Source: Vibrio atlanticus (GTDB lineage: Bacteria; Pseudomonadota; Gammaproteobacteria; Enterobacterales; Vibrionaceae). Taken from it: 64,000 nt of DNA. The stretch is taken from assembly GCF_024347315.1 (NCBI RefSeq), contig NZ_AP025460.1:1674001-1738000 (forward strand), given 5' to 3'. The translations under genes were made by a program, and so were the position numbers. This document shows, one piece after another, positions 1 through 64,000 of this stretch; within the stretch, counting starts at the first letter, position 1, and each line of letters starts with the position of its first letter. The notes beneath the pieces were generated by a model, which was not told the DNA's origin, searched no databases, and worked only from the letters and a program-made list of their open reading frames with translations.

Positions 1-95
1 ATGACCCTGATGTTGATCACTCACTGGGCCAAAAAGTTGCAGTAACTTGGGTTGAGAGCTGGGAAGTGGTATTAGAAGATGAGCAAGAAGTTTAA
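1..95 (+). CDS. potA: Spermidine/putrescine ABC transporter ATPase, C-terminal end (partial)
   Basis: The window opens inside a gene; only its last 31 codons are present. They encode a tail with the WVESWEVVL motif, typical of the C-terminal TOBE region of PotA, the ATPase that powers polyamine import by PotB and PotC. The stop codon at 93-95 overlaps the potB start by 17 bases, which implies translational coupling in a potABCD operon. The identification rests on this short tail and on the following potB, so the catalytic part cannot be checked here. Confidence 0.85.
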
Positions 96-936
96 TTTAC
101 AAAACGCAATTGTTGCTTTAATCACAGGTTGGTTAGTGCTGTTCGTGATGATTCCAAACATCATGATCATCGGTACTAGTTTCTTAACTCGTGATGAAGC
201 TAACTTGATTGAGATGACTTTTACTCTCGATAACTATGTGCGTTTGGCTGATCCGCTGTATTTTAAAGTGCTGATGCACTCTTTCTATATGGCAATCGTT
301 GCTACCCTGCTTTGTTTAATTATTGGTTACCCGTTCGCCTACATCGTGGCAAAAATGCCTGCGAAATGGCGTCCAATCATGTTGTTTTTAGTGATTGTGC
401 CATTTTGGACTAACTCACTGATTCGTACTTACGGATTAAAAGTGGTTCTGGGTACTCAAGGTGTGTTGAACAAAGGCTTGTTGGCGTTAGACATTATCGA
501 TAAGCCACTTCGTATTATGTATTCAGAAACGGCAGTAATGATCGGTTTAGTGTATATCCTACTCCCGTTCATGATTTTGCCGTTGTACTCAGCAATCGAA
601 AAGCTAGACGACACTTATTTAGAAGCGGCTAAAGATTTAGGTGCGAACAAACTGCAAACGCTATTGAAAGTCGTGTTACCACTGACTATGCCAGGTATTG
701 TCGGCGGTTGTTTATTGGTGTTATTACCTGCATTAGGTATGTTCTACATCTCTGACCTATTAGGCGGAGCAAAGAACCTGCTGATTGGTAACGTGATTAA
801 GAGCCAAGTACTCAATGCTCGGGACTGGCCGTTTGGCGCTGCGACGAGTATTGCACTGACCGTGGCAATGGCTGTGATGCTTTATGCCTACTACCGTGCA
901 GGTAAGTTATTGAATAAGAAAGTGGAGCTAGACTAA
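79..936 (+). CDS. potB: Spermidine/putrescine ABC transporter permease PotB
   Basis: This 285-residue inner-membrane permease forms half of the channel for polyamine uptake. About six hydrophobic segments are visible, the first near residues 12-32. The EAA loop that docks on the PotA ATPase reads [25 protein letters not shown] near residues 180-205. Length matches the E. coli family member. The start codon lies inside the end of potA and the stop shares one base with the potC start (TAATG), so potABC should be translated as one unit. Confidence 0.95.
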
Positions 937-1706
937 TGGGTCGCACAGTTAAGTTCAGCTTTATGGCGTTGGTATACGCTTTTCTATACCTACCTATTAT
1001 CGTATTAATTGCCAACTCTTTTAATGCCAATAAGTTTGGTATGAAATGGGGTGGCTTTACCACCAAGTGGTATGACGCGCTGATTAACAACGATAGCCTA
1101 ATGCAGGCTGCGTGGCACTCGATCAACGTCGCGGTGTTCTCAGCAACTGCCGCAACGATTGTTGGCAGCCTGACAGCAGTAGCCTTATTCCGTTACCAAT
1201 TTAAAGGTAAAGGTATAGTCAATGGCATGTTGTTCATCGTGATGATGTCACCAGATATCGTAATGGCGATTTCGCTTCTTGCGCTATTCTTGGTTATGGG
1301 TGTGCAACTTGGGTTCTTTACCCTACTTGCAGCGCACATTACTTTCTGTTTACCGTTCGTTGTTGTCACGGTTTACAGCCGCTTGAATGGCTTTGATGTG
1401 AAGATGCTAGAAGCCGCAAAAGACTTAGGTGCAAGTGAATGGACGATTCTAAAACAGATCATCCTGCCTCTTGCTAAGCCAGCGGTTGCTGCGGGTTGGT
1501 TATTGAGCTTCACTCTGTCTTTGGACGACGTGATCATCAGCTCTTTTGTTACAGGGCCAACCTACGAAATATTACCACTGAAGATTTACTCGATGGTTAA
1601 AGTCGGTATATCTCCAGAGGTCAATGCCCTAGCAACAGTGATGTTAGTGGTGTCGTTAATACTGGTGATTATTTCTCAGTTGTTAGCGAGAGAGAAAATT
1701 AAGTAA
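936..1706 (+). CDS. potC: Spermidine/putrescine ABC transporter permease PotC
   Basis: This 256-residue inner-membrane permease is the second channel subunit of the polyamine importer. It has about six membrane segments and an EAA loop ([20 protein letters not shown]) near residues 155-175 for contact with PotA. Its start codon overlaps the potB stop by one base. A stem-loop with a T tract follows before the binding-protein genes, so transcription of potABC may be partly separated from potD. Confidence 0.95.
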   Translation: MGRTVKFSFMALVYAFLYLPIIVLIANSFNANKFGMKWGGFTTKWYDALINNDSLMQAAWHSINVAVFSATAATIVGSLTAVALFRYQFKGKGIVNGMLFIVMMSPDIVMAISLLALFLVMGVQLGFFTLLAAHITFCLPFVVVTVYSRLNGFDVKMLEAAKDLGASEWTILKQIILPLAKPAVAAGWLLSFTLSLDDVIISSFVTGPTYEILPLKIYSMVKVGISPEVNALATVMLVVSLILVIISQLLAREKIK

Positions 1707-1768
1707 GTCTCCTACTCTTAACTGAGACAGACTTGATAAGATTCAAGTTTAACAAAAGTGTTATTCAT

Positions 1769-1800
1769 AAACAGAATGGTAAATTGCCATTCTGTTTTTC
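1769..1800 (+). terminator. Stem-loop terminator after potC
   Basis: An 11-bp perfect stem (AAACAGAATGG paired with CCATTCTGTTT) with a 7-base loop is followed by TTTTC. It lies between potC and the first potD, so it may lower or attenuate read-through into the binding-protein genes. Confidence 0.7.
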
Positions 1801-1843
1801 TATCTAGTGCCTTCGGGCAACGTTTAGTTTGGAGCTAACGTCA

Positions 1844-2878
1844 ATGAAAAAATGGGCTACTCTATTAGCTGGTAGTGCATGTGCGCTTTCAATGTTATCT
1901 GCACCATCGTTTGCAAAAGATAACAAAGAATTGGTATTCATGAACTGGGGACCTTACATCAACAGTGAGATCTTAGAACAGTTCACGGATGAGACTGGCA
2001 TCAAAGTGATTTACTCGACTTACGAGTCGAATGAAACTTTGTACGCAAAATTGAAAACGTACAATAAAGGTTACGACCTTGTGGTTCCTTCAACCTACTT
2101 CGTGTCTAAAATGCGCGACGAAGGCATGCTTCAAAAGATCGACAAAACCAAGCTGAACAATTTTGCGAATCTAGATACAAACTACCTAGATAAGCCATAT
2201 GATCCGAACAATGACTACTCTATTCCACACGTAGTGGCGATCACTGGCCTAGCTGTTAACACAGACATGTACGATCCAGAAGATTTCCAAAGCTGGGCTG
2301 ATCTATGGAAGCCAGAGCTTGAAGGTCAGCTGATGATGATGGACGACACGCGTGAAGTGTTCCACATCGCACTGCGTAAGCTAGGTTACTCAGGTAACAC
2401 AACCAACGAGAAAGAGATCGACGAAGCTTACGCTGAACTACAAAAGCTGATGCCAAACGTTCTTGTGTTTAACTCAGATAACCCTGGCGCGCCATACATG
2501 TCTGGTGAAGTGGGTCTTGGTATGCTTTGGAACGGTTCTGCTGCTGCAGCGCAAAATGAAGGTCTGCCGATTAAACTGGTTTTCCCTAAAGAAGGCGGCA
2601 TCGGTTGGGTTGATAACTTCGCTATCAGTTCTGGCGCAGTAAATGTAGAAGCAGCTCATAAGATGATCGACTTCCTACTTCGCCCAGAAATCGCAGAGCA
2701 AATCTCTCGTGACACAGGCTACCTAACGGCTGTCAAAGCGTCTAACGAGAAGTTCAAAGACAGCCCTGCGCTGTTCCCATCTCAAGAAGACCTTGACCGT
2801 GTGGAATGGCAAGCTGCGGTTGGCGATAAGACAGTGAAGTACGAAGATTACTTCATGAAGCTTAAAGCCGGTCAGTAA
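1844..2878 (+). CDS. potD1: Periplasmic spermidine/putrescine-binding protein PotD, copy 1
   Basis: This 344-residue protein is a periplasmic binding protein for polyamines that delivers them to PotBC. A signal peptide covers about residues 1-24 and ends in APSFA. The mature N terminus carries the family motif ELVFMNWGPYI, and LVVPSTYFVSKM and MLWNGSAAAA follow. The start at 1844 is chosen because GGAG at 1831-1834 sits at the right distance; an upstream in-frame TTG at 1829 lacks a ribosome site. It is closely related to the next gene but carries different pocket residues (for example VVAITG against IWGATG), so ligand preference may differ. The order potABC-potD-potD resembles the V. cholerae arrangement. 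Confidence 0.93.
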   Translation: MKKWATLLAGSACALSMLSAPSFAKDNKELVFMNWGPYINSEILEQFTDETGIKVIYSTYESNETLYAKLKTYNKGYDLVVPSTYFVSKMRDEGMLQKIDKTKLNNFANLDTNYLDKPYDPNNDYSIPHVVAITGLAVNTDMYDPEDFQSWADLWKPELEGQLMMMDDTREVFHIALRKLGYSGNTTNEKEIDEAYAELQKLMPNVLVFNSDNPGAPYMSGEVGLGMLWNGSAAAAQNEGLPIKLVFPKEGGIGWVDNFAISSGAVNVEAAHKMIDFLLRPEIAEQISRDTGYLTAVKASNEKFKDSPALFPSQEDLDRVEWQAAVGDKTVKYEDYFMKLKAGQ

Positions 2879-2984
2879 GCGAGTCTGTTATCTAATTGCT
2901 CCGGTCAACAGAGGCTAATAAGTAACTGGTTTACTTAATAGGCCAAGTTAGGTAATCAACAAATTAAAAATAAGAATATCAATG

Positions 2985-3010
2985 AATAGGCAGCTTAGGC
3001 TGCCTATTTT
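2985..3010 (+). terminator. Terminator between the two potD genes
   Basis: A 10-bp perfect stem (AATAGGCAGC / GCTGCCTATT) with a TTAG loop and a short T run ending in TTTTG. It should end transcripts of the first potD, so the second copy probably has its own promoter in 3011-3090. Confidence 0.8.
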
Positions 3011-3105
3011 GTTATATCACTGCTATAATTTAGCGCGATTTTTAGAAATCCATTTACTTTGGGTTCAATACCCAGCTCCAAATCAAACAAATGAACGGAA
3101 CAGTA

Positions 3106-4143
3106 ATGAAAAAAACACTGTATACCGGCGCATTGTGTGCTGCTACTTTACTTTCTACACCCTCTTTCGCAGCTGACCAAGAACTGTATTTTTACAACTG
3201 GTCTGAATATATTCCAAATGAAGTACTAGAAGACTTCACCGAAGAGACTGGCATTAAAGTCTATTACTCAACTTATGAGTCTAACGAAAGCATGTACGCT
3301 AAGTTAAAAACTCAAGGTACGGGTTACGACTTGGTCGTTCCTTCTACTTACTTCGTTTCTAAGATGCGTAAAGAAGGCATGCTTCAAGAGCTTGATAAAA
3401 CTAAGCTAAGCCACTTTGCAGATTTGGATCCAAATTACTTAGATAAGCCATTTGACCCAAACAACAACTACTCGATCCCATACATCTGGGGCGCAACGGG
3501 TATTGGTATCAACTCAGATATGCTAGACAAGTCTTCAGTTAAAAACTGGGGCGATCTGTGGGATACACAGTGGGAAGGTCAACTGATGATGATGGATGAC
3601 TCTCGTGAAGTTTTCCATATCGCACTGTCTAAACTGGGTTACTCTCCAAACACGACTAATCCTGAAGAAATCAAAGAAGCGTACGAAGAACTTCGTAAGC
3701 TGATGCCAAACGTATTGGTATTTAACTCAGATTTCCCAGCAAACCCTTACCTAGCGGGTGAAGTGTCTCTTGGTATGCTTTGGAATGGCTCTGCTTACAT
3801 GGCACGTCAAGAAGGCGCAACGATTGACATTATCTGGCCAGAGAAAGGTGCTATCTTCTGGATGGATAGCCTAGCGATTCCAGCAGGTGCTAAGAACACT
3901 GAAGCGGCACATAAGATGATCGACTTCCTTCTTCGCCCTGAAAACGCAGCGAAAATTGCTCTAGAGATCGGTTACCCAACACCAGTTAAAACAGCTTACC
4001 CTCTTCTTCCGAAAGAATTTTCTGAAGATAAGAACGTTTTCCCGCCACAATCAGTGATGGATAATGGTGTTTGGCAAGACGAAGTTGGCGAAGCGAGCGT
4101 CATTTATGACGAGTACTTTCAAAAACTTAAAGTAGACAACTAA
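3106..4143 (+). CDS. potD2: Periplasmic spermidine/putrescine-binding protein PotD, copy 2
   Basis: This 345-residue PotD paralogue has a signal peptide (residues 1-22, ending in SFAA) and the family motifs ELYFYNWSEYI, LVVPSTYFVSKM and MLWNGSAYMAR. It retains IWGATGIGIN near residue 127, the version seen in E. coli PotD. It is therefore the likelier classical spermidine binder of the pair. The ATG at 3106 is preferred over 3091 because GGAA precedes it at 3097-3100. Terminators lie on both sides, so it can be expressed independently of copy 1. Tandem duplication followed by divergence is the simplest origin. Confidence 0.93.
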   Translation: MKKTLYTGALCAATLLSTPSFAADQELYFYNWSEYIPNEVLEDFTEETGIKVYYSTYESNESMYAKLKTQGTGYDLVVPSTYFVSKMRKEGMLQELDKTKLSHFADLDPNYLDKPFDPNNNYSIPYIWGATGIGINSDMLDKSSVKNWGDLWDTQWEGQLMMMDDSREVFHIALSKLGYSPNTTNPEEIKEAYEELRKLMPNVLVFNSDFPANPYLAGEVSLGMLWNGSAYMARQEGATIDIIWPEKGAIFWMDSLAIPAGAKNTEAAHKMIDFLLRPENAAKIALEIGYPTPVKTAYPLLPKEFSEDKNVFPPQSVMDNGVWQDEVGEASVIYDEYFQKLKVDN

Positions 4144-4178
4144 TTTGTTAGCAAAAGTTTAATTGTTGCTAGTAAGTT

Positions 4179-4209
4179 AAATAAAGCGGCGTAAGCCGCT
4201 TTATTTTTA
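4179..4209 (+). terminator. Terminator after second potD
   Basis: A 12-bp perfect stem (AAATAAAGCGGC / GCCGCTTTATTT) with a GTAA loop and a T-rich tail. Confidence 0.88.
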
Positions 4210-4257
4210 TTCAAAATTTATATAGGATTAAGCAAACAATACGAAGTGCGATTACAT

Positions 4258-5112
4258 ATGCAAGCAAACCCTATCCTGTTAGTTGTGACTTTTATGCTGT
4301 TAGCGTCACTGTTGATGCTTGGCCTGAGTTCATTTATTCATATTGATTCAAATTATGATTTGTTTTTCGAAACAAATACCCTCGTGATCACTATGTACAT
4401 CTATTATGTTGCGCGTCACGCCATTCGTCCCCACAAAGCTCTTCGCTACGGCGCTCTATTACTCATTTTTAACCTGTTTTATGACGTATCAACCGAGCTT
4501 AAACATCTTGATGAGTGGGCTGACCAAAATGAACTAATAGATACCTTCTTGGAAGACGGGTTGCTACAAATAGCATTTTTATTGATTGCTTACGGTATTA
4601 CTGAATTAACTGGCAAGATCAAAGACCAAGGTAAACGCGACGAGCTTACTGGTTTGTATAATCGCAAGAAGTTTGACGCGATCAAACTTGCAGAGTTTGA
4701 GCTCATTTACTTCGACTTAGATGGACTAAAAGAGACAAACGACCTTAAAGGCCACAAAGTTGGAGATTTAATGATTGTTCGTTTCTCTCAGGCTCTGAGG
4801 CAAACTGCTTTGGAAGATGAAATGGTGTTTAGAGTGGGTGGTGATGAGTTTGTTGCAACGGCTCAACTCGGTCGTGGTGGTGAGTTTGTCAGCCAAGTCA
4901 ATAACTTACTGCATGGTGAGAACATCAGTTTTTCTTACGGTATCGAAGTGACCAGCCGAGATAATTTTAAACAGGCATTGGTTGAATCCGATAAAGCGAT
5001 GTACGAAATGAAAAAAGCTCAACGACCTGTTCAAAACTCTTGGTGCACGTCTTGTCCTAATCTAGAAACAAATTACCTGAATATAGAGACAACAAGGCAA
5101 ACTGATGACTAG
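4258..5112 (+). CDS. Membrane GGDEF-domain protein (probable diguanylate cyclase)
   Basis: This protein of about 284 residues has an N-terminal membrane part with about four hydrophobic segments (residues 5-115) and a C-terminal GGDEF domain (about 130-265). The substrate motif is intact (RVGGDEF), as is DELTGLYNRKKFD at the domain start, so it should make cyclic di-GMP from GTP. No RxxD inhibitory site precedes the GGDEF. The domain is compact, and a tail with two cysteines (SWCTSC) follows. The ATG at 4258 is used; a GTG at 4246 is possible and neither has a clear ribosome site. No sensor domain of known type was recognised. Confidence 0.85.
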   Translation: MQANPILLVVTFMLLASLLMLGLSSFIHIDSNYDLFFETNTLVITMYIYYVARHAIRPHKALRYGALLLIFNLFYDVSTELKHLDEWADQNELIDTFLEDGLLQIAFLLIAYGITELTGKIKDQGKRDELTGLYNRKKFDAIKLAEFELIYFDLDGLKETNDLKGHKVGDLMIVRFSQALRQTALEDEMVFRVGGDEFVATAQLGRGGEFVSQVNNLLHGENISFSYGIEVTSRDNFKQALVESDKAMYEMKKAQRPVQNSWCTSCPNLETNYLNIETTRQTDD

Positions 5113-5143
5113 AGCCTCATCTGAATAAATGTCAGTTTGCCAC

Positions 5144-5177
5144 TGATAAATGATAAATGATAAATGATAAATGATAA
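5144..5177. repeat. TGATAAA heptamer tandem repeat
   Basis: There are four exact copies of TGATAAA and a fifth imperfect copy (TGATAAC) in the gap between the GGDEF gene and the cobB 3' end. Copy number could vary by slippage. No function is apparent. Confidence 0.9.
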
Positions 5178-5243
5178 CTGTTGCTGATAACGAGCTCTCA
5201 AGTTCCAACCTTAAGCGGGTCAATCAATTTATTGGCACAAGGG

Positions 5244-5978
5244 TCAGGCCGTTAGAGACCCCTTCTCTGACAGCAATAGCTCACCGACAAGCTTAGGTAC
5301 TTCGATACTCGCCTTACCGTAACGTTTCTCTTCAAACTCACTTTCAACCGCACTGGGTTCGAGGTTTATCTCGATCGTATGTGCTCCATGCATTTTAGCA
5401 TCATGTACAAACCCTGCAGCAGGATAAACCACGCCTGATGTCCCGATAGAGATAAACAGGTCTGCTTCTTCGAGTGCAGAATAGATGTCACCCATTCTCA
5501 AAGGCATTTCGCCAAACCACACAATATGAGGACGCATTTGAGCTGGTATCTGGCAACAATGGCACAATTCACCAGTATGGATGTCGTCTTTGTGCTCTAG
5601 AACTTGGTTTGACTCGCTACAACGTGCCTTAAGAAGCTCACCGTGCATGTGGATGATATTGCTGCTACCACCGCGCTCATGCAGATTGTCGATGTTCTGA
5701 GTGATGATGGTTACTTTACCGTCGAGCTTATCTTCAAGCTCTCCTAGCGCCTTGTGGGCTGAATTTGGAAAGATACTTTCACTCTGTAATCCATGACGAC
5801 GCTTGTTGTAAAACGCTTGTACAAGGTCAGGATCTTTTGCAAAACCTTCAGGTGTCGCAACATCCTCGATTTTATGGTTTTCCCATAATCCGTCTTGTGC
5901 TCGGAATGTTTGTATCCCCGACTCCGCAGAGATACCGGCGCCAGTAAGAATTACGATATTTCGATATGGGAAATGCAT
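5244..5978 (-). CDS. cobB: NAD-dependent protein deacylase CobB (sirtuin)
   Basis: This 244-residue sirtuin removes acyl groups from lysines using NAD in the cytoplasm. Visible parts are the Rossmann motif [14 protein letters not shown] (13-26), [12 protein letters not shown] (93-104), the catalytic histidine in HMHGE (about 112), and zinc cysteines at about 120, 139, 141 and 142. Tyr57 and Arg60 (FYNKRR) are the pair that lets class III sirtuins accept succinyl- and malonyl-lysine. The ATG at 5978 follows AAGGA at good distance and gives the short form, without the N-terminal extension of the long E. coli isoform. Confidence 0.95.
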
Positions 5979-6155
5979 ATAACGTCCTTTTCAATATGTC
6001 ACTTGGTAACAGCTTAGCACTGTTCAAATTCCAACAATAGTTTTAGGGATTAGACCATAGTCTTAGCCAACTGAATTCATTGGCTATTTGTGACATAACT
6101 CGCTTGATAGTTGTTGCCGTTCTTACTCAAACTCTCTGTTTTGCTTTTCACAGAA

Positions 6156-6179
6156 ATAAAAAAGCGACCGAAGCCGCTT
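6156..6179 (-). terminator. Terminator of amt
   Basis: Read on the minus strand, a 7-bp stem (AAGCGGC / GTCGCTT, one G-T pair) with a UUCG-type tetraloop is followed by six T. It lies directly downstream of amt. Confidence 0.82.
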
Positions 6180-6235
6180 AGATTTGTTAACTGATGTCTA
6201 CTAGATGTAGCTTTACCCCATCAAAACGAACGACG

Positions 6236-7456
6236 TTAGTCTTCGTTGATAGACGAGATCTTATGGATTGAAAGATCCGCGCCGTTAAATTCGTCTTCTT
6301 CACTTAACCTCAGACCCGTTACTTTGCTCAACACACCGTAGACAACCAATGCACCGATTAAAGCTACCGTAATGCCCGCTAGCGTCCCAATCACCTGAGC
6401 GGTAAAGCTTACGCCTCCTAGCCCCCAGAATGTTTGCTGACCGAAGATACCCGCTGCAATGCCACCCCATGCACCACATACACCGTGCAGAGGCCACACA
6501 CCTAGCACATCATCTATCTGTGTTTTGTTCTGCATGTAAGTGAACAAGTAAACGAACAATGCGCCTGCAACGCCGCCAGTCACCAAAGCACCTAATGGGT
6601 GCATTAAATCTGAGCCTGCACAAATAGCGACGAGACCAGCTAAAGGTCCATTGTGAATGAAGCCTGGGTCATTTTTACCTGCAATTAGAGCCGCAAGAAT
6701 ACCGCCGACCATTGCCATGAGTGAGTTCATCGCCACGAGACCGCTGATACCATTGATAGCTTGAGCTGACATCACGTTGAAGCCAAACCAACCCACACAT
6801 AAGATCCAAGAACCTAGTGCTAAGAAAGGGATGTTTGATGGTGCGAAGTTAGTGTGTTTGCCGGCGCGGACACGGCCTTTGCGCATGCCAAGGAAGTAAA
6901 CCGCGACCAATGCAATCCAGCCGCCAACACCATGAACGACAACAGAGCCCGCGAAGTCATGGAAGCCATAACCGAATTGCGCCTCAAGCCAATCTTGGAA
7001 ACCAAAATTACCGTTCCAGATGATGCCTTCAAAAAATGGGTAGATGAAACCAACGGTGAAAAGTGTTGCGATGAGTATTGGATAGAAACGTGCGCGCTCT
7101 GCGATACCACCAGAAACGATCGCTGGAATCGCTGCAGCAAAGGTCATTAGGAAGAAAAACTTAACCAGCTCGTATCCATTCCCTTGCGATAGCGTTTCTG
7201 CGTCGGCAAAAAAGTGCGCGCCGTAAGCGACCCAGTAACCAATAAAGAAGTAAGCAATGGCGGAGACTCCAAAGTCCGAGAGGATCTTGACCAACGCATT
7301 AACTTGGTTCTTCTTTCTAACTGTACCGACTTCCAAAAATGCAAAACCTGCGTGCATTAAGAAGACCATGATCGCGCCTAATAATAAAAATAGAGTATCC
7401 GAACTCTGCGTCAAGCTCTGTACTGCGCTATGAACTTGGTTGACCGTTTGACTCAT
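6236..7456 (-). CDS. amt: Ammonium transporter Amt
   Basis: This 406-residue inner-membrane ammonium channel has about eleven membrane segments. The family signature DFAGSVVVHGVGGW and the second pore histidine in VWPLHGVCGAWGG form the twin-histidine pore. The start at 7456 is chosen because GGGAGAG stands just upstream; the reading frame continues open further 5' but without a ribosome site or homology. No glnK gene is adjacent, unlike the usual glnK-amtB pair. The upstream DNA carries sites resembling NtrC boxes and a sigma-54 promoter, so induction under nitrogen limitation is likely. Confidence 0.92.
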   Translation of the reverse strand: MSQTVNQVHSAVQSLTQSSDTLFLLLGAIMVFLMHAGFAFLEVGTVRKKNQVNALVKILSDFGVSAIAYFFIGYWVAYGAHFFADAETLSQGNGYELVKFFFLMTFAAAIPAIVSGGIAERARFYPILIATLFTVGFIYPFFEGIIWNGNFGFQDWLEAQFGYGFHDFAGSVVVHGVGGWIALVAVYFLGMRKGRVRAGKHTNFAPSNIPFLALGSWILCVGWFGFNVMSAQAINGISGLVAMNSLMAMVGGILAALIAGKNDPGFIHNGPLAGLVAICAGSDLMHPLGALVTGGVAGALFVYLFTYMQNKTQIDDVLGVWPLHGVCGAWGGIAAGIFGQQTFWGLGGVSFTAQVIGTLAGITVALIGALVVYGVLSKVTGLRLSEEDEFNGADLSIHKISSINED

Positions 7457-7541
7457 TAAAGCTCTCTCCCTTAGCTTTGTCTCAATTGCACTAGAACCGT
7501 GCGAATTGATGTCGTAATTAATTAAAGACTCAACAGTAAAC

Positions 7542-7556
7542 GCAAGATGTGTTCCA
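7542..7556 (-). promoter_or_regulatory. Sigma-54 promoter of amt
   Basis: The minus strand reads TGGAACACATCTTGC, with GG and GC at the exact -24/-12 spacing. It lies about 85 bases upstream of the amt start codon. The NtrC-like sites listed separately lie 75-165 bp further upstream. Confidence 0.7.
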
Positions 7557-7628
7557 ACTTGGTTACGCAAAAAACGTGCAACAGGGTTGGTTTTTAAGTT
7601 TATGATTTTTAATGGTTAATTTCTAAAG

Positions 7629-7644
7629 TGCACTTTATTGGTTC
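7629..7644. promoter_or_regulatory. NtrC-type binding site upstream of amt (proximal)
   Basis: TGCACTTTATTGGTTC resembles the NtrC consensus (GCAC, seven spacer bases, then GGTGC-like half) and lies about 75-100 bp upstream of the sigma-54 element. Confidence 0.5.
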
Positions 7645-7690
7645 TCAGAGAGAGGAAATATTCGATAACTGATTGCACCAATTGAGGGAG

Positions 7691-7709
7691 TTGCACCATA
7701 TTGATGCGG
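7691..7709. promoter_or_regulatory. NtrC-type binding site upstream of amt (distal)
   Basis: GCACCATATTGATGC at 7693-7707 is a dyad with one mismatch and a close match to NtrC enhancer sites such as those of glnA. A further TTGCACCA half site lies at 7673-7680. Confidence 0.6.
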
Positions 7710-7752
7710 TCAATATAAGGCATTAGATCAGTTACCTAGCGCCCAAACGACA

Positions 7753-7784
7753 AAAAGCCCAGTGAAATGAATCACAGGGCTTTT
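7753..7784 (-). terminator. Terminator of the formate dehydrogenase gene set
   Basis: An 8-bp outer stem (AAAAGCCC / GGGCTTTT) and a 4-bp inner stem (GTGA / TCAC) are separated by an A-A mismatch, with a six-base loop. T runs exist on both strands. It stands just downstream of the last gene of the minus-strand set. Confidence 0.82.
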
Positions 7785-7867
7785 AAGGTCTTTCGCTGAT
7801 TACAGTTAACTCATCGTAAAGGAGCTATTATCGAGTTTGGTAACCCGAACGGCTTACATATAAACGC

Positions 7868-8284
7868 TTAAAGGTTTGGACCTGTTGTCGGGTTTTGCGG
7901 TAGGTTTTGACTTAAACGCTGCATGCCTTGATACATACGAATAAACCACACCACAATCGCCACACCACCAAATAACATGCCCACATATGGAATGTAGTAA
8001 GCGATGTCATCGATAATATGGTTTTGATACCAGTAATCGTTCACACCGATCAACACGCCGTTAGAGGTCGCAACCGTAACGATAAGCACAACAAAAAACG
8101 TCAGGTTCAAGAAGAACGAGCGAATCAAGCCGTAGTAATGGGTATCCACTACTTCGCCGTCTTCGCCTTTATCTAAACGATAGCCCGCGTAGATAATGGC
8201 AATCACACCAGAGAGAAGACAAGTAAATGGTGTAAAGCAGCTTAGGATGTAAGCAACCCAAATACCCTTATGAGGTTTGTTCAT
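7868..8284 (-). CDS. Small integral membrane protein, DUF4870-like, linked to formate dehydrogenase
   Basis: This 138-residue protein has about four hydrophobic segments and the DUF4870-like stretch THYYGLIRSFFLNL near residues 48-61. It is the last gene of the formate dehydrogenase set and its start overlaps the gamma-subunit end by 17 bases, so co-translation is likely. No redox motif or catalytic residue is evident. It might assist assembly or membrane placement of the enzyme, but that is inference from position only. Confidence 0.75.
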   Translation of the reverse strand: MNKPHKGIWVAYILSCFTPFTCLLSGVIAIIYAGYRLDKGEDGEVVDTHYYGLIRSFFLNLTFFVVLIVTVATSNGVLIGVNDYWYQNHIIDDIAYYIPYVGMLFGGVAIVVWFIRMYQGMQRLSQNLPQNPTTGPNL

Positions 8285-9341
8285 TCTTATTCACCCCTTC
8301 CATTTTCTCTGTTGCTACGTTAGCGCTTTGTTCAACGCCGTTTTTCTCTTGTTCCATCACTTCTTTGTACCAAAGGTCATGGTGTTCTTTAGCCCAGGTT
8401 TCATCGACTTCGCCTGTTACCATACCTTCTAGTGCGCCTTCCATACCGAACAAGCCAATATAGATGTGGAACACAAAACCACAAATAAGGATCAGAGCAG
8501 CAAGCATGTGAACTAAGTTCGAAAGCTCCATATCACGTCGTGTTTGGCCAAAGATTGGGAAATCTAACACCAAGCCACTGATCGCTGCGACACTACCCAT
8601 AATGATAAGCAGCCAAAATAGCGCTTTTTCACCCGCGTTCGAAAACTCTGCCGATGGATGAGAACCTTTATGTTTCCCTACCATACCACCCAGTTTCATG
8701 AACCACTGGATATCGACCATTTTGAAGGTCGACTTGCGCCACCACTTAATAAGAACAGCCATCAACAGCACATAGAAAATCGGGCCGATGTAGTTGTGGT
8801 ATTGCTTCGCCAATAGAACGATAAAGCCCCAAAGGTCAGTTGGAATGTACGGCTTCAAAAAGTGCTTGCCGTAAACCAACATCAAACCACTGAACGCGAG
8901 CGTTAAGAAAGTAAACGCCATGCTCCAGTGCAACGCACGATCCAGTCGAGACCAACGTTTGATCTTACGGCCAGTTCTTGGCGCACTCAGCATTAATGGG
9001 CCAATCACAACGTACATCAAAGTCACGAAAGCAATACTGCCAAAGATAGCGACGGCACCGGCTGGTGACATCCACTTCTCTTTCAATATGTACCACGTTT
9101 GACCGGGCGTACTGATTAACACACCGTGCTCAGCCGATTGAGATGTGGTGTAACCTTCCTCACCGTTTCTTACTTGTCGCCAAAAATCAGCGCCAGCAAG
9201 TTGTGTGATTTCTCTTTCAGCAGAGCTCGATTGAGTTTGTGATGAGTTCGTCTCAGATGCATGGCTCAAAGGAGACAGCATTGTTAGTGCTGCCAACATC
9301 GGCAGCACAACAAGGAAGAGACGCTTAAACATTGTAAGCAT
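8268..9341 (-). CDS. Formate dehydrogenase gamma subunit, cytochrome b556
   Basis: This 357-residue inner-membrane cytochrome b passes electrons from the periplasmic dehydrogenase to quinone. A signal sequence (residues 1-29, ending in LSHAS), a periplasmic stretch and an extra helix near residues 95-118 precede the four-helix core found in E. coli FdnI, which explains its greater length. Candidate haem histidines are in RALHWSMAF, KQYHNYIGP, and HMLAALILICGFVFHIYIG. The tail motif VTGEVDETWAKEHHDLWY is typical of the family. The ATG at 9341 is preceded by AGGAG. Confidence 0.92.
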   Translation of the reverse strand: MLTMFKRLFLVVLPMLAALTMLSPLSHASETNSSQTQSSSAEREITQLAGADFWRQVRNGEEGYTTSQSAEHGVLISTPGQTWYILKEKWMSPAGAVAIFGSIAFVTLMYVVIGPLMLSAPRTGRKIKRWSRLDRALHWSMAFTFLTLAFSGLMLVYGKHFLKPYIPTDLWGFIVLLAKQYHNYIGPIFYVLLMAVLIKWWRKSTFKMVDIQWFMKLGGMVGKHKGSHPSAEFSNAGEKALFWLLIIMGSVAAISGLVLDFPIFGQTRRDMELSNLVHMLAALILICGFVFHIYIGLFGMEGALEGMVTGEVDETWAKEHHDLWYKEVMEQEKNGVEQSANVATEKMEGVNKNEQTS

Positions 9342-9354
9342 ATGTCTCTCCTAA

Positions 9355-9963
9355 CTAGCTCTTCATCGCATCGTAAGAAAGGTCGTTGCCGTCTGTCCAA
9401 CCAGCACCTTTCGCACCACGTTCTACAACACGCTGACGGAAGATATCAGAGACTTGCTCAGCATCACCTGCAAGCAGCGCTTTTGTCGAACAAAGCGAAG
9501 CACACATTGGTAGCTTGCCTTCAGCAATACGGTTCGCACCGTACTTCTGACGTTCTTCCGCAGAACCTGGTTCTGTTTCAGGGCCGCCAGCACAGAAGGT
9601 ACATTTGTCCATTTTACCGCGCTCACCAAAGGCTTCCTGTTTAGGGAATTGAGGTGCGCCAAATGGACAAGCAAACAAGCAGTAACCACAACCGATACAT
9701 AGATCTTTATTGTGAAGTACGATGCCGTCTTCTGTATGTTCAAAACAGTCTGCTGGGCAAACTGCCATACAAGGGGCATCAGTACAGTGCATACATGCGA
9801 CTGAGATAGAGTTTTCACCCGGTTCGCCATCGTTCAGTGTCACAACGCGGCGACGTTGAATACCCCATTCCAGAGCGTCATCATTTTCGTTCTTACATGC
9901 AGTGACACAACCGTTACATTCGATACAACGTTTGGTGTCACAAAGAAATTTCATTCTAGCCAT
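9355..9963 (-). CDS. fdh3B: Formate dehydrogenase beta subunit, four-cluster ferredoxin
   Basis: This 202-residue iron-sulfur protein relays electrons from the catalytic subunit to the cytochrome b. Four [4Fe-4S] cysteine groups are visible: CDTKRCIECNGCVTACKN (9-26), CMHCTDAPCMAVCP, CIGCGYCLFACPFG, and a group mixing CTFC with CASLC near residues 120-160. It lacks the C-terminal membrane anchor of E. coli FdnH, so it is the shorter FDH3-type beta subunit. Spacing to its neighbours is 11-13 bases, consistent with one operon. Confidence 0.93.
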   Translation of the reverse strand: MARMKFLCDTKRCIECNGCVTACKNENDDALEWGIQRRRVVTLNDGEPGENSISVACMHCTDAPCMAVCPADCFEHTEDGIVLHNKDLCIGCGYCLFACPFGAPQFPKQEAFGERGKMDKCTFCAGGPETEPGSAEERQKYGANRIAEGKLPMCASLCSTKALLAGDAEQVSDIFRQRVVERGAKGAGWTDGNDLSYDAMKS

Positions 9964-9974
9964 TTTAAGACTCC

Positions 9975-12830
9975 TTACGCTTTACGAATATTACAAAGGG
10001 TTACTTTCGTTTCCTGCATCAACGTGACAGGGTCGTAACCATATGTGGTTGCTGTATTGGCAGCTTCGCCAATAACGTAAGGATCAGAGCCTTCTGGGTA
10101 TTTAGAACGTAAGTCTTCACCTTCAAACTTACCACCGAAGTGGAACGGCAAGAACGCTAAACCCGGTTTAACACGACGAGTAACCATCGCTTTCACCTTG
10201 ATGCGGCCTTTCTCAGCACCTTCAACCCAAACATCATCACCATCTTTAAAGCCAATGTCGTTTGCGTCTTTCGGGTTCACTTCAACAAACATCTCTTGTT
10301 GTAGTTCTGCTAGCCAAGGGTTAGAACGGGTTTCTTCACCACCACCTTCGTATTCAACCAGACGACCAGAAGTCAGAATTATTGGGTATTCAGCAGACTT
10401 GTCTTGGTCTTGAATTGATTTGTACAACGTAGGAACACGGAAGATTGCTTCCTTGTCATCCCATGTTGGGTAGTCTGCAACAAGATCACGACGTGGCGTG
10501 TAAAGTGGTTCACGGTGCAGTGGTACGCGGTCTGGGAATGTCCAAACAATCGCACGCGCTTTCGCATTACCAAACGGGATACAACCATGTTTGATAGCCA
10601 CACGCTGGATACCACCAGAAACGTCAGTCTTCCAGTTCTTACCTTCCGCTGAAGCTTTCTCTTCTGCGGTTAGATCGTCCCACCAACCCAGTTGTTTCAG
10701 CAGTTTGTCACTGAATTCTGGGTAACCGTCTTTGATTTCGCTGCCTTTTGAGTAGCTGTCTTCAGCCAATAGACTTTGACCTTCAAATTCGACACCGAAA
10801 CGAGTACGGAAGTTACCGCCGCCCTCTGCTACTGGTTTAGACGTATCGTAAAGGATATGCGTACCTGGGTGTTTCATCTCTGGGTTGCCCCAGCATGGCC
10901 AAGGAAGACCGTAAGTCTCGCCATTCGCTGGGCCGCCTTCTGCAGCAAGCGTTGTTTTGTGGAACGTGTGCCAGTTTTGTTGGTGTTCTTTCAAACGTTC
11001 TGGGCTTTGACCTGTATAGCCGATCGTCCACATACCTTTGTTGAATTCACGAGTGATGTCTTCAATCAATGGTTGGTTGTTCTCAACACGGATGTTTTTG
11101 AACAGTTGATCAGAGAAACCAAGCTTCTTAGAAAGAAGGTACATGATTTCGTGATCAGGCTTAGATTCGAACAGAGGCTCAACAACCTTGTCGCGCCACT
11201 GTAGAGAACGGTTTGATGCCGTTACGCTGCCGTAAGTTTCAAATTGAGTGGTTGCTGGAAGCAAGTAAACGCCATCTGTGCGATCGTTCATTACTGCTGC
11301 AACTGTTGGGTATGGGTCAACGATAACCATCATATCCAGCTTCTGCATCGCCTTCTTCATCTCTGGACCACGAGTCTGAGAGTTCACCGCGTGACCCCAG
11401 TAGAACATGGCACGGATGTTTTCGCGCTGACGGATCTTGTCTTTGTCTTCAAGTACGCCATCAACCCAACGAGATACAGGAATACCTGCACTGTTCATTG
11501 GTTTTTGACCGCCGTATGCGTTGTCGTCGAAACGTCCTTTCACCCAGTCAAAGTCGATGTCCCAAACTTTAGACCAGTGGCGCCAAGAACCTTCAGACAA
11601 GCCGTAGTAACCTGGAAGTGTGTCAGACAGTACGCCAAGGTCAGTTGCGCCTTGTACATTATCGTGACCACGAAAGATGTTTGCACCGCCGCCTGATTTA
11701 CCGATGTTACCTAGCGCAAGCTCAAGTACACAGTAAGCTCGTGTGTTGTTGTTACCCGTCGTGTGTTGAGTACCACCCATACACCAAACGATACAACCTG
11801 GACGGTTCTCAGAAAGCAGTTTTGCTGTGTGGTAAACGTCTTCTTCGCTTACGCCTGTCACGCGTTCAACTTCTGCTGGGCTCCACTTCGCGACTTCTTC
11901 ACGGATCTCGTCCATGCCAAATACACGTTGGCGGATGAATTCTTTGTCTTCCCACTTATTAGCAAAGACATGCCATAGCACACCCCAGATAAACGCAACG
12001 TCTGACCCCGGGCGTAGAGAAACATAGTGATCAGATTTCGCAGCAGTACGCGTACGACGAGGATCCGCCACAACGATCTTACAGTTGTTCTTCTCTTTCG
12101 CGATTAGGATGTGCTGCATTGCTACAGGGTGAGCTTCTGCAGGGTTTGAACCAATGAACAGCATCGATTTACAGTTGTGCATGTCATTGAACGAGTTTGT
12201 CATCGCACCGTAACCCCAAGTGTTTGCAACACCGGCTACTGTGGTTGAGTGACAAATGCGCGCTTGGTGGTCAACGTTGTTCGTGCCCCAAAGCGACGCC
12301 ATTTTACGGAATGCGTAAGCTTGCTCGTTACTGTGTTTTGCACTACCTAGGAAGTAAACCGAATCAGGGCCAGACTCTTTACGAAGTTCTAGCGCCTTGT
12401 TACCGATCTCTTCAATCGCTTGTTCCCAAGAAAGCTTCTTCCACTTTCCGCCTTCCAATTTCATTGGGTACTTAAGACGACGTTCACCGTGGCCGTGCTC
12501 ACGCAGTGCTGCACCTTTCGCGCAGTGTCCACCAGCGTTGAATGGGTGATCGAATGCAGGTTCTTGACCTGTCCATACGCCATTTTGAACTTCAGCGTAG
12601 ATACCACAACCCACAGAACAGTGAGAACAGATTGTACGTTTCACTTCTGTTTTCGCTTCTGGATCGACAGATTTAGCCTGTGCTTTCTTCATCATGCCCG
12701 GTGCGAATAGACTTGCGCCTACTACTGCGCCACCAGCAGCCAATGAAGTGTTTTTCATGAAGGCACGTCTAGACACGCCTAGCTGATTGGTTTCTTTGCT
12801 CACACTATCGGAGCGTTTGACAAGTTTCAT
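9975..12830 (-). CDS. fdhA: Formate dehydrogenase catalytic alpha subunit (Cys form, TAT-exported)
   Basis: This 951-residue enzyme oxidises formate to CO2 in the periplasm with a bis-MGD cofactor holding Mo or W. A twin-arginine signal (VSRRAFMK, residues 19-26) ends near residue 52. The [4Fe-4S] motif uses Cys68, Cys71, Cys75 and Cys103. The metal ligand is Cys193 followed by His194 (ARICHSTTVAG), where E. coli FDH-N has selenocysteine; the codon is TGC, not TGA. The C-terminal cofactor domain ends near residue 940. GGAG precedes the start. Chaperone, TAT peptide and polyferredoxin genes lie directly upstream. Linkage to tungstate uptake suggests a tungsten enzyme, which is inference. Confidence 0.95.
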   Translation of the reverse strand: MKLVKRSDSVSKETNQLGVSRRAFMKNTSLAAGGAVVGASLFAPGMMKKAQAKSVDPEAKTEVKRTICSHCSVGCGIYAEVQNGVWTGQEPAFDHPFNAGGHCAKGAALREHGHGERRLKYPMKLEGGKWKKLSWEQAIEEIGNKALELRKESGPDSVYFLGSAKHSNEQAYAFRKMASLWGTNNVDHQARICHSTTVAGVANTWGYGAMTNSFNDMHNCKSMLFIGSNPAEAHPVAMQHILIAKEKNNCKIVVADPRRTRTAAKSDHYVSLRPGSDVAFIWGVLWHVFANKWEDKEFIRQRVFGMDEIREEVAKWSPAEVERVTGVSEEDVYHTAKLLSENRPGCIVWCMGGTQHTTGNNNTRAYCVLELALGNIGKSGGGANIFRGHDNVQGATDLGVLSDTLPGYYGLSEGSWRHWSKVWDIDFDWVKGRFDDNAYGGQKPMNSAGIPVSRWVDGVLEDKDKIRQRENIRAMFYWGHAVNSQTRGPEMKKAMQKLDMMVIVDPYPTVAAVMNDRTDGVYLLPATTQFETYGSVTASNRSLQWRDKVVEPLFESKPDHEIMYLLSKKLGFSDQLFKNIRVENNQPLIEDITREFNKGMWTIGYTGQSPERLKEHQQNWHTFHKTTLAAEGGPANGETYGLPWPCWGNPEMKHPGTHILYDTSKPVAEGGGNFRTRFGVEFEGQSLLAEDSYSKGSEIKDGYPEFSDKLLKQLGWWDDLTAEEKASAEGKNWKTDVSGGIQRVAIKHGCIPFGNAKARAIVWTFPDRVPLHREPLYTPRRDLVADYPTWDDKEAIFRVPTLYKSIQDQDKSAEYPIILTSGRLVEYEGGGEETRSNPWLAELQQEMFVEVNPKDANDIGFKDGDDVWVEGAEKGRIKVKAMVTRRVKPGLAFLPFHFGGKFEGEDLRSKYPEGSDPYVIGEAANTATTYGYDPVTLMQETKVTLCNIRKA

Positions 12831-12840
12831 CCGTTATCTC

Positions 12841-13044
12841 CTAAAGTGTGTCGTAGTAATCGCGAATATGTTGCGTTTCACGATAGCCCGTCTTCTTCAC
12901 GTCTTCTTTCGGCATTTCAACCGTTTCTGAAGCAGTTGCCACTTTCGTTGTACCAGCGACAACGGCACCAGCAACGGCTGCAGTCGTTAAACCTTTGAGT
13001 AAGTCTCTACGGCTTGTATCTATTTCTTTGTTATCTTTCATCAT
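12841..13044 (-). CDS. Small TAT-target protein of formate dehydrogenase clusters
   Basis: This 67-residue protein has a twin-arginine motif (SRRDLLKG, residues 10-17) followed by an alanine-rich hydrophobic segment. A short acidic tail ends in HIRDYYDTL. It belongs to the family of tiny TAT substrates found beside formate dehydrogenase genes. Its role is unknown; it may be an extra subunit or help co-export of the alpha subunit. The start at 13044 has AAGGA four bases upstream; a second ATG follows at 13041 at better distance. It lies 10 bases before fdhA. Confidence 0.85.
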   Translation of the reverse strand: MMKDNKEIDTSRRDLLKGLTTAAVAGAVVAGTTKVATASETVEMPKEDVKKTGYRETQHIRDYYDTL

Positions 13045-13117
13045 TGCTTCCTTACCTTGCGGTAGATCTTTTTGGAGGCTTCATGCCCCTCTATCGATAT
13101 AATCGCGTACTGCTCGA

Positions 13118-13786
13118 TTACTCGTAATCAGTGACGTTTTTCACATCAATCTTTAATTTGTGTTTACTGCTTTTTGTATTCACGCTGAAACGAACCTGCT
13201 CCAACGTTAAGAATGCTTCACATAGCTGTGCTGCTGATTTGTAGAAGTTCGCACTTTCTGCACTTTCAAGCTGATGCGTAAAAGAGTTAAACCAAGGACC
13301 AAGATGCTTATTGAAAACGGCTTGTTGAAGCGCTTCTTCTTCGCCGATTAGCATCGCCATTACTTCACACAATGCAGCAATATGATCTTCTGGTTCTTTC
13401 ACTTGATCATCACGTTCAATGCCTAAAAGCTCTAGGTCATGACGAATCTCAGCTAATGGTTTTTCCATCATCGATCCTGTTCTGTGCCAAGATCCAAATG
13501 GAACAATCTCTCCGCGGCCAATGCCAATGAAAAGATTCTGATATTCATCTTCTAGTGCTTCGCGGTTTGATTCGGTTGCCGCTTGTTGAATCGCAATCCA
13601 AGCCTTTTGCATCGCACTCTCAGACGCTTCAATGTCTAGCGTCTTTAGAAAGTCGATTACCTCTTCAGAAGGTGCGCTACGAAACAATGCAGAAAGAACC
13701 AGATAGATTTCTGTTCTTAGTGTCTGTTCTTGCTTTAATTCTTTTGCGAGCTCAGGCTCTTGTGCCTGATCCAAATTAGTATCCAA
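13118..13786 (-). CDS. TorD/DmsD-family molybdoenzyme chaperone
   Basis: This protein of about 222 residues is an all-helical cytoplasmic chaperone that likely binds the FdhA TAT signal and holds the enzyme for cofactor insertion. The family signature runs FIGIGRGEIVPFGSWHRTG near residues 69-87, followed by EPEDHIAALCEVMAML. No ATG is present. A TTG at 13786 is chosen because AGGAG lies six bases before it, whereas the TTG at 13792 abuts that site. The AGGAG overlaps the stop codon of the upstream polyferredoxin, so coupled translation is expected. Confidence 0.88.
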   Translation of the reverse strand: MDTNLDQAQEPELAKELKQEQTLRTEIYLVLSALFRSAPSEEVIDFLKTLDIEASESAMQKAWIAIQQAATESNREALEDEYQNLFIGIGRGEIVPFGSWHRTGSMMEKPLAEIRHDLELLGIERDDQVKEPEDHIAALCEVMAMLIGEEEALQQAVFNKHLGPWFNSFTHQLESAESANFYKSAAQLCEAFLTLEQVRFSVNTKSSKHKLKIDVKNVTDYE

Positions 13787-13795
13787 GGCCAACTC

Positions 13796-15457
13796 CTAGT
13801 ATTTCAATTGTTTCAATGGGTCTTGAGCCATTGAATCGAACATGTCTACCACACGGCAGTCTTCACACATCGCAATACGATTAATTGCTGTCTCATCTGA
13901 GAAATGAGAGTGACCGCGTAACTTATTTTGTAACATGTCAATCATAGACTGCGGTGCGAATGGTTTATGACAACGTAAACATTCCGCAGCTTTCTCTTCA
14001 TGAATCACAACCGCTTGTTGACGCTCTTCTTTCACCCAATTCATACGAGGAGTCAGAGTAAGAACATTCTCAGGACATGCCTTTTCACACAGACCACATT
14101 GAATACAGTCTTGCTCTACAAACTTAAGTGATGGAGAGGCACCATCGGTATGCAGAGCACGCGTTGGACACACAGCCACACAGCTCATACACAAAGTACA
14201 ATCTTTGTTTTCACACGAAACCGTGCCGTATGGCGCATTCGAAGGGAGCTCAACAATGTTTTCAACCGGAATACGAGATGAAGACATCGCATCAAGTGCT
14301 GTGAATAGGCGTTGACGTTTATTGCCTTGAAGATCGCCAAGTGCAAGATCGAACGAATCAACACACAGTGTTGGAGGCCCTTCACGTAGAGATTCTAAAT
14401 ACAGGATATCGATGGTTTCTTTTGGAACACCGATTTGGTCTAGTAACTCTTGAGCGATCCCTACTTCGTTATTTAGGACACGAATGATGGTTTCTGGCAT
14501 AAAGCGAGAAGCAGCAAACAGAACCTGAGTTGCGCCATTCACTAACGCTGCAAACCAAGTATCAATACCAATAGAAGGCAATTCTTCAACAACGATTGGA
14601 ATCACGTTATCTGGTAGCGCTTTAAGAGCCATCACGTTGTAAGTTTCATGACGTGAGCTACAGATAAGTACGATTGGGTCCAGACCGCCCGCATGTTCAT
14701 AGTTAGCTAGCGTACGTTCAATGAATTTTTGGGTATCGTCAGGATTTGGAAGCGCATAGGTAATCGCTTCTGTAGGACAGCTCGTTGCACAAGTTCCCAC
14801 GCCTTGACATAGATAAGGGTTAATCTCGATCTTGTGACCTTTCTTATCTGAGCCTTCACTTGATAGTGCGCCAGCAGGACAAGCATCAACACAACGCTCA
14901 CAGCCTTTTACGCCACGAGAACTGTGTGCACAAAGGTCGGTGTCTAGACGGAAAAACTTAGGCTTATCAAAAGTACCCATTAGCGTTGGAATCTCTTCTA
15001 ACGCTTCAGCCAGTTTTGGATAACCGCGCCCTACTGGGTAATACCCAGGAACAGGTACTTCTTCAGTCATGCAACTATTCAGACACAGGTCTAAAACCAC
15101 ATCGAAACAATCGTGATTAATAGCCACTTTTGCCAAGTTGCTTGATGTGCCTTTACTGTCAATCACGACTTCAAACGTGCCAAGGAAACCGGATACTTGA
15201 ACCGAATTTGCGAAGTACAGTTCTGGGTTTGTGCCCTTTTCGCCGTCTGTTGACAATAAGGTTAAGCTCGTTAATTGAGGTAATTGCGCCGCAGCACTTT
15301 CTATGATCGCAGTTGGACCAATAACAAGTGTATTACCGCCGCTTTCGTAGCTAACAGTAGGTGGAATCAGATTTGTTAACTCTACTGTATTTTCAAATGC
15401 ATACAGTCTTGCTTTAGCGTTATTTGAAGTTGCTTGTTCTAATAATTGTTTAAGCAT
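13796..15457 (-). CDS. Polyferredoxin (4Fe-4S dicluster protein) of the formate dehydrogenase cluster
   Basis: This 553-residue soluble iron-sulfur protein carries two double-cluster modules. The first (about residues 174-235) has CERCVDACPAGAL and CQGVGTCATSCPTEA. The second (about 416-470) has CTLCMSCVAVCPTRAL and CIQCGLCEKACPENV. CxxC pairs near the C terminus (CLRCHKPF, CEDCRVV) may bind zinc or iron. No signal peptide is seen, so it is probably cytoplasmic. It is the first gene behind a sigma-54 promoter and opens the transcript reaching to 7868. It might carry electrons to or from the enzyme or its maturation, but the partner is unknown. Confidence 0.88.
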   Translation of the reverse strand: MLKQLLEQATSNNAKARLYAFENTVELTNLIPPTVSYESGGNTLVIGPTAIIESAAAQLPQLTSLTLLSTDGEKGTNPELYFANSVQVSGFLGTFEVVIDSKGTSSNLAKVAINHDCFDVVLDLCLNSCMTEEVPVPGYYPVGRGYPKLAEALEEIPTLMGTFDKPKFFRLDTDLCAHSSRGVKGCERCVDACPAGALSSEGSDKKGHKIEINPYLCQGVGTCATSCPTEAITYALPNPDDTQKFIERTLANYEHAGGLDPIVLICSSRHETYNVMALKALPDNVIPIVVEELPSIGIDTWFAALVNGATQVLFAASRFMPETIIRVLNNEVGIAQELLDQIGVPKETIDILYLESLREGPPTLCVDSFDLALGDLQGNKRQRLFTALDAMSSSRIPVENIVELPSNAPYGTVSCENKDCTLCMSCVAVCPTRALHTDGASPSLKFVEQDCIQCGLCEKACPENVLTLTPRMNWVKEERQQAVVIHEEKAAECLRCHKPFAPQSMIDMLQNKLRGHSHFSDETAINRIAMCEDCRVVDMFDSMAQDPLKQLKY

Positions 15458-15623
15458 TGCTCAGTTCCATCTATGGACATGGATAATCTGTTCAACCTTC
15501 ATTGTAGTAAGCGATAGAGAACTTGCTGAGTAATCCGTTAACAACTAACTCTTTAGCTAGTGTGCCATTCGTTAGACCATGAACTCGTCTATCTACAAAA
15601 AAAGTTGATAATGAACGTTATTT

Positions 15624-15639
15624 AGCAAATGCCATGCCA
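15624..15639 (-). promoter_or_regulatory. Sigma-54 promoter of polyferredoxin-formate dehydrogenase genes
   Basis: The minus strand reads TGGCATGGCATTTGCT, a near-consensus -24/-12 element with GG and GC at exact spacing. The predicted transcript starts near 15613, about 155 bases before the polyferredoxin ATG. Confidence 0.82.
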
Positions 15640-15701
15640 GTTTAATAATCCTTATATATCAGTGCTTTAATGCTTTGTGGCGTTTATTGTACGTATAAAA
15701 A

Positions 15702-15732
15702 AACCGCTTGGGACATTTTGTCGCAAGCGGTT
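15702..15732 (-). terminator. Terminator of DUF3305-DUF3306 with an embedded palindrome
   Basis: A 9-bp perfect outer stem (AACCGCTTG / CAAGCGGTT) encloses the palindrome GACATTTTGTC. A run of seven T follows on the minus strand. The hairpin ends the DUF3306 transcript, and its apex is also one of the recurring GGACATTTTGTCC sites. Confidence 0.85.
15711..15723. promoter_or_regulatory. GGACATTTTGTCC-type site, formate dehydrogenase promoter (proximal)
   Basis: GGACATTTTGTCG matches the recurring 13-bp dyad with one change. It is centred about 104 bp upstream of the predicted sigma-54 start. It is proposed as a binding site of the response regulator encoded at 25761-27224. Confidence 0.65.
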
Positions 15733-15744
15733 CATTGAGTGTTT

Positions 15745-15757
15745 AGTCAAAATGTAC
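15745..15757. promoter_or_regulatory. GGACATTTTGTCC-type site, formate dehydrogenase promoter (middle)
   Basis: AGTCAAAATGTAC, read on the minus strand as GTACATTTTGACT, is a degenerate copy of the dyad. It is centred about 138 bp upstream of the predicted start. Confidence 0.5.
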
Positions 15758-15760
15758 CTA

Positions 15761-16447
15761 TTATTTGTGTGGTATATTTTGTCCCACCTCTTTTAGGTCA
15801 GCTTCGTCTGACATTGTAGCTTTATCATCCGACACTGTGTTTTTATACAGTTCTTTTTCTTCACCCGCAATTTCGTCACTTTCACTGAGTTCTGACTCGG
15901 TCTCTTCAGCTTCATTAATAGAGTCATCAACCTCATCAATCAAAGTTTCTTCTTCATTATCAGCGGCTTGTTCAGGTTCGTTTACTGTGTCTTCTTCTGT
16001 CTTGTCTTTTACCCAATCGCGAAGAGTTTCTGCAACTCCTTCAGACAGAGACTTCAAATTGCTGTAATCGTCGTCGTAATCATCTAAACCATCACGAATG
16101 TTGAACTCTTCTGAGAGGAATAGTTTACGCAATGCCGCTTTTTTTACGCTTTCAGAGGCTTCTGATACCAATAATTGGGCAACAGACAAATCTTCAGTGG
16201 CTTCTGGTGCGGGATCTTGAACGTCAGCAACATGAACGTCTTCATTGGTTTCTGAAGCTTCACTCTCTAAAGACTGAGGCGCTGCTGCTTCCATTTCAGA
16301 CGAAAGCTCAGCCGGCGAAATCTCAGAAGGTGAAGAATCAGAAGAAGTAAGTTCTGGTGCTTCCAGTGTTTGCTCTACTTCCAAAGGTTCGTCAATGGAT
16401 TCATCAAGCTTTCGTTGAGACCAACGGCTAAAGAAGTTAGTTGCCAT
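15761..16447 (-). CDS. DUF3306 protein
   Basis: This 228-residue, strongly acidic protein begins with FFSRWSQRKLDE, the conserved N terminus of DUF3306. A Glu/Ser/Ala-rich region (20-90) looks disordered, and a short conserved core around EFNIRDGLDDYDDDYS (about 112-127) follows. No signal peptide or metal motif is visible. Genes of this family sit with DUF3305 beside formate dehydrogenase clusters, so a role in its maturation is plausible but unproven. It overlaps the DUF3305 end by 11 bases. Its last codons contain one of the recurring palindromes. Confidence 0.85.
   Translation of the reverse strand: MATNFFSRWSQRKLDESIDEPLEVEQTLEAPELTSSDSSPSEISPAELSSEMEAAAPQSLESEASETNEDVHVADVQDPAPEATEDLSVAQLLVSEASESVKKAALRKLFLSEEFNIRDGLDDYDDDYSNLKSLSEGVAETLRDWVKDKTEEDTVNEPEQAADNEEETLIDEVDDSINEAEETESELSESDEIAGEEKELYKNTVSDDKATMSDEADLKEVGQNIPHK
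15772..15784. promoter_or_regulatory. GGACATTTTGTCC-type site, formate dehydrogenase promoter (distal)
   Basis: GTATATTTTGTCC, inside the last codons of DUF3306, is a two-mismatch copy of the dyad centred about 165 bp upstream of the predicted sigma-54 start. Together with 15711 and 15745 it makes three sites spaced 34 and 27 bp. Confidence 0.5.
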
Positions 16448-16901
16448 TTGATCTTCCCGCGCCTTTGCGTTTCTTACGTCTTGTTTCTAATAACTCGCCA
16501 TGACGACCGATGAACGCTTCCATCCAAGCCTGTACGGGCAAAGGAATGTCGTAGGAAAGCACTTGGTTGTCACCGTCCATGTATTGCCCTGCAACGGTTT
16601 GTGAGGCAGTAAGTAACTGAATGACGGGCTTAACATCAGAATCGACATTATCCATTACTAAGAAAAGCTTAGGTTGCTGAGAGCTTAGGTTGAATCGATA
16701 GTCTGTACGTTCATCTTTATGTAGTTGAAGTAAACAAACGTCTTGGGCGTCATCTTCTGGTGACAGTTCAAACCCCATCAATTCCCATTGAGTGGTTACC
16801 CAGATACCTGTCTTGATCTCTTTCTCTATTCTTTGGACACCTATTGGCCAAGCTGCTTCTGTTTTTTCATATTGTTCTTTGAATTCTTTTATCTCAGACA
16901 T
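16437..16901 (-). CDS. DUF3305 protein
   Basis: This 154-residue cytoplasmic protein has the DUF3305 core: WPIGVQRIEKEIKTGIWVTTQWELMGFEL at about residues 18-46 and PVQAWMEAFIGRHGE near 121-135. The tail is rich in Lys and Arg. It pairs with the overlapping DUF3306 gene, and both lie upstream of the formate dehydrogenase genes and divergent from fdhD. The biochemical function is unknown. A sigma-54 element upstream suggests it is co-regulated with the enzyme. Confidence 0.85.
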   Translation of the reverse strand: MSEIKEFKEQYEKTEAAWPIGVQRIEKEIKTGIWVTTQWELMGFELSPEDDAQDVCLLQLHKDERTDYRFNLSSQQPKLFLVMDNVDSDVKPVIQLLTASQTVAGQYMDGDNQVLSYDIPLPVQAWMEAFIGRHGELLETRRKKRKGAGRSNGN

Positions 16902-16940
16902 ACTTCACCCAATTGATTTTCTTTGGTCTGAATGTGCTTA

Positions 16941-16953
16941 GGACATTTTGTAC
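16941..16953. promoter_or_regulatory. GGACATTTTGTCC-type site in the DUF3305/fdhD region
   Basis: GGACATTTTGTAC matches the dyad with one change. It lies downstream of the DUF3305 sigma-54 start and about 235 bp upstream of the fdhD start, so a shared enhancer acting both ways is one reading. Confidence 0.6.
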
Positions 16954-16979
16954 TTAGCTCAATCATATAAGCGCTATAA

Positions 16980-16995
16980 AGCAATAAACACGCCA
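16980..16995 (-). promoter_or_regulatory. Sigma-54 promoter of DUF3305-DUF3306
   Basis: The minus strand reads TGGCGTGTTTATTGCT with exact -24/-12 spacing, about 80 bases upstream of the DUF3305 ATG. Confidence 0.7.
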
Positions 16996-17157
16996 ATACA
17001 TGTTAACTTTTACCATCTTACATGATGGCTTTCGTTATTAAGTCGTATCTATAACGGTAGTCGATACACGTAAATTCAGACAACTCCACTCGGTGAACTC
17101 TCATATTTTGCGCTATTTTAATCGAATGCTTCATGTTTTCCTGAATACCCGTTATTT

Positions 17158-17173
17158 TGGAATAAGATTTGCT
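17158..17173 (+). promoter_or_regulatory. Sigma-54 promoter of fdhD
   Basis: TGGAATAAGATTTGCT has GG and GC at the exact spacing; the -24 part is weaker than consensus. The predicted start is near 17184, about 90 bases before fdhD. Confidence 0.6.
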
Positions 17174-17273
17174 TTAAGCATGAGTTAAAGAATCGATGAA
17201 CAAGATCGGCGTTAGACCCTCTTGTTAACTTCTTATCTCTTAAAATCGCTATCTCATTAAGTAGGACGTGACT

Positions 17274-18095
17274 GTGGTAAAACCAAACATAATAAAAACT
17301 AGTGAAAACCCACTTCAAACAATCGAAGTTGAAGTGTTTGATGAATATGGTGAGAAGCTAACCAAACAGATCGCTTGTGAACGCCCTCTTACCGTCATGT
17401 TGAACTGGAAAGAGATCGTAACCCTGATGACGCTCGGCTCACGCCCTGAATCCTTAGTCTTGGGGTATTTGAAGAACCAAAGCTTCCTTTCTGACCCTGA
17501 AGCGGTTGAATCTATCATCATCGATTGGGAAACCAGCTCTGCAGCGGTTATTACCAATGAAGATACGAGCCAGCTTGAGCAAGCGCTTAAGAAGAAGACA
17601 GTGACCTCTGGCTGTGGTCAGGGCACTATGTTTGGTAACGTGATGAAGCAGTTGGAAGATTACCAAGTGCCTCAGACCAAGATTAAGCAATCTGAAATTT
17701 ACACGGCTTTAGAAGCGCTGACTCATTACAACGACACCTACAAGAAAGCTGGCGCGGTACATGGTTGCGCAGTTTGCAAAGACGACAAGGTTCTATCGTT
17801 TGTTGAAGATGTTGGCCGTCACAATGCGGTAGATACGTTGGCTGGTGAGATGTGGCTTAACAAAGAGTCAGGTGAAGATAAGATTTTTTACACTACTGGC
17901 CGCCTGACTTCTGAAATGGTCATCAAAGTGGCGCAGATGGGTATTCCTGTTCTGTTATCACGTTCAGGCGTAACGCAAATGGGTTTAGATTTGGCTCAGC
18001 AATTTGGTATCACAACCATTGCTCGCGCGAAAGGCCTGCGTTTCCAAGTGTTCACTGGCGCAGAGAAGATTGAATTCGATGTAAAAGGTGAATAA
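17274..18095 (+). CDS. fdhD: Formate dehydrogenase accessory sulfurtransferase FdhD
   Basis: This 273-residue cytoplasmic protein should carry sulfur from IscS to the bis-MGD cofactor before insertion into FdhA. The conserved core EDVGRHNAVDTLAGE (near 178-192), TTGRLTSEMV and GIPVLLSRSGVT is present. The usual CxxC active loop is altered: SGCGQGTM near residue 114 keeps one cysteine only, while a CAVC appears near residues 165-168. GTG at 17274 is the chosen start, seven bases after AGGA; the GTG at 17268 is too close to it. It is divergent from DUF3305 and has a sigma-54 element upstream. Confidence 0.92.
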   Translation: MVKPNIIKTSENPLQTIEVEVFDEYGEKLTKQIACERPLTVMLNWKEIVTLMTLGSRPESLVLGYLKNQSFLSDPEAVESIIIDWETSSAAVITNEDTSQLEQALKKKTVTSGCGQGTMFGNVMKQLEDYQVPQTKIKQSEIYTALEALTHYNDTYKKAGAVHGCAVCKDDKVLSFVEDVGRHNAVDTLAGEMWLNKESGEDKIFYTTGRLTSEMVIKVAQMGIPVLLSRSGVTQMGLDLAQQFGITTIARAKGLRFQVFTGAEKIEFDVKGE

Positions 18096-18230
18096 TCAGA
18101 TCAGCAGTCGGAAAAAAGCGTAAGTTCGATTGGTGATTCACTAACCGCTTCTAATTGTAAAGTTCTGATGTAAAGAGTTAGTGACCCATCAAGGATAGTT
18201 ACATAGAAACTTAGCTAGACACAAGATACA

Positions 18231-18270
18231 AAAACGCCGTCATGCTTTTCAGTATGACGGCGTTTTCAAT
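18231..18270. terminator. Bidirectional terminator between fdhD and ybiT
   Basis: A 13-bp perfect stem (AAAACGCCGTCAT / ATGACGGCGTTTT) serves the convergent fdhD and ybiT transcripts. T runs lie on both strands. Confidence 0.9.
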
Positions 18271-18342
18271 TTTTAATTTTCGGTTTATAGCTTATAGCTT
18301 AATTTCCAACGCATTGAGTTGAAAAGTAGGCTAACTTAAAGC

Positions 18343-19926
18343 TTAGCCGCGTGCTTTCAAGAACTCAGCGTAAGTACCGCGGAAATCGTTGATCTTGCCA
18401 TCTTTGATTTCAAGGATACGAGTTGCAAGCGAGTCTACGAATACACGGTCGTGAGATACGAAGAACAATGTGCCTTTGTAGTTCTCAAGAGCCAAGTTAA
18501 GCGCTTCGATAGATTCCATATCCATGTGGTTCGTTGGTTCATCCATAAGCAGGATGTTTGGCTTGTGCATCATGATCTTACCAAGAAGCATACGACCTTG
18601 TTCACCACCAGAGATAACCTTTACAGATTTCTTAATGTCGTCTTGACCAAATAGCATACGACCTAGGAAGCCACGAACAACTTGCTCGTCTTCGCCTTCT
18701 TGGCGCCATTGGCTCATCCAATCAAACAGGTTCATGTCTGTCTCGAAATCATGTGCGTGATCTTGAGCGTAGTAACCGATGTTTGAGTTTTCAGACCACT
18801 TGTACTCACCAGTACGTGGCTCAAGAGCGCCAGCTAGTGTGTTAAGTAGCGTTGTTTTACCCACACCGTTCTCACCGATGATAGCAACACGCTCACCTAC
18901 TTCAAAAATACCGTCGAACTTGTTGTATAGGTCTTCTTCAAAACCTTGAGATAGGTTTTCAACCACAAGTGCATTACGGAATAGCTCTTTAGACTGTTCG
19001 AAACGGATGAATGGGTTTTGACGGCTAGATGCTTTAACTTCGTCTAGTTGAATCTTATCGATCTGCTTAGCACGAGACGTTGCTTGCTTCGCTTTAGATG
19101 CGTTAGCAGAGAAACGAGATACGAACGTTTGAAGTTCAGCAATTTGTGCTTTCTTCTTAGCGTTGTCAGACAGTAGACGCTCACGAGCTTGAGTCGCAGC
19201 TGTCATGTACTCATCGTAGTTACCAGGGAATAGACGAAGTTCGCCGTAATCAAGGTCAGCCATGTGTGTACAAACAGAGTTTAGGAAGTGACGGTCGTGC
19301 GAAATGATGATCATTGTGCAGTTACGTTGGTTTAGCGTATCTTCCAACCACTTGATGGTGTCCATGTCCAGGTTGTTCGTTGGTTCGTCAAGAAGCATGA
19401 TATGCGGGTCTGCAAACAGTACTTGAGACAATAGAACACGAAGTTTCCAACCTGGTGCTACTTCGCTCATTAGACCGAAGTGCATAGATTCTTCAATACC
19501 TACCGCAAGAAGAAGCTCACCCGCTTTCGCTTCTGCCATGTAACCGTCCATTTCAGCGAACTGAACTTCAAGATCAGCTACCTTCATGCCGTCTTCTTCG
19601 CTCATTTCAGGCAAAGAGTAAATGCGGTCACGCTCTTGCTTAATAGCCCAAAGCTCTTTGTGACCCATGATAACCGTGTCGATTACCGTGAATTCTTCGT
19701 AAGCAAATTGGTCTTGGTTTAGTTTAGCTACGCGCTCGTTTGGATCGTAGCTTACGTTACCAGCACTTGGCTCAAGTTCACCAGATAGGATCTTCATGAA
19801 CGTCGATTTACCACAGCCATTCGCGCCGATTAAACCGTAGCGGTTGCCTTCGCCGAACTTAACTGAAATATTTTCGAAAAGTGGCTTAGCGCCGAATTGT
19901 TGGGTGATATTTGCTGTGGAGATCAA
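18343..19926 (-). CDS. ybiT: ABC-F family ATPase YbiT
   Basis: This 527-residue soluble ABC-F protein has two ATP-binding cassettes joined by a linker and acts on ribosomes as a translation factor. Walker A motifs are GANGCGKST (34-42) and GENGVGKTT (about 350). Signatures and Walker B motifs include [12 protein letters not shown] and [13 protein letters not shown]. The linker [23 protein letters not shown] helix near 247-265 is typical. Similarity to E. coli YbiT (530 residues) is strong along its length. The start is a TTG at 19926, with AAGG eight bases upstream; no ATG is available in frame. Confidence 0.92.
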
Positions 19927-20377
19927 TGCCGTTACCTTTTTAATGTGAAAAACGCCGCAACGTTACTTGTTCGGGGCTTTAACTGCAAGTCTTGATTGCA
20001 ATTACCCGCTATTAAGTGAGTGATAACCCAACCAAATCATAGTTTGAGCTGACTCACACTTTTGATTTTCTATTTATCGACGAAAAGCCGCTGATTTTCA
20101 GGGAAAACAAAATATCAAACGGCGCCCTAAAATGGGAGAGATATAACGTCCCAAATCATGCCGAACATTGAATATATCGTATGCTGATTAGTTACAGTAA
20201 AACCAACCCGATCAAAGCAGGCACAGACATAGCCAAGACTAGCCTAATCCCTGACAATTTCATGACAAAATCGATCGAAACAGGAATAAAGTACTCGCCC
20301 CCGATACGGGGTTGGATTTCACAAAGTAAGATTATCTAACTATAGTAATCCTAACCTCATAATTCTAAGAGACTTTT
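19927..20377. other. Divergent intergenic region, ybiT / P-loop membrane protein
   Basis: No gene, RNA or strong hairpin is recognised in these 451 bases. Promoters for both divergent genes should lie here, but no confident -35/-10 pair was found. Confidence 0.5.
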
Positions 20378-22723
20378 ATGCGTTCACTATCGCGCTTCTT
20401 ACTCCTCACTTTAGCCATTCTCTCATGGCCTAGTCATGCCAACTTGGAATATGACTTACAATCTCAGCCGCAGGTATCCGATTCTGCTGTTGATCTCGAT
20501 GATCGAATTGATTCGTTACCCGATCCCCTCTTTATGGAGCCGTCGGACAGACGCCAAGTCAATATATTGCTCGCTGAAGTGCTACAAGTTCAAAAGCAGG
20601 AAATCAAAACCTTCGAGAAACAGATAAAAGCCTACAGAGCGAACAACGACGCCGAACAATGGTTTGCCGTTCAAACCAGCTACGTCACTTTGAATAGCTT
20701 GAATGTAAGCAAGCAACACCTATTAGAGCAGACGAACTCCGCTAATAAAGAGCGCCTAACGGGCTTTGGCCCTTACGGCGTAACTCAATTTAAACAAGAG
20801 TGGGAATTAACCAAGCTCAACATTGAGTATCTTGTTTACTTCCAAATTCGTAGCTTTAAAGCGCTCGTTAAAGACATCTTTATTTCGCCAGTACCTGTGA
20901 TTGGTGCATCATTAAAAGTGTTGTTCATCTACTTTGGTTTAGCGTGGTGGCTTGCCAACAGCACTCGTTTGATTGAGTTGTTCAGAATTAATTTTCTTGA
21001 AGCGAAAACGAACCCTCCTTTCTTAGTGCGTGTGGTTTGGTATATCAGCCGCGCTGATCGTGCGATTGCTTGGTTAATCGCGATTACGCTTTCACTAAGA
21101 GTGCTTTCCAGCATCCCTAGCCTACAACACCTGATTTTCCTTGAGATCTTCACCTGGTGGATTCTAGGTGGTTCGATTGCCATCAGCTTTATTTTGGAAT
21201 TTGCGTATCGTTTGGGTCGCACATCCAATCAAGAAGTGATTGCGCTGCGCCTATCGACTATTCGCCGTTATGTATGGAGCTTCATTGTTGCGGGTGTGAC
21301 CCTTCAGATATCGAGCATCACGCTAGGCAAAGGCACGATTTATAGTTGGATATATAGCGTTCTGTTTTTCTGGTTTGTACTGGTTACCATTTCAGTGCTT
21401 AAATTATGGCGCGCGAAAGTCTTCGATACGTTGCAACACATCTCCGATCGTCCGGTATGGGTGAATTGGGCGGTAAACCGTAAGGAAACCTTCCTACTTA
21501 ATATAATAGCAACGGCAATTGGCATCGTATGGTTGAGCGTGTACAGTTTCCAACACCGCATCATGGCCTTGCTGTCTAATTACACGCTGTTTAGCCAAGC
21601 TTTGGCGTATCTGTTTAGAATCGAAGTAGCTAAGCAGTCAGATCTCGATAAGAATCAGCAAAACTTGGTTCGAATCAAAGGCGATCAAACCTATGAATAC
21701 ATTCTGCCAGGTAATATAGACAGTACGTTAATTGACTATGCCGGTGACGAGGTTAAGCAACTGTCTCGCTACTTGATGTCAGACAGCCCGGCTATCTGTA
21801 TTGTTTCAGGTGAGCGTGGTGTGGGCGCGACAACGCTGCTTTATACCTTGCTGCACAAAGTATCTAACGCTGAGCCCGTATATGTAAGCTGCCCTTACGC
21901 GGGTTACCAAGAGCTCTTAGCGCATTTAGCCGTGAGCATTGGCTTAGAAGAAGAAGCAACTGAAATTCAAATATTAGCGCACCTTCGTAAGAGCAATACC
22001 ACTTACCTTATCGCGATAGATAACGCTCAACGACTGGTGAAACCAATGGTCGGTGGCCTGTCTGATTTGATTCGTTTGACCAACCTTCTGCGTCGTTCTA
22101 AAAAGAACCACCGTGTCGTGATATCGATCGCCAAATCAAGTTGGCGATTTGTGGATAGAGCGCGTGGTGAGCGTCTGCTGTTTGATTTGGTGTGCTTCCT
22201 TCCGCGTTGGACAGAGAAACAAGTGGGTGAACTTCTAAATAGCCGTATCAATACGGAGCTAGAGAAGCCGTTGTCTTTTGATGGCTTAGTGGTTCCTAAG
22301 CAATGGGACCAAGATGATATGAGTGAAGAAGAACGTGCACGCCAAGGTTTCTATCGAATTTTGTGGCACTACTCTGATGGCAACCCTACCGTTGCGCTGC
22401 GTTTCTTCCGACTCTCTTTGAACCGAAACAAAGAAACAGATCAAGCGGTAGTGCGTTTATTCCATGTCCCTGAAGCGCAGGAACTAGAGAATATGCCGAA
22501 ACCTATGTTGGCTGTACTTCGTTCTATCGTACAACTGGAAATCGCTTCTCCAGAAGTGTTGTCTGAATGTACACAGCTGAGCACGGCAGAGATAACGGGG
22601 ATTCTGCGTTACTTTGAAAGCCGTGGTTATATTGGTTGGCATGAAGAAAAGGCTCGAATTTCCGAGCACTGGTTCCGCCACATTACTAACGTTCTTGATC
22701 GTCAACATCTACTGGTGAAGTAA
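20378..22723 (+). CDS. Multi-spanning membrane protein with C-terminal P-loop NTPase-like and winged-helix domains
   Basis: This 781-residue protein has a signal peptide (1-21), an extracytoplasmic helical region (about 50-165), some six to eight membrane segments (about 175-410) and a cytoplasmic C-terminal half. That half holds a P-loop-like motif GERGVGATT at 478-486, where alanine 484 replaces the usual lysine, and a Walker B-like YLIAIDNAQ with Asp548. A tail from about 700 looks like a winged helix (TQLSTAEITGILRYFESRGYIGW). The layout recalls STAND or AAA regulatory ATPases. The MscS gene follows after one base, so the two probably work together. I do not recognise a characterised homologue. 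Confidence 0.75.
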   Translation: MRSLSRFLLLTLAILSWPSHANLEYDLQSQPQVSDSAVDLDDRIDSLPDPLFMEPSDRRQVNILLAEVLQVQKQEIKTFEKQIKAYRANNDAEQWFAVQTSYVTLNSLNVSKQHLLEQTNSANKERLTGFGPYGVTQFKQEWELTKLNIEYLVYFQIRSFKALVKDIFISPVPVIGASLKVLFIYFGLAWWLANSTRLIELFRINFLEAKTNPPFLVRVVWYISRADRAIAWLIAITLSLRVLSSIPSLQHLIFLEIFTWWILGGSIAISFILEFAYRLGRTSNQEVIALRLSTIRRYVWSFIVAGVTLQISSITLGKGTIYSWIYSVLFFWFVLVTISVLKLWRAKVFDTLQHISDRPVWVNWAVNRKETFLLNIIATAIGIVWLSVYSFQHRIMALLSNYTLFSQALAYLFRIEVAKQSDLDKNQQNLVRIKGDQTYEYILPGNIDSTLIDYAGDEVKQLSRYLMSDSPAICIVSGERGVGATTLLYTLLHKVSNAEPVYVSCPYAGYQELLAHLAVSIGLEEEATEIQILAHLRKSNTTYLIAIDNAQRLVKPMVGGLSDLIRLTNLLRRSKKNHRVVISIAKSSWRFVDRARGERLLFDLVCFLPRWTEKQVGELLNSRINTELEKPLSFDGLVVPKQWDQDDMSEEERARQGFYRILWHYSDGNPTVALRFFRLSLNRNKETDQAVVRLFHVPEAQELENMPKPMLAVLRSIVQLEIASPEVLSECTQLSTAEITGILRYFESRGYIGWHEEKARISEHWFRHITNVLDRQHLLVK

Positions 22724-22724
22724 A

Positions 22725-23612
22725 ATGAAGAAGTTATTTGTCCTACTATTTGTTGGCTTGGCAAGTGCTGTCAGTTTCCCGACCTTTGCGACGGAAGAGT
22801 TAGCCAATGTAGAAAACATCTCAAAGATAGCGAGCCTAGTGCGATGGAGCGGTGTGTTTTTCTCCATGATCGTTATTGCTGCGATGTGGTTGCTGCTTAA
22901 GTTTATCAACTCAATGGTGACCAGTTTTGGTAGCCAATTCGTGCAATATCGAATGCTGCTACAAAAACTGCAGTCGTTTACTCAGTTCTTTATCTACGTG
23001 AGCACCGGTCTTATCGTGTTCATGATGAGCTTTCGAATCAACGACCAAATACTGGCTTTGATTGGTGGTACCCTCGCCGTGTCAGTCGGCTTTGCGCTTA
23101 AAGACTTGGCAGCTTCATTTATCGCGGGCATCACGGTAATGATTGATAGACCCTTTCAAGTTGGTGACCGCGTCACGTTTGAAGGTAACTATGGCGACAT
23201 CATTACCATTGGTTTGCGTTCTGTTCGAATGAGAACCCTGAACGACGACATTATCACGATCCCGAACAACAAGTTCTTAAATGAAGTGACCACCAGTGGT
23301 AACTATGGCGCATTGGACATGCAAGTGGTGATTCCGTTTTACGTCGGTATGAATGAAGACATCACCCTAGCCCGCGACCTGATTCAAGAAGCCGCGTCTT
23401 CAAGTCGTTACATACACTTGCCAAAGCCTGTAACGGTTCTGGTTAAACAGACGATTACCGACCACTACCTAGCGATACAGTTGACGTGTAAGGCTTATGT
23501 GGTGGACACCGCGTATGAGAAATTGTTTGAAACCGACATTACCCTGCGTGTGATGAAAGAGTTTAAGAAGCACAACATCAACCCACCGAAGATTTCAGTG
23601 GCAGCGCATTAG
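22725..23612 (+). CDS. MscS-family mechanosensitive channel with signal peptide
   Basis: This 295-residue inner-membrane channel has a cleavable-looking signal sequence (1-22, ending in PTFA), three membrane segments and the MscS pore helix GGTLAVSVGFALKDLAASFIAG near residues 113-134. The beta domain follows (DRPFQVGDRVTFEGNYGDI, then ITIPNNKFLNEVTTSG) and a C-terminal cage domain. It starts one base after the upstream membrane NTPase stop, so co-expression is almost certain. Channel opening might be controlled by that partner instead of, or along with, membrane tension; this is inference. Confidence 0.9.
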   Translation: MKKLFVLLFVGLASAVSFPTFATEELANVENISKIASLVRWSGVFFSMIVIAAMWLLLKFINSMVTSFGSQFVQYRMLLQKLQSFTQFFIYVSTGLIVFMMSFRINDQILALIGGTLAVSVGFALKDLAASFIAGITVMIDRPFQVGDRVTFEGNYGDIITIGLRSVRMRTLNDDIITIPNNKFLNEVTTSGNYGALDMQVVIPFYVGMNEDITLARDLIQEAASSSRYIHLPKPVTVLVKQTITDHYLAIQLTCKAYVVDTAYEKLFETDITLRVMKEFKKHNINPPKISVAAH

Positions 23613-23630
23613 GCTTTTCATATTTTAGAC

Positions 23631-23670
23631 GCTTGTAATTGTTCGACATGGCTTGTAATTGTTTGAAATA
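23631..23670. repeat. 20-bp imperfect tandem repeat after mscS
   Basis: Two adjacent 20-bp units begin with GCTTGTAATTGTT and differ only in their last bases. No function is evident. Confidence 0.8.
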
Positions 23671-23683
23671 ACGGGCTATAAAT

Positions 23684-23724
23684 AAAAACACCTCCGAACT
23701 TATCTTAAGTGCGGAGGTGTTTTT
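23684..23724. terminator. Bidirectional terminator between mscS and the histidine kinase gene
   Basis: A 13-bp perfect stem (AAAAACACCTCCG / CGGAGGTGTTTTT) with a 15-base loop lies between convergent genes. Confidence 0.9.
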
Positions 23725-23743
23725 CTATTCGCGTTATGAACGA

Positions 23744-25771
23744 CTAAAGGTTAGACACTAATAACTGCGGTGTGGCTTTTTGCTGAAGATAGATACTAAA
23801 GCGACTTCCTTTACCTACTTCGGATTCAACTCGTATTTCGCCGCCAGTTTGGCTCAAAATACTTTGAGAAACGGACAAACCTAAGCCTGTGCCGTCTCTT
23901 TTGGTGGTATAGAAAGGCGAGAATATACGTTTCAGTTGTTCTTCCTTAATACCACAACCTTCATCTTCAACATGAACAATAGCCCCATGAGATACTCCAT
24001 TTTCAACCCAATCTTCACTCGAGATAGTCAATGTGCCCTGTCCGTCCATCGCGTGAATCGCGTTCATTTGCAGGTTTACTAGAATTTGCAGCAATTGATT
24101 TCGGTTCACTTCGACTGAGGTTTTAGCATTCAATTGCGAGACATACACAATGCCTTTCTTTTTTGCGCCTGTTTTTACGAGTGTAATACTTTCATCGACA
24201 ATTGGATTGATATGTTGCCAAGTAATTTCGTCTTGTACACCACCGTGTCGGCTGTATTGAAGTAAGCTTCGTGTGATGTTTCGGATTCGGTCGATCTGCT
24301 CCATGATCGCGTGGACTTCTTCGTCTACACGGCCCACTTCATCGCCGAGTTCAAACTTCATTAGTTCAACATTGCCAAGAATCACCGCCGTTGGGTTATT
24401 AATCTCATGGGCAATACCTGCGGTTAACTCACCTAATGCGGCTAATTTCTCGTTGACCACCAGCTTATCTCTAGCTTGGTTGAGAAGCTGGATGTGCAGT
24501 TCGAGTTCTTCCGTTTTCTCTTTCAAACTGGCGGTACGAGAATGAACCTTACATTCGAGTTCAGACGCAGCTTGTTGAATCTCTTGATTACGCTCGTGGA
24601 GCAGATCTAACATTTTGTCGAACTGTTTCGCAAGCAACGTAAGTTCGTGTTGATCATCCAAACCCAACGTACCGATTCGCTTGTCTTGGCCCATTTGGAC
24701 TAGCTTTACAACTTTATGGATGCGTTCAATTGGGTTGAAAAGATCGCGTGCACCACGGTGTACGATCAAACCTGAAGCTAACAGCAGTAATATGATGGTG
24801 ATGCTGATTTCACCAAGGTTAGTCAGATACGTCTCTACGAGTGGCCAGATTAGATAGCCGGTATAAAGCATGCCAATAACGTTATCAAACTGGTCGTGGA
24901 TTGGTTGATAAGCGGTGATGTACCAAGCGTCGTAAACATATGCTCGGTCTAACCACTTTTGCCCTTGATTCAATACTTTTGAATGAACCTCATGAGAAAC
25001 GCGAGTACCAATTGCGCGCCCTGCACTGTCTTCACTGCTTAATGGCACATTAGTGCTGACACGCAGATCATCAAGGAATACGGTAACCGTACCAATGCGG
25101 CGATTAAAACCATCACGTTGTGGATAGATCAAGTTGCTGATCTGATCAACTAACTGTGTGCTGTTGTTAAGTAGGATCCCGCCATCAAGAAAACCAATAA
25201 CGTGATCATTCTTGTCTCGAATTGACACAACAGTGCGGCTAACTAAACCCCGAGTTTCGACGTTTTGATTATTGAGCATTGGGACTTCGGCTTGTCTTGC
25301 AAGGTTTTGGTCTAAATCGTTGAGTTCATTTTGGCTCAATACACTAAAGAACGATTCTTTGCGTGTCAGATCGAGGTATTCACGCTTTTTCCCCATGCTC
25401 TCAACACTTCTCCAGCGCAAAAAGTCGAGCTCATAGCGAGATTTTTTTTCAGAAACCCAACGAGTGAGCTCTTCCTTTGAAATATCACTCTTAAGTTTAA
25501 CTCGAAAGTTGTAAGACTCAGCGAATGCTTGAACGTTATAGGCCTGTTGGTTTTGAATTAGATGAATACTGTTGTCGGCAACGTCCAAACGCTCATCAAC
25601 ATCGATCAAAGCCCCCTGCCACGTATAATGAACAGACCAATACAAAGTGATCGCAACCAGAGCGCATAAAGTTAAGATGATCGGCGCTGACGTCAAAAAT
25701 AACAGACGATAACGCACCATGGTTTTGAACCGAAACGTCCACTTTGACCACCAATGACGTCTAATCGGCAT
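23744..25771 (-). CDS. NtrB-type sensor histidine kinase with periplasmic Cache-like domain
   Basis: This 675-residue membrane kinase has helices near 23-45 and 330-350 flanking a periplasmic sensor region of about 280 residues that looks like a Cache fold (IRDKNDHVIGFLDGGIL, then VIGMLYTGYLIWP). A HAMP segment (about 350-400) and a coiled coil follow. The H box ELTAGIAHEINNP puts the phosphorylated histidine near 454. The ATPase motifs are NLQMNAIHAM, DEGCGIKEE and GTGLGLSVSQSI. Its start overlaps the response regulator stop by 11 bases. It lies between the formate dehydrogenase and tungstate genes, so it may sense formate, tungstate or a related periplasmic cue; the ligand is unknown. Confidence 0.9.
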   Translation of the reverse strand: MPIRRHWWSKWTFRFKTMVRYRLLFLTSAPIILTLCALVAITLYWSVHYTWQGALIDVDERLDVADNSIHLIQNQQAYNVQAFAESYNFRVKLKSDISKEELTRWVSEKKSRYELDFLRWRSVESMGKKREYLDLTRKESFFSVLSQNELNDLDQNLARQAEVPMLNNQNVETRGLVSRTVVSIRDKNDHVIGFLDGGILLNNSTQLVDQISNLIYPQRDGFNRRIGTVTVFLDDLRVSTNVPLSSEDSAGRAIGTRVSHEVHSKVLNQGQKWLDRAYVYDAWYITAYQPIHDQFDNVIGMLYTGYLIWPLVETYLTNLGEISITIILLLLASGLIVHRGARDLFNPIERIHKVVKLVQMGQDKRIGTLGLDDQHELTLLAKQFDKMLDLLHERNQEIQQAASELECKVHSRTASLKEKTEELELHIQLLNQARDKLVVNEKLAALGELTAGIAHEINNPTAVILGNVELMKFELGDEVGRVDEEVHAIMEQIDRIRNITRSLLQYSRHGGVQDEITWQHINPIVDESITLVKTGAKKKGIVYVSQLNAKTSVEVNRNQLLQILVNLQMNAIHAMDGQGTLTISSEDWVENGVSHGAIVHVEDEGCGIKEEQLKRIFSPFYTTKRDGTGLGLSVSQSILSQTGGEIRVESEVGKGSRFSIYLQQKATPQLLVSNL

Positions 25772-27224
25772 ATTCAGAGCCTTCTGTGTTCCAATCTTTA
25801 TATTTACGCTCTAGCGTTTTCCGTGCAACGCCGAGGTCTCTTGCAGCTGCGGATTTATTACCATCATGAAAACTCACTAGTTGCTCGATATGAGATTTTT
25901 CTACTTCTTTGAGTGTCCAAGTGTTTGGGTAACCTTCTGCAGCGTCTACGTTATTCAAGTTTGGTATTTCTGCTCCATGTGACACCGTCACTGAAATGCT
26001 GGTGGGCGCAGGATCGCCATTAATTTCGCGCCAATAGTGCGCTGGTGGCTTGTCTAAAAGAATGCACCTTTCGACTAGGTTTTTGAGTTCGCGAATATTT
26101 CCCGGCCATTCGTATTCATTCATCGCCAAGATATCTTCATGCGCCCAGTTTGGGACCGGTACACTAAGTTCACTTGCTAAAAGACGAGTGAAATACGGAA
26201 CAAGCTCTATTAGATCGGATGGACGCTCTCTCAATGGCACAACATCGATTTTAAGCACATTGAGTCGGTAGAATAGATCGCGACGGAAGTGCCCTTTTTC
26301 GACCTCTTGTTGAAGGTTTCGGTTAGTCGCCGCCACTACTCGTACGTCAACGGCAATTTCTTTCTCGCTACCGACTGGACGAATAGTGCGTTGCTCTAAC
26401 ACACGTAACAGCGCTGCTTGCATTGGTAGTGGCATTTCACCAATTTCATCAAGGAACAAGGTACCACCACTTGCGACTCTGAATAGACCTTCACGGTTTT
26501 TCTTCGCGCCGGTAAATGCGCCAGAGGTATGCCCGAATAGTTCACTTTCTAGAAGTTCTGGGGCGATTGCGCCACAGTTGATTGGCACAAATGGCCCAGC
26601 GCGTTTGCTGGCTTCATGTACACCACGTGCAACTAGCTCTTTACCTGTACCTGACTCACCTTCTATAAGAACGGATGCTCGAGAGGGTGCAAATTGACTG
26701 ATCAGCAATTTAAGCTGTTTGGTTTTATCTGAGTTACCGATTAACTCGGTCTTGATATGACGGCTAACATCACGCTTCAATGCGTATTGCATTCTTTGAT
26801 CAAGGCGCTTATCCATACAACGTAGTACAGCTTGTATCATTTGTTCTAAGTTGAAAGGTTTAAGAATGAAGTCTGAAGCGCCAAGCTTAAGCGCGGATAT
26901 GGTCATCTCTAGATCAGCATAGCCAGTCATGAAAATAACATCGGCACGTTTGTCGTTGTCGTTAAACGCTTCTTCCCACTCAATACCAGAGCGTCCTGGC
27001 AGGTTGATATCAAGAACAATGAGATCAAAATGTTCGCTCGAACGCAGTATTTCAGCATCTTCAACGGATCCTGCACTCGATACCTTGCCAAAGAACTTAC
27101 CCAGAGCCTTCTTTAGAATAGCCTGCATCCCTACTTCATCGTCCACGACCAAGACGGAAAACGCTTGATATTGAGTCAATGTGTTTGGGTTTAGGTTCGA
27201 TGCAGGTGAACTAGGTAAAGACAT
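25761..27224 (-). CDS. NtrC-family sigma-54 response regulator
   Basis: This 487-residue activator has a receiver domain (about 22-140, phospho-site Asp72 in LDINLPG), a sigma-54 AAA+ domain with GESGTGKE, the sigma-54 contact loop GAFTGA and ATNRN, and a C-terminal Fis-type helix-turn-helix (DGNKSAAARDLGVARKTLERKY). It should drive sigma-54 promoters after phosphorylation by the overlapping kinase. ATG at 27224 is chosen; the frame continues upstream only to a TTG that runs through the regulatory sites. It is divergent from tupA, with three dyad sites beginning 25 bases before its start codon. I propose it controls the tungstate and formate dehydrogenase genes. Confidence 0.92.
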   Translation of the reverse strand: MSLPSSPASNLNPNTLTQYQAFSVLVVDDEVGMQAILKKALGKFFGKVSSAGSVEDAEILRSSEHFDLIVLDINLPGRSGIEWEEAFNDNDKRADVIFMTGYADLEMTISALKLGASDFILKPFNLEQMIQAVLRCMDKRLDQRMQYALKRDVSRHIKTELIGNSDKTKQLKLLISQFAPSRASVLIEGESGTGKELVARGVHEASKRAGPFVPINCGAIAPELLESELFGHTSGAFTGAKKNREGLFRVASGGTLFLDEIGEMPLPMQAALLRVLEQRTIRPVGSEKEIAVDVRVVAATNRNLQQEVEKGHFRRDLFYRLNVLKIDVVPLRERPSDLIELVPYFTRLLASELSVPVPNWAHEDILAMNEYEWPGNIRELKNLVERCILLDKPPAHYWREINGDPAPTSISVTVSHGAEIPNLNNVDAAEGYPNTWTLKEVEKSHIEQLVSFHDGNKSAAARDLGVARKTLERKYKDWNTEGSEYAD

Positions 27225-27248
27225 AATGATTAGCCGATGGGGAAAGTT

Positions 27249-27263
27249 GGGACAGAGTGTACC
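27249..27263. promoter_or_regulatory. GGACATTTTGTCC-type site, tup promoter (distal)
   Basis: GGGACAGAGTGTACC shares the GGACA...TGT.CC frame with a different centre. It is about 168 bp upstream of the predicted tupA start and 25 bp upstream of the regulator start codon, so autoregulation is possible. Confidence 0.5.
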
Positions 27264-27284
27264 AATTAACCTTTTGTGCGACAG

Positions 27285-27307
27285 GGACAATGTGCGACAT
27301 TTTGTCC
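27285..27307. promoter_or_regulatory. Two overlapping GGACATTTTGTCC-type sites, tup promoter
   Basis: GGACAATGTGCGA (27285-27297) runs into CGACATTTTGTCC (27295-27307), the latter a one-mismatch match. They are centred about 133 and 123 bp upstream of the predicted tupA start. Confidence 0.6.
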
Positions 27308-27397
27308 TAGCTCATATTTTAATGCATTTTGTTAGCCTAAATGACGCAGTTTTGTTCGATATAACAGCAATTTAATGAGATTTGATGCACTATTTAT

Positions 27398-27413
27398 TGG
27401 CATTAAGCTTGCT
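27398..27413 (+). promoter_or_regulatory. Sigma-54 promoter of tupABC-mobA-mobB/moeA
   Basis: TGGCATTAAGCTTGCT is a strong -24/-12 match with exact spacing. The predicted start is near 27424, about 104 bases before tupA. Confidence 0.82.
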
Positions 27414-27527
27414 TATTAGGTGTAGATTCCTAATTACAACAATTAGCGTCTTATGCACATGCCCTTCTTTGAGCCCTTTAAAAATAGAGGCATGTCATTC
27501 ATTTATAACAGAATGGACATAATAATA

Positions 27528-28334
27528 ATGAAAGCAATTCCCCTAACTATTGCAGCTCTATCTATCGTCAGTTACACGGCTAGCAGCGCGGAAGACACCA
27601 CTCATATCAAATTGGCGACAACCACAAGTACCTACCACTCAGGCTTACTGGACTACTTATTGCCTGAGTTCGAAAAGGATTCTGGTATTAAGGTTGATGT
27701 TCTCGCTGCGGGTACGGGTAAATCACTTCGCATGGGTGAAAACGGTGACGTTGATTTGGTAATGACTCACGCACCAAAAGCTGAAGCGAACTTCGTTGAA
27801 AAAGGTTACGGCGTTTTACCTCGTAAGCTGATGTACAACGATTTTGTTATCGTTGGCCCACAAAGCGACCCTGCGAAGATTGAATCTCAAAAAGCAGTAG
27901 CTGATGTGTTCAAAGCAATCGCGAACAACAACGTGACGTTTGTTTCTCGTGGGGACGACTCTGGTACTCATAAGAAAGAGATGGGTATTTGGGCACAAAC
28001 TAAGATGGAGCCAAACTTTGGCGGCTATCGCAGCGTTGGTCAAGGAATGGGCCCAACTCTGAACATGGCGTCTGAAATGCAAGGCTACACCATGACAGAC
28101 CGTGGTACTTGGTTGGCTTACCAAAACAAACTTGACCTTAAAGTGTTGTTCCAAGGCGACAAGAACCTATTTAACCCTTACCAAGTGATTCTTGTTAACC
28201 CAGAACGCTACCCAAGCATCAATTACCAAGCAGCGAAAGTATTCAGTGATTGGTTGGTTAACCCTAAAGGCCAGAAACTGATCAACGACTTTAAACTGCA
28301 CGGCAAACAGCTGTTTGTTGCAAACGCAGAATAG
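27528..28334 (+). CDS. tupA: Tungstate ABC transporter binding protein TupA
   Basis: This 268-residue periplasmic protein binds tungstate and hands it to TupB. A signal peptide covers residues 1-22 (SYTASSA). The oxyanion motif TTTSTYHSGLLDYLLP and the later FVSRGDDSGTHKKE fit the TupA family, not molybdate-type ModA. The ATG at 27528 gives a proper signal peptide; in-frame starts further upstream add a stretch without export features. It is the first gene after the sigma-54 promoter, and tupB and tupC follow. The family is known for high tungstate selectivity. Confidence 0.92.
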   Translation: MKAIPLTIAALSIVSYTASSAEDTTHIKLATTTSTYHSGLLDYLLPEFEKDSGIKVDVLAAGTGKSLRMGENGDVDLVMTHAPKAEANFVEKGYGVLPRKLMYNDFVIVGPQSDPAKIESQKAVADVFKAIANNNVTFVSRGDDSGTHKKEMGIWAQTKMEPNFGGYRSVGQGMGPTLNMASEMQGYTMTDRGTWLAYQNKLDLKVLFQGDKNLFNPYQVILVNPERYPSINYQAAKVFSDWLVNPKGQKLINDFKLHGKQLFVANAE

Positions 28335-28359
28335 TTGGTTGCAAGTGCAGAATAGCTTG
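28318..28359. repeat. 21-bp tandem duplication across the tupA stop codon
   Basis: Two adjacent 21-bp units (TTGCAAACGCAGAATAG.. and TTGCAAGTGCAGAATAG..) span the tupA stop, so the stop region is doubled. It looks like a recent slippage duplication. Confidence 0.85.
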
Positions 28360-28389
28360 TTGTAAGAAATGAGTCGTGGGTTGTGAGTA

Positions 28390-28435
28390 AAGCGTAGCGT
28401 TGAAGGTTTAACCCTAACCAACTAGCGCTACGCTT
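28390..28435. repeat. Long stem-loop between tupA and tupB
   Basis: A 10-bp perfect stem (AAGCGTAGCG / CGCTACGCTT) encloses 26 bases. No T tract follows, so it is more likely an mRNA stability or attenuation element than a terminator. It would favour high TupA over TupB and TupC. Confidence 0.65.
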
Positions 28436-28611
28436 AACTAAACAGTCAACGAGACCACCTAAATAATCACGTTTAAAAACCGCCTTGCTTTTAAGGCATT
28501 CACGCTTAGAAACAATCGCTGACCAATACAGGCTCAAATAGTTTGTGTCAGCTATGATTAACATCAGACACTACCGATAAAAGCCTATTATCGATTCAAA
28601 CGAGATACTTC

Positions 28612-29310
28612 ATGACCCTATGGCAAACAACGATTGATGCAATGAATCTACTGGTGAGTTTTGACCACGAATTGTGGCAAATCGTCGCGGTATCCTTCAG
28701 CGTATCTTTGTCCGCCATCTCATTAGTGATTGTTCCTGCAATCCTTATGGCTTTCTTACTGGCTTACACCGAATTCCCCGGTAAATGGGCTCTGCTTTCG
28801 GTGATCAACACCTTACAAGCGATACCGACCGTGGTAATTGGCTTGTTGATGTACATGATGCTCTCTCGTTCTGGTCCTTTAGGTGACTGGCAATTACTGT
28901 TCACGCAAAAGGCGATGATTCTAGGTCAGATGCTGATCTGTTTCCCTATCCTAGTTGCGATGATGCATGGCGCTCTGCAGGCCAGTGACCGCCGAGCAGT
29001 AGAAACAGCGCGCACTCTTGGCGTATCAACAACACGAGTCGCGTGTACCTTGATTTGGGAAACTCGTTTCCCTCTATTGGCTGCCACCATTGCTGCCTTC
29101 TCTCGTATCGTCACAGAAGTAGGTTGTTCAATGATGGTGGGTGGCAACATTATGGGGATGACAAGAAACATCCCAACAGCTATCGCCATGGAAAGCCACA
29201 AAGGCGCATTCGCTCAAGGCGTCGCCCTCGGTATGGTGTTATTAGCATTGGCATTAGCCCTTAATTTTTTCCTTTCCAGTGTGAGAGGAAAAGGCTATTT
29301 AAGAACTTAG
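28612..29310 (+). CDS. tupB: Tungstate ABC transporter permease TupB
   Basis: This 232-residue inner-membrane permease has about five to six membrane segments and an EAA-type loop (ETARTLGVSTTRVACTLIWE, near 125-144) that contacts the TupC ATPase. The segment INTLQAIPTVVIGLLMYMMLSRSGPLG is typical of the tungstate/phosphate-like permease branch. A gap of 277 bases with a stem-loop separates it from tupA, and ten bases separate it from tupC. Confidence 0.92.
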   Translation: MTLWQTTIDAMNLLVSFDHELWQIVAVSFSVSLSAISLVIVPAILMAFLLAYTEFPGKWALLSVINTLQAIPTVVIGLLMYMMLSRSGPLGDWQLLFTQKAMILGQMLICFPILVAMMHGALQASDRRAVETARTLGVSTTRVACTLIWETRFPLLAATIAAFSRIVTEVGCSMMVGGNIMGMTRNIPTAIAMESHKGAFAQGVALGMVLLALALALNFFLSSVRGKGYLRT

Positions 29311-29320
29311 GAACGCTGTC

Positions 29321-30040
29321 ATGAGTATAAAAATAACAACGCAGCAAATTTCAATGCGCTACAAAGAGCGTGTTTTGTTCCACATCCCCGAATTGTCGAT
29401 CGGCCCCAACGATGCCATTTATCTCAAAGGGGACAATGGTGTTGGCAAAACGACCTTACTTAAAATCTTATCAGGATTGATCAAGCCGAGCTCTGGCCGT
29501 ATTCAGTCTCCGACACAAAGCTGGCAACATAGCCTGTTTCCTCGGTTAAAATTTAAAGACATCATCTATCTCCACCAAACCCCTTACCTTTTTGATGGCT
29601 CGGTGTACCAAAATGTCGCTTATGGCATTCGCTTTAATAAAGAGAGTCAAAAAGATAAGCGAGCTCAAATAATTAGTGCATTAAGAATGGTAGGTTTAGA
29701 AACCTTGGCAGATGAGCACATTTCTGTGTTGTCTGGTGGTGAGCGCCAACGCGTAGCAATGGCCCGTGCTTGGATTCTTAAGCCTTCAATCTTGCTTATG
29801 GATGAACCAAGTGCTTCTTTAGACAAAGAATCTATTGAAAGATTGGTGATTATGGCCGAAGATCTTCTTCAGAGAGGCGCGAGTTTAGTCATTACAAGTC
29901 ACCAAACTAACGCGTTAACCGATTTGTGTAAGAAGCAGTGGTGGATCAAGGACAACACTTTGAGCGAATCACCGCTTCTGCAAGTTATTAAAAAGAACAA
30001 AGCACAAGAGAATATTTATGCTGCTTCCAACGCAAACTAG
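29321..30040 (+). CDS. tupC: Tungstate ABC transporter ATPase TupC
   Basis: This 239-residue cytoplasmic ATPase energises tungstate uptake. It has Walker [10 protein letters not shown] (near 38-46), Q-loop LHQTPYLF, signature [14 protein letters not shown] (near 138-151), Walker [13 protein letters not shown] and the H-loop ITSHQ. No C-terminal molybdate-binding (TOBE) domain is present, unlike ModC. The mobA start lies 23 bases inside its 3' end, linking metal uptake directly to cofactor synthesis. Confidence 0.92.
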
Positions 30041-30602
30041 TTGGGTTATTTTGGCTGGCGGACAAGCCAGCCGCATGGGCGGAAAAGATAAAGGACTCGT
30101 TGAGCTCAACGGTTCTCCGCTTATTCAATACGTTATTAACAAGCTGTCACAACAAGATGTCAGCATTACCATCAATGCCAACCGTAACTTAGACAGTTAC
30201 CAAGCATTTGCACCGGTTGTTTCCGATTCTTTCCCTGACTATCCAGGCCCATTGGGCGGCATTCATGCTGGCCTTAAAAACGCGAGCACAGATTGGGTCG
30301 GCTTTGTCCCTTGCGACAGCCCACAGATTAGTGATGACCTTGTTGAACGTTTTTGTTCTGCAGTAAAAGAAGACAGCGACATTCTTGTCGCGCATGATGG
30401 CGAATTTAAGCAACCAGTATTCACCCTATTCCACAAACGTGTTCTACCAAAGTTAGAAGCGTTTTTGGAACGTGGTGATCGTAAAATTATCTTGCTGTAC
30501 AAAGAGTGTGTCACGGAATACGTTGATTTTAGCGATTCTCCTAACTGCTTTGTTAATCTCAACACGCCAGAAGAACTCACCCAATTCGGAACGCTTCAAT
30601 AA
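30018..30602 (+). CDS. mobA: Molybdenum cofactor guanylyltransferase MobA
   Basis: This 194-residue enzyme attaches GMP to molybdopterin to make the MGD cofactor needed by FdhA. The nucleotide-binding N terminus [21 protein letters not shown] (10-30) is intact, with [17 protein letters not shown] and the metal-binding PCDSPQ later. It overlaps tupC by 23 bases and shares its last base with the next start (TAATG), so all three are tightly coupled. Confidence 0.95.
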
Positions 30603-32419
30603 TGAAAGATTCTAAACAACGCCCTAACCTTCCTCTATTGGGGTTTGCTGCTTACAGTGGCACAGGCAAAACAACCGTATTAGAAGCTCTGCTTCCTTTA
30701 TTGACAGAGTCGGGTTTAAAAGTTGGTGTGCTAAAACATGCTCACCACGATTTTGATGTCGATAAGCCGGGCAAAGACAGCTACCGTTTACGCAAAGCGG
30801 GCGCAAATCAAATGCTGATAGCTTCGCGTAACCGTCACGTGATGATGACTGAGACTCCAGAAGCAGAAGCCGATTTTGATTACCTGTTGACTCGCTTTGA
30901 TACCAACACACTTGATCTGATTTTGGTTGAAGGCTGTAAGAACATTGCTTTCCCTAAAATCGAGCTTCACCGTGATGAAGTGGGTAAACCTTGGTTGTAC
31001 CAAAACGATGACAACATCATTGCTATTGCTGCTGATAACCACGTTGAATCTGACTTACCTCAAATGGCGATCAACGACTTAGAAGCGATTCGTGATTTCA
31101 TCATCGATTACGCGCAGTCCTTTGACCTTTCCTCTACAACAGGCAAAGCAGCGTCATGCTCATCTTCAAAAGACGCAGCGCCCGCGGTGTGTTGTGATTC
31201 GTTTTCTCCTGCAGGTTTAACCGTAACTCAGGGCCAACAAAAGATTGTTGATAGCATTGACGCGCTTGATCTCACAGAGAGTGTTGAATTACTGCAAGGC
31301 TACGGTCGTGTGCTGGCCGAAGATGTGATCTCGCCAATCAACGTCCCACAGAATACTAATTCTGCAATGGATGGCTACGCGATTCGTAGTGAAGATCTTG
31401 AATTGGATAGCTACAACATTGTTGCTGAAGTTATGGCTGGTCACAGCTACGACAAAACCGTTCAACAAGGTGAAGCTGTTAAGATCATGACGGGTGCACC
31501 AATGCCAGATGGCGTTGATGTTGTTGTGATGCGTGAGCAAGCCGTGCAAGATGGCGATAAAGTTAGCTTCCCAGATGCGAAAATCTCAGTTGGACAAAAT
31601 GTCCGTATGGCCGGTGAAGATTTAGAAATTGGCCAACCTGTCTTTACACGTGGCACACGCATCGAAGCACCAGAAATGGGTATGATGGCGTCGTTAGGTT
31701 TCGGTACCTGCCCTGTTCTGCGTAAAGTGAAGGTGGGTGTGTTCTCAACGGGTGATGAAGTTCAGGCACCGGGCGTTGAGCAAAAGCCAAACTCTATCTA
31801 CGACTCGAACCGTTTCACTATCATCGGCATGCTTCAAAAGCTAGGTTGCGACATCGTTGATTACGGCATTATCGAAGATGACGAACAAAAGATGATGGAT
31901 GTACTTCATGCTGCGTCGTTAGAGACCGATATGGTTCTGACTTCTGGTGGCGTGTCTGTTGGTGATGCTGACTACATCAAACTCGCGTTAGATAAGTTGG
32001 GTGAGATTAACTTCTGGCGTATCAACATGCGTCCAGGTCGCCCTCTTGCTTACGGCAAAATTGAAGACAAACCTTTCTTCGGTTTACCTGGCAACCCAGT
32101 AGCCGTGATGGTGTCGTTCATTAACTTTGTAGAACCTGCAATCCGCAAGCTACAAGGTCAAACTAACTGGACACCAGTGAAAGCGAACGCGATAGCGACT
32201 GAGCAATTACGTTCTCGTCAAGGTCGTACTGAGTTCAGCCGTGGCGTGTTCTCAATGAACGAATCAGGCGTGCTTGAAGTAAAAACAACCGGTAAGCAAG
32301 GTTCAGGTATTCTACGTTCAATGAGCGAAGCAAACTGTCTAATCGAAATTTCACCAGCGGTAGACACTGTAAAAGCCGGTGAAACGGTGACGATCATTCC
32401 TTTGCAAGGTCGTGTGTAA
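30602..32419 (+). CDS. Fused MobB-MoeA (MGD adaptor / molybdopterin molybdotransferase)
   Basis: This 605-residue fusion combines MobB (about 1-175; GTPase-like P loop SGTGKTT at 18-24 and HAHHDFDVDKPGKDS) with MoeA (about 205-605; NTNSAMDGYAI, GAPMPDGVDVVVMRE, SGGVSVGDADY, GLPGNPVAVMV). MoeA inserts Mo or W into adenylated molybdopterin, and MobB assists MobA. The linker near 176-205 has three cysteines (SCSSSKD..AVCCDSF). Such fusions are known in vibrios. Being downstream of tupABC and mobA, it completes a metal-uptake to cofactor line. Confidence 0.93.
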   Translation: MKDSKQRPNLPLLGFAAYSGTGKTTVLEALLPLLTESGLKVGVLKHAHHDFDVDKPGKDSYRLRKAGANQMLIASRNRHVMMTETPEAEADFDYLLTRFDTNTLDLILVEGCKNIAFPKIELHRDEVGKPWLYQNDDNIIAIAADNHVESDLPQMAINDLEAIRDFIIDYAQSFDLSSTTGKAASCSSSKDAAPAVCCDSFSPAGLTVTQGQQKIVDSIDALDLTESVELLQGYGRVLAEDVISPINVPQNTNSAMDGYAIRSEDLELDSYNIVAEVMAGHSYDKTVQQGEAVKIMTGAPMPDGVDVVVMREQAVQDGDKVSFPDAKISVGQNVRMAGEDLEIGQPVFTRGTRIEAPEMGMMASLGFGTCPVLRKVKVGVFSTGDEVQAPGVEQKPNSIYDSNRFTIIGMLQKLGCDIVDYGIIEDDEQKMMDVLHAASLETDMVLTSGGVSVGDADYIKLALDKLGEINFWRINMRPGRPLAYGKIEDKPFFGLPGNPVAVMVSFINFVEPAIRKLQGQTNWTPVKANAIATEQLRSRQGRTEFSRGVFSMNESGVLEVKTTGKQGSGILRSMSEANCLIEISPAVDTVKAGETVTIIPLQGRV

Positions 32420-32480
32420 ATAAACAAGATTGTTAGCTTTAAGCTAGCGAATTCAGAGTAATACATACTCTAAATAGATG

Positions 32481-32516
32481 AAGCCCCTGATATTGGATAT
32501 CAGGGGCTTTCTTTTT
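32481..32516. terminator. Bidirectional terminator after mobB-moeA
   Basis: A 13-bp perfect stem (AAGCCCCTGATAT / ATATCAGGGGCTT) with a three-base loop is followed by TCTTTTT. It serves the convergent genes on either side. Confidence 0.92.
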
Positions 32517-32541
32517 ATGGGGGGTTGTATACAGAGTTGAA

Positions 32542-34689
32542 CTAAACAAGCTCGACTTTAAGTAATCTGCAATCGACCAAATTATAGTTGTTACGGCCAT
32601 TTTCTTTGATTTGATAGAGCTGTTTGTCTGCAATATCACAAATCATTTTAAAGTTTCGATCCACATTGTCACTGGCTAAGTCGACGTTAACCCCACCAAT
32701 AGAGAGTGTTAATTGTTCCGCATAGAGAGCTTTAGGGTTTGCTAATTTGACTTCATTTAACATCTTTCGCAGAGTGACAACCTTATTTTCAATATCACTA
32801 CTACTCTGTCCGAAGCAAATCGCCATGAACTCATCACCGCCATATCTGAAAAGGTAGTCATTCTTGGTTGTGAATGTTTTTTTAAGTAAGCGACTGATAA
32901 TACGAAGCGCTTCGTCGCCCTCTAAATGCCCATGAAAATCGTTATAAGCTTTATACTCGTCAACATCGATCATAAGGACCGCTAGAGATTGTTTTTGGTA
33001 GTAAGCGTTATGTATTAAGACTGGCGTGATGTTATCTAATTGATATCTATTAGCTAGACCTGTTAGTGGGTCAGTAGTACTCAAGATTTCGAGTGTTTGA
33101 TTCGCACTTTCTAAACGCTGTCGTTGCTTTTGATTTTCTAGCGACACGGCAATAAAGCTAGCTAAATGTTCTATAAGCTGACAGTGGTGTTCCTGATATT
33201 GGTTTGGTAGATGATGCTGAACTGACAGAAAGCCGATTAATTTTTCATTAAGAATGATTGGCGTTAGAATCATTGAGTTAGTATCAAGCTCGCCACGAAA
33301 CGTAACGAAATTATCGTCTTGTGTGGTTTTACCGATATAGGGTTCTAGAGCCGCATCTGTCGCGCTATTAAAATGAACGGTAGCTCGCTTGCGAATTACA
33401 TACGTACCAATGGTTTGGTTCTCTTGGCAAACTACTTTTAGGTTCGGTATTAATCCTTGAGTATCAACAAAATAGCGGTAGTCGAGTATGTCTGATTTAT
33501 CGTCATACATAGCAATCCCAAACTCAGATGTTGGTAGAATCATATTTATCTTATGGAGTATCTCAGGCAGTACGCTTTCTAAATCTGCAGCGGTTGCTAT
33601 GAATTGACCAATATCAGTGAGCGCACCCATATATTTTTGCATTTGAGTCAGAACGTCATTTTTCTTCTTACTCTGAATGGTACCTACCCCTTCTAGAATA
33701 CGTTCGCTCTGTTCGCGCTCATAACTTCTCATGTGTTTTTCTAAAAGATCCACATGCTGAGTTTGAAGTGCCGCTAAACCAGACCAATCCTCTTCATCTC
33801 GAAAGAGCTTCGCCTTAGTTTGGGCATAGATAGCATAAGAACGGTAACTACTCTTTAGATCAAAATTCTGTTCGAGAAAAGCGCACCCTACTTTTGCTTG
33901 TTCTCGCTCTCCAATGCCTTCTAAGAATTGAAACCAGTAAACCAAATTTTCTTTTCGATTATGCTCATCTCTCGATTTTTTGAAGTGCTCTTCTGCCTGA
34001 TAAAATGCATCTAATACATCACTATCATCGAAGCCTCCCCACAAGAGCATGGTTTGCCCTAGGTAACTATGACAAAGAGCTATCGTCCTGTGACTAGAAA
34101 GCGAGGTGCCTATTCTTTTCGCTTCCATAATGGCGCTAACCGCTTGCTCAAACTCATTTGTATGTGCACAGCTATAGGCTAGGTTTAAATGGCTGACAGC
34201 ACAATCTAACAGGCGATTCGCATTTTGAGATGAAATAATGGCTTTACGAGCATATTGCTTCGCTTGTTCGTATTTTTCTAAGCTTAAGTGCAAGTCACTT
34301 AGATTACAGAATATAAGTGACTTAAAATTGTCATCAACTAGGTGTAAGTTTTCTAGTGTCTCTGAGTAACAAGCATACGCTGATTGATAATCACCACGAA
34401 TGTTATGGGTAGACGCAAGTAACCCGATGACAAATACATATAGTTGAATTTCTTCAGGAGCAATGACGTTTAGGCAGGCTTTATAATGCTCAGCAGCGTC
34501 AGAAAGGTTATCGTGGCGATAGCTTGTGAAACCTTTAAGGAAAAGCGCGATTGAATCCGGGATCGGTTGATTATTAGCTTCGCATAGACTCGTTATTCTG
34601 TCTTCGACTTCTTTTAATCCTTTGATTCCAGGGTAGTTCTGGATTCGCGTTATAATTCCCATGATCTTTGGGTAAAGCGTATTGCTCAT
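32542..34689 (-). CDS. TPR-GAF-GGDEF diguanylate cyclase
   Basis: This 715-residue protein without membrane segments has tetratricopeptide-like helices (about 45-290), a coiled coil, a GAF domain (about 355-510, including ALTDIGQFIATAADLESVL) and a GGDEF domain (about 545-705). The catalytic motif is intact (FRYGGDEF) and DPLTGLANRYQL marks the domain start, so cyclic di-GMP synthesis is expected. No RxxD inhibitory site is seen. The ligand of the GAF domain is unknown. It is transcribed alone. Confidence 0.9.
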   Translation of the reverse strand: MSNTLYPKIMGIITRIQNYPGIKGLKEVEDRITSLCEANNQPIPDSIALFLKGFTSYRHDNLSDAAEHYKACLNVIAPEEIQLYVFVIGLLASTHNIRGDYQSAYACYSETLENLHLVDDNFKSLIFCNLSDLHLSLEKYEQAKQYARKAIISSQNANRLLDCAVSHLNLAYSCAHTNEFEQAVSAIMEAKRIGTSLSSHRTIALCHSYLGQTMLLWGGFDDSDVLDAFYQAEEHFKKSRDEHNRKENLVYWFQFLEGIGEREQAKVGCAFLEQNFDLKSSYRSYAIYAQTKAKLFRDEEDWSGLAALQTQHVDLLEKHMRSYEREQSERILEGVGTIQSKKKNDVLTQMQKYMGALTDIGQFIATAADLESVLPEILHKINMILPTSEFGIAMYDDKSDILDYRYFVDTQGLIPNLKVVCQENQTIGTYVIRKRATVHFNSATDAALEPYIGKTTQDDNFVTFRGELDTNSMILTPIILNEKLIGFLSVQHHLPNQYQEHHCQLIEHLASFIAVSLENQKQRQRLESANQTLEILSTTDPLTGLANRYQLDNITPVLIHNAYYQKQSLAVLMIDVDEYKAYNDFHGHLEGDEALRIISRLLKKTFTTKNDYLFRYGGDEFMAICFGQSSSDIENKVVTLRKMLNEVKLANPKALYAEQLTLSIGGVNVDLASDNVDRNFKMICDIADKQLYQIKENGRNNYNLVDCRLLKVELV

Positions 34690-34860
34690 AAGTTCCGTTT
34701 AAGTCAGCCAGATTAAAAAATAACGAATAGTATACCACAAAATGCTTATTACACATTCCATTCATGAGGCTAATAAGTGGTAATTTCCTATCATTATCTT
34801 GAGTGGCGTACTGTTTTTATGTAGAGTGCGCGCAAAGTAATAATTATATTGGAGAGCACC

Positions 34861-35127
34861 ATGGCTCGTACCATTCTGTACACTTATAAAGATGAAGACA
34901 AAGAGTTATTGTTTTCGAAACAAGAACACCGCACGATCCAAGAAGCTGTTGCAGCCGCTGAAGGTATCGACATCACTGAGTATCTAAAAACTGAGCAACA
35001 GCTTGAGTTCATTTCTGATACTAAAGCGGTTCGTAACTACCAAGACAACTATTTCCGTAAGCTTGGTTTTACTAAGCTTACATTGAAGCAAAAAGACAAC
35101 CTTGGTGTTGGTAAAAAGAAGAAGTAA
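34861..35127 (+). CDS. DUF2960 protein
   Basis: This 88-residue basic protein begins MARTILYTYK and carries EAVAAAEGIDITEYL near residues 27-41, typical of DUF2960, a family of small cytoplasmic proteins of vibrios and relatives. The C terminus is lysine-rich. ATG at 34861 is chosen because GGAGAG precedes it; an in-frame TTG at 34849 precedes that ribosome site. Function is unknown. Confidence 0.85.
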   Translation: MARTILYTYKDEDKELLFSKQEHRTIQEAVAAAEGIDITEYLKTEQQLEFISDTKAVRNYQDNYFRKLGFTKLTLKQKDNLGVGKKKK

Positions 35128-35229
35128 GCCCTTTGGCTCTTTTTCTTGATATGTAGCTTTGTAGCTTCTAGCTTTTCGTTTGTAATTAGAGCTAAGAGCT
35201 GAAGAAACGAAAACACTGAACAATAAAAG

Positions 35230-35263
35230 ATGCCGCAACCTCTTTCGAGATTGCGGCATTTTT
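35230..35263. terminator. Bidirectional terminator between DUF2960 gene and nagK
   Basis: A 9-bp outer stem (ATGCCGCAA / TTGCGGCAT) and CTC/GAG inner pairing with a TTTC loop are followed by T runs on both strands. Confidence 0.9.
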
Positions 35264-35313
35264 ATTTGTACTCTTTAACTATCTAACCTTAGCCAGCTTA
35301 ACTTAAGTCACGA

Positions 35314-36222
35314 TTACTTAATGTTAAGGAATGCAGCACCACGAACGCCGCCTGAGTCACCGTGCTTCGCTTTGATGATCTTTGGACATTTCGCTACAGA
35401 CAGTAGGTATTTAGGGATACGCTTTGGCATCTCTTCGTAGATAAGTTCGAAGTTTGAAAGACCGCCACCCAGTGCAACTACGTGTGGGTCAAGACCCGTA
35501 AACAGGTTTGCAAAACAGATAGCCAATAGCTCCATGAAGCGATCTACGTGCTCAGCGGCTTTTGATTCGCCTTCGTTGTATGCTTGAATGATCTCGATCG
35601 CTTTCTTCTTCTCACCGAAGTAGTGCTCGTAAATCAGTTCGAAGCCGCGACCCGATAAGTAACTGTCTAAACAACCTTTCTTGCCACAACCACAACCCAG
35701 TAGAGGTGCGTTGTCGCCAAGGTGGAACCATGCATCTAGAGGAAGGCGCATGTGACCTAATTCACCAGCAACGTGATTACGACCAGAGAACACTTTACCT
35801 TCATAAACTAAACCGCCACCGAAGCCAGTACCTAGAATTAGGCCTGCTACTGATGGTTCGTCTTTAAGTTCATCATCCCACGCTTCTGAAAGCGCAAAAC
35901 AGTTTGCATCATTTTCAATTTTCACACTACGACCAATAAGCGCTTCTAGGTCTTTGCGTAGTGGTTTCCCCGTTGAAGCTGGTACGTTAACAACCAGCAT
36001 TGTGCCGTCGTCAGCATCTTCCATTCCAGGAAGACCAAGACCAATTTTGCCTTCGCAAGAAAATTCGTTGTCGTACTTCTTTACCAAACCGGCAATTGTA
36101 TCAAGTAGCAGTTGATAATCTTCAGTGGGCGTTGGTACGCGTTCTGTCGCTACTCGCTCAAGTTTTTCATTGAACGCACCAAACTCAATCTTTGTGCCGC
36201 CAACATCGAAGCCGTAATACAT
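35314..36222 (-). CDS. nagK: N-acetylglucosamine kinase NagK (ROK family)
   Basis: This 302-residue cytoplasmic kinase phosphorylates GlcNAc at C6, salvaging sugar from cell-wall or chitin breakdown. It has the ATP motif [10 protein letters not shown] (6-15), catalytic [13 protein letters not shown] with Asp near 107, the ROK sugar-binding ELGHMRL, and the zinc motif CGCGKKGC (about 177-184). Similarity to E. coli NagK runs end to end. It is transcribed alone, convergent with the DUF2960 gene. Confidence 0.94.
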
Positions 36223-36385
36223 GAAATCTCTCCAATTTTTCCCTAAATTAGGGCAAATAATTTTTTGTAAATAAACAACTAAAGAGCATTATCCATAACA
36301 CTCCCCCTACAAACCGTGATAGATGACAAACTTATCCCGTGTTTGAGTTTGTTTGAACAACAAGTCAGCACAAAGCGGTTAAAGG

Positions 36386-37126
36386 TTAGAGTGACTTCTC
36401 ACTTTTAGTATGCTCTATGAAAGCATTCAGGCTCGGTTTGGTTGGATCCGACTTATAACGTGTCTTACTTAACATATAACTTTCCCGAAATGTCTCAAAC
36501 CATAGCTGTAAAGTCTTGGCACCCTGCTCTTCACCAGCCTGTTTCAAAACCAAGCTCGCCACTTCTGCTGTCGAAAGATGTTGTTCATTGTCTGACTTGC
36601 GCATCATGTATTGAGAAACCGATTCAGGCTCAATCGATAACACAGGTAAATCTTGCAGATATTCTGAGCGACGAAAAATTCGACGTGCCTCGCGCCAGCT
36701 ACCATCAATAAAGATCAGCAATAGTGTTTTGTTTGGGTCACGCATTTGTGGCAGGTTTTGAACCACGCGCGATTTGTCATCTGTATAGTCTTCGGGGAAC
36801 ACTACGACAGGTTGATAGTTGTCATCTTTTAAGACATCCAACATTTCCTGATTCGGCTCTGTGCGATGCCATAAGTAAGCGTAACTGTCTTTTACTGTAT
36901 CGAGAATCAATCGACCTGTATTACTTGGTTTCAATATTTCGTTGTCTGACAAGATCAACATAGTCGCGACGTTCGTATCAATGTTAGGTTGATGCTCGCA
37001 GATACAGCTGTCTTGTTTTATTTTACAGAACTCACATCGCACTACTTTACACCCGCGCGCATTAAATGGCTTAGTAGCAATGGATAAACGATGTTGATAT
37101 AAACGGTGAAAAGCGTGGATTCTCAT
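36386..37126 (-). CDS. tapT: DTW-domain tRNA-uridine aminocarboxypropyltransferase TapT
   Basis: This 246-residue enzyme likely adds the 3-amino-3-carboxypropyl group to uridine 47 of tRNA (acp3U), using S-adenosylmethionine. The N terminus has zinc-type cysteines (RCEFCKIKQDSCICEH, about 31-46). The DTW-type motif appears as FIDGSWREARRI and the second conserved block as LSTAEVASLVL. The ATG at 37126 is used because the upstream TTG at 37132 has no support. Similar in length and layout to E. coli YfiP/TapT. Confidence 0.88.
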   Translation of the reverse strand: MRIHAFHRLYQHRLSIATKPFNARGCKVVRCEFCKIKQDSCICEHQPNIDTNVATMLILSDNEILKPSNTGRLILDTVKDSYAYLWHRTEPNQEMLDVLKDDNYQPVVVFPEDYTDDKSRVVQNLPQMRDPNKTLLLIFIDGSWREARRIFRRSEYLQDLPVLSIEPESVSQYMMRKSDNEQHLSTAEVASLVLKQAGEEQGAKTLQLWFETFRESYMLSKTRYKSDPTKPSLNAFIEHTKSEKSL

Positions 37127-37200
37127 GGACAATAACGATAAATCTAGAAAAGTGGCACGATTGTACTTACAGTGTCCTTAGAATGATAGAAGGAATACCC

Positions 37201-38004
37201 ATGCAAGACCCATCCCTGCTCCGCCTTGTTTGCTTTATCGTCGTTTTTGGATTGTGTGCGCTTTGGGAGTACCGCTTTCCCCGGAAAACACTGACTCAAA
37301 GCAAATGGTTTCGTTGGGGTAATAACTTTGCGTTGGTTGCTTTGAACAGCTTTCTATTAGCCACTCTAATTCCAATCGCAGCATTTCAAGCGGCGGTTAT
37401 CGCACAAGAAAGCCAATGGGGTCTATTCAATACCCTGTCACTTCCTAAAGAACTCACCATTCTCATCTGTGTTTTACTGTTAGATTGTGCTATTTACCTG
37501 CAGCACTTGGTGTTTCACCGTGTTTCATGGCTATGGAAGTTACACCGAGTTCATCATGCGGATCTAGATATTGATGTCACAACCGGAACTCGTTTTCATC
37601 CAATTGAGATGATTATTTCAATGCTGATTAAAGTGAGTTTAGTGATCGCGCTTGGTGTACCTGTCATCGCTGTTGTCATCTTTGAAATTGTTCTTAACGC
37701 CAGTGCGATGTTTAACCACAGCAATGCGCGTCTGCCACTGTGGATTGATAAGCGATTGAGAAAAGTGATTGTGACACCAGACATGCACCGCGTTCATCAC
37801 TCGGTCATTGCTAAGGAAACGCACTCAAACTTTGGTTTTTTCTTATCGGTGTGGGACATTTGGTTCAAAACCTATCGCGCTCAACCTAAGCTTGGCCATG
37901 ATAACGTTCAGATTGGCGTTCCAGAGATTCAAGATGGTAAAGAGCAACGGTTAGACTTAATGCTACGTCAGCCATTTGCACGATTCCCGACAACGAAAGA
38001 CTAG
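37201..38004 (+). CDS. Sterol desaturase / fatty acid hydroxylase family membrane protein
   Basis: This 267-residue integral membrane protein has about four to five helices and the di-iron histidine clusters HLVFHRVSWLWKLHRVHHAD (about 103-122), the FHPIE motif, and HRVHHSV (about 199-205). Such enzymes hydroxylate or desaturate lipids with oxygen; the substrate here is unknown. ATG at 37201 is chosen because AAGGA lies six bases upstream; an earlier ATG at 37183 lacks a site. Confidence 0.9.
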   Translation: MQDPSLLRLVCFIVVFGLCALWEYRFPRKTLTQSKWFRWGNNFALVALNSFLLATLIPIAAFQAAVIAQESQWGLFNTLSLPKELTILICVLLLDCAIYLQHLVFHRVSWLWKLHRVHHADLDIDVTTGTRFHPIEMIISMLIKVSLVIALGVPVIAVVIFEIVLNASAMFNHSNARLPLWIDKRLRKVIVTPDMHRVHHSVIAKETHSNFGFFLSVWDIWFKTYRAQPKLGHDNVQIGVPEIQDGKEQRLDLMLRQPFARFPTTKD

Positions 38005-38099
38005 GTTCGAATTCAGTTGAGTCTCAAGTTTAAATTGAGATCAAACCTATCTTAATAACAAACCCGTCTCCATAACAAACCAAGCTTAATACCAAAGCA

Positions 38100-38138
38100 A
38101 AACGCCCTTAGATTCTGTGAAAACTTTAGGGCGTTTCT
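38100..38138. terminator. Terminator between fatty acid hydroxylase and chemoreceptor genes
   Basis: A stem of 9-10 bp (AAACGCCCT / AGGGCGTTT) with a 17-base loop lies between convergent genes, with short A and T runs on both sides. Confidence 0.75.
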
Positions 38139-38209
38139 GTATCAATAGGAATTTAAGCGTAGTTAGTGCTTCAACTATTATGCTGTCAGGCTTAACTCAG
38201 CACGCTCGT

Positions 38210-40255
38210 TTATTTCAGTACGTATTTATGAAGCATAGCTTGTTGGTGCCCTGCTATCTCTCCGACTTGCTCTGAACTCTCGATCATGGATTCAAGCTGT
38301 AACTTAGTATTCTCGCCTTGTTCAGAAACACGAGTGATCGAATGTGTCACATCCACCGTTGCACGTGCCTGTTGCTCAGTCGCCACCATGATTTGTTCAA
38401 CACGTCCTTTAATCTGGCTAACCGCTACCTCGATTTTTTCAAACGCTTGTTTCACATCGTCACTGGTTTCCAGTGCATTCGCCATTTCGTTTCTCGACTC
38501 TGTTACAGACGCCCGTGAGCGATCAGCGGCTGCCACCAATTCATTCATCATATTTCGTATATTAGTGGTTTGCTGAGAAGTATCGCTGGCAAGTTTTCTG
38601 ACTTCATCGGCAACCACTGCAAAGCCTCGGCCTTGATCTCCTGCTCGCGCTGCTTCTATTGCTGCATTCAATGCGAGTAAGTTAGTGTTGTCAGCAATGC
38701 CACTGATCATGTCGACCATTTCGCGAATCTGTTTAACACGCCCGTCTAAGTCGGCCATCGATTCTTGATTCAGGCTTAGAGAGTGTTCTAGTGCATGCAG
38801 TCGCTGCTGGTTAAGTCCAACAACTTGACTCCCTGTCACTGACTCATTTTCAGCAAGCTGGGCATCATCATTCGAGGCGTTAGAAATACGTGCAATTTCA
38901 CCAATAGATGCTTCAAGTTCTGTAATGGTGGTAATCATGTTTTGAAGTGATTCATTTTGGTCGTGTAAGCTTGAGTTAGTTTGCTCTGCGGCATCGTGAC
39001 TGACTTCCGCTGTTTGATAAAGCGTTTCACAGTTTCGTGTTACCAAACGCACCGAATCAGCGGTTGAGTCGACAACAGAATTAAGTTTTGATGCGATAAC
39101 TTGCAATTCCAATGGGCCAACTAATTGACTCTGTTTTGAAAAATCGTGTTCCGCGAGTAAGCTCATTTGTTGAGTAATGTTTCTGAGTCCTTTGTTCACC
39201 CAGCGACGTAACACCAACCATGAAATAGAAATGATGGCCGTTATCACTAATCCACTAATAAATAGTACTTTGTCTATCGTCGCAATTGTCTGATTGACCA
39301 CAAACTCGCTTTCATCAATTAAAATAGAAGCGGTGTTCGATAGTTGATTTAAGGTCCCTATGACAGTGTTGGCCAGATGGATGACTTTTGCTAAGTCGGC
39401 TTCTTGTTGCTCAACAAGTTCTAGCTTTTGCAGGATTTGTCTTAATACACCGTTATCTGCAAAGCCAGATTTAACCATCTCATAAGGCGCTGTTAAGCTT
39501 GCGAACTCTACGATGTCTGGATGCCATTCAGAAAAGTCATCATACGCTAGGTTAATGCCTGCAATTCGATTTCGAAGCTCTCTGTATTCGTCTTGCGCTT
39601 TTTCTAAGTCTGATTGCATCATCAACATTAGGAAGGTGTTCGCCATTGCAGAAGCACTCGCTGTGAATCGGTTAGCCGCATCGGAAGCCTCTGGGTTGTT
39701 CTGAACAAGGAAAGAACTGATACGGTTCATTTCAGGTCCGATGGAACTCACACCATAGCGAAACTCAGTGACTTGGCCATCGATGAGGTTTTGCTTATTC
39801 TGAATTTCAATTTGAGACGACAAGACTTGGCTAGTCATCAATTGTAAGGTCGCCATGTTCTCGGTTAAGTTTTGTTTTTGTTCAACGGAAATCGCGTCAG
39901 GAAAAGATTGGGATATGAAGAGGAGTTCTTCTAGCGTTTGGTTACTTTCGGCAACTAACACGTCGATCGAGTTGCCTGTTGTGTTAAGCGTATTGAGGTC
40001 GGTTGATTGGGTGCTATAAGTAAGAAGTTTTACCTGCTCTAACACGCTTTGTGTTAATTCGGCGTTGTTTAATGCAAGAGGTAATGCTTGTTCCGAAAGT
40101 GCTTCAAAATGGCCCCCGACCCGATCGACGCCTCGGAGACTGACCAAAGATAAAAAGATGACGAGCAAAAGAATGGAAATAAATACAGCGGTGACGGTTT
40201 GAATGAGCGAGAATGTATAACGTGAAGGTTTTATTGATAAATTTGTGTCGGGCAT
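38210..40255 (-). CDS. Methyl-accepting chemotaxis protein
   Basis: This 681-residue chemoreceptor has helices near 15-36 and 325-345, a periplasmic, mostly helical sensor region of about 285 residues, HAMP (about 346-400) and a cytoplasmic signalling hairpin with the invariant tip [21 protein letters not shown]...[15 protein letters not shown]. It should relay a ligand signal to CheA and CheW. The sensor region does not match a ligand class I can name; its length and helical look suggest a four-helix-bundle type. It lacks the C-terminal CheR-docking pentapeptide. Confidence 0.92.
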
Positions 40256-40359
40256 GTGAAATCCAGTTTGACTACGAAAAAAGATATCCTTAAGTTAGTT
40301 CGTATACTAGAAGTCCTTGATGACGTTTATATTTCAGTTTTTTGTCAGAAGAGTTACAT

Positions 40360-40845
40360 ATGAAATTCAGAAAAATGGCTGTAGTTACAATAACTTTAGC
40401 AACATTGGCTGCTTGTAGCTCGACGCCATCCCCTTCTCAGCTTAGTCAAACCGCACACAAGCCTCTGTCAAAGTTAGAGCAATCAACGACCAATGCGTAT
40501 ATGAGTGTGTATGAACAGTGGAAAGGTGTGCCATATCATTTCGGAGGGACTTCATTTAGAGGCGTAGATTGCTCTGCTTTCGTTCAAATCGCAGTGCAAA
40601 CTGCGACCCAGCAAGCCTTACCGAGAACCACAAAAGATCAAGTTAAAAAGGGAAAGGAAATAGCATATGGACAGGCAATAAGTGGTGACTTGGTGTTTTT
40701 CAAAACATCGATGACGGTACGACACGTCGGTGTATATTTAGGAAACAATCAATTCCTACATGCTTCGACATCGAAAGGTGTCATTATATCGAGATTGGAT
40801 AACCCTTATTGGGCCTCTAAGTTTTGGCATTTTAGGCGTTTATAG
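40360..40845 (+). CDS. NlpC/P60 lipoprotein, probable murein endopeptidase
   Basis: This 161-residue lipoprotein has a lipobox ending in LAAC (Cys19), so it is lipid-anchored. The NlpC/P60 domain has catalytic Cys71 (GVDCSAF), His near 128 (RHVGVYLG) and His near 139 (FLHAST). It resembles MepS/Spr in size and should cut peptide cross-links in peptidoglycan. ATG at 40360 follows GAAGAG; the upstream TTG at 40342 would disrupt the lipoprotein signal. Confidence 0.9.
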   Translation: MKFRKMAVVTITLATLAACSSTPSPSQLSQTAHKPLSKLEQSTTNAYMSVYEQWKGVPYHFGGTSFRGVDCSAFVQIAVQTATQQALPRTTKDQVKKGKEIAYGQAISGDLVFFKTSMTVRHVGVYLGNNQFLHASTSKGVIISRLDNPYWASKFWHFRRL

Positions 40846-40936
40846 TGATTAAAAGATTAACTGATAACACAGTTGCTTTGAAGGTACTATTTAAACGCCT
40901 ATCGCTGTTTAGCCTAGTAAATGTACTAGAAGCTAA

Positions 40937-41281
40937 TTAGTCGTATTGAGCGACCGCAGTATCAAACAGATTCTTCACTAATGCGATGTATTCATCTAAG
41001 AATACAATTTGTTCGTTAGTCGCTTTTTTTGACCATACACCAGCTAACACTTCACCTAAATCAGCCACCACTGAATCCGCTTCTTTCAATAGTTGAAAAC
41101 GAACGCTTGAATGTAACTCAGGGTTTTGCTCGAAAATAGCCATGATGTTTGTTGATATCATGTCAGTGATGATGTCTTCGACACTTTCATTTCCTGTATC
41201 ACCATTACTATTAGTAAAGACATCTAGGTTAAATGATAAGTGTTCGATCAAAGCCAAATAGCCATCGGTTTCTACAACCAC
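40937..41281 (-). CDS. DUF3802 protein
   Basis: This 114-residue acidic, helical cytoplasmic protein matches DUF3802, a family found in vibrios and relatives, by ESVEDIITDMISTNIMAIFEQNPEL (about 32-56). No catalytic motif is visible. The start is a GTG at 41281 with GGAG seven bases upstream. It is transcribed alone, facing the NlpC/P60 gene. Function is unknown. Confidence 0.82.
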   Translation of the reverse strand: MVVETDGYLALIEHLSFNLDVFTNSNGDTGNESVEDIITDMISTNIMAIFEQNPELHSSVRFQLLKEADSVVADLGEVLAGVWSKKATNEQIVFLDEYIALVKNLFDTAVAQYD

Positions 41282-41735
41282 AATAAATCTCCGTTTAAGC
41301 TCAAGAGCAGATTAATATGTACCTACCTAATACTATGTATATGAGTCTGTTTGTCATCTCTTTATTACTAAAAACTGTATTAAAGTGATCCGAGTTAGCA
41401 TTTAAGCTTAAATTTCAATCAAAACACCCTAACTTCACCAAACACACCTAAAATATAGTGAAAAATAATCTCAACCTATTTCTGCGATTCTATTGTATGA
41501 AAATCATCATGCCGTGAGATTAGTTCCAAACTATTTCCTTACATCGTTCTCAATTTCTGTTTTGATTTCAAAGGGCTTGAATCAGTTCGAGTTCACAAAT
41601 CAGCCAATTGATTCTACATTAGTTGAAGAAGAGCCAAGAACATTGACGAGTGCGTCTATAAATTGCTCAGATTTATCCTAAACTATTGCTATTAAACAAA
41701 CAGTATTTCTAACCTTCAGTCTTTGAGGATTTCCT
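41282..41735. other. Intergenic region before the fructosamine kinase gene
   Basis: These 454 AT-rich bases hold promoters for the divergent neighbours but no recognisable gene. A 62-codon open frame at 41493-41681 starts with TTG and has no ribosome site, so it is not called. Confidence 0.5.
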
Positions 41736-42602
41736 ATGTGGCAGGCCATTTCTCAACAACTTTCAGATACTCTTCTATTTAACTTCCAGATAACTGAACG
41801 TACCAAGGTTTCTGGTGGCGACATTAACGATTGCTATATGATTAGCGATGGTAACGAACGTTACTTTGTAAAAGTGAACCAGCGAGAATTTTTACCTAAG
41901 TTTGAAATTGAAGCTGAGAATTTACGCTTGTTAAGAGAGACTTCTACCGTTTATGTTCCTGAGTTGGTACTGATTGGTAAAACCAAAGAATGCTCGTTCA
42001 TTATCCTTAATTACTTGCCGACCAAGCCGCTTGAAACAAGCAATAATAGCTATGACTTTGGCGTTCAACTTGCTCAATTGCATCAATGGGGTGAACAGAA
42101 AGAGTTTGGTTGTGACCAAGACAATTATATTGGTAGCACCCTTCAACCCAACCCTTGGCATAAGAAATGGGGGCGTTTTTTCTCTGAGCAACGCATAGGC
42201 TTCCAACTGCAATTGTTAAAAGAAAAAGGCATCGAATTCGGCGATATCGATGACATTGTTGATGTCGTGAATATGCGTCTTGCAGGCCACAACCCTCGCC
42301 CTTCTTTGCTTCATGGCGACCTTTGGAACGGTAATGTTGCTAACTCAGCCTTTGGGCCAATCTGTTACGATCCCGCTTGTTATTGGGGCGATCATGAATG
42401 TGATTTAGCGCTAACTGAACTGTTTGAAGGGTTTTCAAAAGAGTTTTATGAAGGTTACCAGAGCGTCAATCCACTCGACGTTGGCTATACTGAACGGAAA
42501 GACATTTATAATTTGTACCATCTTCTCAACCACTGCAATCAATTTGGCGGCGAGTATTTAGCACAAACTGAGGCGTGTATTCAGAAGATACAGGCCGTTT
42601 AA
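41736..42602 (+). CDS. Fructosamine kinase family protein
   Basis: This 288-residue cytoplasmic kinase of the aminoglycoside-phosphotransferase-like fold phosphorylates sugar adducts on protein amines, aiding deglycation. Motifs are RYFVKVNQ (ATP lysine, near 50), the catalytic loop LLHGDLWNGNVA (about 189-200) and the metal-binding YDPACYWGDHECDLA. It resembles E. coli YniA. GAGGA precedes the start. It is followed by a separate small zinc-motif gene. Confidence 0.9.
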   Translation: MWQAISQQLSDTLLFNFQITERTKVSGGDINDCYMISDGNERYFVKVNQREFLPKFEIEAENLRLLRETSTVYVPELVLIGKTKECSFIILNYLPTKPLETSNNSYDFGVQLAQLHQWGEQKEFGCDQDNYIGSTLQPNPWHKKWGRFFSEQRIGFQLQLLKEKGIEFGDIDDIVDVVNMRLAGHNPRPSLLHGDLWNGNVANSAFGPICYDPACYWGDHECDLALTELFEGFSKEFYEGYQSVNPLDVGYTERKDIYNLYHLLNHCNQFGGEYLAQTEACIQKIQAV

Positions 42603-42717
42603 CACCAATCACAGCTAGCTACTGCGAACGATCTAAGTTGCAACATTCGATATCACTATTTATTACGATCTATACAAGCTACTACGATTGGTGCAGTTAC
42701 AGTGAGGAGAATTAGCG

Positions 42718-42921
42718 ATGCATAAATACACAGAGAAACATGTTTCTTGCCCCCATTGTGGTCATGCAATTAGCATAACGCTGGATGCTTCTAATGGGAG
42801 CCAAGATTTTTATGACGATTGCCCTGCATGTTGCAATGCTATTCATCTGGACATGCAGGTTGATGAATTGAGAGACAGAATCCATCTTTCAATTGATGCA
42901 GACGACGAACAAGTCTTCTAA
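42718..42921 (+). CDS. CPXCG-motif cysteine-rich small protein
   Basis: This 67-residue protein carries CPHCG at residues 11-15 and DCPACC near 38-43, two knuckles that should bind one zinc. It belongs to the CPXCG-motif cysteine-rich family of unknown function. The second knuckle reads CPACC where the family more often has CxxC followed by a non-cysteine. GGAG precedes the start. A strong terminator follows. Confidence 0.85.
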   Translation: MHKYTEKHVSCPHCGHAISITLDASNGSQDFYDDCPACCNAIHLDMQVDELRDRIHLSIDADDEQVF

Positions 42922-43000
42922 CACAATTACTCTCTTGTCGAGCTAGAGCTACACCTCGATTTTTAGGCTCGCCTAGAAAAATAGAAAAATAGAAAATAGA

Positions 43001-43027
43001 AAAAGAGCACTTAATGTGCTCTTTTTT
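43001..43027 (+). terminator. Terminator after the CPXCG gene
   Basis: A 10-bp perfect stem (AAAAGAGCAC / GTGCTCTTTT) with a five-base loop and T tail. An A-rich ATAGAAA repeat precedes it at 42976-43000. Confidence 0.88.
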
Positions 43028-43087
43028 AACATCTTCGATTTTTACTTAGTCAACGCTTTTGGGGCGCGTGTTATTGATGAACCGCTA

Positions 43088-43699
43088 CTACGACTTCTGG
43101 TTTGCTAGCACGCGCTCAACAGTATCAACAATCGCTTGTGTTTGAGGATCAAACTCAATATTTACTTGGTCGCCTATTTCGCGGCTGCCAAACAAAGTGC
43201 GATTTAGCGTTTCAGGAATTAAGTGTACAGAGAAACGGTTCTCTTCCACTTCACCTATCGTTAATGAACAACCATCAACGCCAATATAACCCTTGCTCAA
43301 TACATACTTCATTGATTCTTGTGGCAACTCAAACCAAAGCGTGCGGTTGTTTTCAGTCTTGATCACATCCACTAAGTTCGCCATCAACGTAATGTGGCCA
43401 GACATACTATGCCCGCCAATTTCATCACCAAATTTTGCTGCTCGCTCAACATTCACTTTATCACCAACATTCAGTTGGCCCAAGTTCGTCAATCGCAATG
43501 TGGCTTGCATTAAATCAAAAGCAATCTGATTGCCCGAAATTTCCGTTACCGTTAAGCAACAACCGTTATGAGCTACTGAGGCACCAATCGCTAATCCCTC
43601 AACCATTTCGTCGCTTAGCTCAATGGTATGAGTCTGAAACAACTCTTTTTTATTTATAACAACCAGTGTTGCCATGCCTTGAACGATACCTGTAAACAT
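43088..43699 (-). CDS. ribE: Riboflavin synthase alpha subunit
   Basis: This 203-residue enzyme converts two molecules of 6,7-dimethyl-8-ribityllumazine to riboflavin. It has two lumazine-binding repeats: MFTGIVQG at residues 1-8 with CCLTV, and [10 protein letters not shown] with GVDGCSLTI and [10 protein letters not shown]. Length is near the E. coli enzyme. It stands apart from other rib genes and is divergent from norM. No FMN riboswitch was recognised upstream. Confidence 0.93.
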
Positions 43700-43850
43700 A
43701 AGATTCCTTTAGTAACAGTTTTTCATAGCAGTTATTGTGACATTTCTTTATGATTCGTCCAGTGGAAGCTTAAGATCATTGCCTCTGATTCCTTCAGAAT
43801 GTCCTTTCCTACACTATTATTCTAATTTTCCCTCTTATTTGGAGTTGTTT

Positions 43851-45221
43851 GTGCATCGTTACAAAGAAGAATCCTCGAATCTAATCAAACTTGCGACCCC
43901 AGTATTGATCGCATCTGTTGCACAAACTGGAATGGGTTTTGTTGATACCGTAATGGCCGGTGGTGTAAGTGCTATCGATATGGCGGCGGTTTCGATTGCA
44001 GCAAGTATCTGGCTACCATCAATCTTATTTGGTGTGGGTCTATTGATGGCGTTGGTTCCTGTCGTTGCACAACTTCATGGTTCTGGTAGACAAGTAAAAA
44101 TTCCATTTGAGATTCAACAAGGTGCGTTTTTAGCGCTTGTCATCTCCCTTCCAATCATTGGCGTACTTTTTCAGACACAACTGATATTGGAGTGGATGGA
44201 CATAGAACAACTCATGGCAGAAAAAACCATCGGTTATATGAATGCGGTGATGTTTGCGGTTCCTGCATTTTTGTTGTTCCAAACTTTGAGAAGCTTTACA
44301 GATGGTATGTCTTTAACTAAGCCTGCAATGGTGATTGGTTTTATTGGCTTGCTATTAAACATCCCGCTTAACTGGATGTTCGTATACGGAAAGCTTGGCG
44401 CTCCCGCTCTGGGTGGTGTTGGCTGTGGCGTTGCAACGGCTATCGTATATTGGGTGATGTTTGCTCTGCTGTTCGCTTACGTTTTAACATCAAAGCGTTT
44501 GGCTAAAATCAATATCTTCGGTACGTTCCACAAGCCTCAGCTCAAAGCACAAATTCGTTTGTTTAAACTAGGTTTTCCAGTTGCCGCTGCTATCTTCTTT
44601 GAGGTGACGCTATTCGCTGTTGTTTCTCTGTTGGTTGCCCCTCTTGGGTCTTTGGTTGTCGCCGCACACCAGGTTGCAATTAACTTCTCGTCACTGATAT
44701 TTATGATACCAATGAGTATCGGTGCCGCCGTGAGTATTCGTGTTGGTCATAAGTTGGGTGAAAACAACACGGAAGGTGCGAAAATCGCGACACACGTGGG
44801 AATCATTGTTGGTTTAGTCACAGCCTTAATGACAGCTACATTGACGGTACTATTCAGAGAGCAAGTTTCGGTACTGTACACAGAGAATACGGCGGTAATT
44901 ACTGTTGCAATGCAATTACTATTGTTCGCTGCAGTTTATCAATGTACTGACGCAATCCAAGTTATCGCTGCAGGGGCTTTGCGTGGATACAAAGACATGC
45001 GTTCGATCTTCAACATTACTTTCGTTGCTTACTGGTTGCTTGGTCTTCCTATTGGCTACATTTTAGGAATGAAAGATTGGCTTGTTGAGCCTATGGGCGC
45101 GCACGGTTTCTGGGTTGGGTTCATTGTCGGTCTAACGTCAGCAGCTATTATGCTAGGTATGCGTCTGCACTGGATGCACAAACAAGACGACGATGTGCAG
45201 TTAGAATTTAGCTCTCGTTAG
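43851..45221 (+). CDS. norM: Multidrug efflux MATE transporter NorM
   Basis: This 456-residue inner-membrane antiporter exports cationic drugs such as norfloxacin and ethidium with sodium. It has twelve helices and the MATE signature ASVAQTGMGFVDTVMAGGVS near 23-42. The length equals the characterised vibrio NorM. The GTG at 43851 is chosen because TTTGGAG stands six bases upstream and MHRYKEE matches the known N terminus; the frame runs open further upstream without support. Confidence 0.93.
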   Translation: MHRYKEESSNLIKLATPVLIASVAQTGMGFVDTVMAGGVSAIDMAAVSIAASIWLPSILFGVGLLMALVPVVAQLHGSGRQVKIPFEIQQGAFLALVISLPIIGVLFQTQLILEWMDIEQLMAEKTIGYMNAVMFAVPAFLLFQTLRSFTDGMSLTKPAMVIGFIGLLLNIPLNWMFVYGKLGAPALGGVGCGVATAIVYWVMFALLFAYVLTSKRLAKINIFGTFHKPQLKAQIRLFKLGFPVAAAIFFEVTLFAVVSLLVAPLGSLVVAAHQVAINFSSLIFMIPMSIGAAVSIRVGHKLGENNTEGAKIATHVGIIVGLVTALMTATLTVLFREQVSVLYTENTAVITVAMQLLLFAAVYQCTDAIQVIAAGALRGYKDMRSIFNITFVAYWLLGLPIGYILGMKDWLVEPMGAHGFWVGFIVGLTSAAIMLGMRLHWMHKQDDDVQLEFSSR

Positions 45222-45260
45222 ATTCGTACTCGCTAAACCGGTATCTCCGTTATTACATAC

Positions 45261-45293
45261 AAAAAGAGCTCTGATTTTCAGAGCTCTTTTTCG
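45261..45293. terminator. Bidirectional terminator between norM and the ligase gene
   Basis: A 14-bp perfect stem (AAAAAGAGCTCTGA / TCAGAGCTCTTTTT) with a TTT loop. Confidence 0.93.
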
Positions 45294-45340
45294 TTTACTG
45301 TGTGTTTATGACTATATTGTACTGAACAATCTGATTGGTA

Positions 45341-46183
45341 TTAATACTCACTCTTTTCTCTAACGAAGCGCGCAAACTTGGGTTTTCCATTTTGAGTAAA
45401 GCCATTGTAGCGAAAGGTAATACGGCTGCCGATCTCAGGCGGCGCAAGTCTCATTTGATCACTGAACCCGCTTCCGATATAAAACTCAACCCCTTCTTCC
45501 GTGTGAACCAAAATCGAACCCATCATCCCTTTATACTTCCCTGTCCCGCCTTTGTAGCCAATAACTGTGGCTTCGGCATCGTGATGCCTTTTTAGTTTTA
45601 ACAGGTCATTGCTTCGACCTGCTTGATAACGACTGGTGATCTTTCTGAGCATCAAACCTTCGCCATTACGTTCATCGACATTGTCCAATTGATAAAACAG
45701 AGCTTCTTCATTTTGAATAGGTAGATGTTCGATGTAGCTGACATGAGGTTCTCCAATCATACTTACCCAATGCAATATGTTGTAATAGCGCTTTTGATAA
45801 TCGCCAGTAGCCCCTGGCATATCAAACAGCATCAAGTCTATTTGGCGCCACGCAGCATCACTAGGTGTGTGATCGAGGACGGTAGATTGGACTAAGTGGA
45901 ACTTGCCTCTTCCTGCCCAGAGCTCCCCTTCGAGGTGTACCTTAGGTAAGTTTTTTGTAAACCACTTCGGTGAGTAAATGCGATTCCCATTTCGAGTATA
46001 AAGGTGTTGTCCGTCCCAAAGAGCACGAATCCCATCAAGCTTTTCACTCTTCCAGTATTCAGAAACATCAATGCCTTGTTGGTATGTGTTTGCGAGCACC
46101 AGATGATCAGGCGGTAAATAGGATGAATGAGAAGAAAGCGAACACGCCCATAGAGTTGCTATCGCCAATTTAGTTAATCTCAT
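45341..46183 (-). CDS. ATP-dependent DNA ligase of the LigE type, exported
   Basis: This 280-residue minimal ligase has an N-terminal signal peptide (about 1-21), the adenylation lysine 48 in SEKLDGIRA, motif III-like DLMLFDMPG, motif IV EGLMLRK, motif V LLKLKRHHDAEATV, and an OB-fold with ITFRYNGFTQNGKPKFARFVR. LigE enzymes act in the periplasm on nicked DNA, perhaps during natural DNA uptake. ATG at 46183 sits six bases after GGAG. Confidence 0.9.
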   Translation of the reverse strand: MRLTKLAIATLWACSLSSHSSYLPPDHLVLANTYQQGIDVSEYWKSEKLDGIRALWDGQHLYTRNGNRIYSPKWFTKNLPKVHLEGELWAGRGKFHLVQSTVLDHTPSDAAWRQIDLMLFDMPGATGDYQKRYYNILHWVSMIGEPHVSYIEHLPIQNEEALFYQLDNVDERNGEGLMLRKITSRYQAGRSNDLLKLKRHHDAEATVIGYKGGTGKYKGMMGSILVHTEEGVEFYIGSGFSDQMRLAPPEIGSRITFRYNGFTQNGKPKFARFVREKSEY

Positions 46184-46362
46184 CATCTGCTCCGTATTGA
46201 TATCTGTAGTGGTCAACAAACGCCTTTAATCCTAAGCGTTCTGACACGTAGCTAGACAACCTTTGCTAGAAGATGCGACCCACACATCAACCTTATTTAA
46301 CTTTTAATTTCATTCATATAATTAATGACTTATGGGTCTCAAATGTTCCGCCGTTTTTAGCT

Positions 46363-46395
46363 CTCATATTGAGAAACCAACTTTCTCAATATGAG
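46363..46395. promoter_or_regulatory. Inverted pair of SypG-type enhancer sites
   Basis: A perfect 14-bp inverted repeat (CTCATATTGAGAAA / TTTCTCAATATGAG) with a five-base spacer gives TTCTCA-N3-TG on each strand. The known V. fischeri SypG enhancer has that core. The right arm is about 83 bp upstream of the predicted start. Confidence 0.75.
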
Positions 46396-46445
46396 ATAGA
46401 GATTAGCAGTCGATTTAAGTTGTTGAAAAATATAAATATAAAAGT

Positions 46446-46461
46446 TGGCACATTCAGTGCA
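46446..46461 (+). promoter_or_regulatory. Sigma-54 promoter of sypABCD
   Basis: TGGCACATTCAGTGCA has a consensus -24 half and GC at -12 with exact spacing. The predicted start is near 46472, just before the sypA ribosome site. Confidence 0.82.
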
Positions 46462-46494
46462 GTTGTTCATACATACTTAAAAGGAGATATCGCT

Positions 46495-46824
46495 ATGGAA
46501 CTACGTAAGATTGATTTAAATACAACGACACTGACTCTTTCTATCTTCGGTGATTTAGATGCAGCAGGTAGCCGTGATGCTCAGACTGATATTGACGATG
46601 TAATCTCAAATGACGGCCACCCTGAAATCGAAGTCGATTTTAGCCAAGTTGAGTTTTTAGATTCATCTGGTGTTGGCGCAATTGTTTACATGTTCAAACG
46701 CCTAACTGAACGCGAACGCAACATGCGACTTGAAAATGTGACTGGTCAGCCTCTTGAAATTATGAACTTGTTACGTATTGGCCACGCTATCCCAGTAAAT
46801 TCAAAAAATCCTACAAATTCATGA
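46495..46824 (+). CDS. sypA: STAS-domain anti-sigma antagonist-like protein SypA
   Basis: This 109-residue single STAS domain has the phospho-site motif FLDSSGVGAIVYMF with serines 57 and 58. In V. fischeri the unphosphorylated form of SypA promotes biofilm formation and SypE controls its state. AAGGAG precedes the ATG at 46495; the frame is open upstream but that part covers the promoter. It opens the syp transcript. No SypE-like kinase/phosphatase gene is present in the visible locus. Confidence 0.88.
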   Translation: MELRKIDLNTTTLTLSIFGDLDAAGSRDAQTDIDDVISNDGHPEIEVDFSQVEFLDSSGVGAIVYMFKRLTERERNMRLENVTGQPLEIMNLLRIGHAIPVNSKNPTNS

Positions 46825-46886
46825 AGATCCACTAAGCTAGAAGTAACAAAACATAATAATAAAAAGTAAAAACATAGGACGTTGGC

Positions 46887-47723
46887 ATGAAAATACTGAA
46901 AAGCTACATAGCCCTTTCTCTGTCTGCTTTAGTTCTAGGTGGCTGTACTAGCTACCCTGAACAAGGCACTGGCGGCTTGGCTGAAAGTTATGACTCTATT
47001 AATTACCAAAATTCCGACTTTTCTCCTGTCATGCCAGACGAGCCTCTTGGTCCTGAACACGGATTACGTTTTGATTGGCAACTGGCTAAATTACATCTTG
47101 ATGCCTTGATTCAAGAAGGCGCCCGTTGGTGCTTCCCCGCTGCTGTTGTGCAAGCGATAGAGAAGCAAAATCGTATCGCTCGCGAACTACAAGGTGGCCT
47201 GCTTCTAGATGCGGCAAACGACTTAGTCATTCAAAGAAAACGTTTAAACGAACTTGAAGTCCAACTGGACTATGTGACGTCACAAGCACGGTGTGAACCA
47301 CCAAAAAATGAAAACCAATTTAGAATGCAATTGTCGGTTATCGAGCAGTTGTACGACCTGCTTAATGTTGACAACCAATTCGCGGAAAACTCTACTGAAG
47401 TCAATCCCAAATACATGGGACGACTTGCCGAGGCAACAACGCTTCTGAAAGAACATAAATCTCTAGACCTTGTTGTTACGGGTCATGCCGATGCCACGGG
47501 TACCGAAGAATATAACGATGACTTGGCACTTGGACGAGCTAAACAAGTCGAACGCTACCTAACTATTTTTGGCTTAGGTGCTCAGCGAATCAAAGCAGTG
47601 TCTGTTGGTGAAACGGTTCCTCTTTTTGAAGGCGAATCTGACGGTACGCGTTTAACCAACCGCAGAGTGAGTATCGAAGTTATCTCCCCTAAGAACGCTG
47701 AGAAAATGGGAGGTGGATTATGA
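46887..47723 (+). CDS. sypB: OmpA-family outer-membrane lipoprotein SypB
   Basis: This 278-residue protein has a lipobox LVLGGC (Cys about 20), a middle region of about 130 residues and a C-terminal OmpA domain that binds peptidoglycan (VVTGHADATGTEEYNDDLALGRAKQVERYL and NRRVSIEV). It likely belongs to the envelope machinery exporting the syp polysaccharide. Its end overlaps the sypC start by four bases (ATGA). Confidence 0.86.
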   Translation: MKILKSYIALSLSALVLGGCTSYPEQGTGGLAESYDSINYQNSDFSPVMPDEPLGPEHGLRFDWQLAKLHLDALIQEGARWCFPAAVVQAIEKQNRIARELQGGLLLDAANDLVIQRKRLNELEVQLDYVTSQARCEPPKNENQFRMQLSVIEQLYDLLNVDNQFAENSTEVNPKYMGRLAEATTLLKEHKSLDLVVTGHADATGTEEYNDDLALGRAKQVERYLTIFGLGAQRIKAVSVGETVPLFEGESDGTRLTNRRVSIEVISPKNAEKMGGGL

Positions 47724-49819
47724 AATTATTGATCGCTTTTATCATCACCCTATCGTTAAGCTTTACGTATGTTGCGAATGCTAACGAAGAGTTTTCAGAC
47801 GCGGTTCAAGTCGGTGACCTTATCCAAGTTAACGTACCCGGTGAAAGTACGTTGAACAAAGGGTTCCAAGTGGATAAACGTGGCCGCATTACCCTTCCTG
47901 AAGTGGGCGCCGTATTTGTTGCGGGTTATAACAGTGAACAACTTAACAAAGTCGTTTTAGAGTCACTGGCTACCGCTTATAAAGATCTTTCAAACGCTTC
48001 GGTATATGTAAAAGAGCAGCAAATTATCATCTACGTGCAAGGTTATGTAGAACAACCCGGTGAATACACACTGGCGTTAGGCTCAAGTATCCAAATGGCA
48101 CTTTACGCAGCAGGTGGATTACGTCCCGGCGCACAACTGGACAAATTGATACTTAAGCGAGGTGCGGACAAGAATGAGTTTAACTACAAACGATTCCTTG
48201 ATTCTGGTGATGAATCAACACTACCTACTCTGCAATCACTGGATTCGCTTTTTGTTCCGGCATCGCCATTAGTAGGTAATATTGAACAAGAATTCGATGC
48301 TGCCAAGCTTGCAAACTCAGGTGACAGTGCCGACTCTCGCAATTCGATTAAAGTGTTTGGTGAGGTAAACGCGCCAGGTTCGTTCACTTACAAAGAGAAC
48401 ACCGACCTTGTCGACGTATTAATGCGTTCAGGCGGGGTAACTCGCTATGCCAGTGTTGAACAAATCCGAGTAATTTCAAATAATACGCCTACGCTGTTCA
48501 ACCTTAAGAGTTATTTGGATTCTGGTGACGAAAGCCTACTTCCAATCTTACGCCCAGGTGCAACGATTTTTGTGCCGAAGCAAGAGGAAGAGATCAAATC
48601 CGGCGCAAACATGGTTTACGTTATGGGTGAAGTCGCTGCCCCTGGCGCTTTTGAAGGAAAGAGAGACGCTACCTTCATGGATATCCTTGCCAATGCTGGC
48701 GGCCCAACTCGATTTGCAGAGTCGCGTCAAATACGCGTAATCAAAGCGGATGGTCGAGTACTTAAATTCGATTTAGCGGCTTACACTGAAGGCTTGCCTA
48801 ACTCTAACCCACCGAATATTAAAGCCGGTGACGCGATCTTTGTTCCTGAGAAAACCGACATGAACGAGAAATCTTGGTTAAAGATTGCACCAGACAGAGC
48901 AGTTAACGTGATCGGTGAGGTGAATCGACCTGGTCGTATAGAATGGTCAGATGAAATGAACTTTATGGGATTATTGGCACACGTCGGCGGCCCCACGCTA
49001 CGCGCTGACACATCGAAAATTGAAGTCGTAACGGGTAGAAAGTTGGTTGTGTTTAATCTTGATGATTTCATCAGAAATGGTGCGCCACGAGATCTGATGC
49101 CACAAATTCGTGCAGGCTCTATCGTCCGTGTCCACGACTTGCCACAAGATCCGTCAGACAATAAATCTCAATGGGTACGTCAAAGCTCTGATGCTTCGAT
49201 CTACATTTTTGGACAAGTGAATGCACCGGGTCGCTACCGCTTCACCAAAGACATGCACTTTCTTGACATTTTGTCTGCAGCTGACGGGCCTACTAAGGAT
49301 GCCGATATACACAACGTGCGTGTAACGCACCGCGATAAAACCTACTCTAAAGTAAGCAAACTCAATTTATCGCTGTACTTCGAAACCGGTGACGAATCGT
49401 TACTGCCAAATGTAACTACAGGTGACACTATTTATATCCCAGAGAAAGGTAAAAACTGGTTAGATACACCGAAAGAAGAAACCGTTCGTGTACTTGGCGC
49501 GATTAACAACCCAGGACGTTATGTGTTTAACGACAACATGACCATTTTAGATATATTGGCAGAGGCGGCGGGCCCTACTGATAACGCTTACGTAGAGAAA
49601 ATTACCATTGTGAATATGTCTTGTTGCCAAGGTCAAGCTCGTACCTTCGACCTTGTTGAATTCAGCAAAACAGCCAACATTTATAACCTACCAGTACTGC
49701 GCGCTGGTGACACTATCTACATCCCAGATCGCCGAGAGAGCTTTATGGAAAAAGCTCGTGTAGGTCTAGAAGACATATTACGTCTAACAACAATGATCGT
49801 CTTAATAGGAGCTTTATAA
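47720..49819 (+). CDS. sypC: Polysaccharide export protein with six SLBB-like repeats (SypC)
   Basis: This 699-residue protein has a signal peptide (1-22), a Poly_export domain (about 28-98) and six SLBB-type repeats. The repeats begin near residues 102, 210, 299, 394, 494 and 589, each with a V.G.V..PG core and a later (A/V)GG or (A/D)G. Wza-like exporters usually have two such domains, so the barrel stack here may be much longer or span more of the periplasm. No lipobox is present. It overlaps sypB and shares one base with sypD. Confidence 0.88.
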   Translation: MKLLIAFIITLSLSFTYVANANEEFSDAVQVGDLIQVNVPGESTLNKGFQVDKRGRITLPEVGAVFVAGYNSEQLNKVVLESLATAYKDLSNASVYVKEQQIIIYVQGYVEQPGEYTLALGSSIQMALYAAGGLRPGAQLDKLILKRGADKNEFNYKRFLDSGDESTLPTLQSLDSLFVPASPLVGNIEQEFDAAKLANSGDSADSRNSIKVFGEVNAPGSFTYKENTDLVDVLMRSGGVTRYASVEQIRVISNNTPTLFNLKSYLDSGDESLLPILRPGATIFVPKQEEEIKSGANMVYVMGEVAAPGAFEGKRDATFMDILANAGGPTRFAESRQIRVIKADGRVLKFDLAAYTEGLPNSNPPNIKAGDAIFVPEKTDMNEKSWLKIAPDRAVNVIGEVNRPGRIEWSDEMNFMGLLAHVGGPTLRADTSKIEVVTGRKLVVFNLDDFIRNGAPRDLMPQIRAGSIVRVHDLPQDPSDNKSQWVRQSSDASIYIFGQVNAPGRYRFTKDMHFLDILSAADGPTKDADIHNVRVTHRDKTYSKVSKLNLSLYFETGDESLLPNVTTGDTIYIPEKGKNWLDTPKEETVRVLGAINNPGRYVFNDNMTILDILAEAAGPTDNAYVEKITIVNMSCCQGQARTFDLVEFSKTANIYNLPVLRAGDTIYIPDRRESFMEKARVGLEDILRLTTMIVLIGAL

Positions 49820-50508
49820 TGACTATTTCAGCAATCCAAGCAGAAGTAGAACAACTGTATCTAGCTTCTGAACTTAACGGACAGAAATCGATTTGCGTGA
49901 CTGCCTGTCATTCAGGTGACGGCGTAACCTCTATTGCAACTGCATTAGCAGAACGTTTTCTCCTTGCTGGTCATTCTACGCTTTATGTTGACCTCAACTT
50001 ATACAATCCTGCTTTTAAAGATTTGAACATGTTGGAAGACAATCAACAGGGACAGTTAATTGAACATGTCGAGTCTCATCGTACGTTTATCGGTGTCCCT
50101 GCTCCACAAATTGCATCAACGCAATTGGCTTATAAAGATCCGACAACGTTACAAAAAGTGGTGAACAAATGGTTAGAGAAATACGATCGAGTCATCATTG
50201 ATACCTCACCGCTTCTCAATATTAACAAAGGGAATATCCCCGCACAGTCTGTTGCGAGTGCCTGTGACAGCACATTGATGGTTGTCGCCTATGGTGAAAC
50301 CTCTAGTCACCACCTAGAACAAGCGAAAAAGCTGCTTGATGCGCAGAGTATCAATCTTATGGGTTGTGTGATGAACATGAAACAAACACCTAGCTTTGCA
50401 CAAGAGTTGGTAAGACAAATCAATCGCATGAAATTTCTTCCAACTAAACTTCGCGATAGCTTGGCCAATAAGCTTTACCAAAATGAGTTTTTAAATCTAC
50501 CGATGTAA
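49819..50508 (+). CDS. sypD: BY-kinase-like P-loop protein with degenerate Walker A (SypD)
   Basis: This 229-residue protein resembles the cytoplasmic domain of bacterial tyrosine kinases (CpsD/CapB) that control polysaccharide chain assembly. Walker A reads SGDGVTS at 32-38, with Val36 in the lysine position. The A' motif LYVDLNLYNP (55-64) and B motif VIIDTSPLL are kept. The C terminus has no tyrosine cluster. It may bind but not hydrolyse nucleotide, or act as a structural partner of the chain-length protein SypO. It is the last gene before the 598-bp gap. Confidence 0.85.
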   Translation: MTISAIQAEVEQLYLASELNGQKSICVTACHSGDGVTSIATALAERFLLAGHSTLYVDLNLYNPAFKDLNMLEDNQQGQLIEHVESHRTFIGVPAPQIASTQLAYKDPTTLQKVVNKWLEKYDRVIIDTSPLLNINKGNIPAQSVASACDSTLMVVAYGETSSHHLEQAKKLLDAQSINLMGCVMNMKQTPSFAQELVRQINRMKFLPTKLRDSLANKLYQNEFLNLPM

Positions 50509-51106
50509 CTTTTCTGCGCCACGATAGCTTTTTTGTACAACTATAGCTTTTGTGTGCAACTTAGTATTCTTGTGCAGCTGTATGGCTGTCATTAATCCCT
50601 GACAGCCACCGTGCCTATTGGACTCACGCCAAAACACTGCAAAACCAAGTTGGGCATTTTTGACGAAATTATTGTTAAAAATACGATTTTAAAAACCATT
50701 CAACGCACTTCGCACACTTCGAATGTGGTCTTACCACCTTTAAAACCCTTCAAAAATCAACCGCCCATGCCTAACTTTATCGGTAATGTGACACAAACGG
50801 TTAAAGTGCCATGTAAATCGCATCAAAGATGGAATTCGTACGATTATTCCCTAAGATTATAAATAGAGGTGGTTTTTGACGAATTTGTAATAGTTTGACA
50901 AAGTTATCCGACGGCTGTTGAAACACAGTGGATGAATTGGCAAATCACACTTCACTGACTTTGCACGTTTATCTATTCAAACTTCACCCATCCCTCCTTC
51001 TGCTCAAATGGTTCAAATACACGGAAAGGATCACCATCGAGCAATTTAGATAATCAATTTACCTTGGTTACCTTAGTTGTATTATTAAAGAGAAAGGAAA
51101 CTCAAT
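50509..51106. other. Long intergenic region between sypD and proX
   Basis: No convincing gene is seen in these 598 bases. There is a stem-loop at 50583-50608 (TGGCTGTC / GACAGCCA, no T tract) and two copies of TTTTTGACGAA at 50657-50667 and 50873-50883. The proX promoter should lie in the last 200 bases; AAGGA precedes proX. Confidence 0.6.
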
Positions 51107-52099
51107 ATGAAATACAAGTTAAGCTCCGTATTTTTGTTAGTAGCAGCAGCCAGCGGTAATGCTAACGCTGGAGAATGTGGCAGCGTAACAATCGCAGATA
51201 TGAACTGGAACTCTGCAACACTGATCGCCAATATCGACCAATTCATCCTAGAACATGGTTATGGGTGTGATGCCGAACTTATCCCTGGCGACACTATGCC
51301 AACAGGCACATCCATGATTGAAAAAGGCCAGCCTGATGTTGCACCTGAACTTTGGAGCAACAGCTTAAAAGACGCATTAGATAAAGGTGTCGAAGAAAAA
51401 CGTCTTCGCTATGCAGGTAAATCACTTGTGAACGGCGGCGAAGAAGGTTTTTGGGTTCCAGCTTACCTCGTTAAACAATACCCAGAGATGGCAACCATCG
51501 AAGGCGTGCGTAAAAACGCTAGCTTATTTAAGCACCCTGAAGACCCAGATACATCAGCATTCTACAGTTGCCCAGCAGGCTGGAACTGTCAGATCAGCGC
51601 CGGAAACTTGTTTAACGCTCTTGAGCTGGAAAACAGTGGTTTCACGATTGTTGATCCAGGCTCGAGTGCCGGCTTATCTGGCTCTATCGCAAAAGCTTAT
51701 GAGCGCGAAGAAGCTTGGTTTGGTTACTACTGGGCACCAACCGCTGTTCTAGGTAAATACGACATGGTTAAAGTCGACTTTGGCAGTGGCGTTAATGAGG
51801 AAGAGTTCCTTAACTGTACCACCAAAGAAGACTGTGAATCGCCAAAAGCGACCATGTACCCGCCTTCACCCGTTCATACTATCACCACTGAGAGTTTTGC
51901 GTCACGTGCTCCTGAAGCTTATGACTACTTCACTAAACGTGGTTTCACAAACGACAAAATGAACTCGCTGCTTGCTTGGATGGAAGACAACCAAGCCGAT
52001 GGTGAAGAAGCAAGTTTGCATTTCTTGAGTGAATTCCCAGAAGTATGGCACCCATGGGTTTCTGAAGAAGTGGCTAAGAAAGTTGAAGCCGAACTCTAA
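51107..52099 (+). CDS. proX: Glycine betaine/proline ABC transporter binding protein ProX
   Basis: This 330-residue periplasmic protein has a signal peptide (1-21, ending NANA) and an OpuAC domain. The N-terminal core is VTIADMNWNSATLIANI, with aromatic residues later (FWVPAYL, WFGYYWAPT) that can form a cation-pi box for betaine. Four cysteines (for example SCPAGWNC) suggest disulfides. It is first in a proX-proW-proV order, the reverse of E. coli proVWX. It stands between sypD and the HPt gene, inside the biofilm locus. Confidence 0.92.
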   Translation: MKYKLSSVFLLVAAASGNANAGECGSVTIADMNWNSATLIANIDQFILEHGYGCDAELIPGDTMPTGTSMIEKGQPDVAPELWSNSLKDALDKGVEEKRLRYAGKSLVNGGEEGFWVPAYLVKQYPEMATIEGVRKNASLFKHPEDPDTSAFYSCPAGWNCQISAGNLFNALELENSGFTIVDPGSSAGLSGSIAKAYEREEAWFGYYWAPTAVLGKYDMVKVDFGSGVNEEEFLNCTTKEDCESPKATMYPPSPVHTITTESFASRAPEAYDYFTKRGFTNDKMNSLLAWMEDNQADGEEASLHFLSEFPEVWHPWVSEEVAKKVEAEL

Positions 52100-52177
52100 A
52101 AGCTTGGTTTAACAACAAGTAATTACGCTTCAACAATAGAACAGAAATAACGTCGCTATACTTGATGTTATTCATGA

Positions 52178-52231
52178 TTCGGAGCCCTTTTCATAGGCGA
52201 TTACCTCATCGTATGAACAAGTGGCTCCGAA
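52178..52231 (+). promoter_or_regulatory. Long stem-loop between proX and proW
   Basis: An outer stem TTCGGAGCC / GGCTCCGAA (9 bp) encloses an inner TTCATA / TATGAA stem, ending just before the proW ribosome site. It could stabilise proX mRNA or tune proW translation. Confidence 0.7.
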
Positions 52232-52246
52232 CTATAAGGATATAAA

Positions 52247-53146
52247 ATGGCTGACACCAATTGGTTATCAACCTTTCCAGAGATGGAACGCGCTGATTTA
52301 AGAACCATAAAAAAGACGCTAGATGGCGCATACCGTGAATTCTCTCGTGAATACGGTGAAATGATTGAATCTCTATTTGACCCTCTTCTTTCATTCCTGG
52401 TTTGGTTTGAAAAACTTCTTATCTCAACCCCTTGGATTATAGTCCTCGCTGTTTGTACAAGCCTTGTCTACGCAGCGAGTCGTTCTTGGAAACTGGCTTT
52501 AGGTTGTGTCGTTTCCCTGCTCCTAATTGGTTATTTTGGTATGTGGGAAGACACCATGCGTACGCTCAGTATCATCACTGTGTGTACCTTGGTTTCGATA
52601 TTCTTAGGCATTCCGATTGGCATTGCGATGGCTCGCTCAAATCGAGCGCAATCTATCGTTACGCCGATGCTTGATATCATGCAAACCATGCCGGCATTCG
52701 TTTACTTGATCCCAGTGGTAATGCTACTCGGCATAGGTAAGATTCCAGGGCTGATCGCCGTGGTTATCTACGCGATTCCACCTGTGATTCGTTTAACCAA
52801 CCTAGGCATACGCTTAGTCGACAAAGAAGTATTGGAAGCGGCTACCGCTTTTGGTGCGAGCAAAAAGCAACGCTTATGGGGTGTTCAACTACCGTTAGCG
52901 ATGCCAACGATCATGGCGGGTATCAACCAAACCATCATGATGGCACTGTCTATGGTTGTTATCGCATCCATGATTGGCGTGAAAGGCCTAGGACAACCAG
53001 TTCTTAAATCCATCACCAACCAATACTTCACATTAGGCTTGATGAATGGTTTCGCCATTGTTGCCCTAGCAATCCTTTTTGACCGCGCTTCGCAGGCGTA
53101 CGCAAGAAGAACCAATGCGCACCTAGGAGGAATCAAGCATGACTAA
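52247..53146 (+). CDS. proW: Glycine betaine/proline ABC transporter permease ProW
   Basis: This 299-residue permease has about six to seven membrane helices after an N-terminal cytoplasmic region, and an EAA loop (LEAATAFGASKKQRLWGVQLPLAMP near 197-221) for ProV. The DIMQTMPAFVYLIPVVMLLGIGKIPG segment is characteristic. It overlaps proV by eight bases, with the proV ribosome site (GGAGGA) inside its last codons. Confidence 0.93.
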   Translation: MADTNWLSTFPEMERADLRTIKKTLDGAYREFSREYGEMIESLFDPLLSFLVWFEKLLISTPWIIVLAVCTSLVYAASRSWKLALGCVVSLLLIGYFGMWEDTMRTLSIITVCTLVSIFLGIPIGIAMARSNRAQSIVTPMLDIMQTMPAFVYLIPVVMLLGIGKIPGLIAVVIYAIPPVIRLTNLGIRLVDKEVLEAATAFGASKKQRLWGVQLPLAMPTIMAGINQTIMMALSMVVIASMIGVKGLGQPVLKSITNQYFTLGLMNGFAIVALAILFDRASQAYARRTNAHLGGIKHD

Positions 53147-54371
53147 ACCATTGATTGAGATTAGTGGCCTATACAAAGTGTTTGGACCAAAACCGATGTC
53201 TGTGATGAACCGAGTTCAGAGCGGCGAACACAAAGACCAGATTCTTGCTGACACGGGTCATACCGTTGGTTTGAAAGAGATTAACCTTGAGATTAACCGT
53301 GGCGAAATCTTCGTTATCATGGGGCTTTCTGGCTCGGGTAAATCGACGCTGATTCGCCATTTCAACCGTTTAATTGACCCAACGCAGGGTAAAATTATGG
53401 TCGAAGGCATTGATGTAATGAGCCTGAATACCAAGCAATTAGAAGAGTTCCGTCGTCATAAAATGTCGATGGTATTTCAGCGTTTTGGTTTAATGCCTCA
53501 TCGCACCGTGGTAGAAAACGTTGCGTACGGGTTGGAAGTACAAGGTATCAAAAAAGAAGACCGTTTAGCGAAAGCCAATGAGTGGTTAGAAACGGTGGGG
53601 TTGAAAGGTTACGGCAAGCAGTACCCTGCCCAGCTTTCTGGCGGTCAACAACAACGTGTTGGCCTTTCTAGAGCTCTGTGTACTAATGCTGAAATCTTAT
53701 TAATGGATGAAGCGTTTTCTGCGCTCGATCCTTTGATTCGAAGTGAAATGCAAGATCAACTCATTGAACTGCAAGAGAAGCTTCATAAGACGATTGTTTT
53801 CATCACCCACGATTTGGATGAAGCACTTCGTCTCGGCGACCGAATCGCGATTTTGAAAGATGGCGAGTTGGTACAACAAGGTACGCCACATGAGATTCTG
53901 CTGAATCCAGCCGATGACTATGTAGAGGCATTCGTTAAAGACGTAAACCGTGCTCGTGCATTGACCGTTGAAACCGTTATGCAGCCCCCTCTCTATCGAA
54001 TCACATCTGAAACGATTGAAGGTGCTTTGGCACAAATGAAGATGCTGAAAAATGACTACGCTTATCACGTAACGGATGAAGGCTATCAAGGTCTAGTCAC
54101 ACAAGAGAGCCTACAGGATGCAGTTGAAGATTCATCGGTGCATGACTTCAGTGAAGAGATATACGAAGAAGTCCCTGCAGTTTTGCCTGATGCGGTGATT
54201 GAAGAAGTGCTACCAGACACAATGTCTTGTGACTATTCTCTTCCGGTTGTTGATGAGGACGGTAACCTAAAAGGTGAACTAGAGAGAAGCGCTGTTGCTG
54301 ATATCTTCTCCGAAAGTAGCGAGGAAGAAGTAGAAGCCGACCCAAAGCCAAAGATTGATAAAGCTTCATAG
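53139..54371 (+). CDS. proV: Glycine betaine/proline ABC transporter ATPase ProV with CBS region
   Basis: This 410-residue ATPase has Walker A GLSGSGKST (about 61-69), signature LSGGQQQRVGLSRAL, Walker B ILLMDEAFSALD and H-loop ITHDLDE. The C-terminal third (about 275-395) contains a degenerate CBS-like pair that in this family senses ionic strength; the stretch 340-365 is acidic and Val/Leu-rich. A terminator follows. With ProX and ProW it imports compatible solutes under osmotic stress. Confidence 0.93.
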   Translation: MTKPLIEISGLYKVFGPKPMSVMNRVQSGEHKDQILADTGHTVGLKEINLEINRGEIFVIMGLSGSGKSTLIRHFNRLIDPTQGKIMVEGIDVMSLNTKQLEEFRRHKMSMVFQRFGLMPHRTVVENVAYGLEVQGIKKEDRLAKANEWLETVGLKGYGKQYPAQLSGGQQQRVGLSRALCTNAEILLMDEAFSALDPLIRSEMQDQLIELQEKLHKTIVFITHDLDEALRLGDRIAILKDGELVQQGTPHEILLNPADDYVEAFVKDVNRARALTVETVMQPPLYRITSETIEGALAQMKMLKNDYAYHVTDEGYQGLVTQESLQDAVEDSSVHDFSEEIYEEVPAVLPDAVIEEVLPDTMSCDYSLPVVDEDGNLKGELERSAVADIFSESSEEEVEADPKPKIDKAS

Positions 54372-54480
54372 TTCTACTTTTCGTTATTTAAAGTGCGGCT
54401 GTTTAAATTATCGCTATTTGGGTTATAGCTATTTTGGTTATATAGCTATTTAGATTAGCCTAAACGACTTAACCTGCTCT

Positions 54481-54517
54481 AAGACCACTGTTGTTAGTAA
54501 CTGCAGTGGTCTTTTTT
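54481..54517 (+). terminator. Terminator of proXWV
   Basis: A 10-bp perfect stem (AAGACCACTG / CAGTGGTCTT) with a 13-base loop and six T. Confidence 0.92.
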
Positions 54518-54737
54518 ATGTGTATCGGCCTCGCTTTGTCCTGCACTCTCCCCTTTAAGCTTATAAGTACCTAGGCTAATGGGTGCCTAAGTTTATATTT
54601 CATAAGAGAAAACAAATTTAAATCAGTTCGTTAGGTTTGTCACAAACATAGTGGCAATTCGGGCGAGAAGGCAATTAATTGCTTTGTTTATAAGGCAAGC
54701 AGTTGAAATTATTCTAGAAAATGACTAGAACTTAATA

Positions 54738-55001
54738 GGGGCTGTTGACCTTTCGAGCTGTGTTTTTCAGCATCTTGTGGAAAATTAATACAAGGAAGAG
54801 GCTTTGACGTGTAGCTGGCCTACATGAAAAGTCTCTAACGCAGTAGAAATGAACCACAAGGGCTGCCCGAAGGGTTCGGCTAAAATCGTTTTATGCTTTG
54901 TTGAAGAATATTTGCTTAGAATGACTAGGCTACATACTCTTCGCCGCACCTAAAACGATTTTATCTAGAACAAAACTTAACCACGAAAGGTCAACAGCCC
55001 C
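54738..55001. mobile_element. MITE-like element with perfect 18-bp terminal inverted repeats
   Basis: GGGGCTGTTGACCTTTCG at 54738-54755 and its exact reverse complement at 54984-55001 bound 264 bases with no transposase frame. Inside, a TAAAATCGTTTTA / TAAAACGATTTTA pair (near 54882-54895 and 54952-54966) can form a long hairpin. The structure fits a non-autonomous miniature element mobilised in trans. No clear target duplication is seen. It ends about 40 bases before the HPt gene, so it could carry or disturb its promoter. Confidence 0.72.
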
Positions 55002-55043
55002 TTTTACTCACGGATATTACGCTCAACAAAAGGACTTAGTTTG

Positions 55044-55448
55044 ATGAATTCCACTTTAGCGTCAGACACAGCTGCACATCTAAACTCACAAGAAGTTAGC
55101 GAGCTTGTTGATGAAAGCGTTCTAGAGCAAATGATTCGAGATACAAGTGCGGATATTATCCCGATCTTGATCGACCATTATGTCGAAGAATCACAAACAC
55201 GCTTGGTCGCCATAAAAGAGGCTGTCGCTCAGCACGACGCTCAAACACTTGAGTTCGAGGTCCACACTCTTGGCAGCACGGCGCTATCATTAGGTAATCG
55301 CCCTTTGGGTGAGTTGGCTCGCGCTTTAGAGAAGCAATGTTTAGAACAGAGTCACGATGCGGCATTTCTGCAAGTTGACGAATTACTAGAACTCGCAGAG
55401 CGTTCAATCAAAGCCTTGCTTGACAGGAAACAGGCAGGCTTCAGTTAA
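55044..55448 (+). CDS. Stand-alone HPt phosphotransfer protein
   Basis: This 134-residue helical protein is one histidine phosphotransfer domain with His74 in EVHTLGSTALSLGN. It should pass phosphate from a hybrid kinase to a receiver, most simply that of SypG encoded next. In V. fischeri an HPt domain is part of the hybrid kinase SypF in this position; here only the HPt is encoded and no kinase is linked. ATG at 55044 lies nine bases after AGGA. The gap to sypG is 222 bases. Confidence 0.87.
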   Translation: MNSTLASDTAAHLNSQEVSELVDESVLEQMIRDTSADIIPILIDHYVEESQTRLVAIKEAVAQHDAQTLEFEVHTLGSTALSLGNRPLGELARALEKQCLEQSHDAAFLQVDELLELAERSIKALLDRKQAGFS

Positions 55449-55670
55449 CTTTGGATGTTCATATAAGTATCAGATAAAAACTCAACATAGTCGTTATTAA
55501 TATAGTCGCCATAAAGATGCGAACCAGTATGAGTAGCAATGCGGGAAATTATACACACCGCGCCTTAAAAGATTGCATGCGGTAGATAACAAATACACAA
55601 GACTCGTATTGATGGTTCCATATCACTATGTTATTGATTGGTTAGGATAAAGTTTCAAAAGGAATATACA

Positions 55671-57182
55671 ATGCGCCCTAAGGTATTGTTAGTTGAAGAC
55701 TCCACCTCACTTGCTGTGCTCTACAAGCAGTACGTAAAAGACGAGCCCTACGATATTTTTCACGTCGAAACCGGCGCTGAAGCAAAAACCTTCATTGAAA
55801 GGCATATACCACAACTCGTGATTCTCGATTTAAAGTTACCGGATATGCCGGGTGAAGAAGTGTTGGATTGGATCAGTGAGAATGAAATCCCGACAGCTGT
55901 TGTTATCGCAACTGCGCACGGTTCAGTAAACATCGCGGTAGATCTCATCCAACGCGGTGCGGAAGACTTCTTAGAAAAACCCATTCAAGCCGATCGCCTT
56001 AAAACGTCAGTTCGCTTACACCTGCGCCGAGCGAAACTCGAAAACCTTGTCGATAACATGCAAAGCAAGTTCGATCGTGATCGCTTTCATAATTTCATCG
56101 GTTCTTGTCTGCCAATGCAGGCGGTTTACAAGATCATTGATTCCGTGGCACCAACGACTGCCAGCGTGTTCATCAACGGCGAAAGTGGCACGGGTAAGGA
56201 AGTGTGTGCAGAAGCCATTCATCAGGAGAGCCAGCGTAACGGTAAACCCTTCGTTGCCATTAACTGTGGCGCTATCCCTCGAGATCTAATGGAAAGTGAA
56301 ATCTTCGGTCATGTTAAAGGTGCGTTTACCGGCGCAACAACCGACCGTAAAGGCGCAGCCATGCAAGCGCATGGTGGTACCCTATTTCTCGATGAGCTTT
56401 GTGAAATGGAACTGGAGATGCAAAAGAAGCTCCTACGATTTCTGCAAACCGGTACATTTACTCCACTCGGTGGTAACCGTGAAATCAAAGTTGATGTCAG
56501 AATTATCTGTGCAACCAACCGCGACCCACTGGTTGAGGTAGAAGAAGGACGTTTTAGAGAAGATCTTTACTATCGTGTTCACGTTGTGCCTATCGAAATG
56601 CCACCGTTACGCGAACGAGGAAGTGACATTGTGACTTTGGCTAATCACTTTTTGAAACTGTATGCGAAACAAGACAAGAAAAAGTTCAAATCAATAGACA
56701 AAGAAACGCAAAATCTACTTAAACGTTATGCGTGGCCAGGCAACGTACGTCAGTTGCAAAACATCATCCGTAACATCGTGGTGTTGAACAATGAAACAAG
56801 CGTAACCAAAGACATGTTGCCGCCTCCGATTAATAAAGCAGATGCTGCTCCAACATCGAAATCAGTGACGCCTATTCGAGTCGCGGTGCCCCAACCTGCT
56901 GTTGTAGAAGATCCAGAAGCTAAGTTACCACCTATTACACCAGAAGAGTTGGAGCAATCGTCAGTTGTCCCAACTAGCAACGGTTCGATGACGCCTGTAT
57001 TCACCACAAGCGAAGGTGCTATTCGTCCAATGTGGCAAATAGAACGCGAAGCTATTCAACATGCCATCAATCATTGCGATGGGAATGTGTTAAATGCCGC
57101 CGTGTTGTTAGAGCTTAGCCCTTCTACTGTTTACCGTAAGAAACAGGCTTGGGAATCGGAAGATGAGTGCAATCAAGCCTAG
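55671..57182 (+). CDS. sypG: Sigma-54 response regulator SypG
   Basis: This 503-residue activator has a receiver domain with Asp53 (VILDLKLPDMPG), an AAA+ domain with GESGTGKE, the sigma-54 loop GAFTGA and ATNRD, a long Pro/Val-rich linker (about 390-450) and a C-terminal Fis-type helix-turn-helix (DGNVLNAAVLLELSPSTVYRKK). It should bind the TTCTCA-N3-TG sites and switch on the syp promoters. ATG at 55671 follows AAGGA. The next gene starts 20 bases before its stop. Confidence 0.92.
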   Translation: MRPKVLLVEDSTSLAVLYKQYVKDEPYDIFHVETGAEAKTFIERHIPQLVILDLKLPDMPGEEVLDWISENEIPTAVVIATAHGSVNIAVDLIQRGAEDFLEKPIQADRLKTSVRLHLRRAKLENLVDNMQSKFDRDRFHNFIGSCLPMQAVYKIIDSVAPTTASVFINGESGTGKEVCAEAIHQESQRNGKPFVAINCGAIPRDLMESEIFGHVKGAFTGATTDRKGAAMQAHGGTLFLDELCEMELEMQKKLLRFLQTGTFTPLGGNREIKVDVRIICATNRDPLVEVEEGRFREDLYYRVHVVPIEMPPLRERGSDIVTLANHFLKLYAKQDKKKFKSIDKETQNLLKRYAWPGNVRQLQNIIRNIVVLNNETSVTKDMLPPPINKADAAPTSKSVTPIRVAVPQPAVVEDPEAKLPPITPEELEQSSVVPTSNGSMTPVFTTSEGAIRPMWQIEREAIQHAINHCDGNVLNAAVLLELSPSTVYRKKQAWESEDECNQA

Positions 57183-58269
57183 CCAAGGTGTACTTACGAC
57201 TAACCTTCACGAGATTTGGCTGTTAATCGACAGCCAAACTTTTGGAGGTATAGAAACTCACGTTTTAGAGCTTGCGCAAGGCCTGATATCAGAAAGCGCT
57301 CAGTATTCAGAAGCTGTTCGAGTCGTACTTTTGACCAAGTTTACGCCTGAAGCGCTCATCGTTAAAAAATTGAAAACACTGAACATTCCTTATAGTTACC
57401 TCTCCGATTTAGCCTCATGTACTGCAGATTCAAGCGCCAATAGTGCCATACAGCTGAAACGCGCCGTCGAACATAATCAGCCTAAACTTATACACGCCCA
57501 TGGTTACAAAGCGAGTTTGGTCAGTAAGCTTATAAAGCTCCTACCGCGTCTAAACAACACAACACAAATCACCACTTTTCACGCAGGCGAAACCCCAACC
57601 GGCAAGATTTGGGTTTATGACTGGCTCGACCGTTACAGCAGCTTCCTTTCCGACCAGTCGCTTGTGGTCAGTGAGAAGATTAAAACCAAAGTACCGAGTA
57701 AAACCCATCAATTGAATAACTTTGTTAAAGTCCCAACCGAATCATCACGCTCCCATTCATCAAGTCCAATTCACATTGGTTTTGTGGGCCGATTAAGCCA
57801 TGAAAAAGCACCGGATAGATTTGTTGCATTAGCTCAACGGTTTCCCGAGGTTCAGTTTGAGGTTTTTGGTGACGGACCAGAAATGGACACGTTAGTTAAA
57901 TATCAGCCTAATAATGTCACTTTTCACGGACATCAAACGAATATGGATGCCGTTTGGAACCAAATCAACTTGTTAATCATCCCTTCTCGATTTGAAGGTC
58001 TGCCGATGGCGGCATTAGAGGCCATGATTCGTGGCATCCCCGTTCTCGCTACCTCAGTCGGTAACTTACCTCAACTCATCGAGCACGAAGTTAACGGCTA
58101 CCTCGCCAATTCAGAAACCGAATTAGAACAGCATTTATCTTTGTGGATGTCATTGACGAGTGAACGACGCGACTCTCTAAAGAATAACGCGATAGAAACC
58201 GTCAAAAACCAATACTCGCCACAAGCTGTTGTTCCGCAATTGTTGGAAATCTATAAACTCAATCGCTAA
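57163..58269 (+). CDS. sypH: Glycosyltransferase family 4 (SypH-like)
   Basis: This 368-residue cytoplasmic GT-B enzyme adds a sugar to the lipid-linked repeat unit. The acceptor side has FGGIETHVLELAQGL (near 27-41) and IHAHGYKAS. The donor side has GFVGRLSHEKAPDRFV (near 206-221), VEVFGDGPE-type VFGDGPEMD, and IPSRFEGLPMAALEAMIRGIPV with the conserved E-x7-E. It overlaps sypG by 20 bases, so regulator and enzyme are coupled. The symbol is by position in the locus; the sugar is unknown. Confidence 0.85.
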   Translation: MSAIKPSQGVLTTNLHEIWLLIDSQTFGGIETHVLELAQGLISESAQYSEAVRVVLLTKFTPEALIVKKLKTLNIPYSYLSDLASCTADSSANSAIQLKRAVEHNQPKLIHAHGYKASLVSKLIKLLPRLNNTTQITTFHAGETPTGKIWVYDWLDRYSSFLSDQSLVVSEKIKTKVPSKTHQLNNFVKVPTESSRSHSSSPIHIGFVGRLSHEKAPDRFVALAQRFPEVQFEVFGDGPEMDTLVKYQPNNVTFHGHQTNMDAVWNQINLLIIPSRFEGLPMAALEAMIRGIPVLATSVGNLPQLIEHEVNGYLANSETELEQHLSLWMSLTSERRDSLKNNAIETVKNQYSPQAVVPQLLEIYKLNR

Positions 58270-58338
58270 TACTGATCGTAGTAAATAACTGATCATTTAA
58301 GCTTTACGATTTGGGCATTCTAATCAGTACCATACTGA

Positions 58339-58352
58339 TTCTCAAAATGAAA
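58339..58352 (+). promoter_or_regulatory. SypG-type enhancer site upstream of sypL
   Basis: TTCTCAAAATGAAA fits TTCTCA-N3-TG and is centred about 106 bp upstream of the predicted start. Confidence 0.7.
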
Positions 58353-58424
58353 AACCTCACTTCAGGGATAAGCCCTACCTTAATAATCCAAATAAAATCA
58401 GTTGGTTAAATAAAATGCATAGCT

Positions 58425-58440
58425 GGCACTCGCTTTGCAA
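58425..58440 (+). promoter_or_regulatory. Sigma-54 promoter of sypL
   Basis: TGGCACTCGCTTTGCA is an almost perfect -24/-12 element. The predicted start is near 58451. Confidence 0.88.
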
Positions 58441-58508
58441 TATTTAACATCAGGCGTCACTACGCCTAAAAAATTTGCGAGCCGGTTTATTTGCGAATAG
58501 AGGTAACA

Positions 58509-59885
58509 ATGATCAACCCAGAAGCCAATAGATTACCAGTCATCATAATGATCAGCACCTTGTGTGTTGGGCTTGGTGTTGTTTGGTACTTTGTGCCTCA
58601 TCCCGCCGTTATTGTAGCGCTAGCTCTTCTGCCATTAGCCGGATTATTCGTGTTAAACAAGACATTTTGGTTAGTGTTACTGTTCGTTGTCTTTTCATTT
58701 TTCCGAATTCACGAAGCAATACCTCAACTCTATTCACTAAAAATACCGCTGATGCTCTCACTAGGCGCTCTATCAGCCCTGCTCTGGCATGCATTAATCA
58801 GTAAAGAGCTTAAAATCTTTTGGCACCCTTGCTTGAATTGGCTCGCCATATTTTGGGGTTTAGTTTTCATTGGCATTATCTTCGCGTCTAACAGGCCCAT
58901 AGCATTTGCAGAATTCAAAGGTGTTTATTGGAAAATAATCGTCATGACGCTTGCGATTACTTGGTTAGTAAACACCACGGAAAATCTTGCAAAAACCGCG
59001 ATGACGATTATTTACGCAGGCGCTTTAGTCAGTTTTATTGCCGTGTACAACTCAGTAAATGGTATTGGGCTTGTTGAAGGCTCGCGCGTAACTATTGGAC
59101 GCGATTTTGGCTCTATGTTAGGTGACCCTAACGACTTAGCACTGGTACTGATGTTCCCACTTGCCTTTACGATAAGCCAAGCCACCACATCTGGCATTTC
59201 ACGGTCCAAACGTTTAATCAGTGCCTTAGTCTGCCTGTTACTGCTTGCCGCCATTATTGCGACTCAAAGCCGTGGCGGATTACTGGGTTGTATAGCGGTG
59301 ATTGGTATTTTTGCGTGGAAACTAGTTCGTTCTAAAGTCCTGTTAATCTCCGTAGGAACCATCGCGGCCGTGGTGCTCTATTTAGTTGCTGGGATCTCAG
59401 ACAGAGCTTCTGGTGGTGCCGCTGAACAAGGTATCGATGAATCTGCGATGGGACGAATATATGCCTGGGAAGCGGCAGTAAAAATGGCAGTTGAGAATCC
59501 ACTGACTGGCGTAGGGTTGAACAACTTCTTCTCGAATTACTTCTTTTACAGTTCGCACTGGGACGGACTGAATCACGCCGTTCACAGTACGTGGTTTGGT
59601 GTGTTAGCAGAGACTGGCTTCATTGGTCTTATCATTTTTGTCTGCCTTATCGTTTCTTTGATCAAAACCTCCCGATCCACACTCACCAGATTAAAAAACT
59701 CAACTACAGAAATCGCACCTGAACTAAATTCGGTCGCCTATGCGATCTATGCAGGTCTGATTGGAACAATCGTGTCGGGTACGTTTTTGACTCAAGGCTT
59801 CAACTGGCCGATTTATATCCTCGCAGCGCTCACAGTTTGCGTCTCTAACGTATCTCAAACTGCCTGTCAAAATGAGAAAACCTAA
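58509..59885 (+). CDS. sypL: O-antigen ligase/polymerase-like protein (SypL-like)
   Basis: This 458-residue inner-membrane protein has about ten to twelve helices and a large periplasmic loop with GRIYAWEAAVKMAVENPLTGVGLNNF (about 315-340) and HAVHSTWFGVLAETG. This is the Wzy_C region of O-antigen ligases and polymerases. It likely polymerises the exported repeat units or joins them to an acceptor. ATG at 58509 follows AGAGG; the TTG at 58491 is rejected. Its own sigma-54 promoter lies upstream. The symbol is by locus position. Confidence 0.83.
   Translation: MINPEANRLPVIIMISTLCVGLGVVWYFVPHPAVIVALALLPLAGLFVLNKTFWLVLLFVVFSFFRIHEAIPQLYSLKIPLMLSLGALSALLWHALISKELKIFWHPCLNWLAIFWGLVFIGIIFASNRPIAFAEFKGVYWKIIVMTLAITWLVNTTENLAKTAMTIIYAGALVSFIAVYNSVNGIGLVEGSRVTIGRDFGSMLGDPNDLALVLMFPLAFTISQATTSGISRSKRLISALVCLLLLAAIIATQSRGGLLGCIAVIGIFAWKLVRSKVLLISVGTIAAVVLYLVAGISDRASGGAAEQGIDESAMGRIYAWEAAVKMAVENPLTGVGLNNFFSNYFFYSSHWDGLNHAVHSTWFGVLAETGFIGLIIFVCLIVSLIKTSRSTLTRLKNSTTEIAPELNSVAYAIYAGLIGTIVSGTFLTQGFNWPIYILAALTVCVSNVSQTACQNEKT
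59865..59878 (-). promoter_or_regulatory. SypG-type enhancer site upstream of sypM
   Basis: The minus strand reads TTCTCATTTTGACA, fitting TTCTCA-N3-TG. It overlaps the last codons of sypL and is about 81 bp upstream of the predicted start. Confidence 0.62.
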
Positions 59886-59926
59886 AAGCCACATTTTAAC
59901 TCGTTGAAAATATTATATTTATTAAA

Positions 59927-59942
59927 TGGCACAGTATATGAA
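59927..59942 (+). promoter_or_regulatory. Candidate weak sigma-54 promoter of sypM
   Basis: TGGCACAGTATATGAA has a consensus -24 half but GA instead of GC at -12. Position relative to the enhancer matches the other three promoters. Confidence 0.45.
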
Positions 59943-59977
59943 AGTACTTCTATATAACAAAATAGAGGATTTTCATT

Positions 59978-60763
59978 ATGACGTCAGTATCTATACATCA
60001 ATTCAAGCATTGGCTTAAGTTTCATCCCAATTCTCGAATTAGAAATGTGTTTTTCATTTTGAAAGACATCAGAAGCGCAGAGCTACCTACCCCTCAAATA
60101 CTTAATCGTTGCCTCTATCAAGCGCACAAGCTAGTGGTGAGTTTGGTTTCTGGCTTGACGCGATTCTTCTACTGGACACCGGCTTTCAAAGGTCGTGTGG
60201 CTCAATGTGGCAAGCGCCTGTATTTGTATGGTGGTCTGCCTTTCGTCAGCGGTCCGGTGCAAATTTCGATTGGCGATAACTGCCGTATCTCTGGCCACAC
60301 GACATTCTCTGGTTGTACTCAGCCACTTGAAGGCTTGGAACACCCACTATTGTCGATTGGCAACAACGTCGACATCGGTTGGCAGTCGACTATCGCTGTT
60401 GGCGGTAAAGTCGTTATCTCTGACAACGTACGTATCGCTGGCGGCGCGTTCCTATTTGGATACTCTGGTCACCCGCTAGATGCAAAACGTCGAGCGCAAG
60501 GTGAAGGTGATGACCCTCAGCAAATCGGCGACATCATTCTTGAACCTGACGTTTGGTTAGGAACCAATGTAACTGTAAAAGGCGGCGTAACCATCGGCGA
60601 AGGTGCCGTAATAGCCGCAGGCAGCGTGGTAACAAAGAATATCCCGGCCTTTGCAATCGCAGGTGGTAACCCAGCTCGAGTAGTCGGACAGATTAAATCC
60701 GTTGAAGTGACTGAATCCGATGTATTCGATTCATTAGAGACTCATGGAGGTGACCATGCGTGA
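59978..60763 (+). CDS. sypM: Left-handed beta-helix acyltransferase (SypM-like)
   Basis: This 261-residue cytoplasmic enzyme has hexapeptide repeats from about residue 85 to 240, including [37 protein letters not shown] and [11 protein letters not shown]. It probably acetylates a sugar of the polysaccharide with acetyl-CoA. AGAGGA precedes the start. It overlaps the next gene by eight bases, whose ribosome site GGAGGT lies in its last codons. Confidence 0.87.
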
Positions 60764-61874
60764 TTTAATCGTATTTGGTGAAGACTTTGGCGGCCTACCG
60801 TCATCAACTCAACATTTAGTGCGTCACCTTGCTAAGCAACACAAAGTCTTATGGGTCAACTCTATTGGCCTAAGACAACCGAAGCTGTCCGCTAAAGATG
60901 CAACACGAGCGTTCAACAAATTGTTTGGCAAAACCAAAGCCGTTACTCAAAATATGCTCGACTCTGAGGGACACGATAACATTACTATCGTTAACTTAAA
61001 GACAATCCCTGCGCCTGCTTCTCAATTTTCTAGAAAGTTGGCTCAGCAAATGATGTTGCACCAACTAAAACCAGTGATTGCAGAGCTTAATCTTAACGCG
61101 CCTATCTTATGGACTTCGCTTCCGACCGCTGTTGATTTGTGCGGACACCTAGGTGAATCAGCGGTTGTTTATTACTGCGGGGATGACTTTAGCGCACTTG
61201 CGGGCGTAGACCACAATACAGTCGCACAGCACGAATTGGAACTCATTGAAAAATCAGATTTGATCTTCGCTGCTAGTAAAAACTTGATGAACAAATTCCC
61301 TAGCGAGAAAGCCCAACTCTTACCACATGGAGTCGATGTCGGGTTATTTTCTACACCAGTACCAAGAGCACACGATTTACCAAGCAACCACCGCCCGATT
61401 GCAGGCTTTTACGGCAGCCTTTCTCAGTGGCTTGATTATGAAATGATTGATCATGTTGCGAAGGCAATGCCGGAATGGGATTTTGTTTTCATTGGTCCAA
61501 ATGAGCTTGATACGTTCATGCTGCCTAAGTTGGATAACGTACATTACCTTGGGCCTCGTCCACATCACACATTGCCAAGTTATTCACAACACTGGGATGT
61601 GAGCCTATTACCTTTCGTGGATAACGAACAGATCCGAGCATGCAGTCCATTAAAGTTGATGGAATACCTAGCCGCGGGAACTCCTATCGTGACCACCCCT
61701 TTTCCTGCGATGGTTCCTTATAAGAATCACGTTACGTCCGTTGATAATGGACAACAGATGGTCAAAGCTCTCGAGCAAAGCCGTCACCTTGAAAACTCGC
61801 CAGTATCTGTTGTCTCCAAAGACAGTTGGCAGAACCGCGGTAACTTCGTACATTGGATGTTGGAGCTATTATGA
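60756..61874 (+). CDS. sypN: Glycosyltransferase (SypN-like)
   Basis: This 372-residue GT-B protein starts with [20 protein letters not shown], has a central [11 protein letters not shown] donor-site entry (near 192-202), [15 protein letters not shown], and [17 protein letters not shown] near 302-318. The layout resembles TuaH-type transferases. ATG at 60756 is chosen because GGAGGT is four bases upstream; the ATG at 60744 precedes that site. It overlaps sypO by four bases (ATGA). The symbol is by locus position. Confidence 0.85.
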
Positions 61875-63295
61875 ATAATCTGAAATTGCGGTTATTAGTC
61901 ATCATCAATGCCATGTGGCGCCAACGCTACGTTATTGTTCTACCAATCCTTATTTTGCCCTTTGTAGGCTTAGGTGTGAGCAAATTGGCTCCGACTAAAT
62001 ATGACGCGCATACCAGTATGTTGATTCAAGAAACGGCCAAGATGAATCCATTCCTGGAAGACATCGCCGTATCTACCATGCTCAAAGACCGACTTAACGC
62101 GTTGAGAACACTGCTTCACAGTCGACATGTACTTTACTCGGTCGCTGATGAACTGCAATTAACCACGTCAGATATGCCTGAGGTTGAGAAACAAGAGATC
62201 ATTACTGACTTGTCTCAGCGTTTATCAGTTACTCAGCTTGGAAAAGACTTTCTAAAAATTAGCTTAACGTCAAACACACCAAATGGAATGGAACAAACGC
62301 TTCGTTCAGTGAGTGAGCATTTCATTGAACAATTGCTAGCGCCGGAACGTTCGTCAATTGAGGACTCAAGTAATTTCCTGAAAATCCATATAGACAAACG
62401 TAGCGCAGAACTTGAAGAGGCAGAAGAAGCGCTAGCCGCATACATGAACGAAAACGTCCAATCAACGCCAGAAGTGCAAAGCCAAAGCTTGAATCGCTTG
62501 GCGTCACTTAAACAAACACTGGCGGAAAAAGAGGCGGAATTATCGGGTGTTGAAAAAAGTTTAGGGTCAATTGACCAGCAACTTTCTAAAACCAATCCAG
62601 TAATAGGTCGAATAGAAGATCAGATCATCGACATTCGTAGCGACCTTACCTTGTTACAAGCTAAATACACGGACAAACACAGTGCTGTGCAAGCAAAAGT
62701 GAGAGAACTAGACAGACTTGAAAATGAACGAAAGAGTTTGCTCGAGGTAACCCAACCAACGATGAACAGCGACCAGCTTTGGGACATCGCGAGTAGCACG
62801 ACATTGAACAAGCTTTCCGATACCCAACCTCTTTTGGTCACTCAACTACACAGCCTACAACTGGTTCGTGCTCGCTTCGAGTCTTTAACTGAAGAGACTA
62901 AAAGCCTTCGTACTATGATTTTCGAATTAGAACAAAAGGCAAATAACTTCGGCGAAAATGCAAAAGAGATGTACCGCCTTAAACGTCAAGTTGAAATCAA
63001 GCGTCAGCTATCCGATGAACTGACCGAGCGTTATGAAATGGCTCAACTAACGGGTTCACTTGGTGTATTCGAGCAAAACAAACGTGTGAAGATTATCGAT
63101 TTACCCTTCACGCCTAGCATGAAATCTAACATGCCGACTTTTATCTTTATTCTGGCTGGTTTCGTTGCAGGTATCGGATTGGGTATTGGCTTAGCGGTGT
63201 TGTTTGAGCTGTTTGACTCTTCAATCAAGCGTAAAGACGAAATCGAAGAGATCTTAGGCGTCCCAGTGATTACGGTGATCCCCAAAATGAGCTAG
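61871..63295 (+). CDS. sypO: Chain-length determinant protein, Wzz/GNVR type (SypO-like)
   Basis: This 474-residue inner-membrane protein has helices near 19-37 and 416-438 bracketing a long periplasmic coiled coil (about 165-385). It probably sets polymer length and couples synthesis to export through SypC. It has no fused kinase domain, which fits a separate SypD. ATG at 61871 follows TTGGAG; the TTG at 61853 is rejected. A terminator follows at 63362. Confidence 0.87.
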   Translation: MNNLKLRLLVIINAMWRQRYVIVLPILILPFVGLGVSKLAPTKYDAHTSMLIQETAKMNPFLEDIAVSTMLKDRLNALRTLLHSRHVLYSVADELQLTTSDMPEVEKQEIITDLSQRLSVTQLGKDFLKISLTSNTPNGMEQTLRSVSEHFIEQLLAPERSSIEDSSNFLKIHIDKRSAELEEAEEALAAYMNENVQSTPEVQSQSLNRLASLKQTLAEKEAELSGVEKSLGSIDQQLSKTNPVIGRIEDQIIDIRSDLTLLQAKYTDKHSAVQAKVRELDRLENERKSLLEVTQPTMNSDQLWDIASSTTLNKLSDTQPLLVTQLHSLQLVRARFESLTEETKSLRTMIFELEQKANNFGENAKEMYRLKRQVEIKRQLSDELTERYEMAQLTGSLGVFEQNKRVKIIDLPFTPSMKSNMPTFIFILAGFVAGIGLGIGLAVLFELFDSSIKRKDEIEEILGVPVITVIPKMS

Positions 63296-63361
63296 TCAGC
63301 CTCAAAGCCATTTTTAACTTACCAACCTCGTAGCTTCTTATCTTTTTAGCTTCCTAGCACT

Positions 63362-63391
63362 AAACGCCAACATTCGCTTGGCGTTTTGTTT
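63362..63391 (+). terminator. Terminator after sypO
   Basis: A 9-bp perfect stem (AAACGCCAA / TTGGCGTTT) with a seven-base loop, followed by TGTTTG. Confidence 0.78.
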
Positions 63392-63493
63392 GTCTAAAGA
63401 TTCAAGTTCTAATGCCACTTTAGATTTCCCCAGACCTTTCCCCTGATTTAACACCACGATTCAAACAGCCATTCATTCGTATTCTGTTTTGAT

Positions 63494-63507
63494 TCCCATT
63501 TTGAGAA
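63494..63507 (-). promoter_or_regulatory. SypG-type enhancer site upstream of sypP
   Basis: The minus strand reads TTCTCAAAATGGGA, fitting TTCTCA-N3-TG, centred about 91 bp upstream of the predicted start. Confidence 0.65.
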
Positions 63508-63565
63508 ATGAAAACCGCCCTAGAGCAATAAAACATAAATCATTGAAACATAACAATTATTAAAT

Positions 63566-63581
63566 TGGCACAACTCCTGCA
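63566..63581 (+). promoter_or_regulatory. Sigma-54 promoter of sypP
   Basis: TGGCACAACTCCTGCA is a strong -24/-12 element with exact spacing. The predicted start is near 63592. Confidence 0.85.
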
Positions 63582-63672
63582 ATCTCAATGTGTAGCTAAA
63601 CGTTTTAAAGAAGTTACTTCAAGATAAACGTAAGAATGGCGAAACAAGAATTATAAAGGCAGGGCCCAAATT

Positions 63673-64000
63673 ATGAATAACCAGATAACAAAGCATGGCA
63701 AGAAGATCATACATGTTGTTCAACACCTTGCACCGGGTGGGTTAGAAACCCTAACGTTAGATTTGCTGCGCCTTGCTAAACCAACAGACCAAGTGTTGAT
63801 TGTCAGTTTAGAAGGGACAAAAGAAGACTCGATCAACAACTGGCCTAAATTAAAGCAGTATCAAAATCAAATCGTCTTTTTGGATAAAGCACCAGGCGTA
63901 CAATTCAATATCATCATCAAATTGATTAAAGCATTTAATGGGATTAGACCCGATGTGGTTCATACCCATCACATCGGTCCACTGCTCTACGCGGGTTACG
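63673..64000 (+). CDS. sypP: Glycosyltransferase family 4, N-terminal part (SypP-like, partial)
   Basis: The first 109 codons of a gene cut by the window end. They encode the acceptor-side domain of a GT-B glycosyltransferase: HVVQHLAPGGLETLTLDLLRL near residues 14-34 and DVVHTHHIGPLLYAG near 94-108. AAAGGCAGG precedes the start. It has its own sigma-54 promoter, as sypP does in V. fischeri. The donor-binding half cannot be assessed. Confidence 0.82.
   Translation, partial: MNNQITKHGKKIIHVVQHLAPGGLETLTLDLLRLAKPTDQVLIVSLEGTKEDSINNWPKLKQYQNQIVFLDKAPGVQFNIIIKLIKAFNGIRPDVVHTHHIGPLLYAGY

Follow-up and report, generated by a model that had tools for sequence, protein, structure and literature searches.

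A likely formate-responsive sigma-54 two-component system of Vibrio atlanticus with a putative operator conserved at the fdh and tup promoters

FhlA, the activator of the formate-hydrogen-lyase regulon of E. coli, is a one-component protein and a cytosolic formate receptor. ModE, TunR and other supply-side regulators control molybdenum and tungsten uptake genes and read the metal itself. Formate is reported to be bound in the chemoreceptor PacF by an Arg-Thr-Thr triad (R142, T145 and T158; PMC12501870). Dependence of fdh on sigma-54 (RpoN) has been published for V. parahaemolyticus (PMC9817140) and, as cited there, for V. cholerae by Dong and Mekalanos 2012. Here we analysed a 64,000-nucleotide stretch of V. 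atlanticus DNA (the window) that holds fdh and tup genes together with a sensor kinase and a response regulator (Table 1). We estimate a probability of about two in three that this pair is a formate-responsive sigma-54 two-component system and that its likely operator is TGnGACA-N3-TGTCnCA, a site conserved ahead of both the fdh and the tupABC promoter.

Table 1. Features of the fdh-tup region; operators and dyads are graded on the 12 letters of TGnGACA-N3-TGTCnCA unless stated otherwise.
Feature	Position	Strand	Basis or remark
fdhA, formate dehydrogenase catalytic subunit, 951 aa	9975..12830	-	PF00384/PF01568/PF04879; twin-arginine-like start SRRAFMK
TorD/DmsD-like chaperone gene, fdh operon	13118..13792	-	PF02613
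Polyferredoxin, gene 1 of fdh operon	13796..15457	-	Fer4 domains
-24/-12 element TGGCATGGCATTTGCT, fdh operon	15624..15639	-	sequence scan; in 31/31 relatives, reversed-sequence control 0
fdh operator TGGGACATTTTGTCGCA	15709..15725		12/12; sole exact match in genome
Weak dyad	15743..15759		8/12; probably no operator
DUF3306 gene	15761..16447	-	PF11748; 3' end overlaps fdh operator 2
fdh operator 2 TGGTATATTTTGTCCCA	15770..15786		10/12; also in relatives
DUF3305 gene	16437..16901	-	PF11749
fdhD/DUF3305 dyad TAGGACATTTTGTACTT	16939..16955		8/12, inner 9/10; poorly conserved
-24/-12 element TGGCGTGTTTATTGCT, DUF3305	16980..16995	-	in 24/34 regions
-24/-12 element TGGAATAAGATTTGCT, fdhD	17158..17173	+	in 21/34 regions
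fdhD, formate dehydrogenase maturation factor	17268..18095	+	PF02634
Sensor histidine kinase, 675 aa, Cache_3-type sensor	23744..25771	-	PF17201/PF17202/PF00512/PF02518
Response regulator, 487 aa: receiver, sigma-54 AAA+, Fis-type helix-turn-helix	25761..27224	-	PF00072, PF00158, PF02954
Operator TGGGACAGAGTGTACCA	27248..27264		11/12; directly upstream of regulator start codon
Weak dyad	27283..27299		9/12; overlaps 27293..27309; unconserved in 18-locus alignment
Operator TGCGACATTTTGTCCTA	27293..27309		11/12; dyad grading and alignment
-24/-12 element TGGCATTAAGCTTGCT, tupA	27398..27413	+	in 64/65 relatives, reversed-sequence control 0
tupA, tungstate-binding protein	27528..28334	+	PF12849; NCBIfam tung_bind_TupA
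tupB, permease	28612..29310	+	PF00528
tupC, ATPase	29321..30040	+	PF00005; named from position and gene order
mobA	30018..30602	+	PF12804
mobB-moeA fusion	30602..32419	+	PF03205, PF03453, PF00994, PF03454

The kinase and regulator genes adjoin, with reading frames that overlap by 11 bases. The kinase has HisKA and HATPase domains and a HEINNP motif at residue 455. The regulator has the NtrC-type domain set, with a GAFTGA loop (the sigma-54 contact) from residue 235 and the motif RKTLERK in its helix-turn-helix. AtoC and NtrC were its best NCBIfam models; the best 25 of 110 families all scored under their cut-offs (AtoC 371.9 against 714), and among these 25 scores no named equivalog (AtoC, NtrC, ZraR, LuxO or FhlA) reached its curated value. 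The regulator gene, placed in the middle by the earlier note, in fact adjoins tupA. All 66 Vibrionaceae loci that we fetched, picked for spread from 111 family orthologues, have the pair beside tupA.

Seven dyads had been listed for the window, and all are present, five good and two weak. By agreement with the ten arm letters of GGACA-N3-TGTCC, the copies at 15711, 16941, 27250 (previously given as 27249, one base off) and 27295 score 9/10 and that at 15772 scores 8/10. The copies at 15745 and 27285 score 7/10 each, with 8/12 and 9/12 for the enlarged operator, and were rejected as operators. The sole exact match to the enlarged operator in the 5.1-Mb genome lies at the fdh promoter, and both good sites between the regulator gene and tupA (27248 and 27293) differ from the enlarged consensus by one mismatch. 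Across the whole window, dyads with at most three mismatches number 21 versus 19.1 in shuffles, which does not exceed chance, so the case is carried by the place and the conservation of the dyad. The genome holds nine dyad matches with at most one mismatch; four fall inside the window, three of these in the intergenic regions named here. At the other one-mismatch matches for which a locus was obtained (L005-L008), no gene listed for the window is adjacent. An exact inner dyad at 31592 was rejected as an additional operator, as it is located within the mobB-moeA coding sequence and retains one of the four outer letters.

Orthologous regions retain the sites, as the circuit proposed in the earlier note requires. 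Among the Vibrionaceae loci fetched, all 32 examined at fdh have the dyad upstream of it, and 59 of 66 have it between the regulator gene and tupA; shuffling gives an expectation of 3.8 for each. Copies scoring at least 9/10 number 24 in the 32 fdh regions (0.26 in shuffles) and 70 in the 66 regulator-tupA regions (0.28 in shuffles), where dyad and promoter counts exclude one locus with an 815-bp region (L103). All four -24/-12 elements previously described are present, and the operators lie upstream of such elements in the NtrC-type layout. The fdh operator is 70–72 bp from the -24 element in 26 of 31 relatives, and eight relatives within Vibrio also have operator 2, at a distance of 61 bp from operator 1. 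The tup gaps cluster near 60, 71, 81 and 91 bp; this looked like helical phasing, but further gaps of 118–130 bp are out of phase and we make no claim of phasing. An operator also lies beside the start codon of the regulator gene itself, which suggests autoregulation. A combined operator and promoter search gave 109 matches, in 74 of 99 Vibrio genomes, and the 30 loci classified from these all lie at fdh or tup, as the proposed circuit predicts; 20 stretches were taken from the 24 matches outside the V. atlanticus genome.

The link that had been drawn between fdh and tup through one shared dyad and one sigma-54 two-component system is thus upheld in its conservation core and is weaker at fdhD. 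There the sigma-54 elements are conserved, but a 9/10 dyad is found in 6 of 34 DUF3305-fdhD regions (the window and five relatives; 0.07 in shuffles), 28 of the 34 regions are without a dyad of 8/10, and the copy at 16941 lies downstream of DUF3305's own -24/-12 element. The genes fdhD and DUF3305 would belong to the sigma-54 set, with a good dyad of their own in close relatives only.

Several gene names carry qualifications. The best NCBIfam model for fdhA was Fdh-alpha (477.9 bits, under the cut-off of 666). The only NCBIfam match of tupA was tung_bind_TupA (252 bits, cut-off 400), tung_perm_TupB ranked second for tupB after a general ABC permease model (178.7 bits, cut-off 320), and TupC scored 106 (cut-off 400). 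As all three transporter genes fall under their cut-offs, a preference for tungstate over molybdate is suggested by family resemblance. The mobA and mobB-moeA frames overlap and follow tupABC, a crude scan found no terminator-like site on the plus strand between tupA and tupB, and a terminator-like hairpin of 14 pairs lies past mobB-moeA (32480–32510). The overlapping frames and the uninterrupted tupA-tupB interval make it reasonable to include both genes among those coordinated by the regulator, as had been proposed, and this part of the circuit stays presumptive.

The earlier note named no signal; our data point to formate. The kinase sensor has a Cache_3/Cache_2 fold, and the closest superpositions of its model are with two chemoreceptor domains in complex with formate, the two top structural matches by Z, which lie more than 2 Z units ahead of the next crystal structures. 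The sequence profile of the sensor also points first to formate-bound domains. An Arg-Thr-Thr set (R237, T240 and T256) is invariant in 31 of 31 aligned kinases (the window's and 30 of 36 sensor-fragment matches, with three containing stops and three others left out). These residues, equated with the formate triad by alignment to 8py0/8py1 rather than to PacF itself, are predicted to bind formate. The likeness of the sensor model to formate-bound domains and the invariant Arg-Thr-Thr are new here, and from them formate, not metal, is predicted to be the signal.

In the mechanism that we propose, periplasmic formate would bind the Cache-type sensor, as fold and conserved residues suggest, and the kinase would phosphorylate the regulator, in keeping with their domain make-up and gene overlap. 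The regulator would then bind the operators ~60–130 bp upstream of the -24/-12 promoters, and its AAA+ domain would open sigma-54 holoenzyme at the fdh operon, where RpoN dependence is published, and probably at tupABC-mobA-mobB-moeA. Synthesis of formate dehydrogenase would thus go hand in hand with cofactor assembly and with import of the metal that it needs, likely tungstate. Because fdh and tup share a signal that is likely read by the formate-predicted pair, formate itself would switch on both enzyme and metal uptake. With less assurance we lean towards a broader reading, in which a kinase-regulator pair widespread in Proteobacteria senses extracellular formate and uses a single operator with sigma-54 to drive fdh plus metal uptake and insertion, so that tungsten import tracks substrate demand, not metal supply. 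Further Gammaproteobacteria have the same pair beside tup or fdh, and in Alphaproteobacteria it occurs at formate dehydrogenase loci, again together with the operator.

The same regulator, operator and promoters could instead form a metal-homeostasis switch, in which the kinase would monitor how much tungstate or molybdate is available, either directly or by way of TupA. The constant proximity of the pair to tupA, nearer than to fdh, fits such a switch, but we consider it unlikely given the formate-bound domains that rank first by both model (by Z) and profile and the invariant formate triad. In addition, at four loci whose names are alphaproteobacterial, an MFS gene follows the operator and the locus includes formate dehydrogenase, and a shortage of metal would not sensibly induce a metal-consuming enzyme. 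Slightly less probable again is a kinase that answers a related small carboxylate (lactate, oxalate or acetate), with formate sensed, if at all, otherwise; formate dehydrogenase in the same loci and the lead of the two formate complexes by Z both speak against it.

We also weighed whether another DNA-binding protein reads the dyad, the adjacent regulator acting elsewhere and tup and fdh sharing a distantly encoded sigma-54 activator. Binding of the dyad by the regulator is a prediction, and a strict joint operator-promoter scan found matches in 15 of 56 loci and none in 41, the regulator not being in view at every one; both points leave room for such a protein. The 15 of 56 suggest that the operator is looser there, or absent in some groups. 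The dyad and the regulator nonetheless travel together across families while the target genes change, a comparison that included 37 loci read from a set of 80. The scan also gave no joint match at the seven loci with a regulator that is without RKT(L/I/V)(E/D)RK (L164, L174, L176, L178, L189, L191 and L207). Both results make a separate dyad-reading protein improbable. We thus retain the adjacent pair, responding to formate, as our preferred reading.

The regulator's V. cholerae counterpart is presumably VC1522, which fits the printed VC1522/VC1523 divergence. In our literature search VC1522 appeared in two papers only, one with a table of AphA ChIP results and one listing regulators whose expression changes in mice, and nothing was found on the regulator's target or signal. 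Within that search, the earlier note's view that the circuit was undescribed stands for the regulator's role but not for fdh under RpoN (PMC9817140). VP1510, probably the orthologue of the window's polyferredoxin as judged from gene order, decreases in the V. parahaemolyticus rpoN mutant (PMC9817140).

If correct, our reading supplies the missing activator of the sigma-54-dependent vibrio fdh operon, defines its operator base by base and offers a signal that is easily tested through formate binding to a soluble domain. It would explain the joint expression of a W/Mo formate dehydrogenase with transporter and cofactor genes, which is relevant to building CO2-reducing formate dehydrogenases in new hosts, and the kinase would be a ready-made formate biosensor.

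Like NtrC, ZraR, AtoC, FlrC and LuxO, the regulator combines a receiver, an AAA+ domain with GAFTGA and a Fis helix-turn-helix with operators upstream of -24/-12 elements, but it has a likely operator of its own, fdh and tup as its predicted regulon and a formate-type sensor in its partner kinase. With FhlA it would share sigma-54 activation in answer to formate to make formate dehydrogenase; unlike FhlA, the system is predicted to sense outside the cell by a kinase and to add metal uptake. Whereas ModE and TunR read the metal, the circuit is predicted to read demand, the enzyme's substrate, which would make tungsten acquisition substrate-driven. In V. parahaemolyticus and V. cholerae, fdh also belongs to the RpoN regulon and so is under sigma-54, but the available text of PMC9817140 names neither an activator nor an operator, makes no connection to tup and has no instance of 'tungst' or 'molybd'. 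The formate chemoreceptors PacF, McpF/Mcp26 and Atu0526 (PMC12501870) and the 8py0/8py1 domains share the Cache-type fold and the formate Arg-Thr-Thr, but these receptors steer swimming, whereas the sensor of the window is part of a histidine kinase whose output is transcription.

The earlier note placed seven dyads and four -24/-12 (sigma-54 promoter) elements in the window; all are present as written, save that one dyad position is wrong by 1 base. Across the whole window the motif, whose inner form GGACA-N3-TGTCC we graded on ten arm letters, occurs at chance level (21 against 19.1 expected), and the evidence for the dyad as a putative operator is its conservation. We searched 150 Vibrionaceae genomes, detected an orthologue in 111 and took 66 loci for comparison, with response regulator identities as low as 59%; the sensor histidine kinase, the regulator, tupA and tupB occur together in 66/66. 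The sites are conserved in the orthologous regions, with a dyad of at least 8/10 in 59/66 intergenic regions between the regulator and tupA (the window counted in, one long region omitted) and upstream of the formate dehydrogenase (fdh) operon in 32/32, compared to 3.8 in shuffles for each, counts that are not independent events because many of the loci are close relatives. Dyads of 9/10 or better number 70 in the regulator-tupA regions (0.28 in shuffles) and 24 upstream of fdh (0.26). The -24/-12 element is present before tupA in 64/65 relatives and before fdh in 31/31, with none in the reversed-sequence controls, and at fdh the gap from dyad to promoter is 70-72 bp in 26/31.

Positions of genes in the window, and of dyad/promoter regions before Hsp70 and ClpB-like genes in two comparison loci
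Sequence	Feature	Position	Strand	Arrangement
Window	fdhA	9975-12830	-	fdh operon
Window	TorD-like chaperone		-	fdh operon
Window	polyferredoxin	13796-15457	-	fdh operon
Window	DUF3306, DUF3305		-	after fdh operon
Window	fdhD	17268-18095		divergent from DUF3305
Window	block of ABC-F, AAA, MscS genes			between fdhD and kinase
Window	kinase	23744-25771	-	reading frame overlaps regulator
Window	response regulator	25761-27224	-	reading frame overlaps kinase
Window	tupABC-mobA-mobB-moeA	27528-32419		divergent from response regulator
L184	dyad/promoter regions	1102-1206, 4664-4900, 12001-12104
L190	dyad/promoter regions	4088-4189, 11995-12098

The closest match to the kinase protein, at 97% identity, is labelled Vibrio splendidus, which makes an origin of the window in that clade likely. 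The AAA and MscS genes at 20378-23612 are present in many Vibrio loci and were not found in others; this stretch is a variable insert within an otherwise stable neighbourhood.

Alignment of the sites revealed a longer palindrome, TGnGACA-N3-TGTCnCA, whose outer TG and CA are kept in 81-91% of the distinct sites between regulator and tupA and in 78-79% of those upstream of fdh, with the two strands pooled. Its one exact match in the own genome lies in the fdh promoter (15709-15725), and both good regulator-tupA sites belong to at least seven one-mismatch places. At up to two mismatches this operator is rarer than the reversed pattern (117 versus 159 per strand); what sets the sites apart is therefore their rank and place and not their abundance. 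At 27225-27264 the first operator starts 24 bases upstream of the regulator start codon, and in some relatives (for example L058) within 10 bases, a closeness that suggests self-repression. An exact GGACAAAATGTCC within the mobB-moeA coding sequence (31592-31604) is probably due to chance because it lacks three of the four outer operator letters.

Pattern searches of Vibrio genomes that used no gene as query led to the same targets. The operator core with a -24/-12 element at 60-90 bp gave 109 matches in 74/99 genomes (control, 3), and all 30 loci classified among the 109 have the fdh cluster or the regulator/tup genes within 1.5 kb. At 91-121 bp there were 34 matches in 31/99 genomes (control, 9), with fdh or tup in 28/30 loci (exceptions, L263 and L280). 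The exact enlarged operator alone occurs at 66 sites in 45/61 genomes, compared to 12 for the reversed pattern; 29 of the 30 sites classified, one per genome, are at fdh or tup, and some second or later sites are located elsewhere (for example in G025, G035, G156 and G199). The exception, L308 in Vibrio genome G184, carries the operator away from fdh and tup, and G184 has no 60-90 bp joint pattern. As far as classified, the Vibrio operator-plus-promoter set is fdh and tup. The earlier note also counted fdhD and DUF3305 in the circuit: their sigma-54 elements are conserved (21/34 and 24/34 regions), but a dyad is present in only 6/34, leaving them plausible members.

Beyond Vibrionaceae, the regulator was matched at E <=1e-95 in 23 of 274 genomes of the class (own included), and tup, fdh, fdhD or mobA genes lie near it in 14/20 stretches examined. 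Kinase and regulator stand beside tup, for example, in Shewanella frigidimarina (L201) and Thiothrix lacustris (L179), where an operator (one and two mismatches, respectively) and a -24/-12 element precede tupA. Four loci, L199 (Bradyrhizobium), L182 (Rhizobium), L183 (Thalassospira) and L194 (Marivibrio), carry the dyad GGACATTTTGTCC or its complement, identical in every letter, at the 3' side of the kinase gene. It stands some 50-90 bp ahead of the -24/-12 element of an MFS gene, and three of the four loci have a second dyad there. All four also encode a FdsBA-like, NAD-linked formate dehydrogenase, which lies downstream of the MFS gene in two (L199, L183) and upstream of the regulator in the other two (L182, L194). 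Rhizobium L184 and Afipia L190 have similar dyads and -24/-12 elements ahead of genes for Hsp70 and ClpB-like proteins; these rhizobial-type loci have a related kinase-regulator pair with predicted formate-type sensing, and the putative targets belong to protein quality control. In L205 (labelled Tateyamaria) the dyad GGTCAGGTTGTCC (2469-2481) lies immediately upstream of a tupB-tupC-tupA set, with no -24/-12 element by the pattern used. L206, an actinobacterium-named contig (Nocardioides marinus), holds a proteobacterial-type kinase, regulator, dyad and MFS gene, and represents either contamination or transfer.

The dyad thus accompanies the regulator across different kinds of target, an argument for the regulator as the protein that reads it. 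Regulators of dyad-bearing loci share RKT(L/I/V)(E/D)RK in the reading helix, and the seven regulator loci without it (L164, L174, L176, L178, L189, L191, L207) gave no joint operator-promoter match. Counting against this reading are a strict search for operator and promoter together, which matched 15 of 56 loci (control, 0), and the roseobacter-type loci with the kinase (L185, L186, L196-L198, L208, L214), which gave no joint match; several of these have a convergent regulator and fdhA near, and they perhaps use another operator.

We take VC1522 and VC1523 to be the regulator and tupA orthologues, respectively. An AphA ChIP peak lies between the two genes in V. cholerae, according to PMC6855506, a possible link to quorum sensing, and PMC4441509 lists VC1522 among regulators with an expression change in mice. 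In a V. parahaemolyticus rpoN mutant VP1510-VP1515 fell by 3.2 to 4.8 log2 units, and V. cholerae ChIP-seq is cited for the same RpoN link; no RpoN gel shift at VP1510 was found (PMC9817140). Coordinated moeA1-mobB-tupBCA is remarked on in Methylorubrum, in text from PMC13197769 that contains neither 'response regulator' nor 'histidine kinase'. Our literature search found no paper that names a signal for this two-component system or a target of it.

The observation of the dyads and -24/-12 elements was right, and comparison supports the main inference drawn from it, that shared dyads tie fdh and tup to one sigma-54 two-component system, with fdhD the weak part; shared control of fdh and tup by this predicted system is well supported at the level of sequence. 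No report was found of the putative operator, the proposed regulon or the predicted formate input, and the sensor evidence gives the predicted input a specific, testable form. Compared with systems of the NtrC kind, the parts are known, and the putative operator, the proposed regulon and the predicted formate input would make up a variant of its own.
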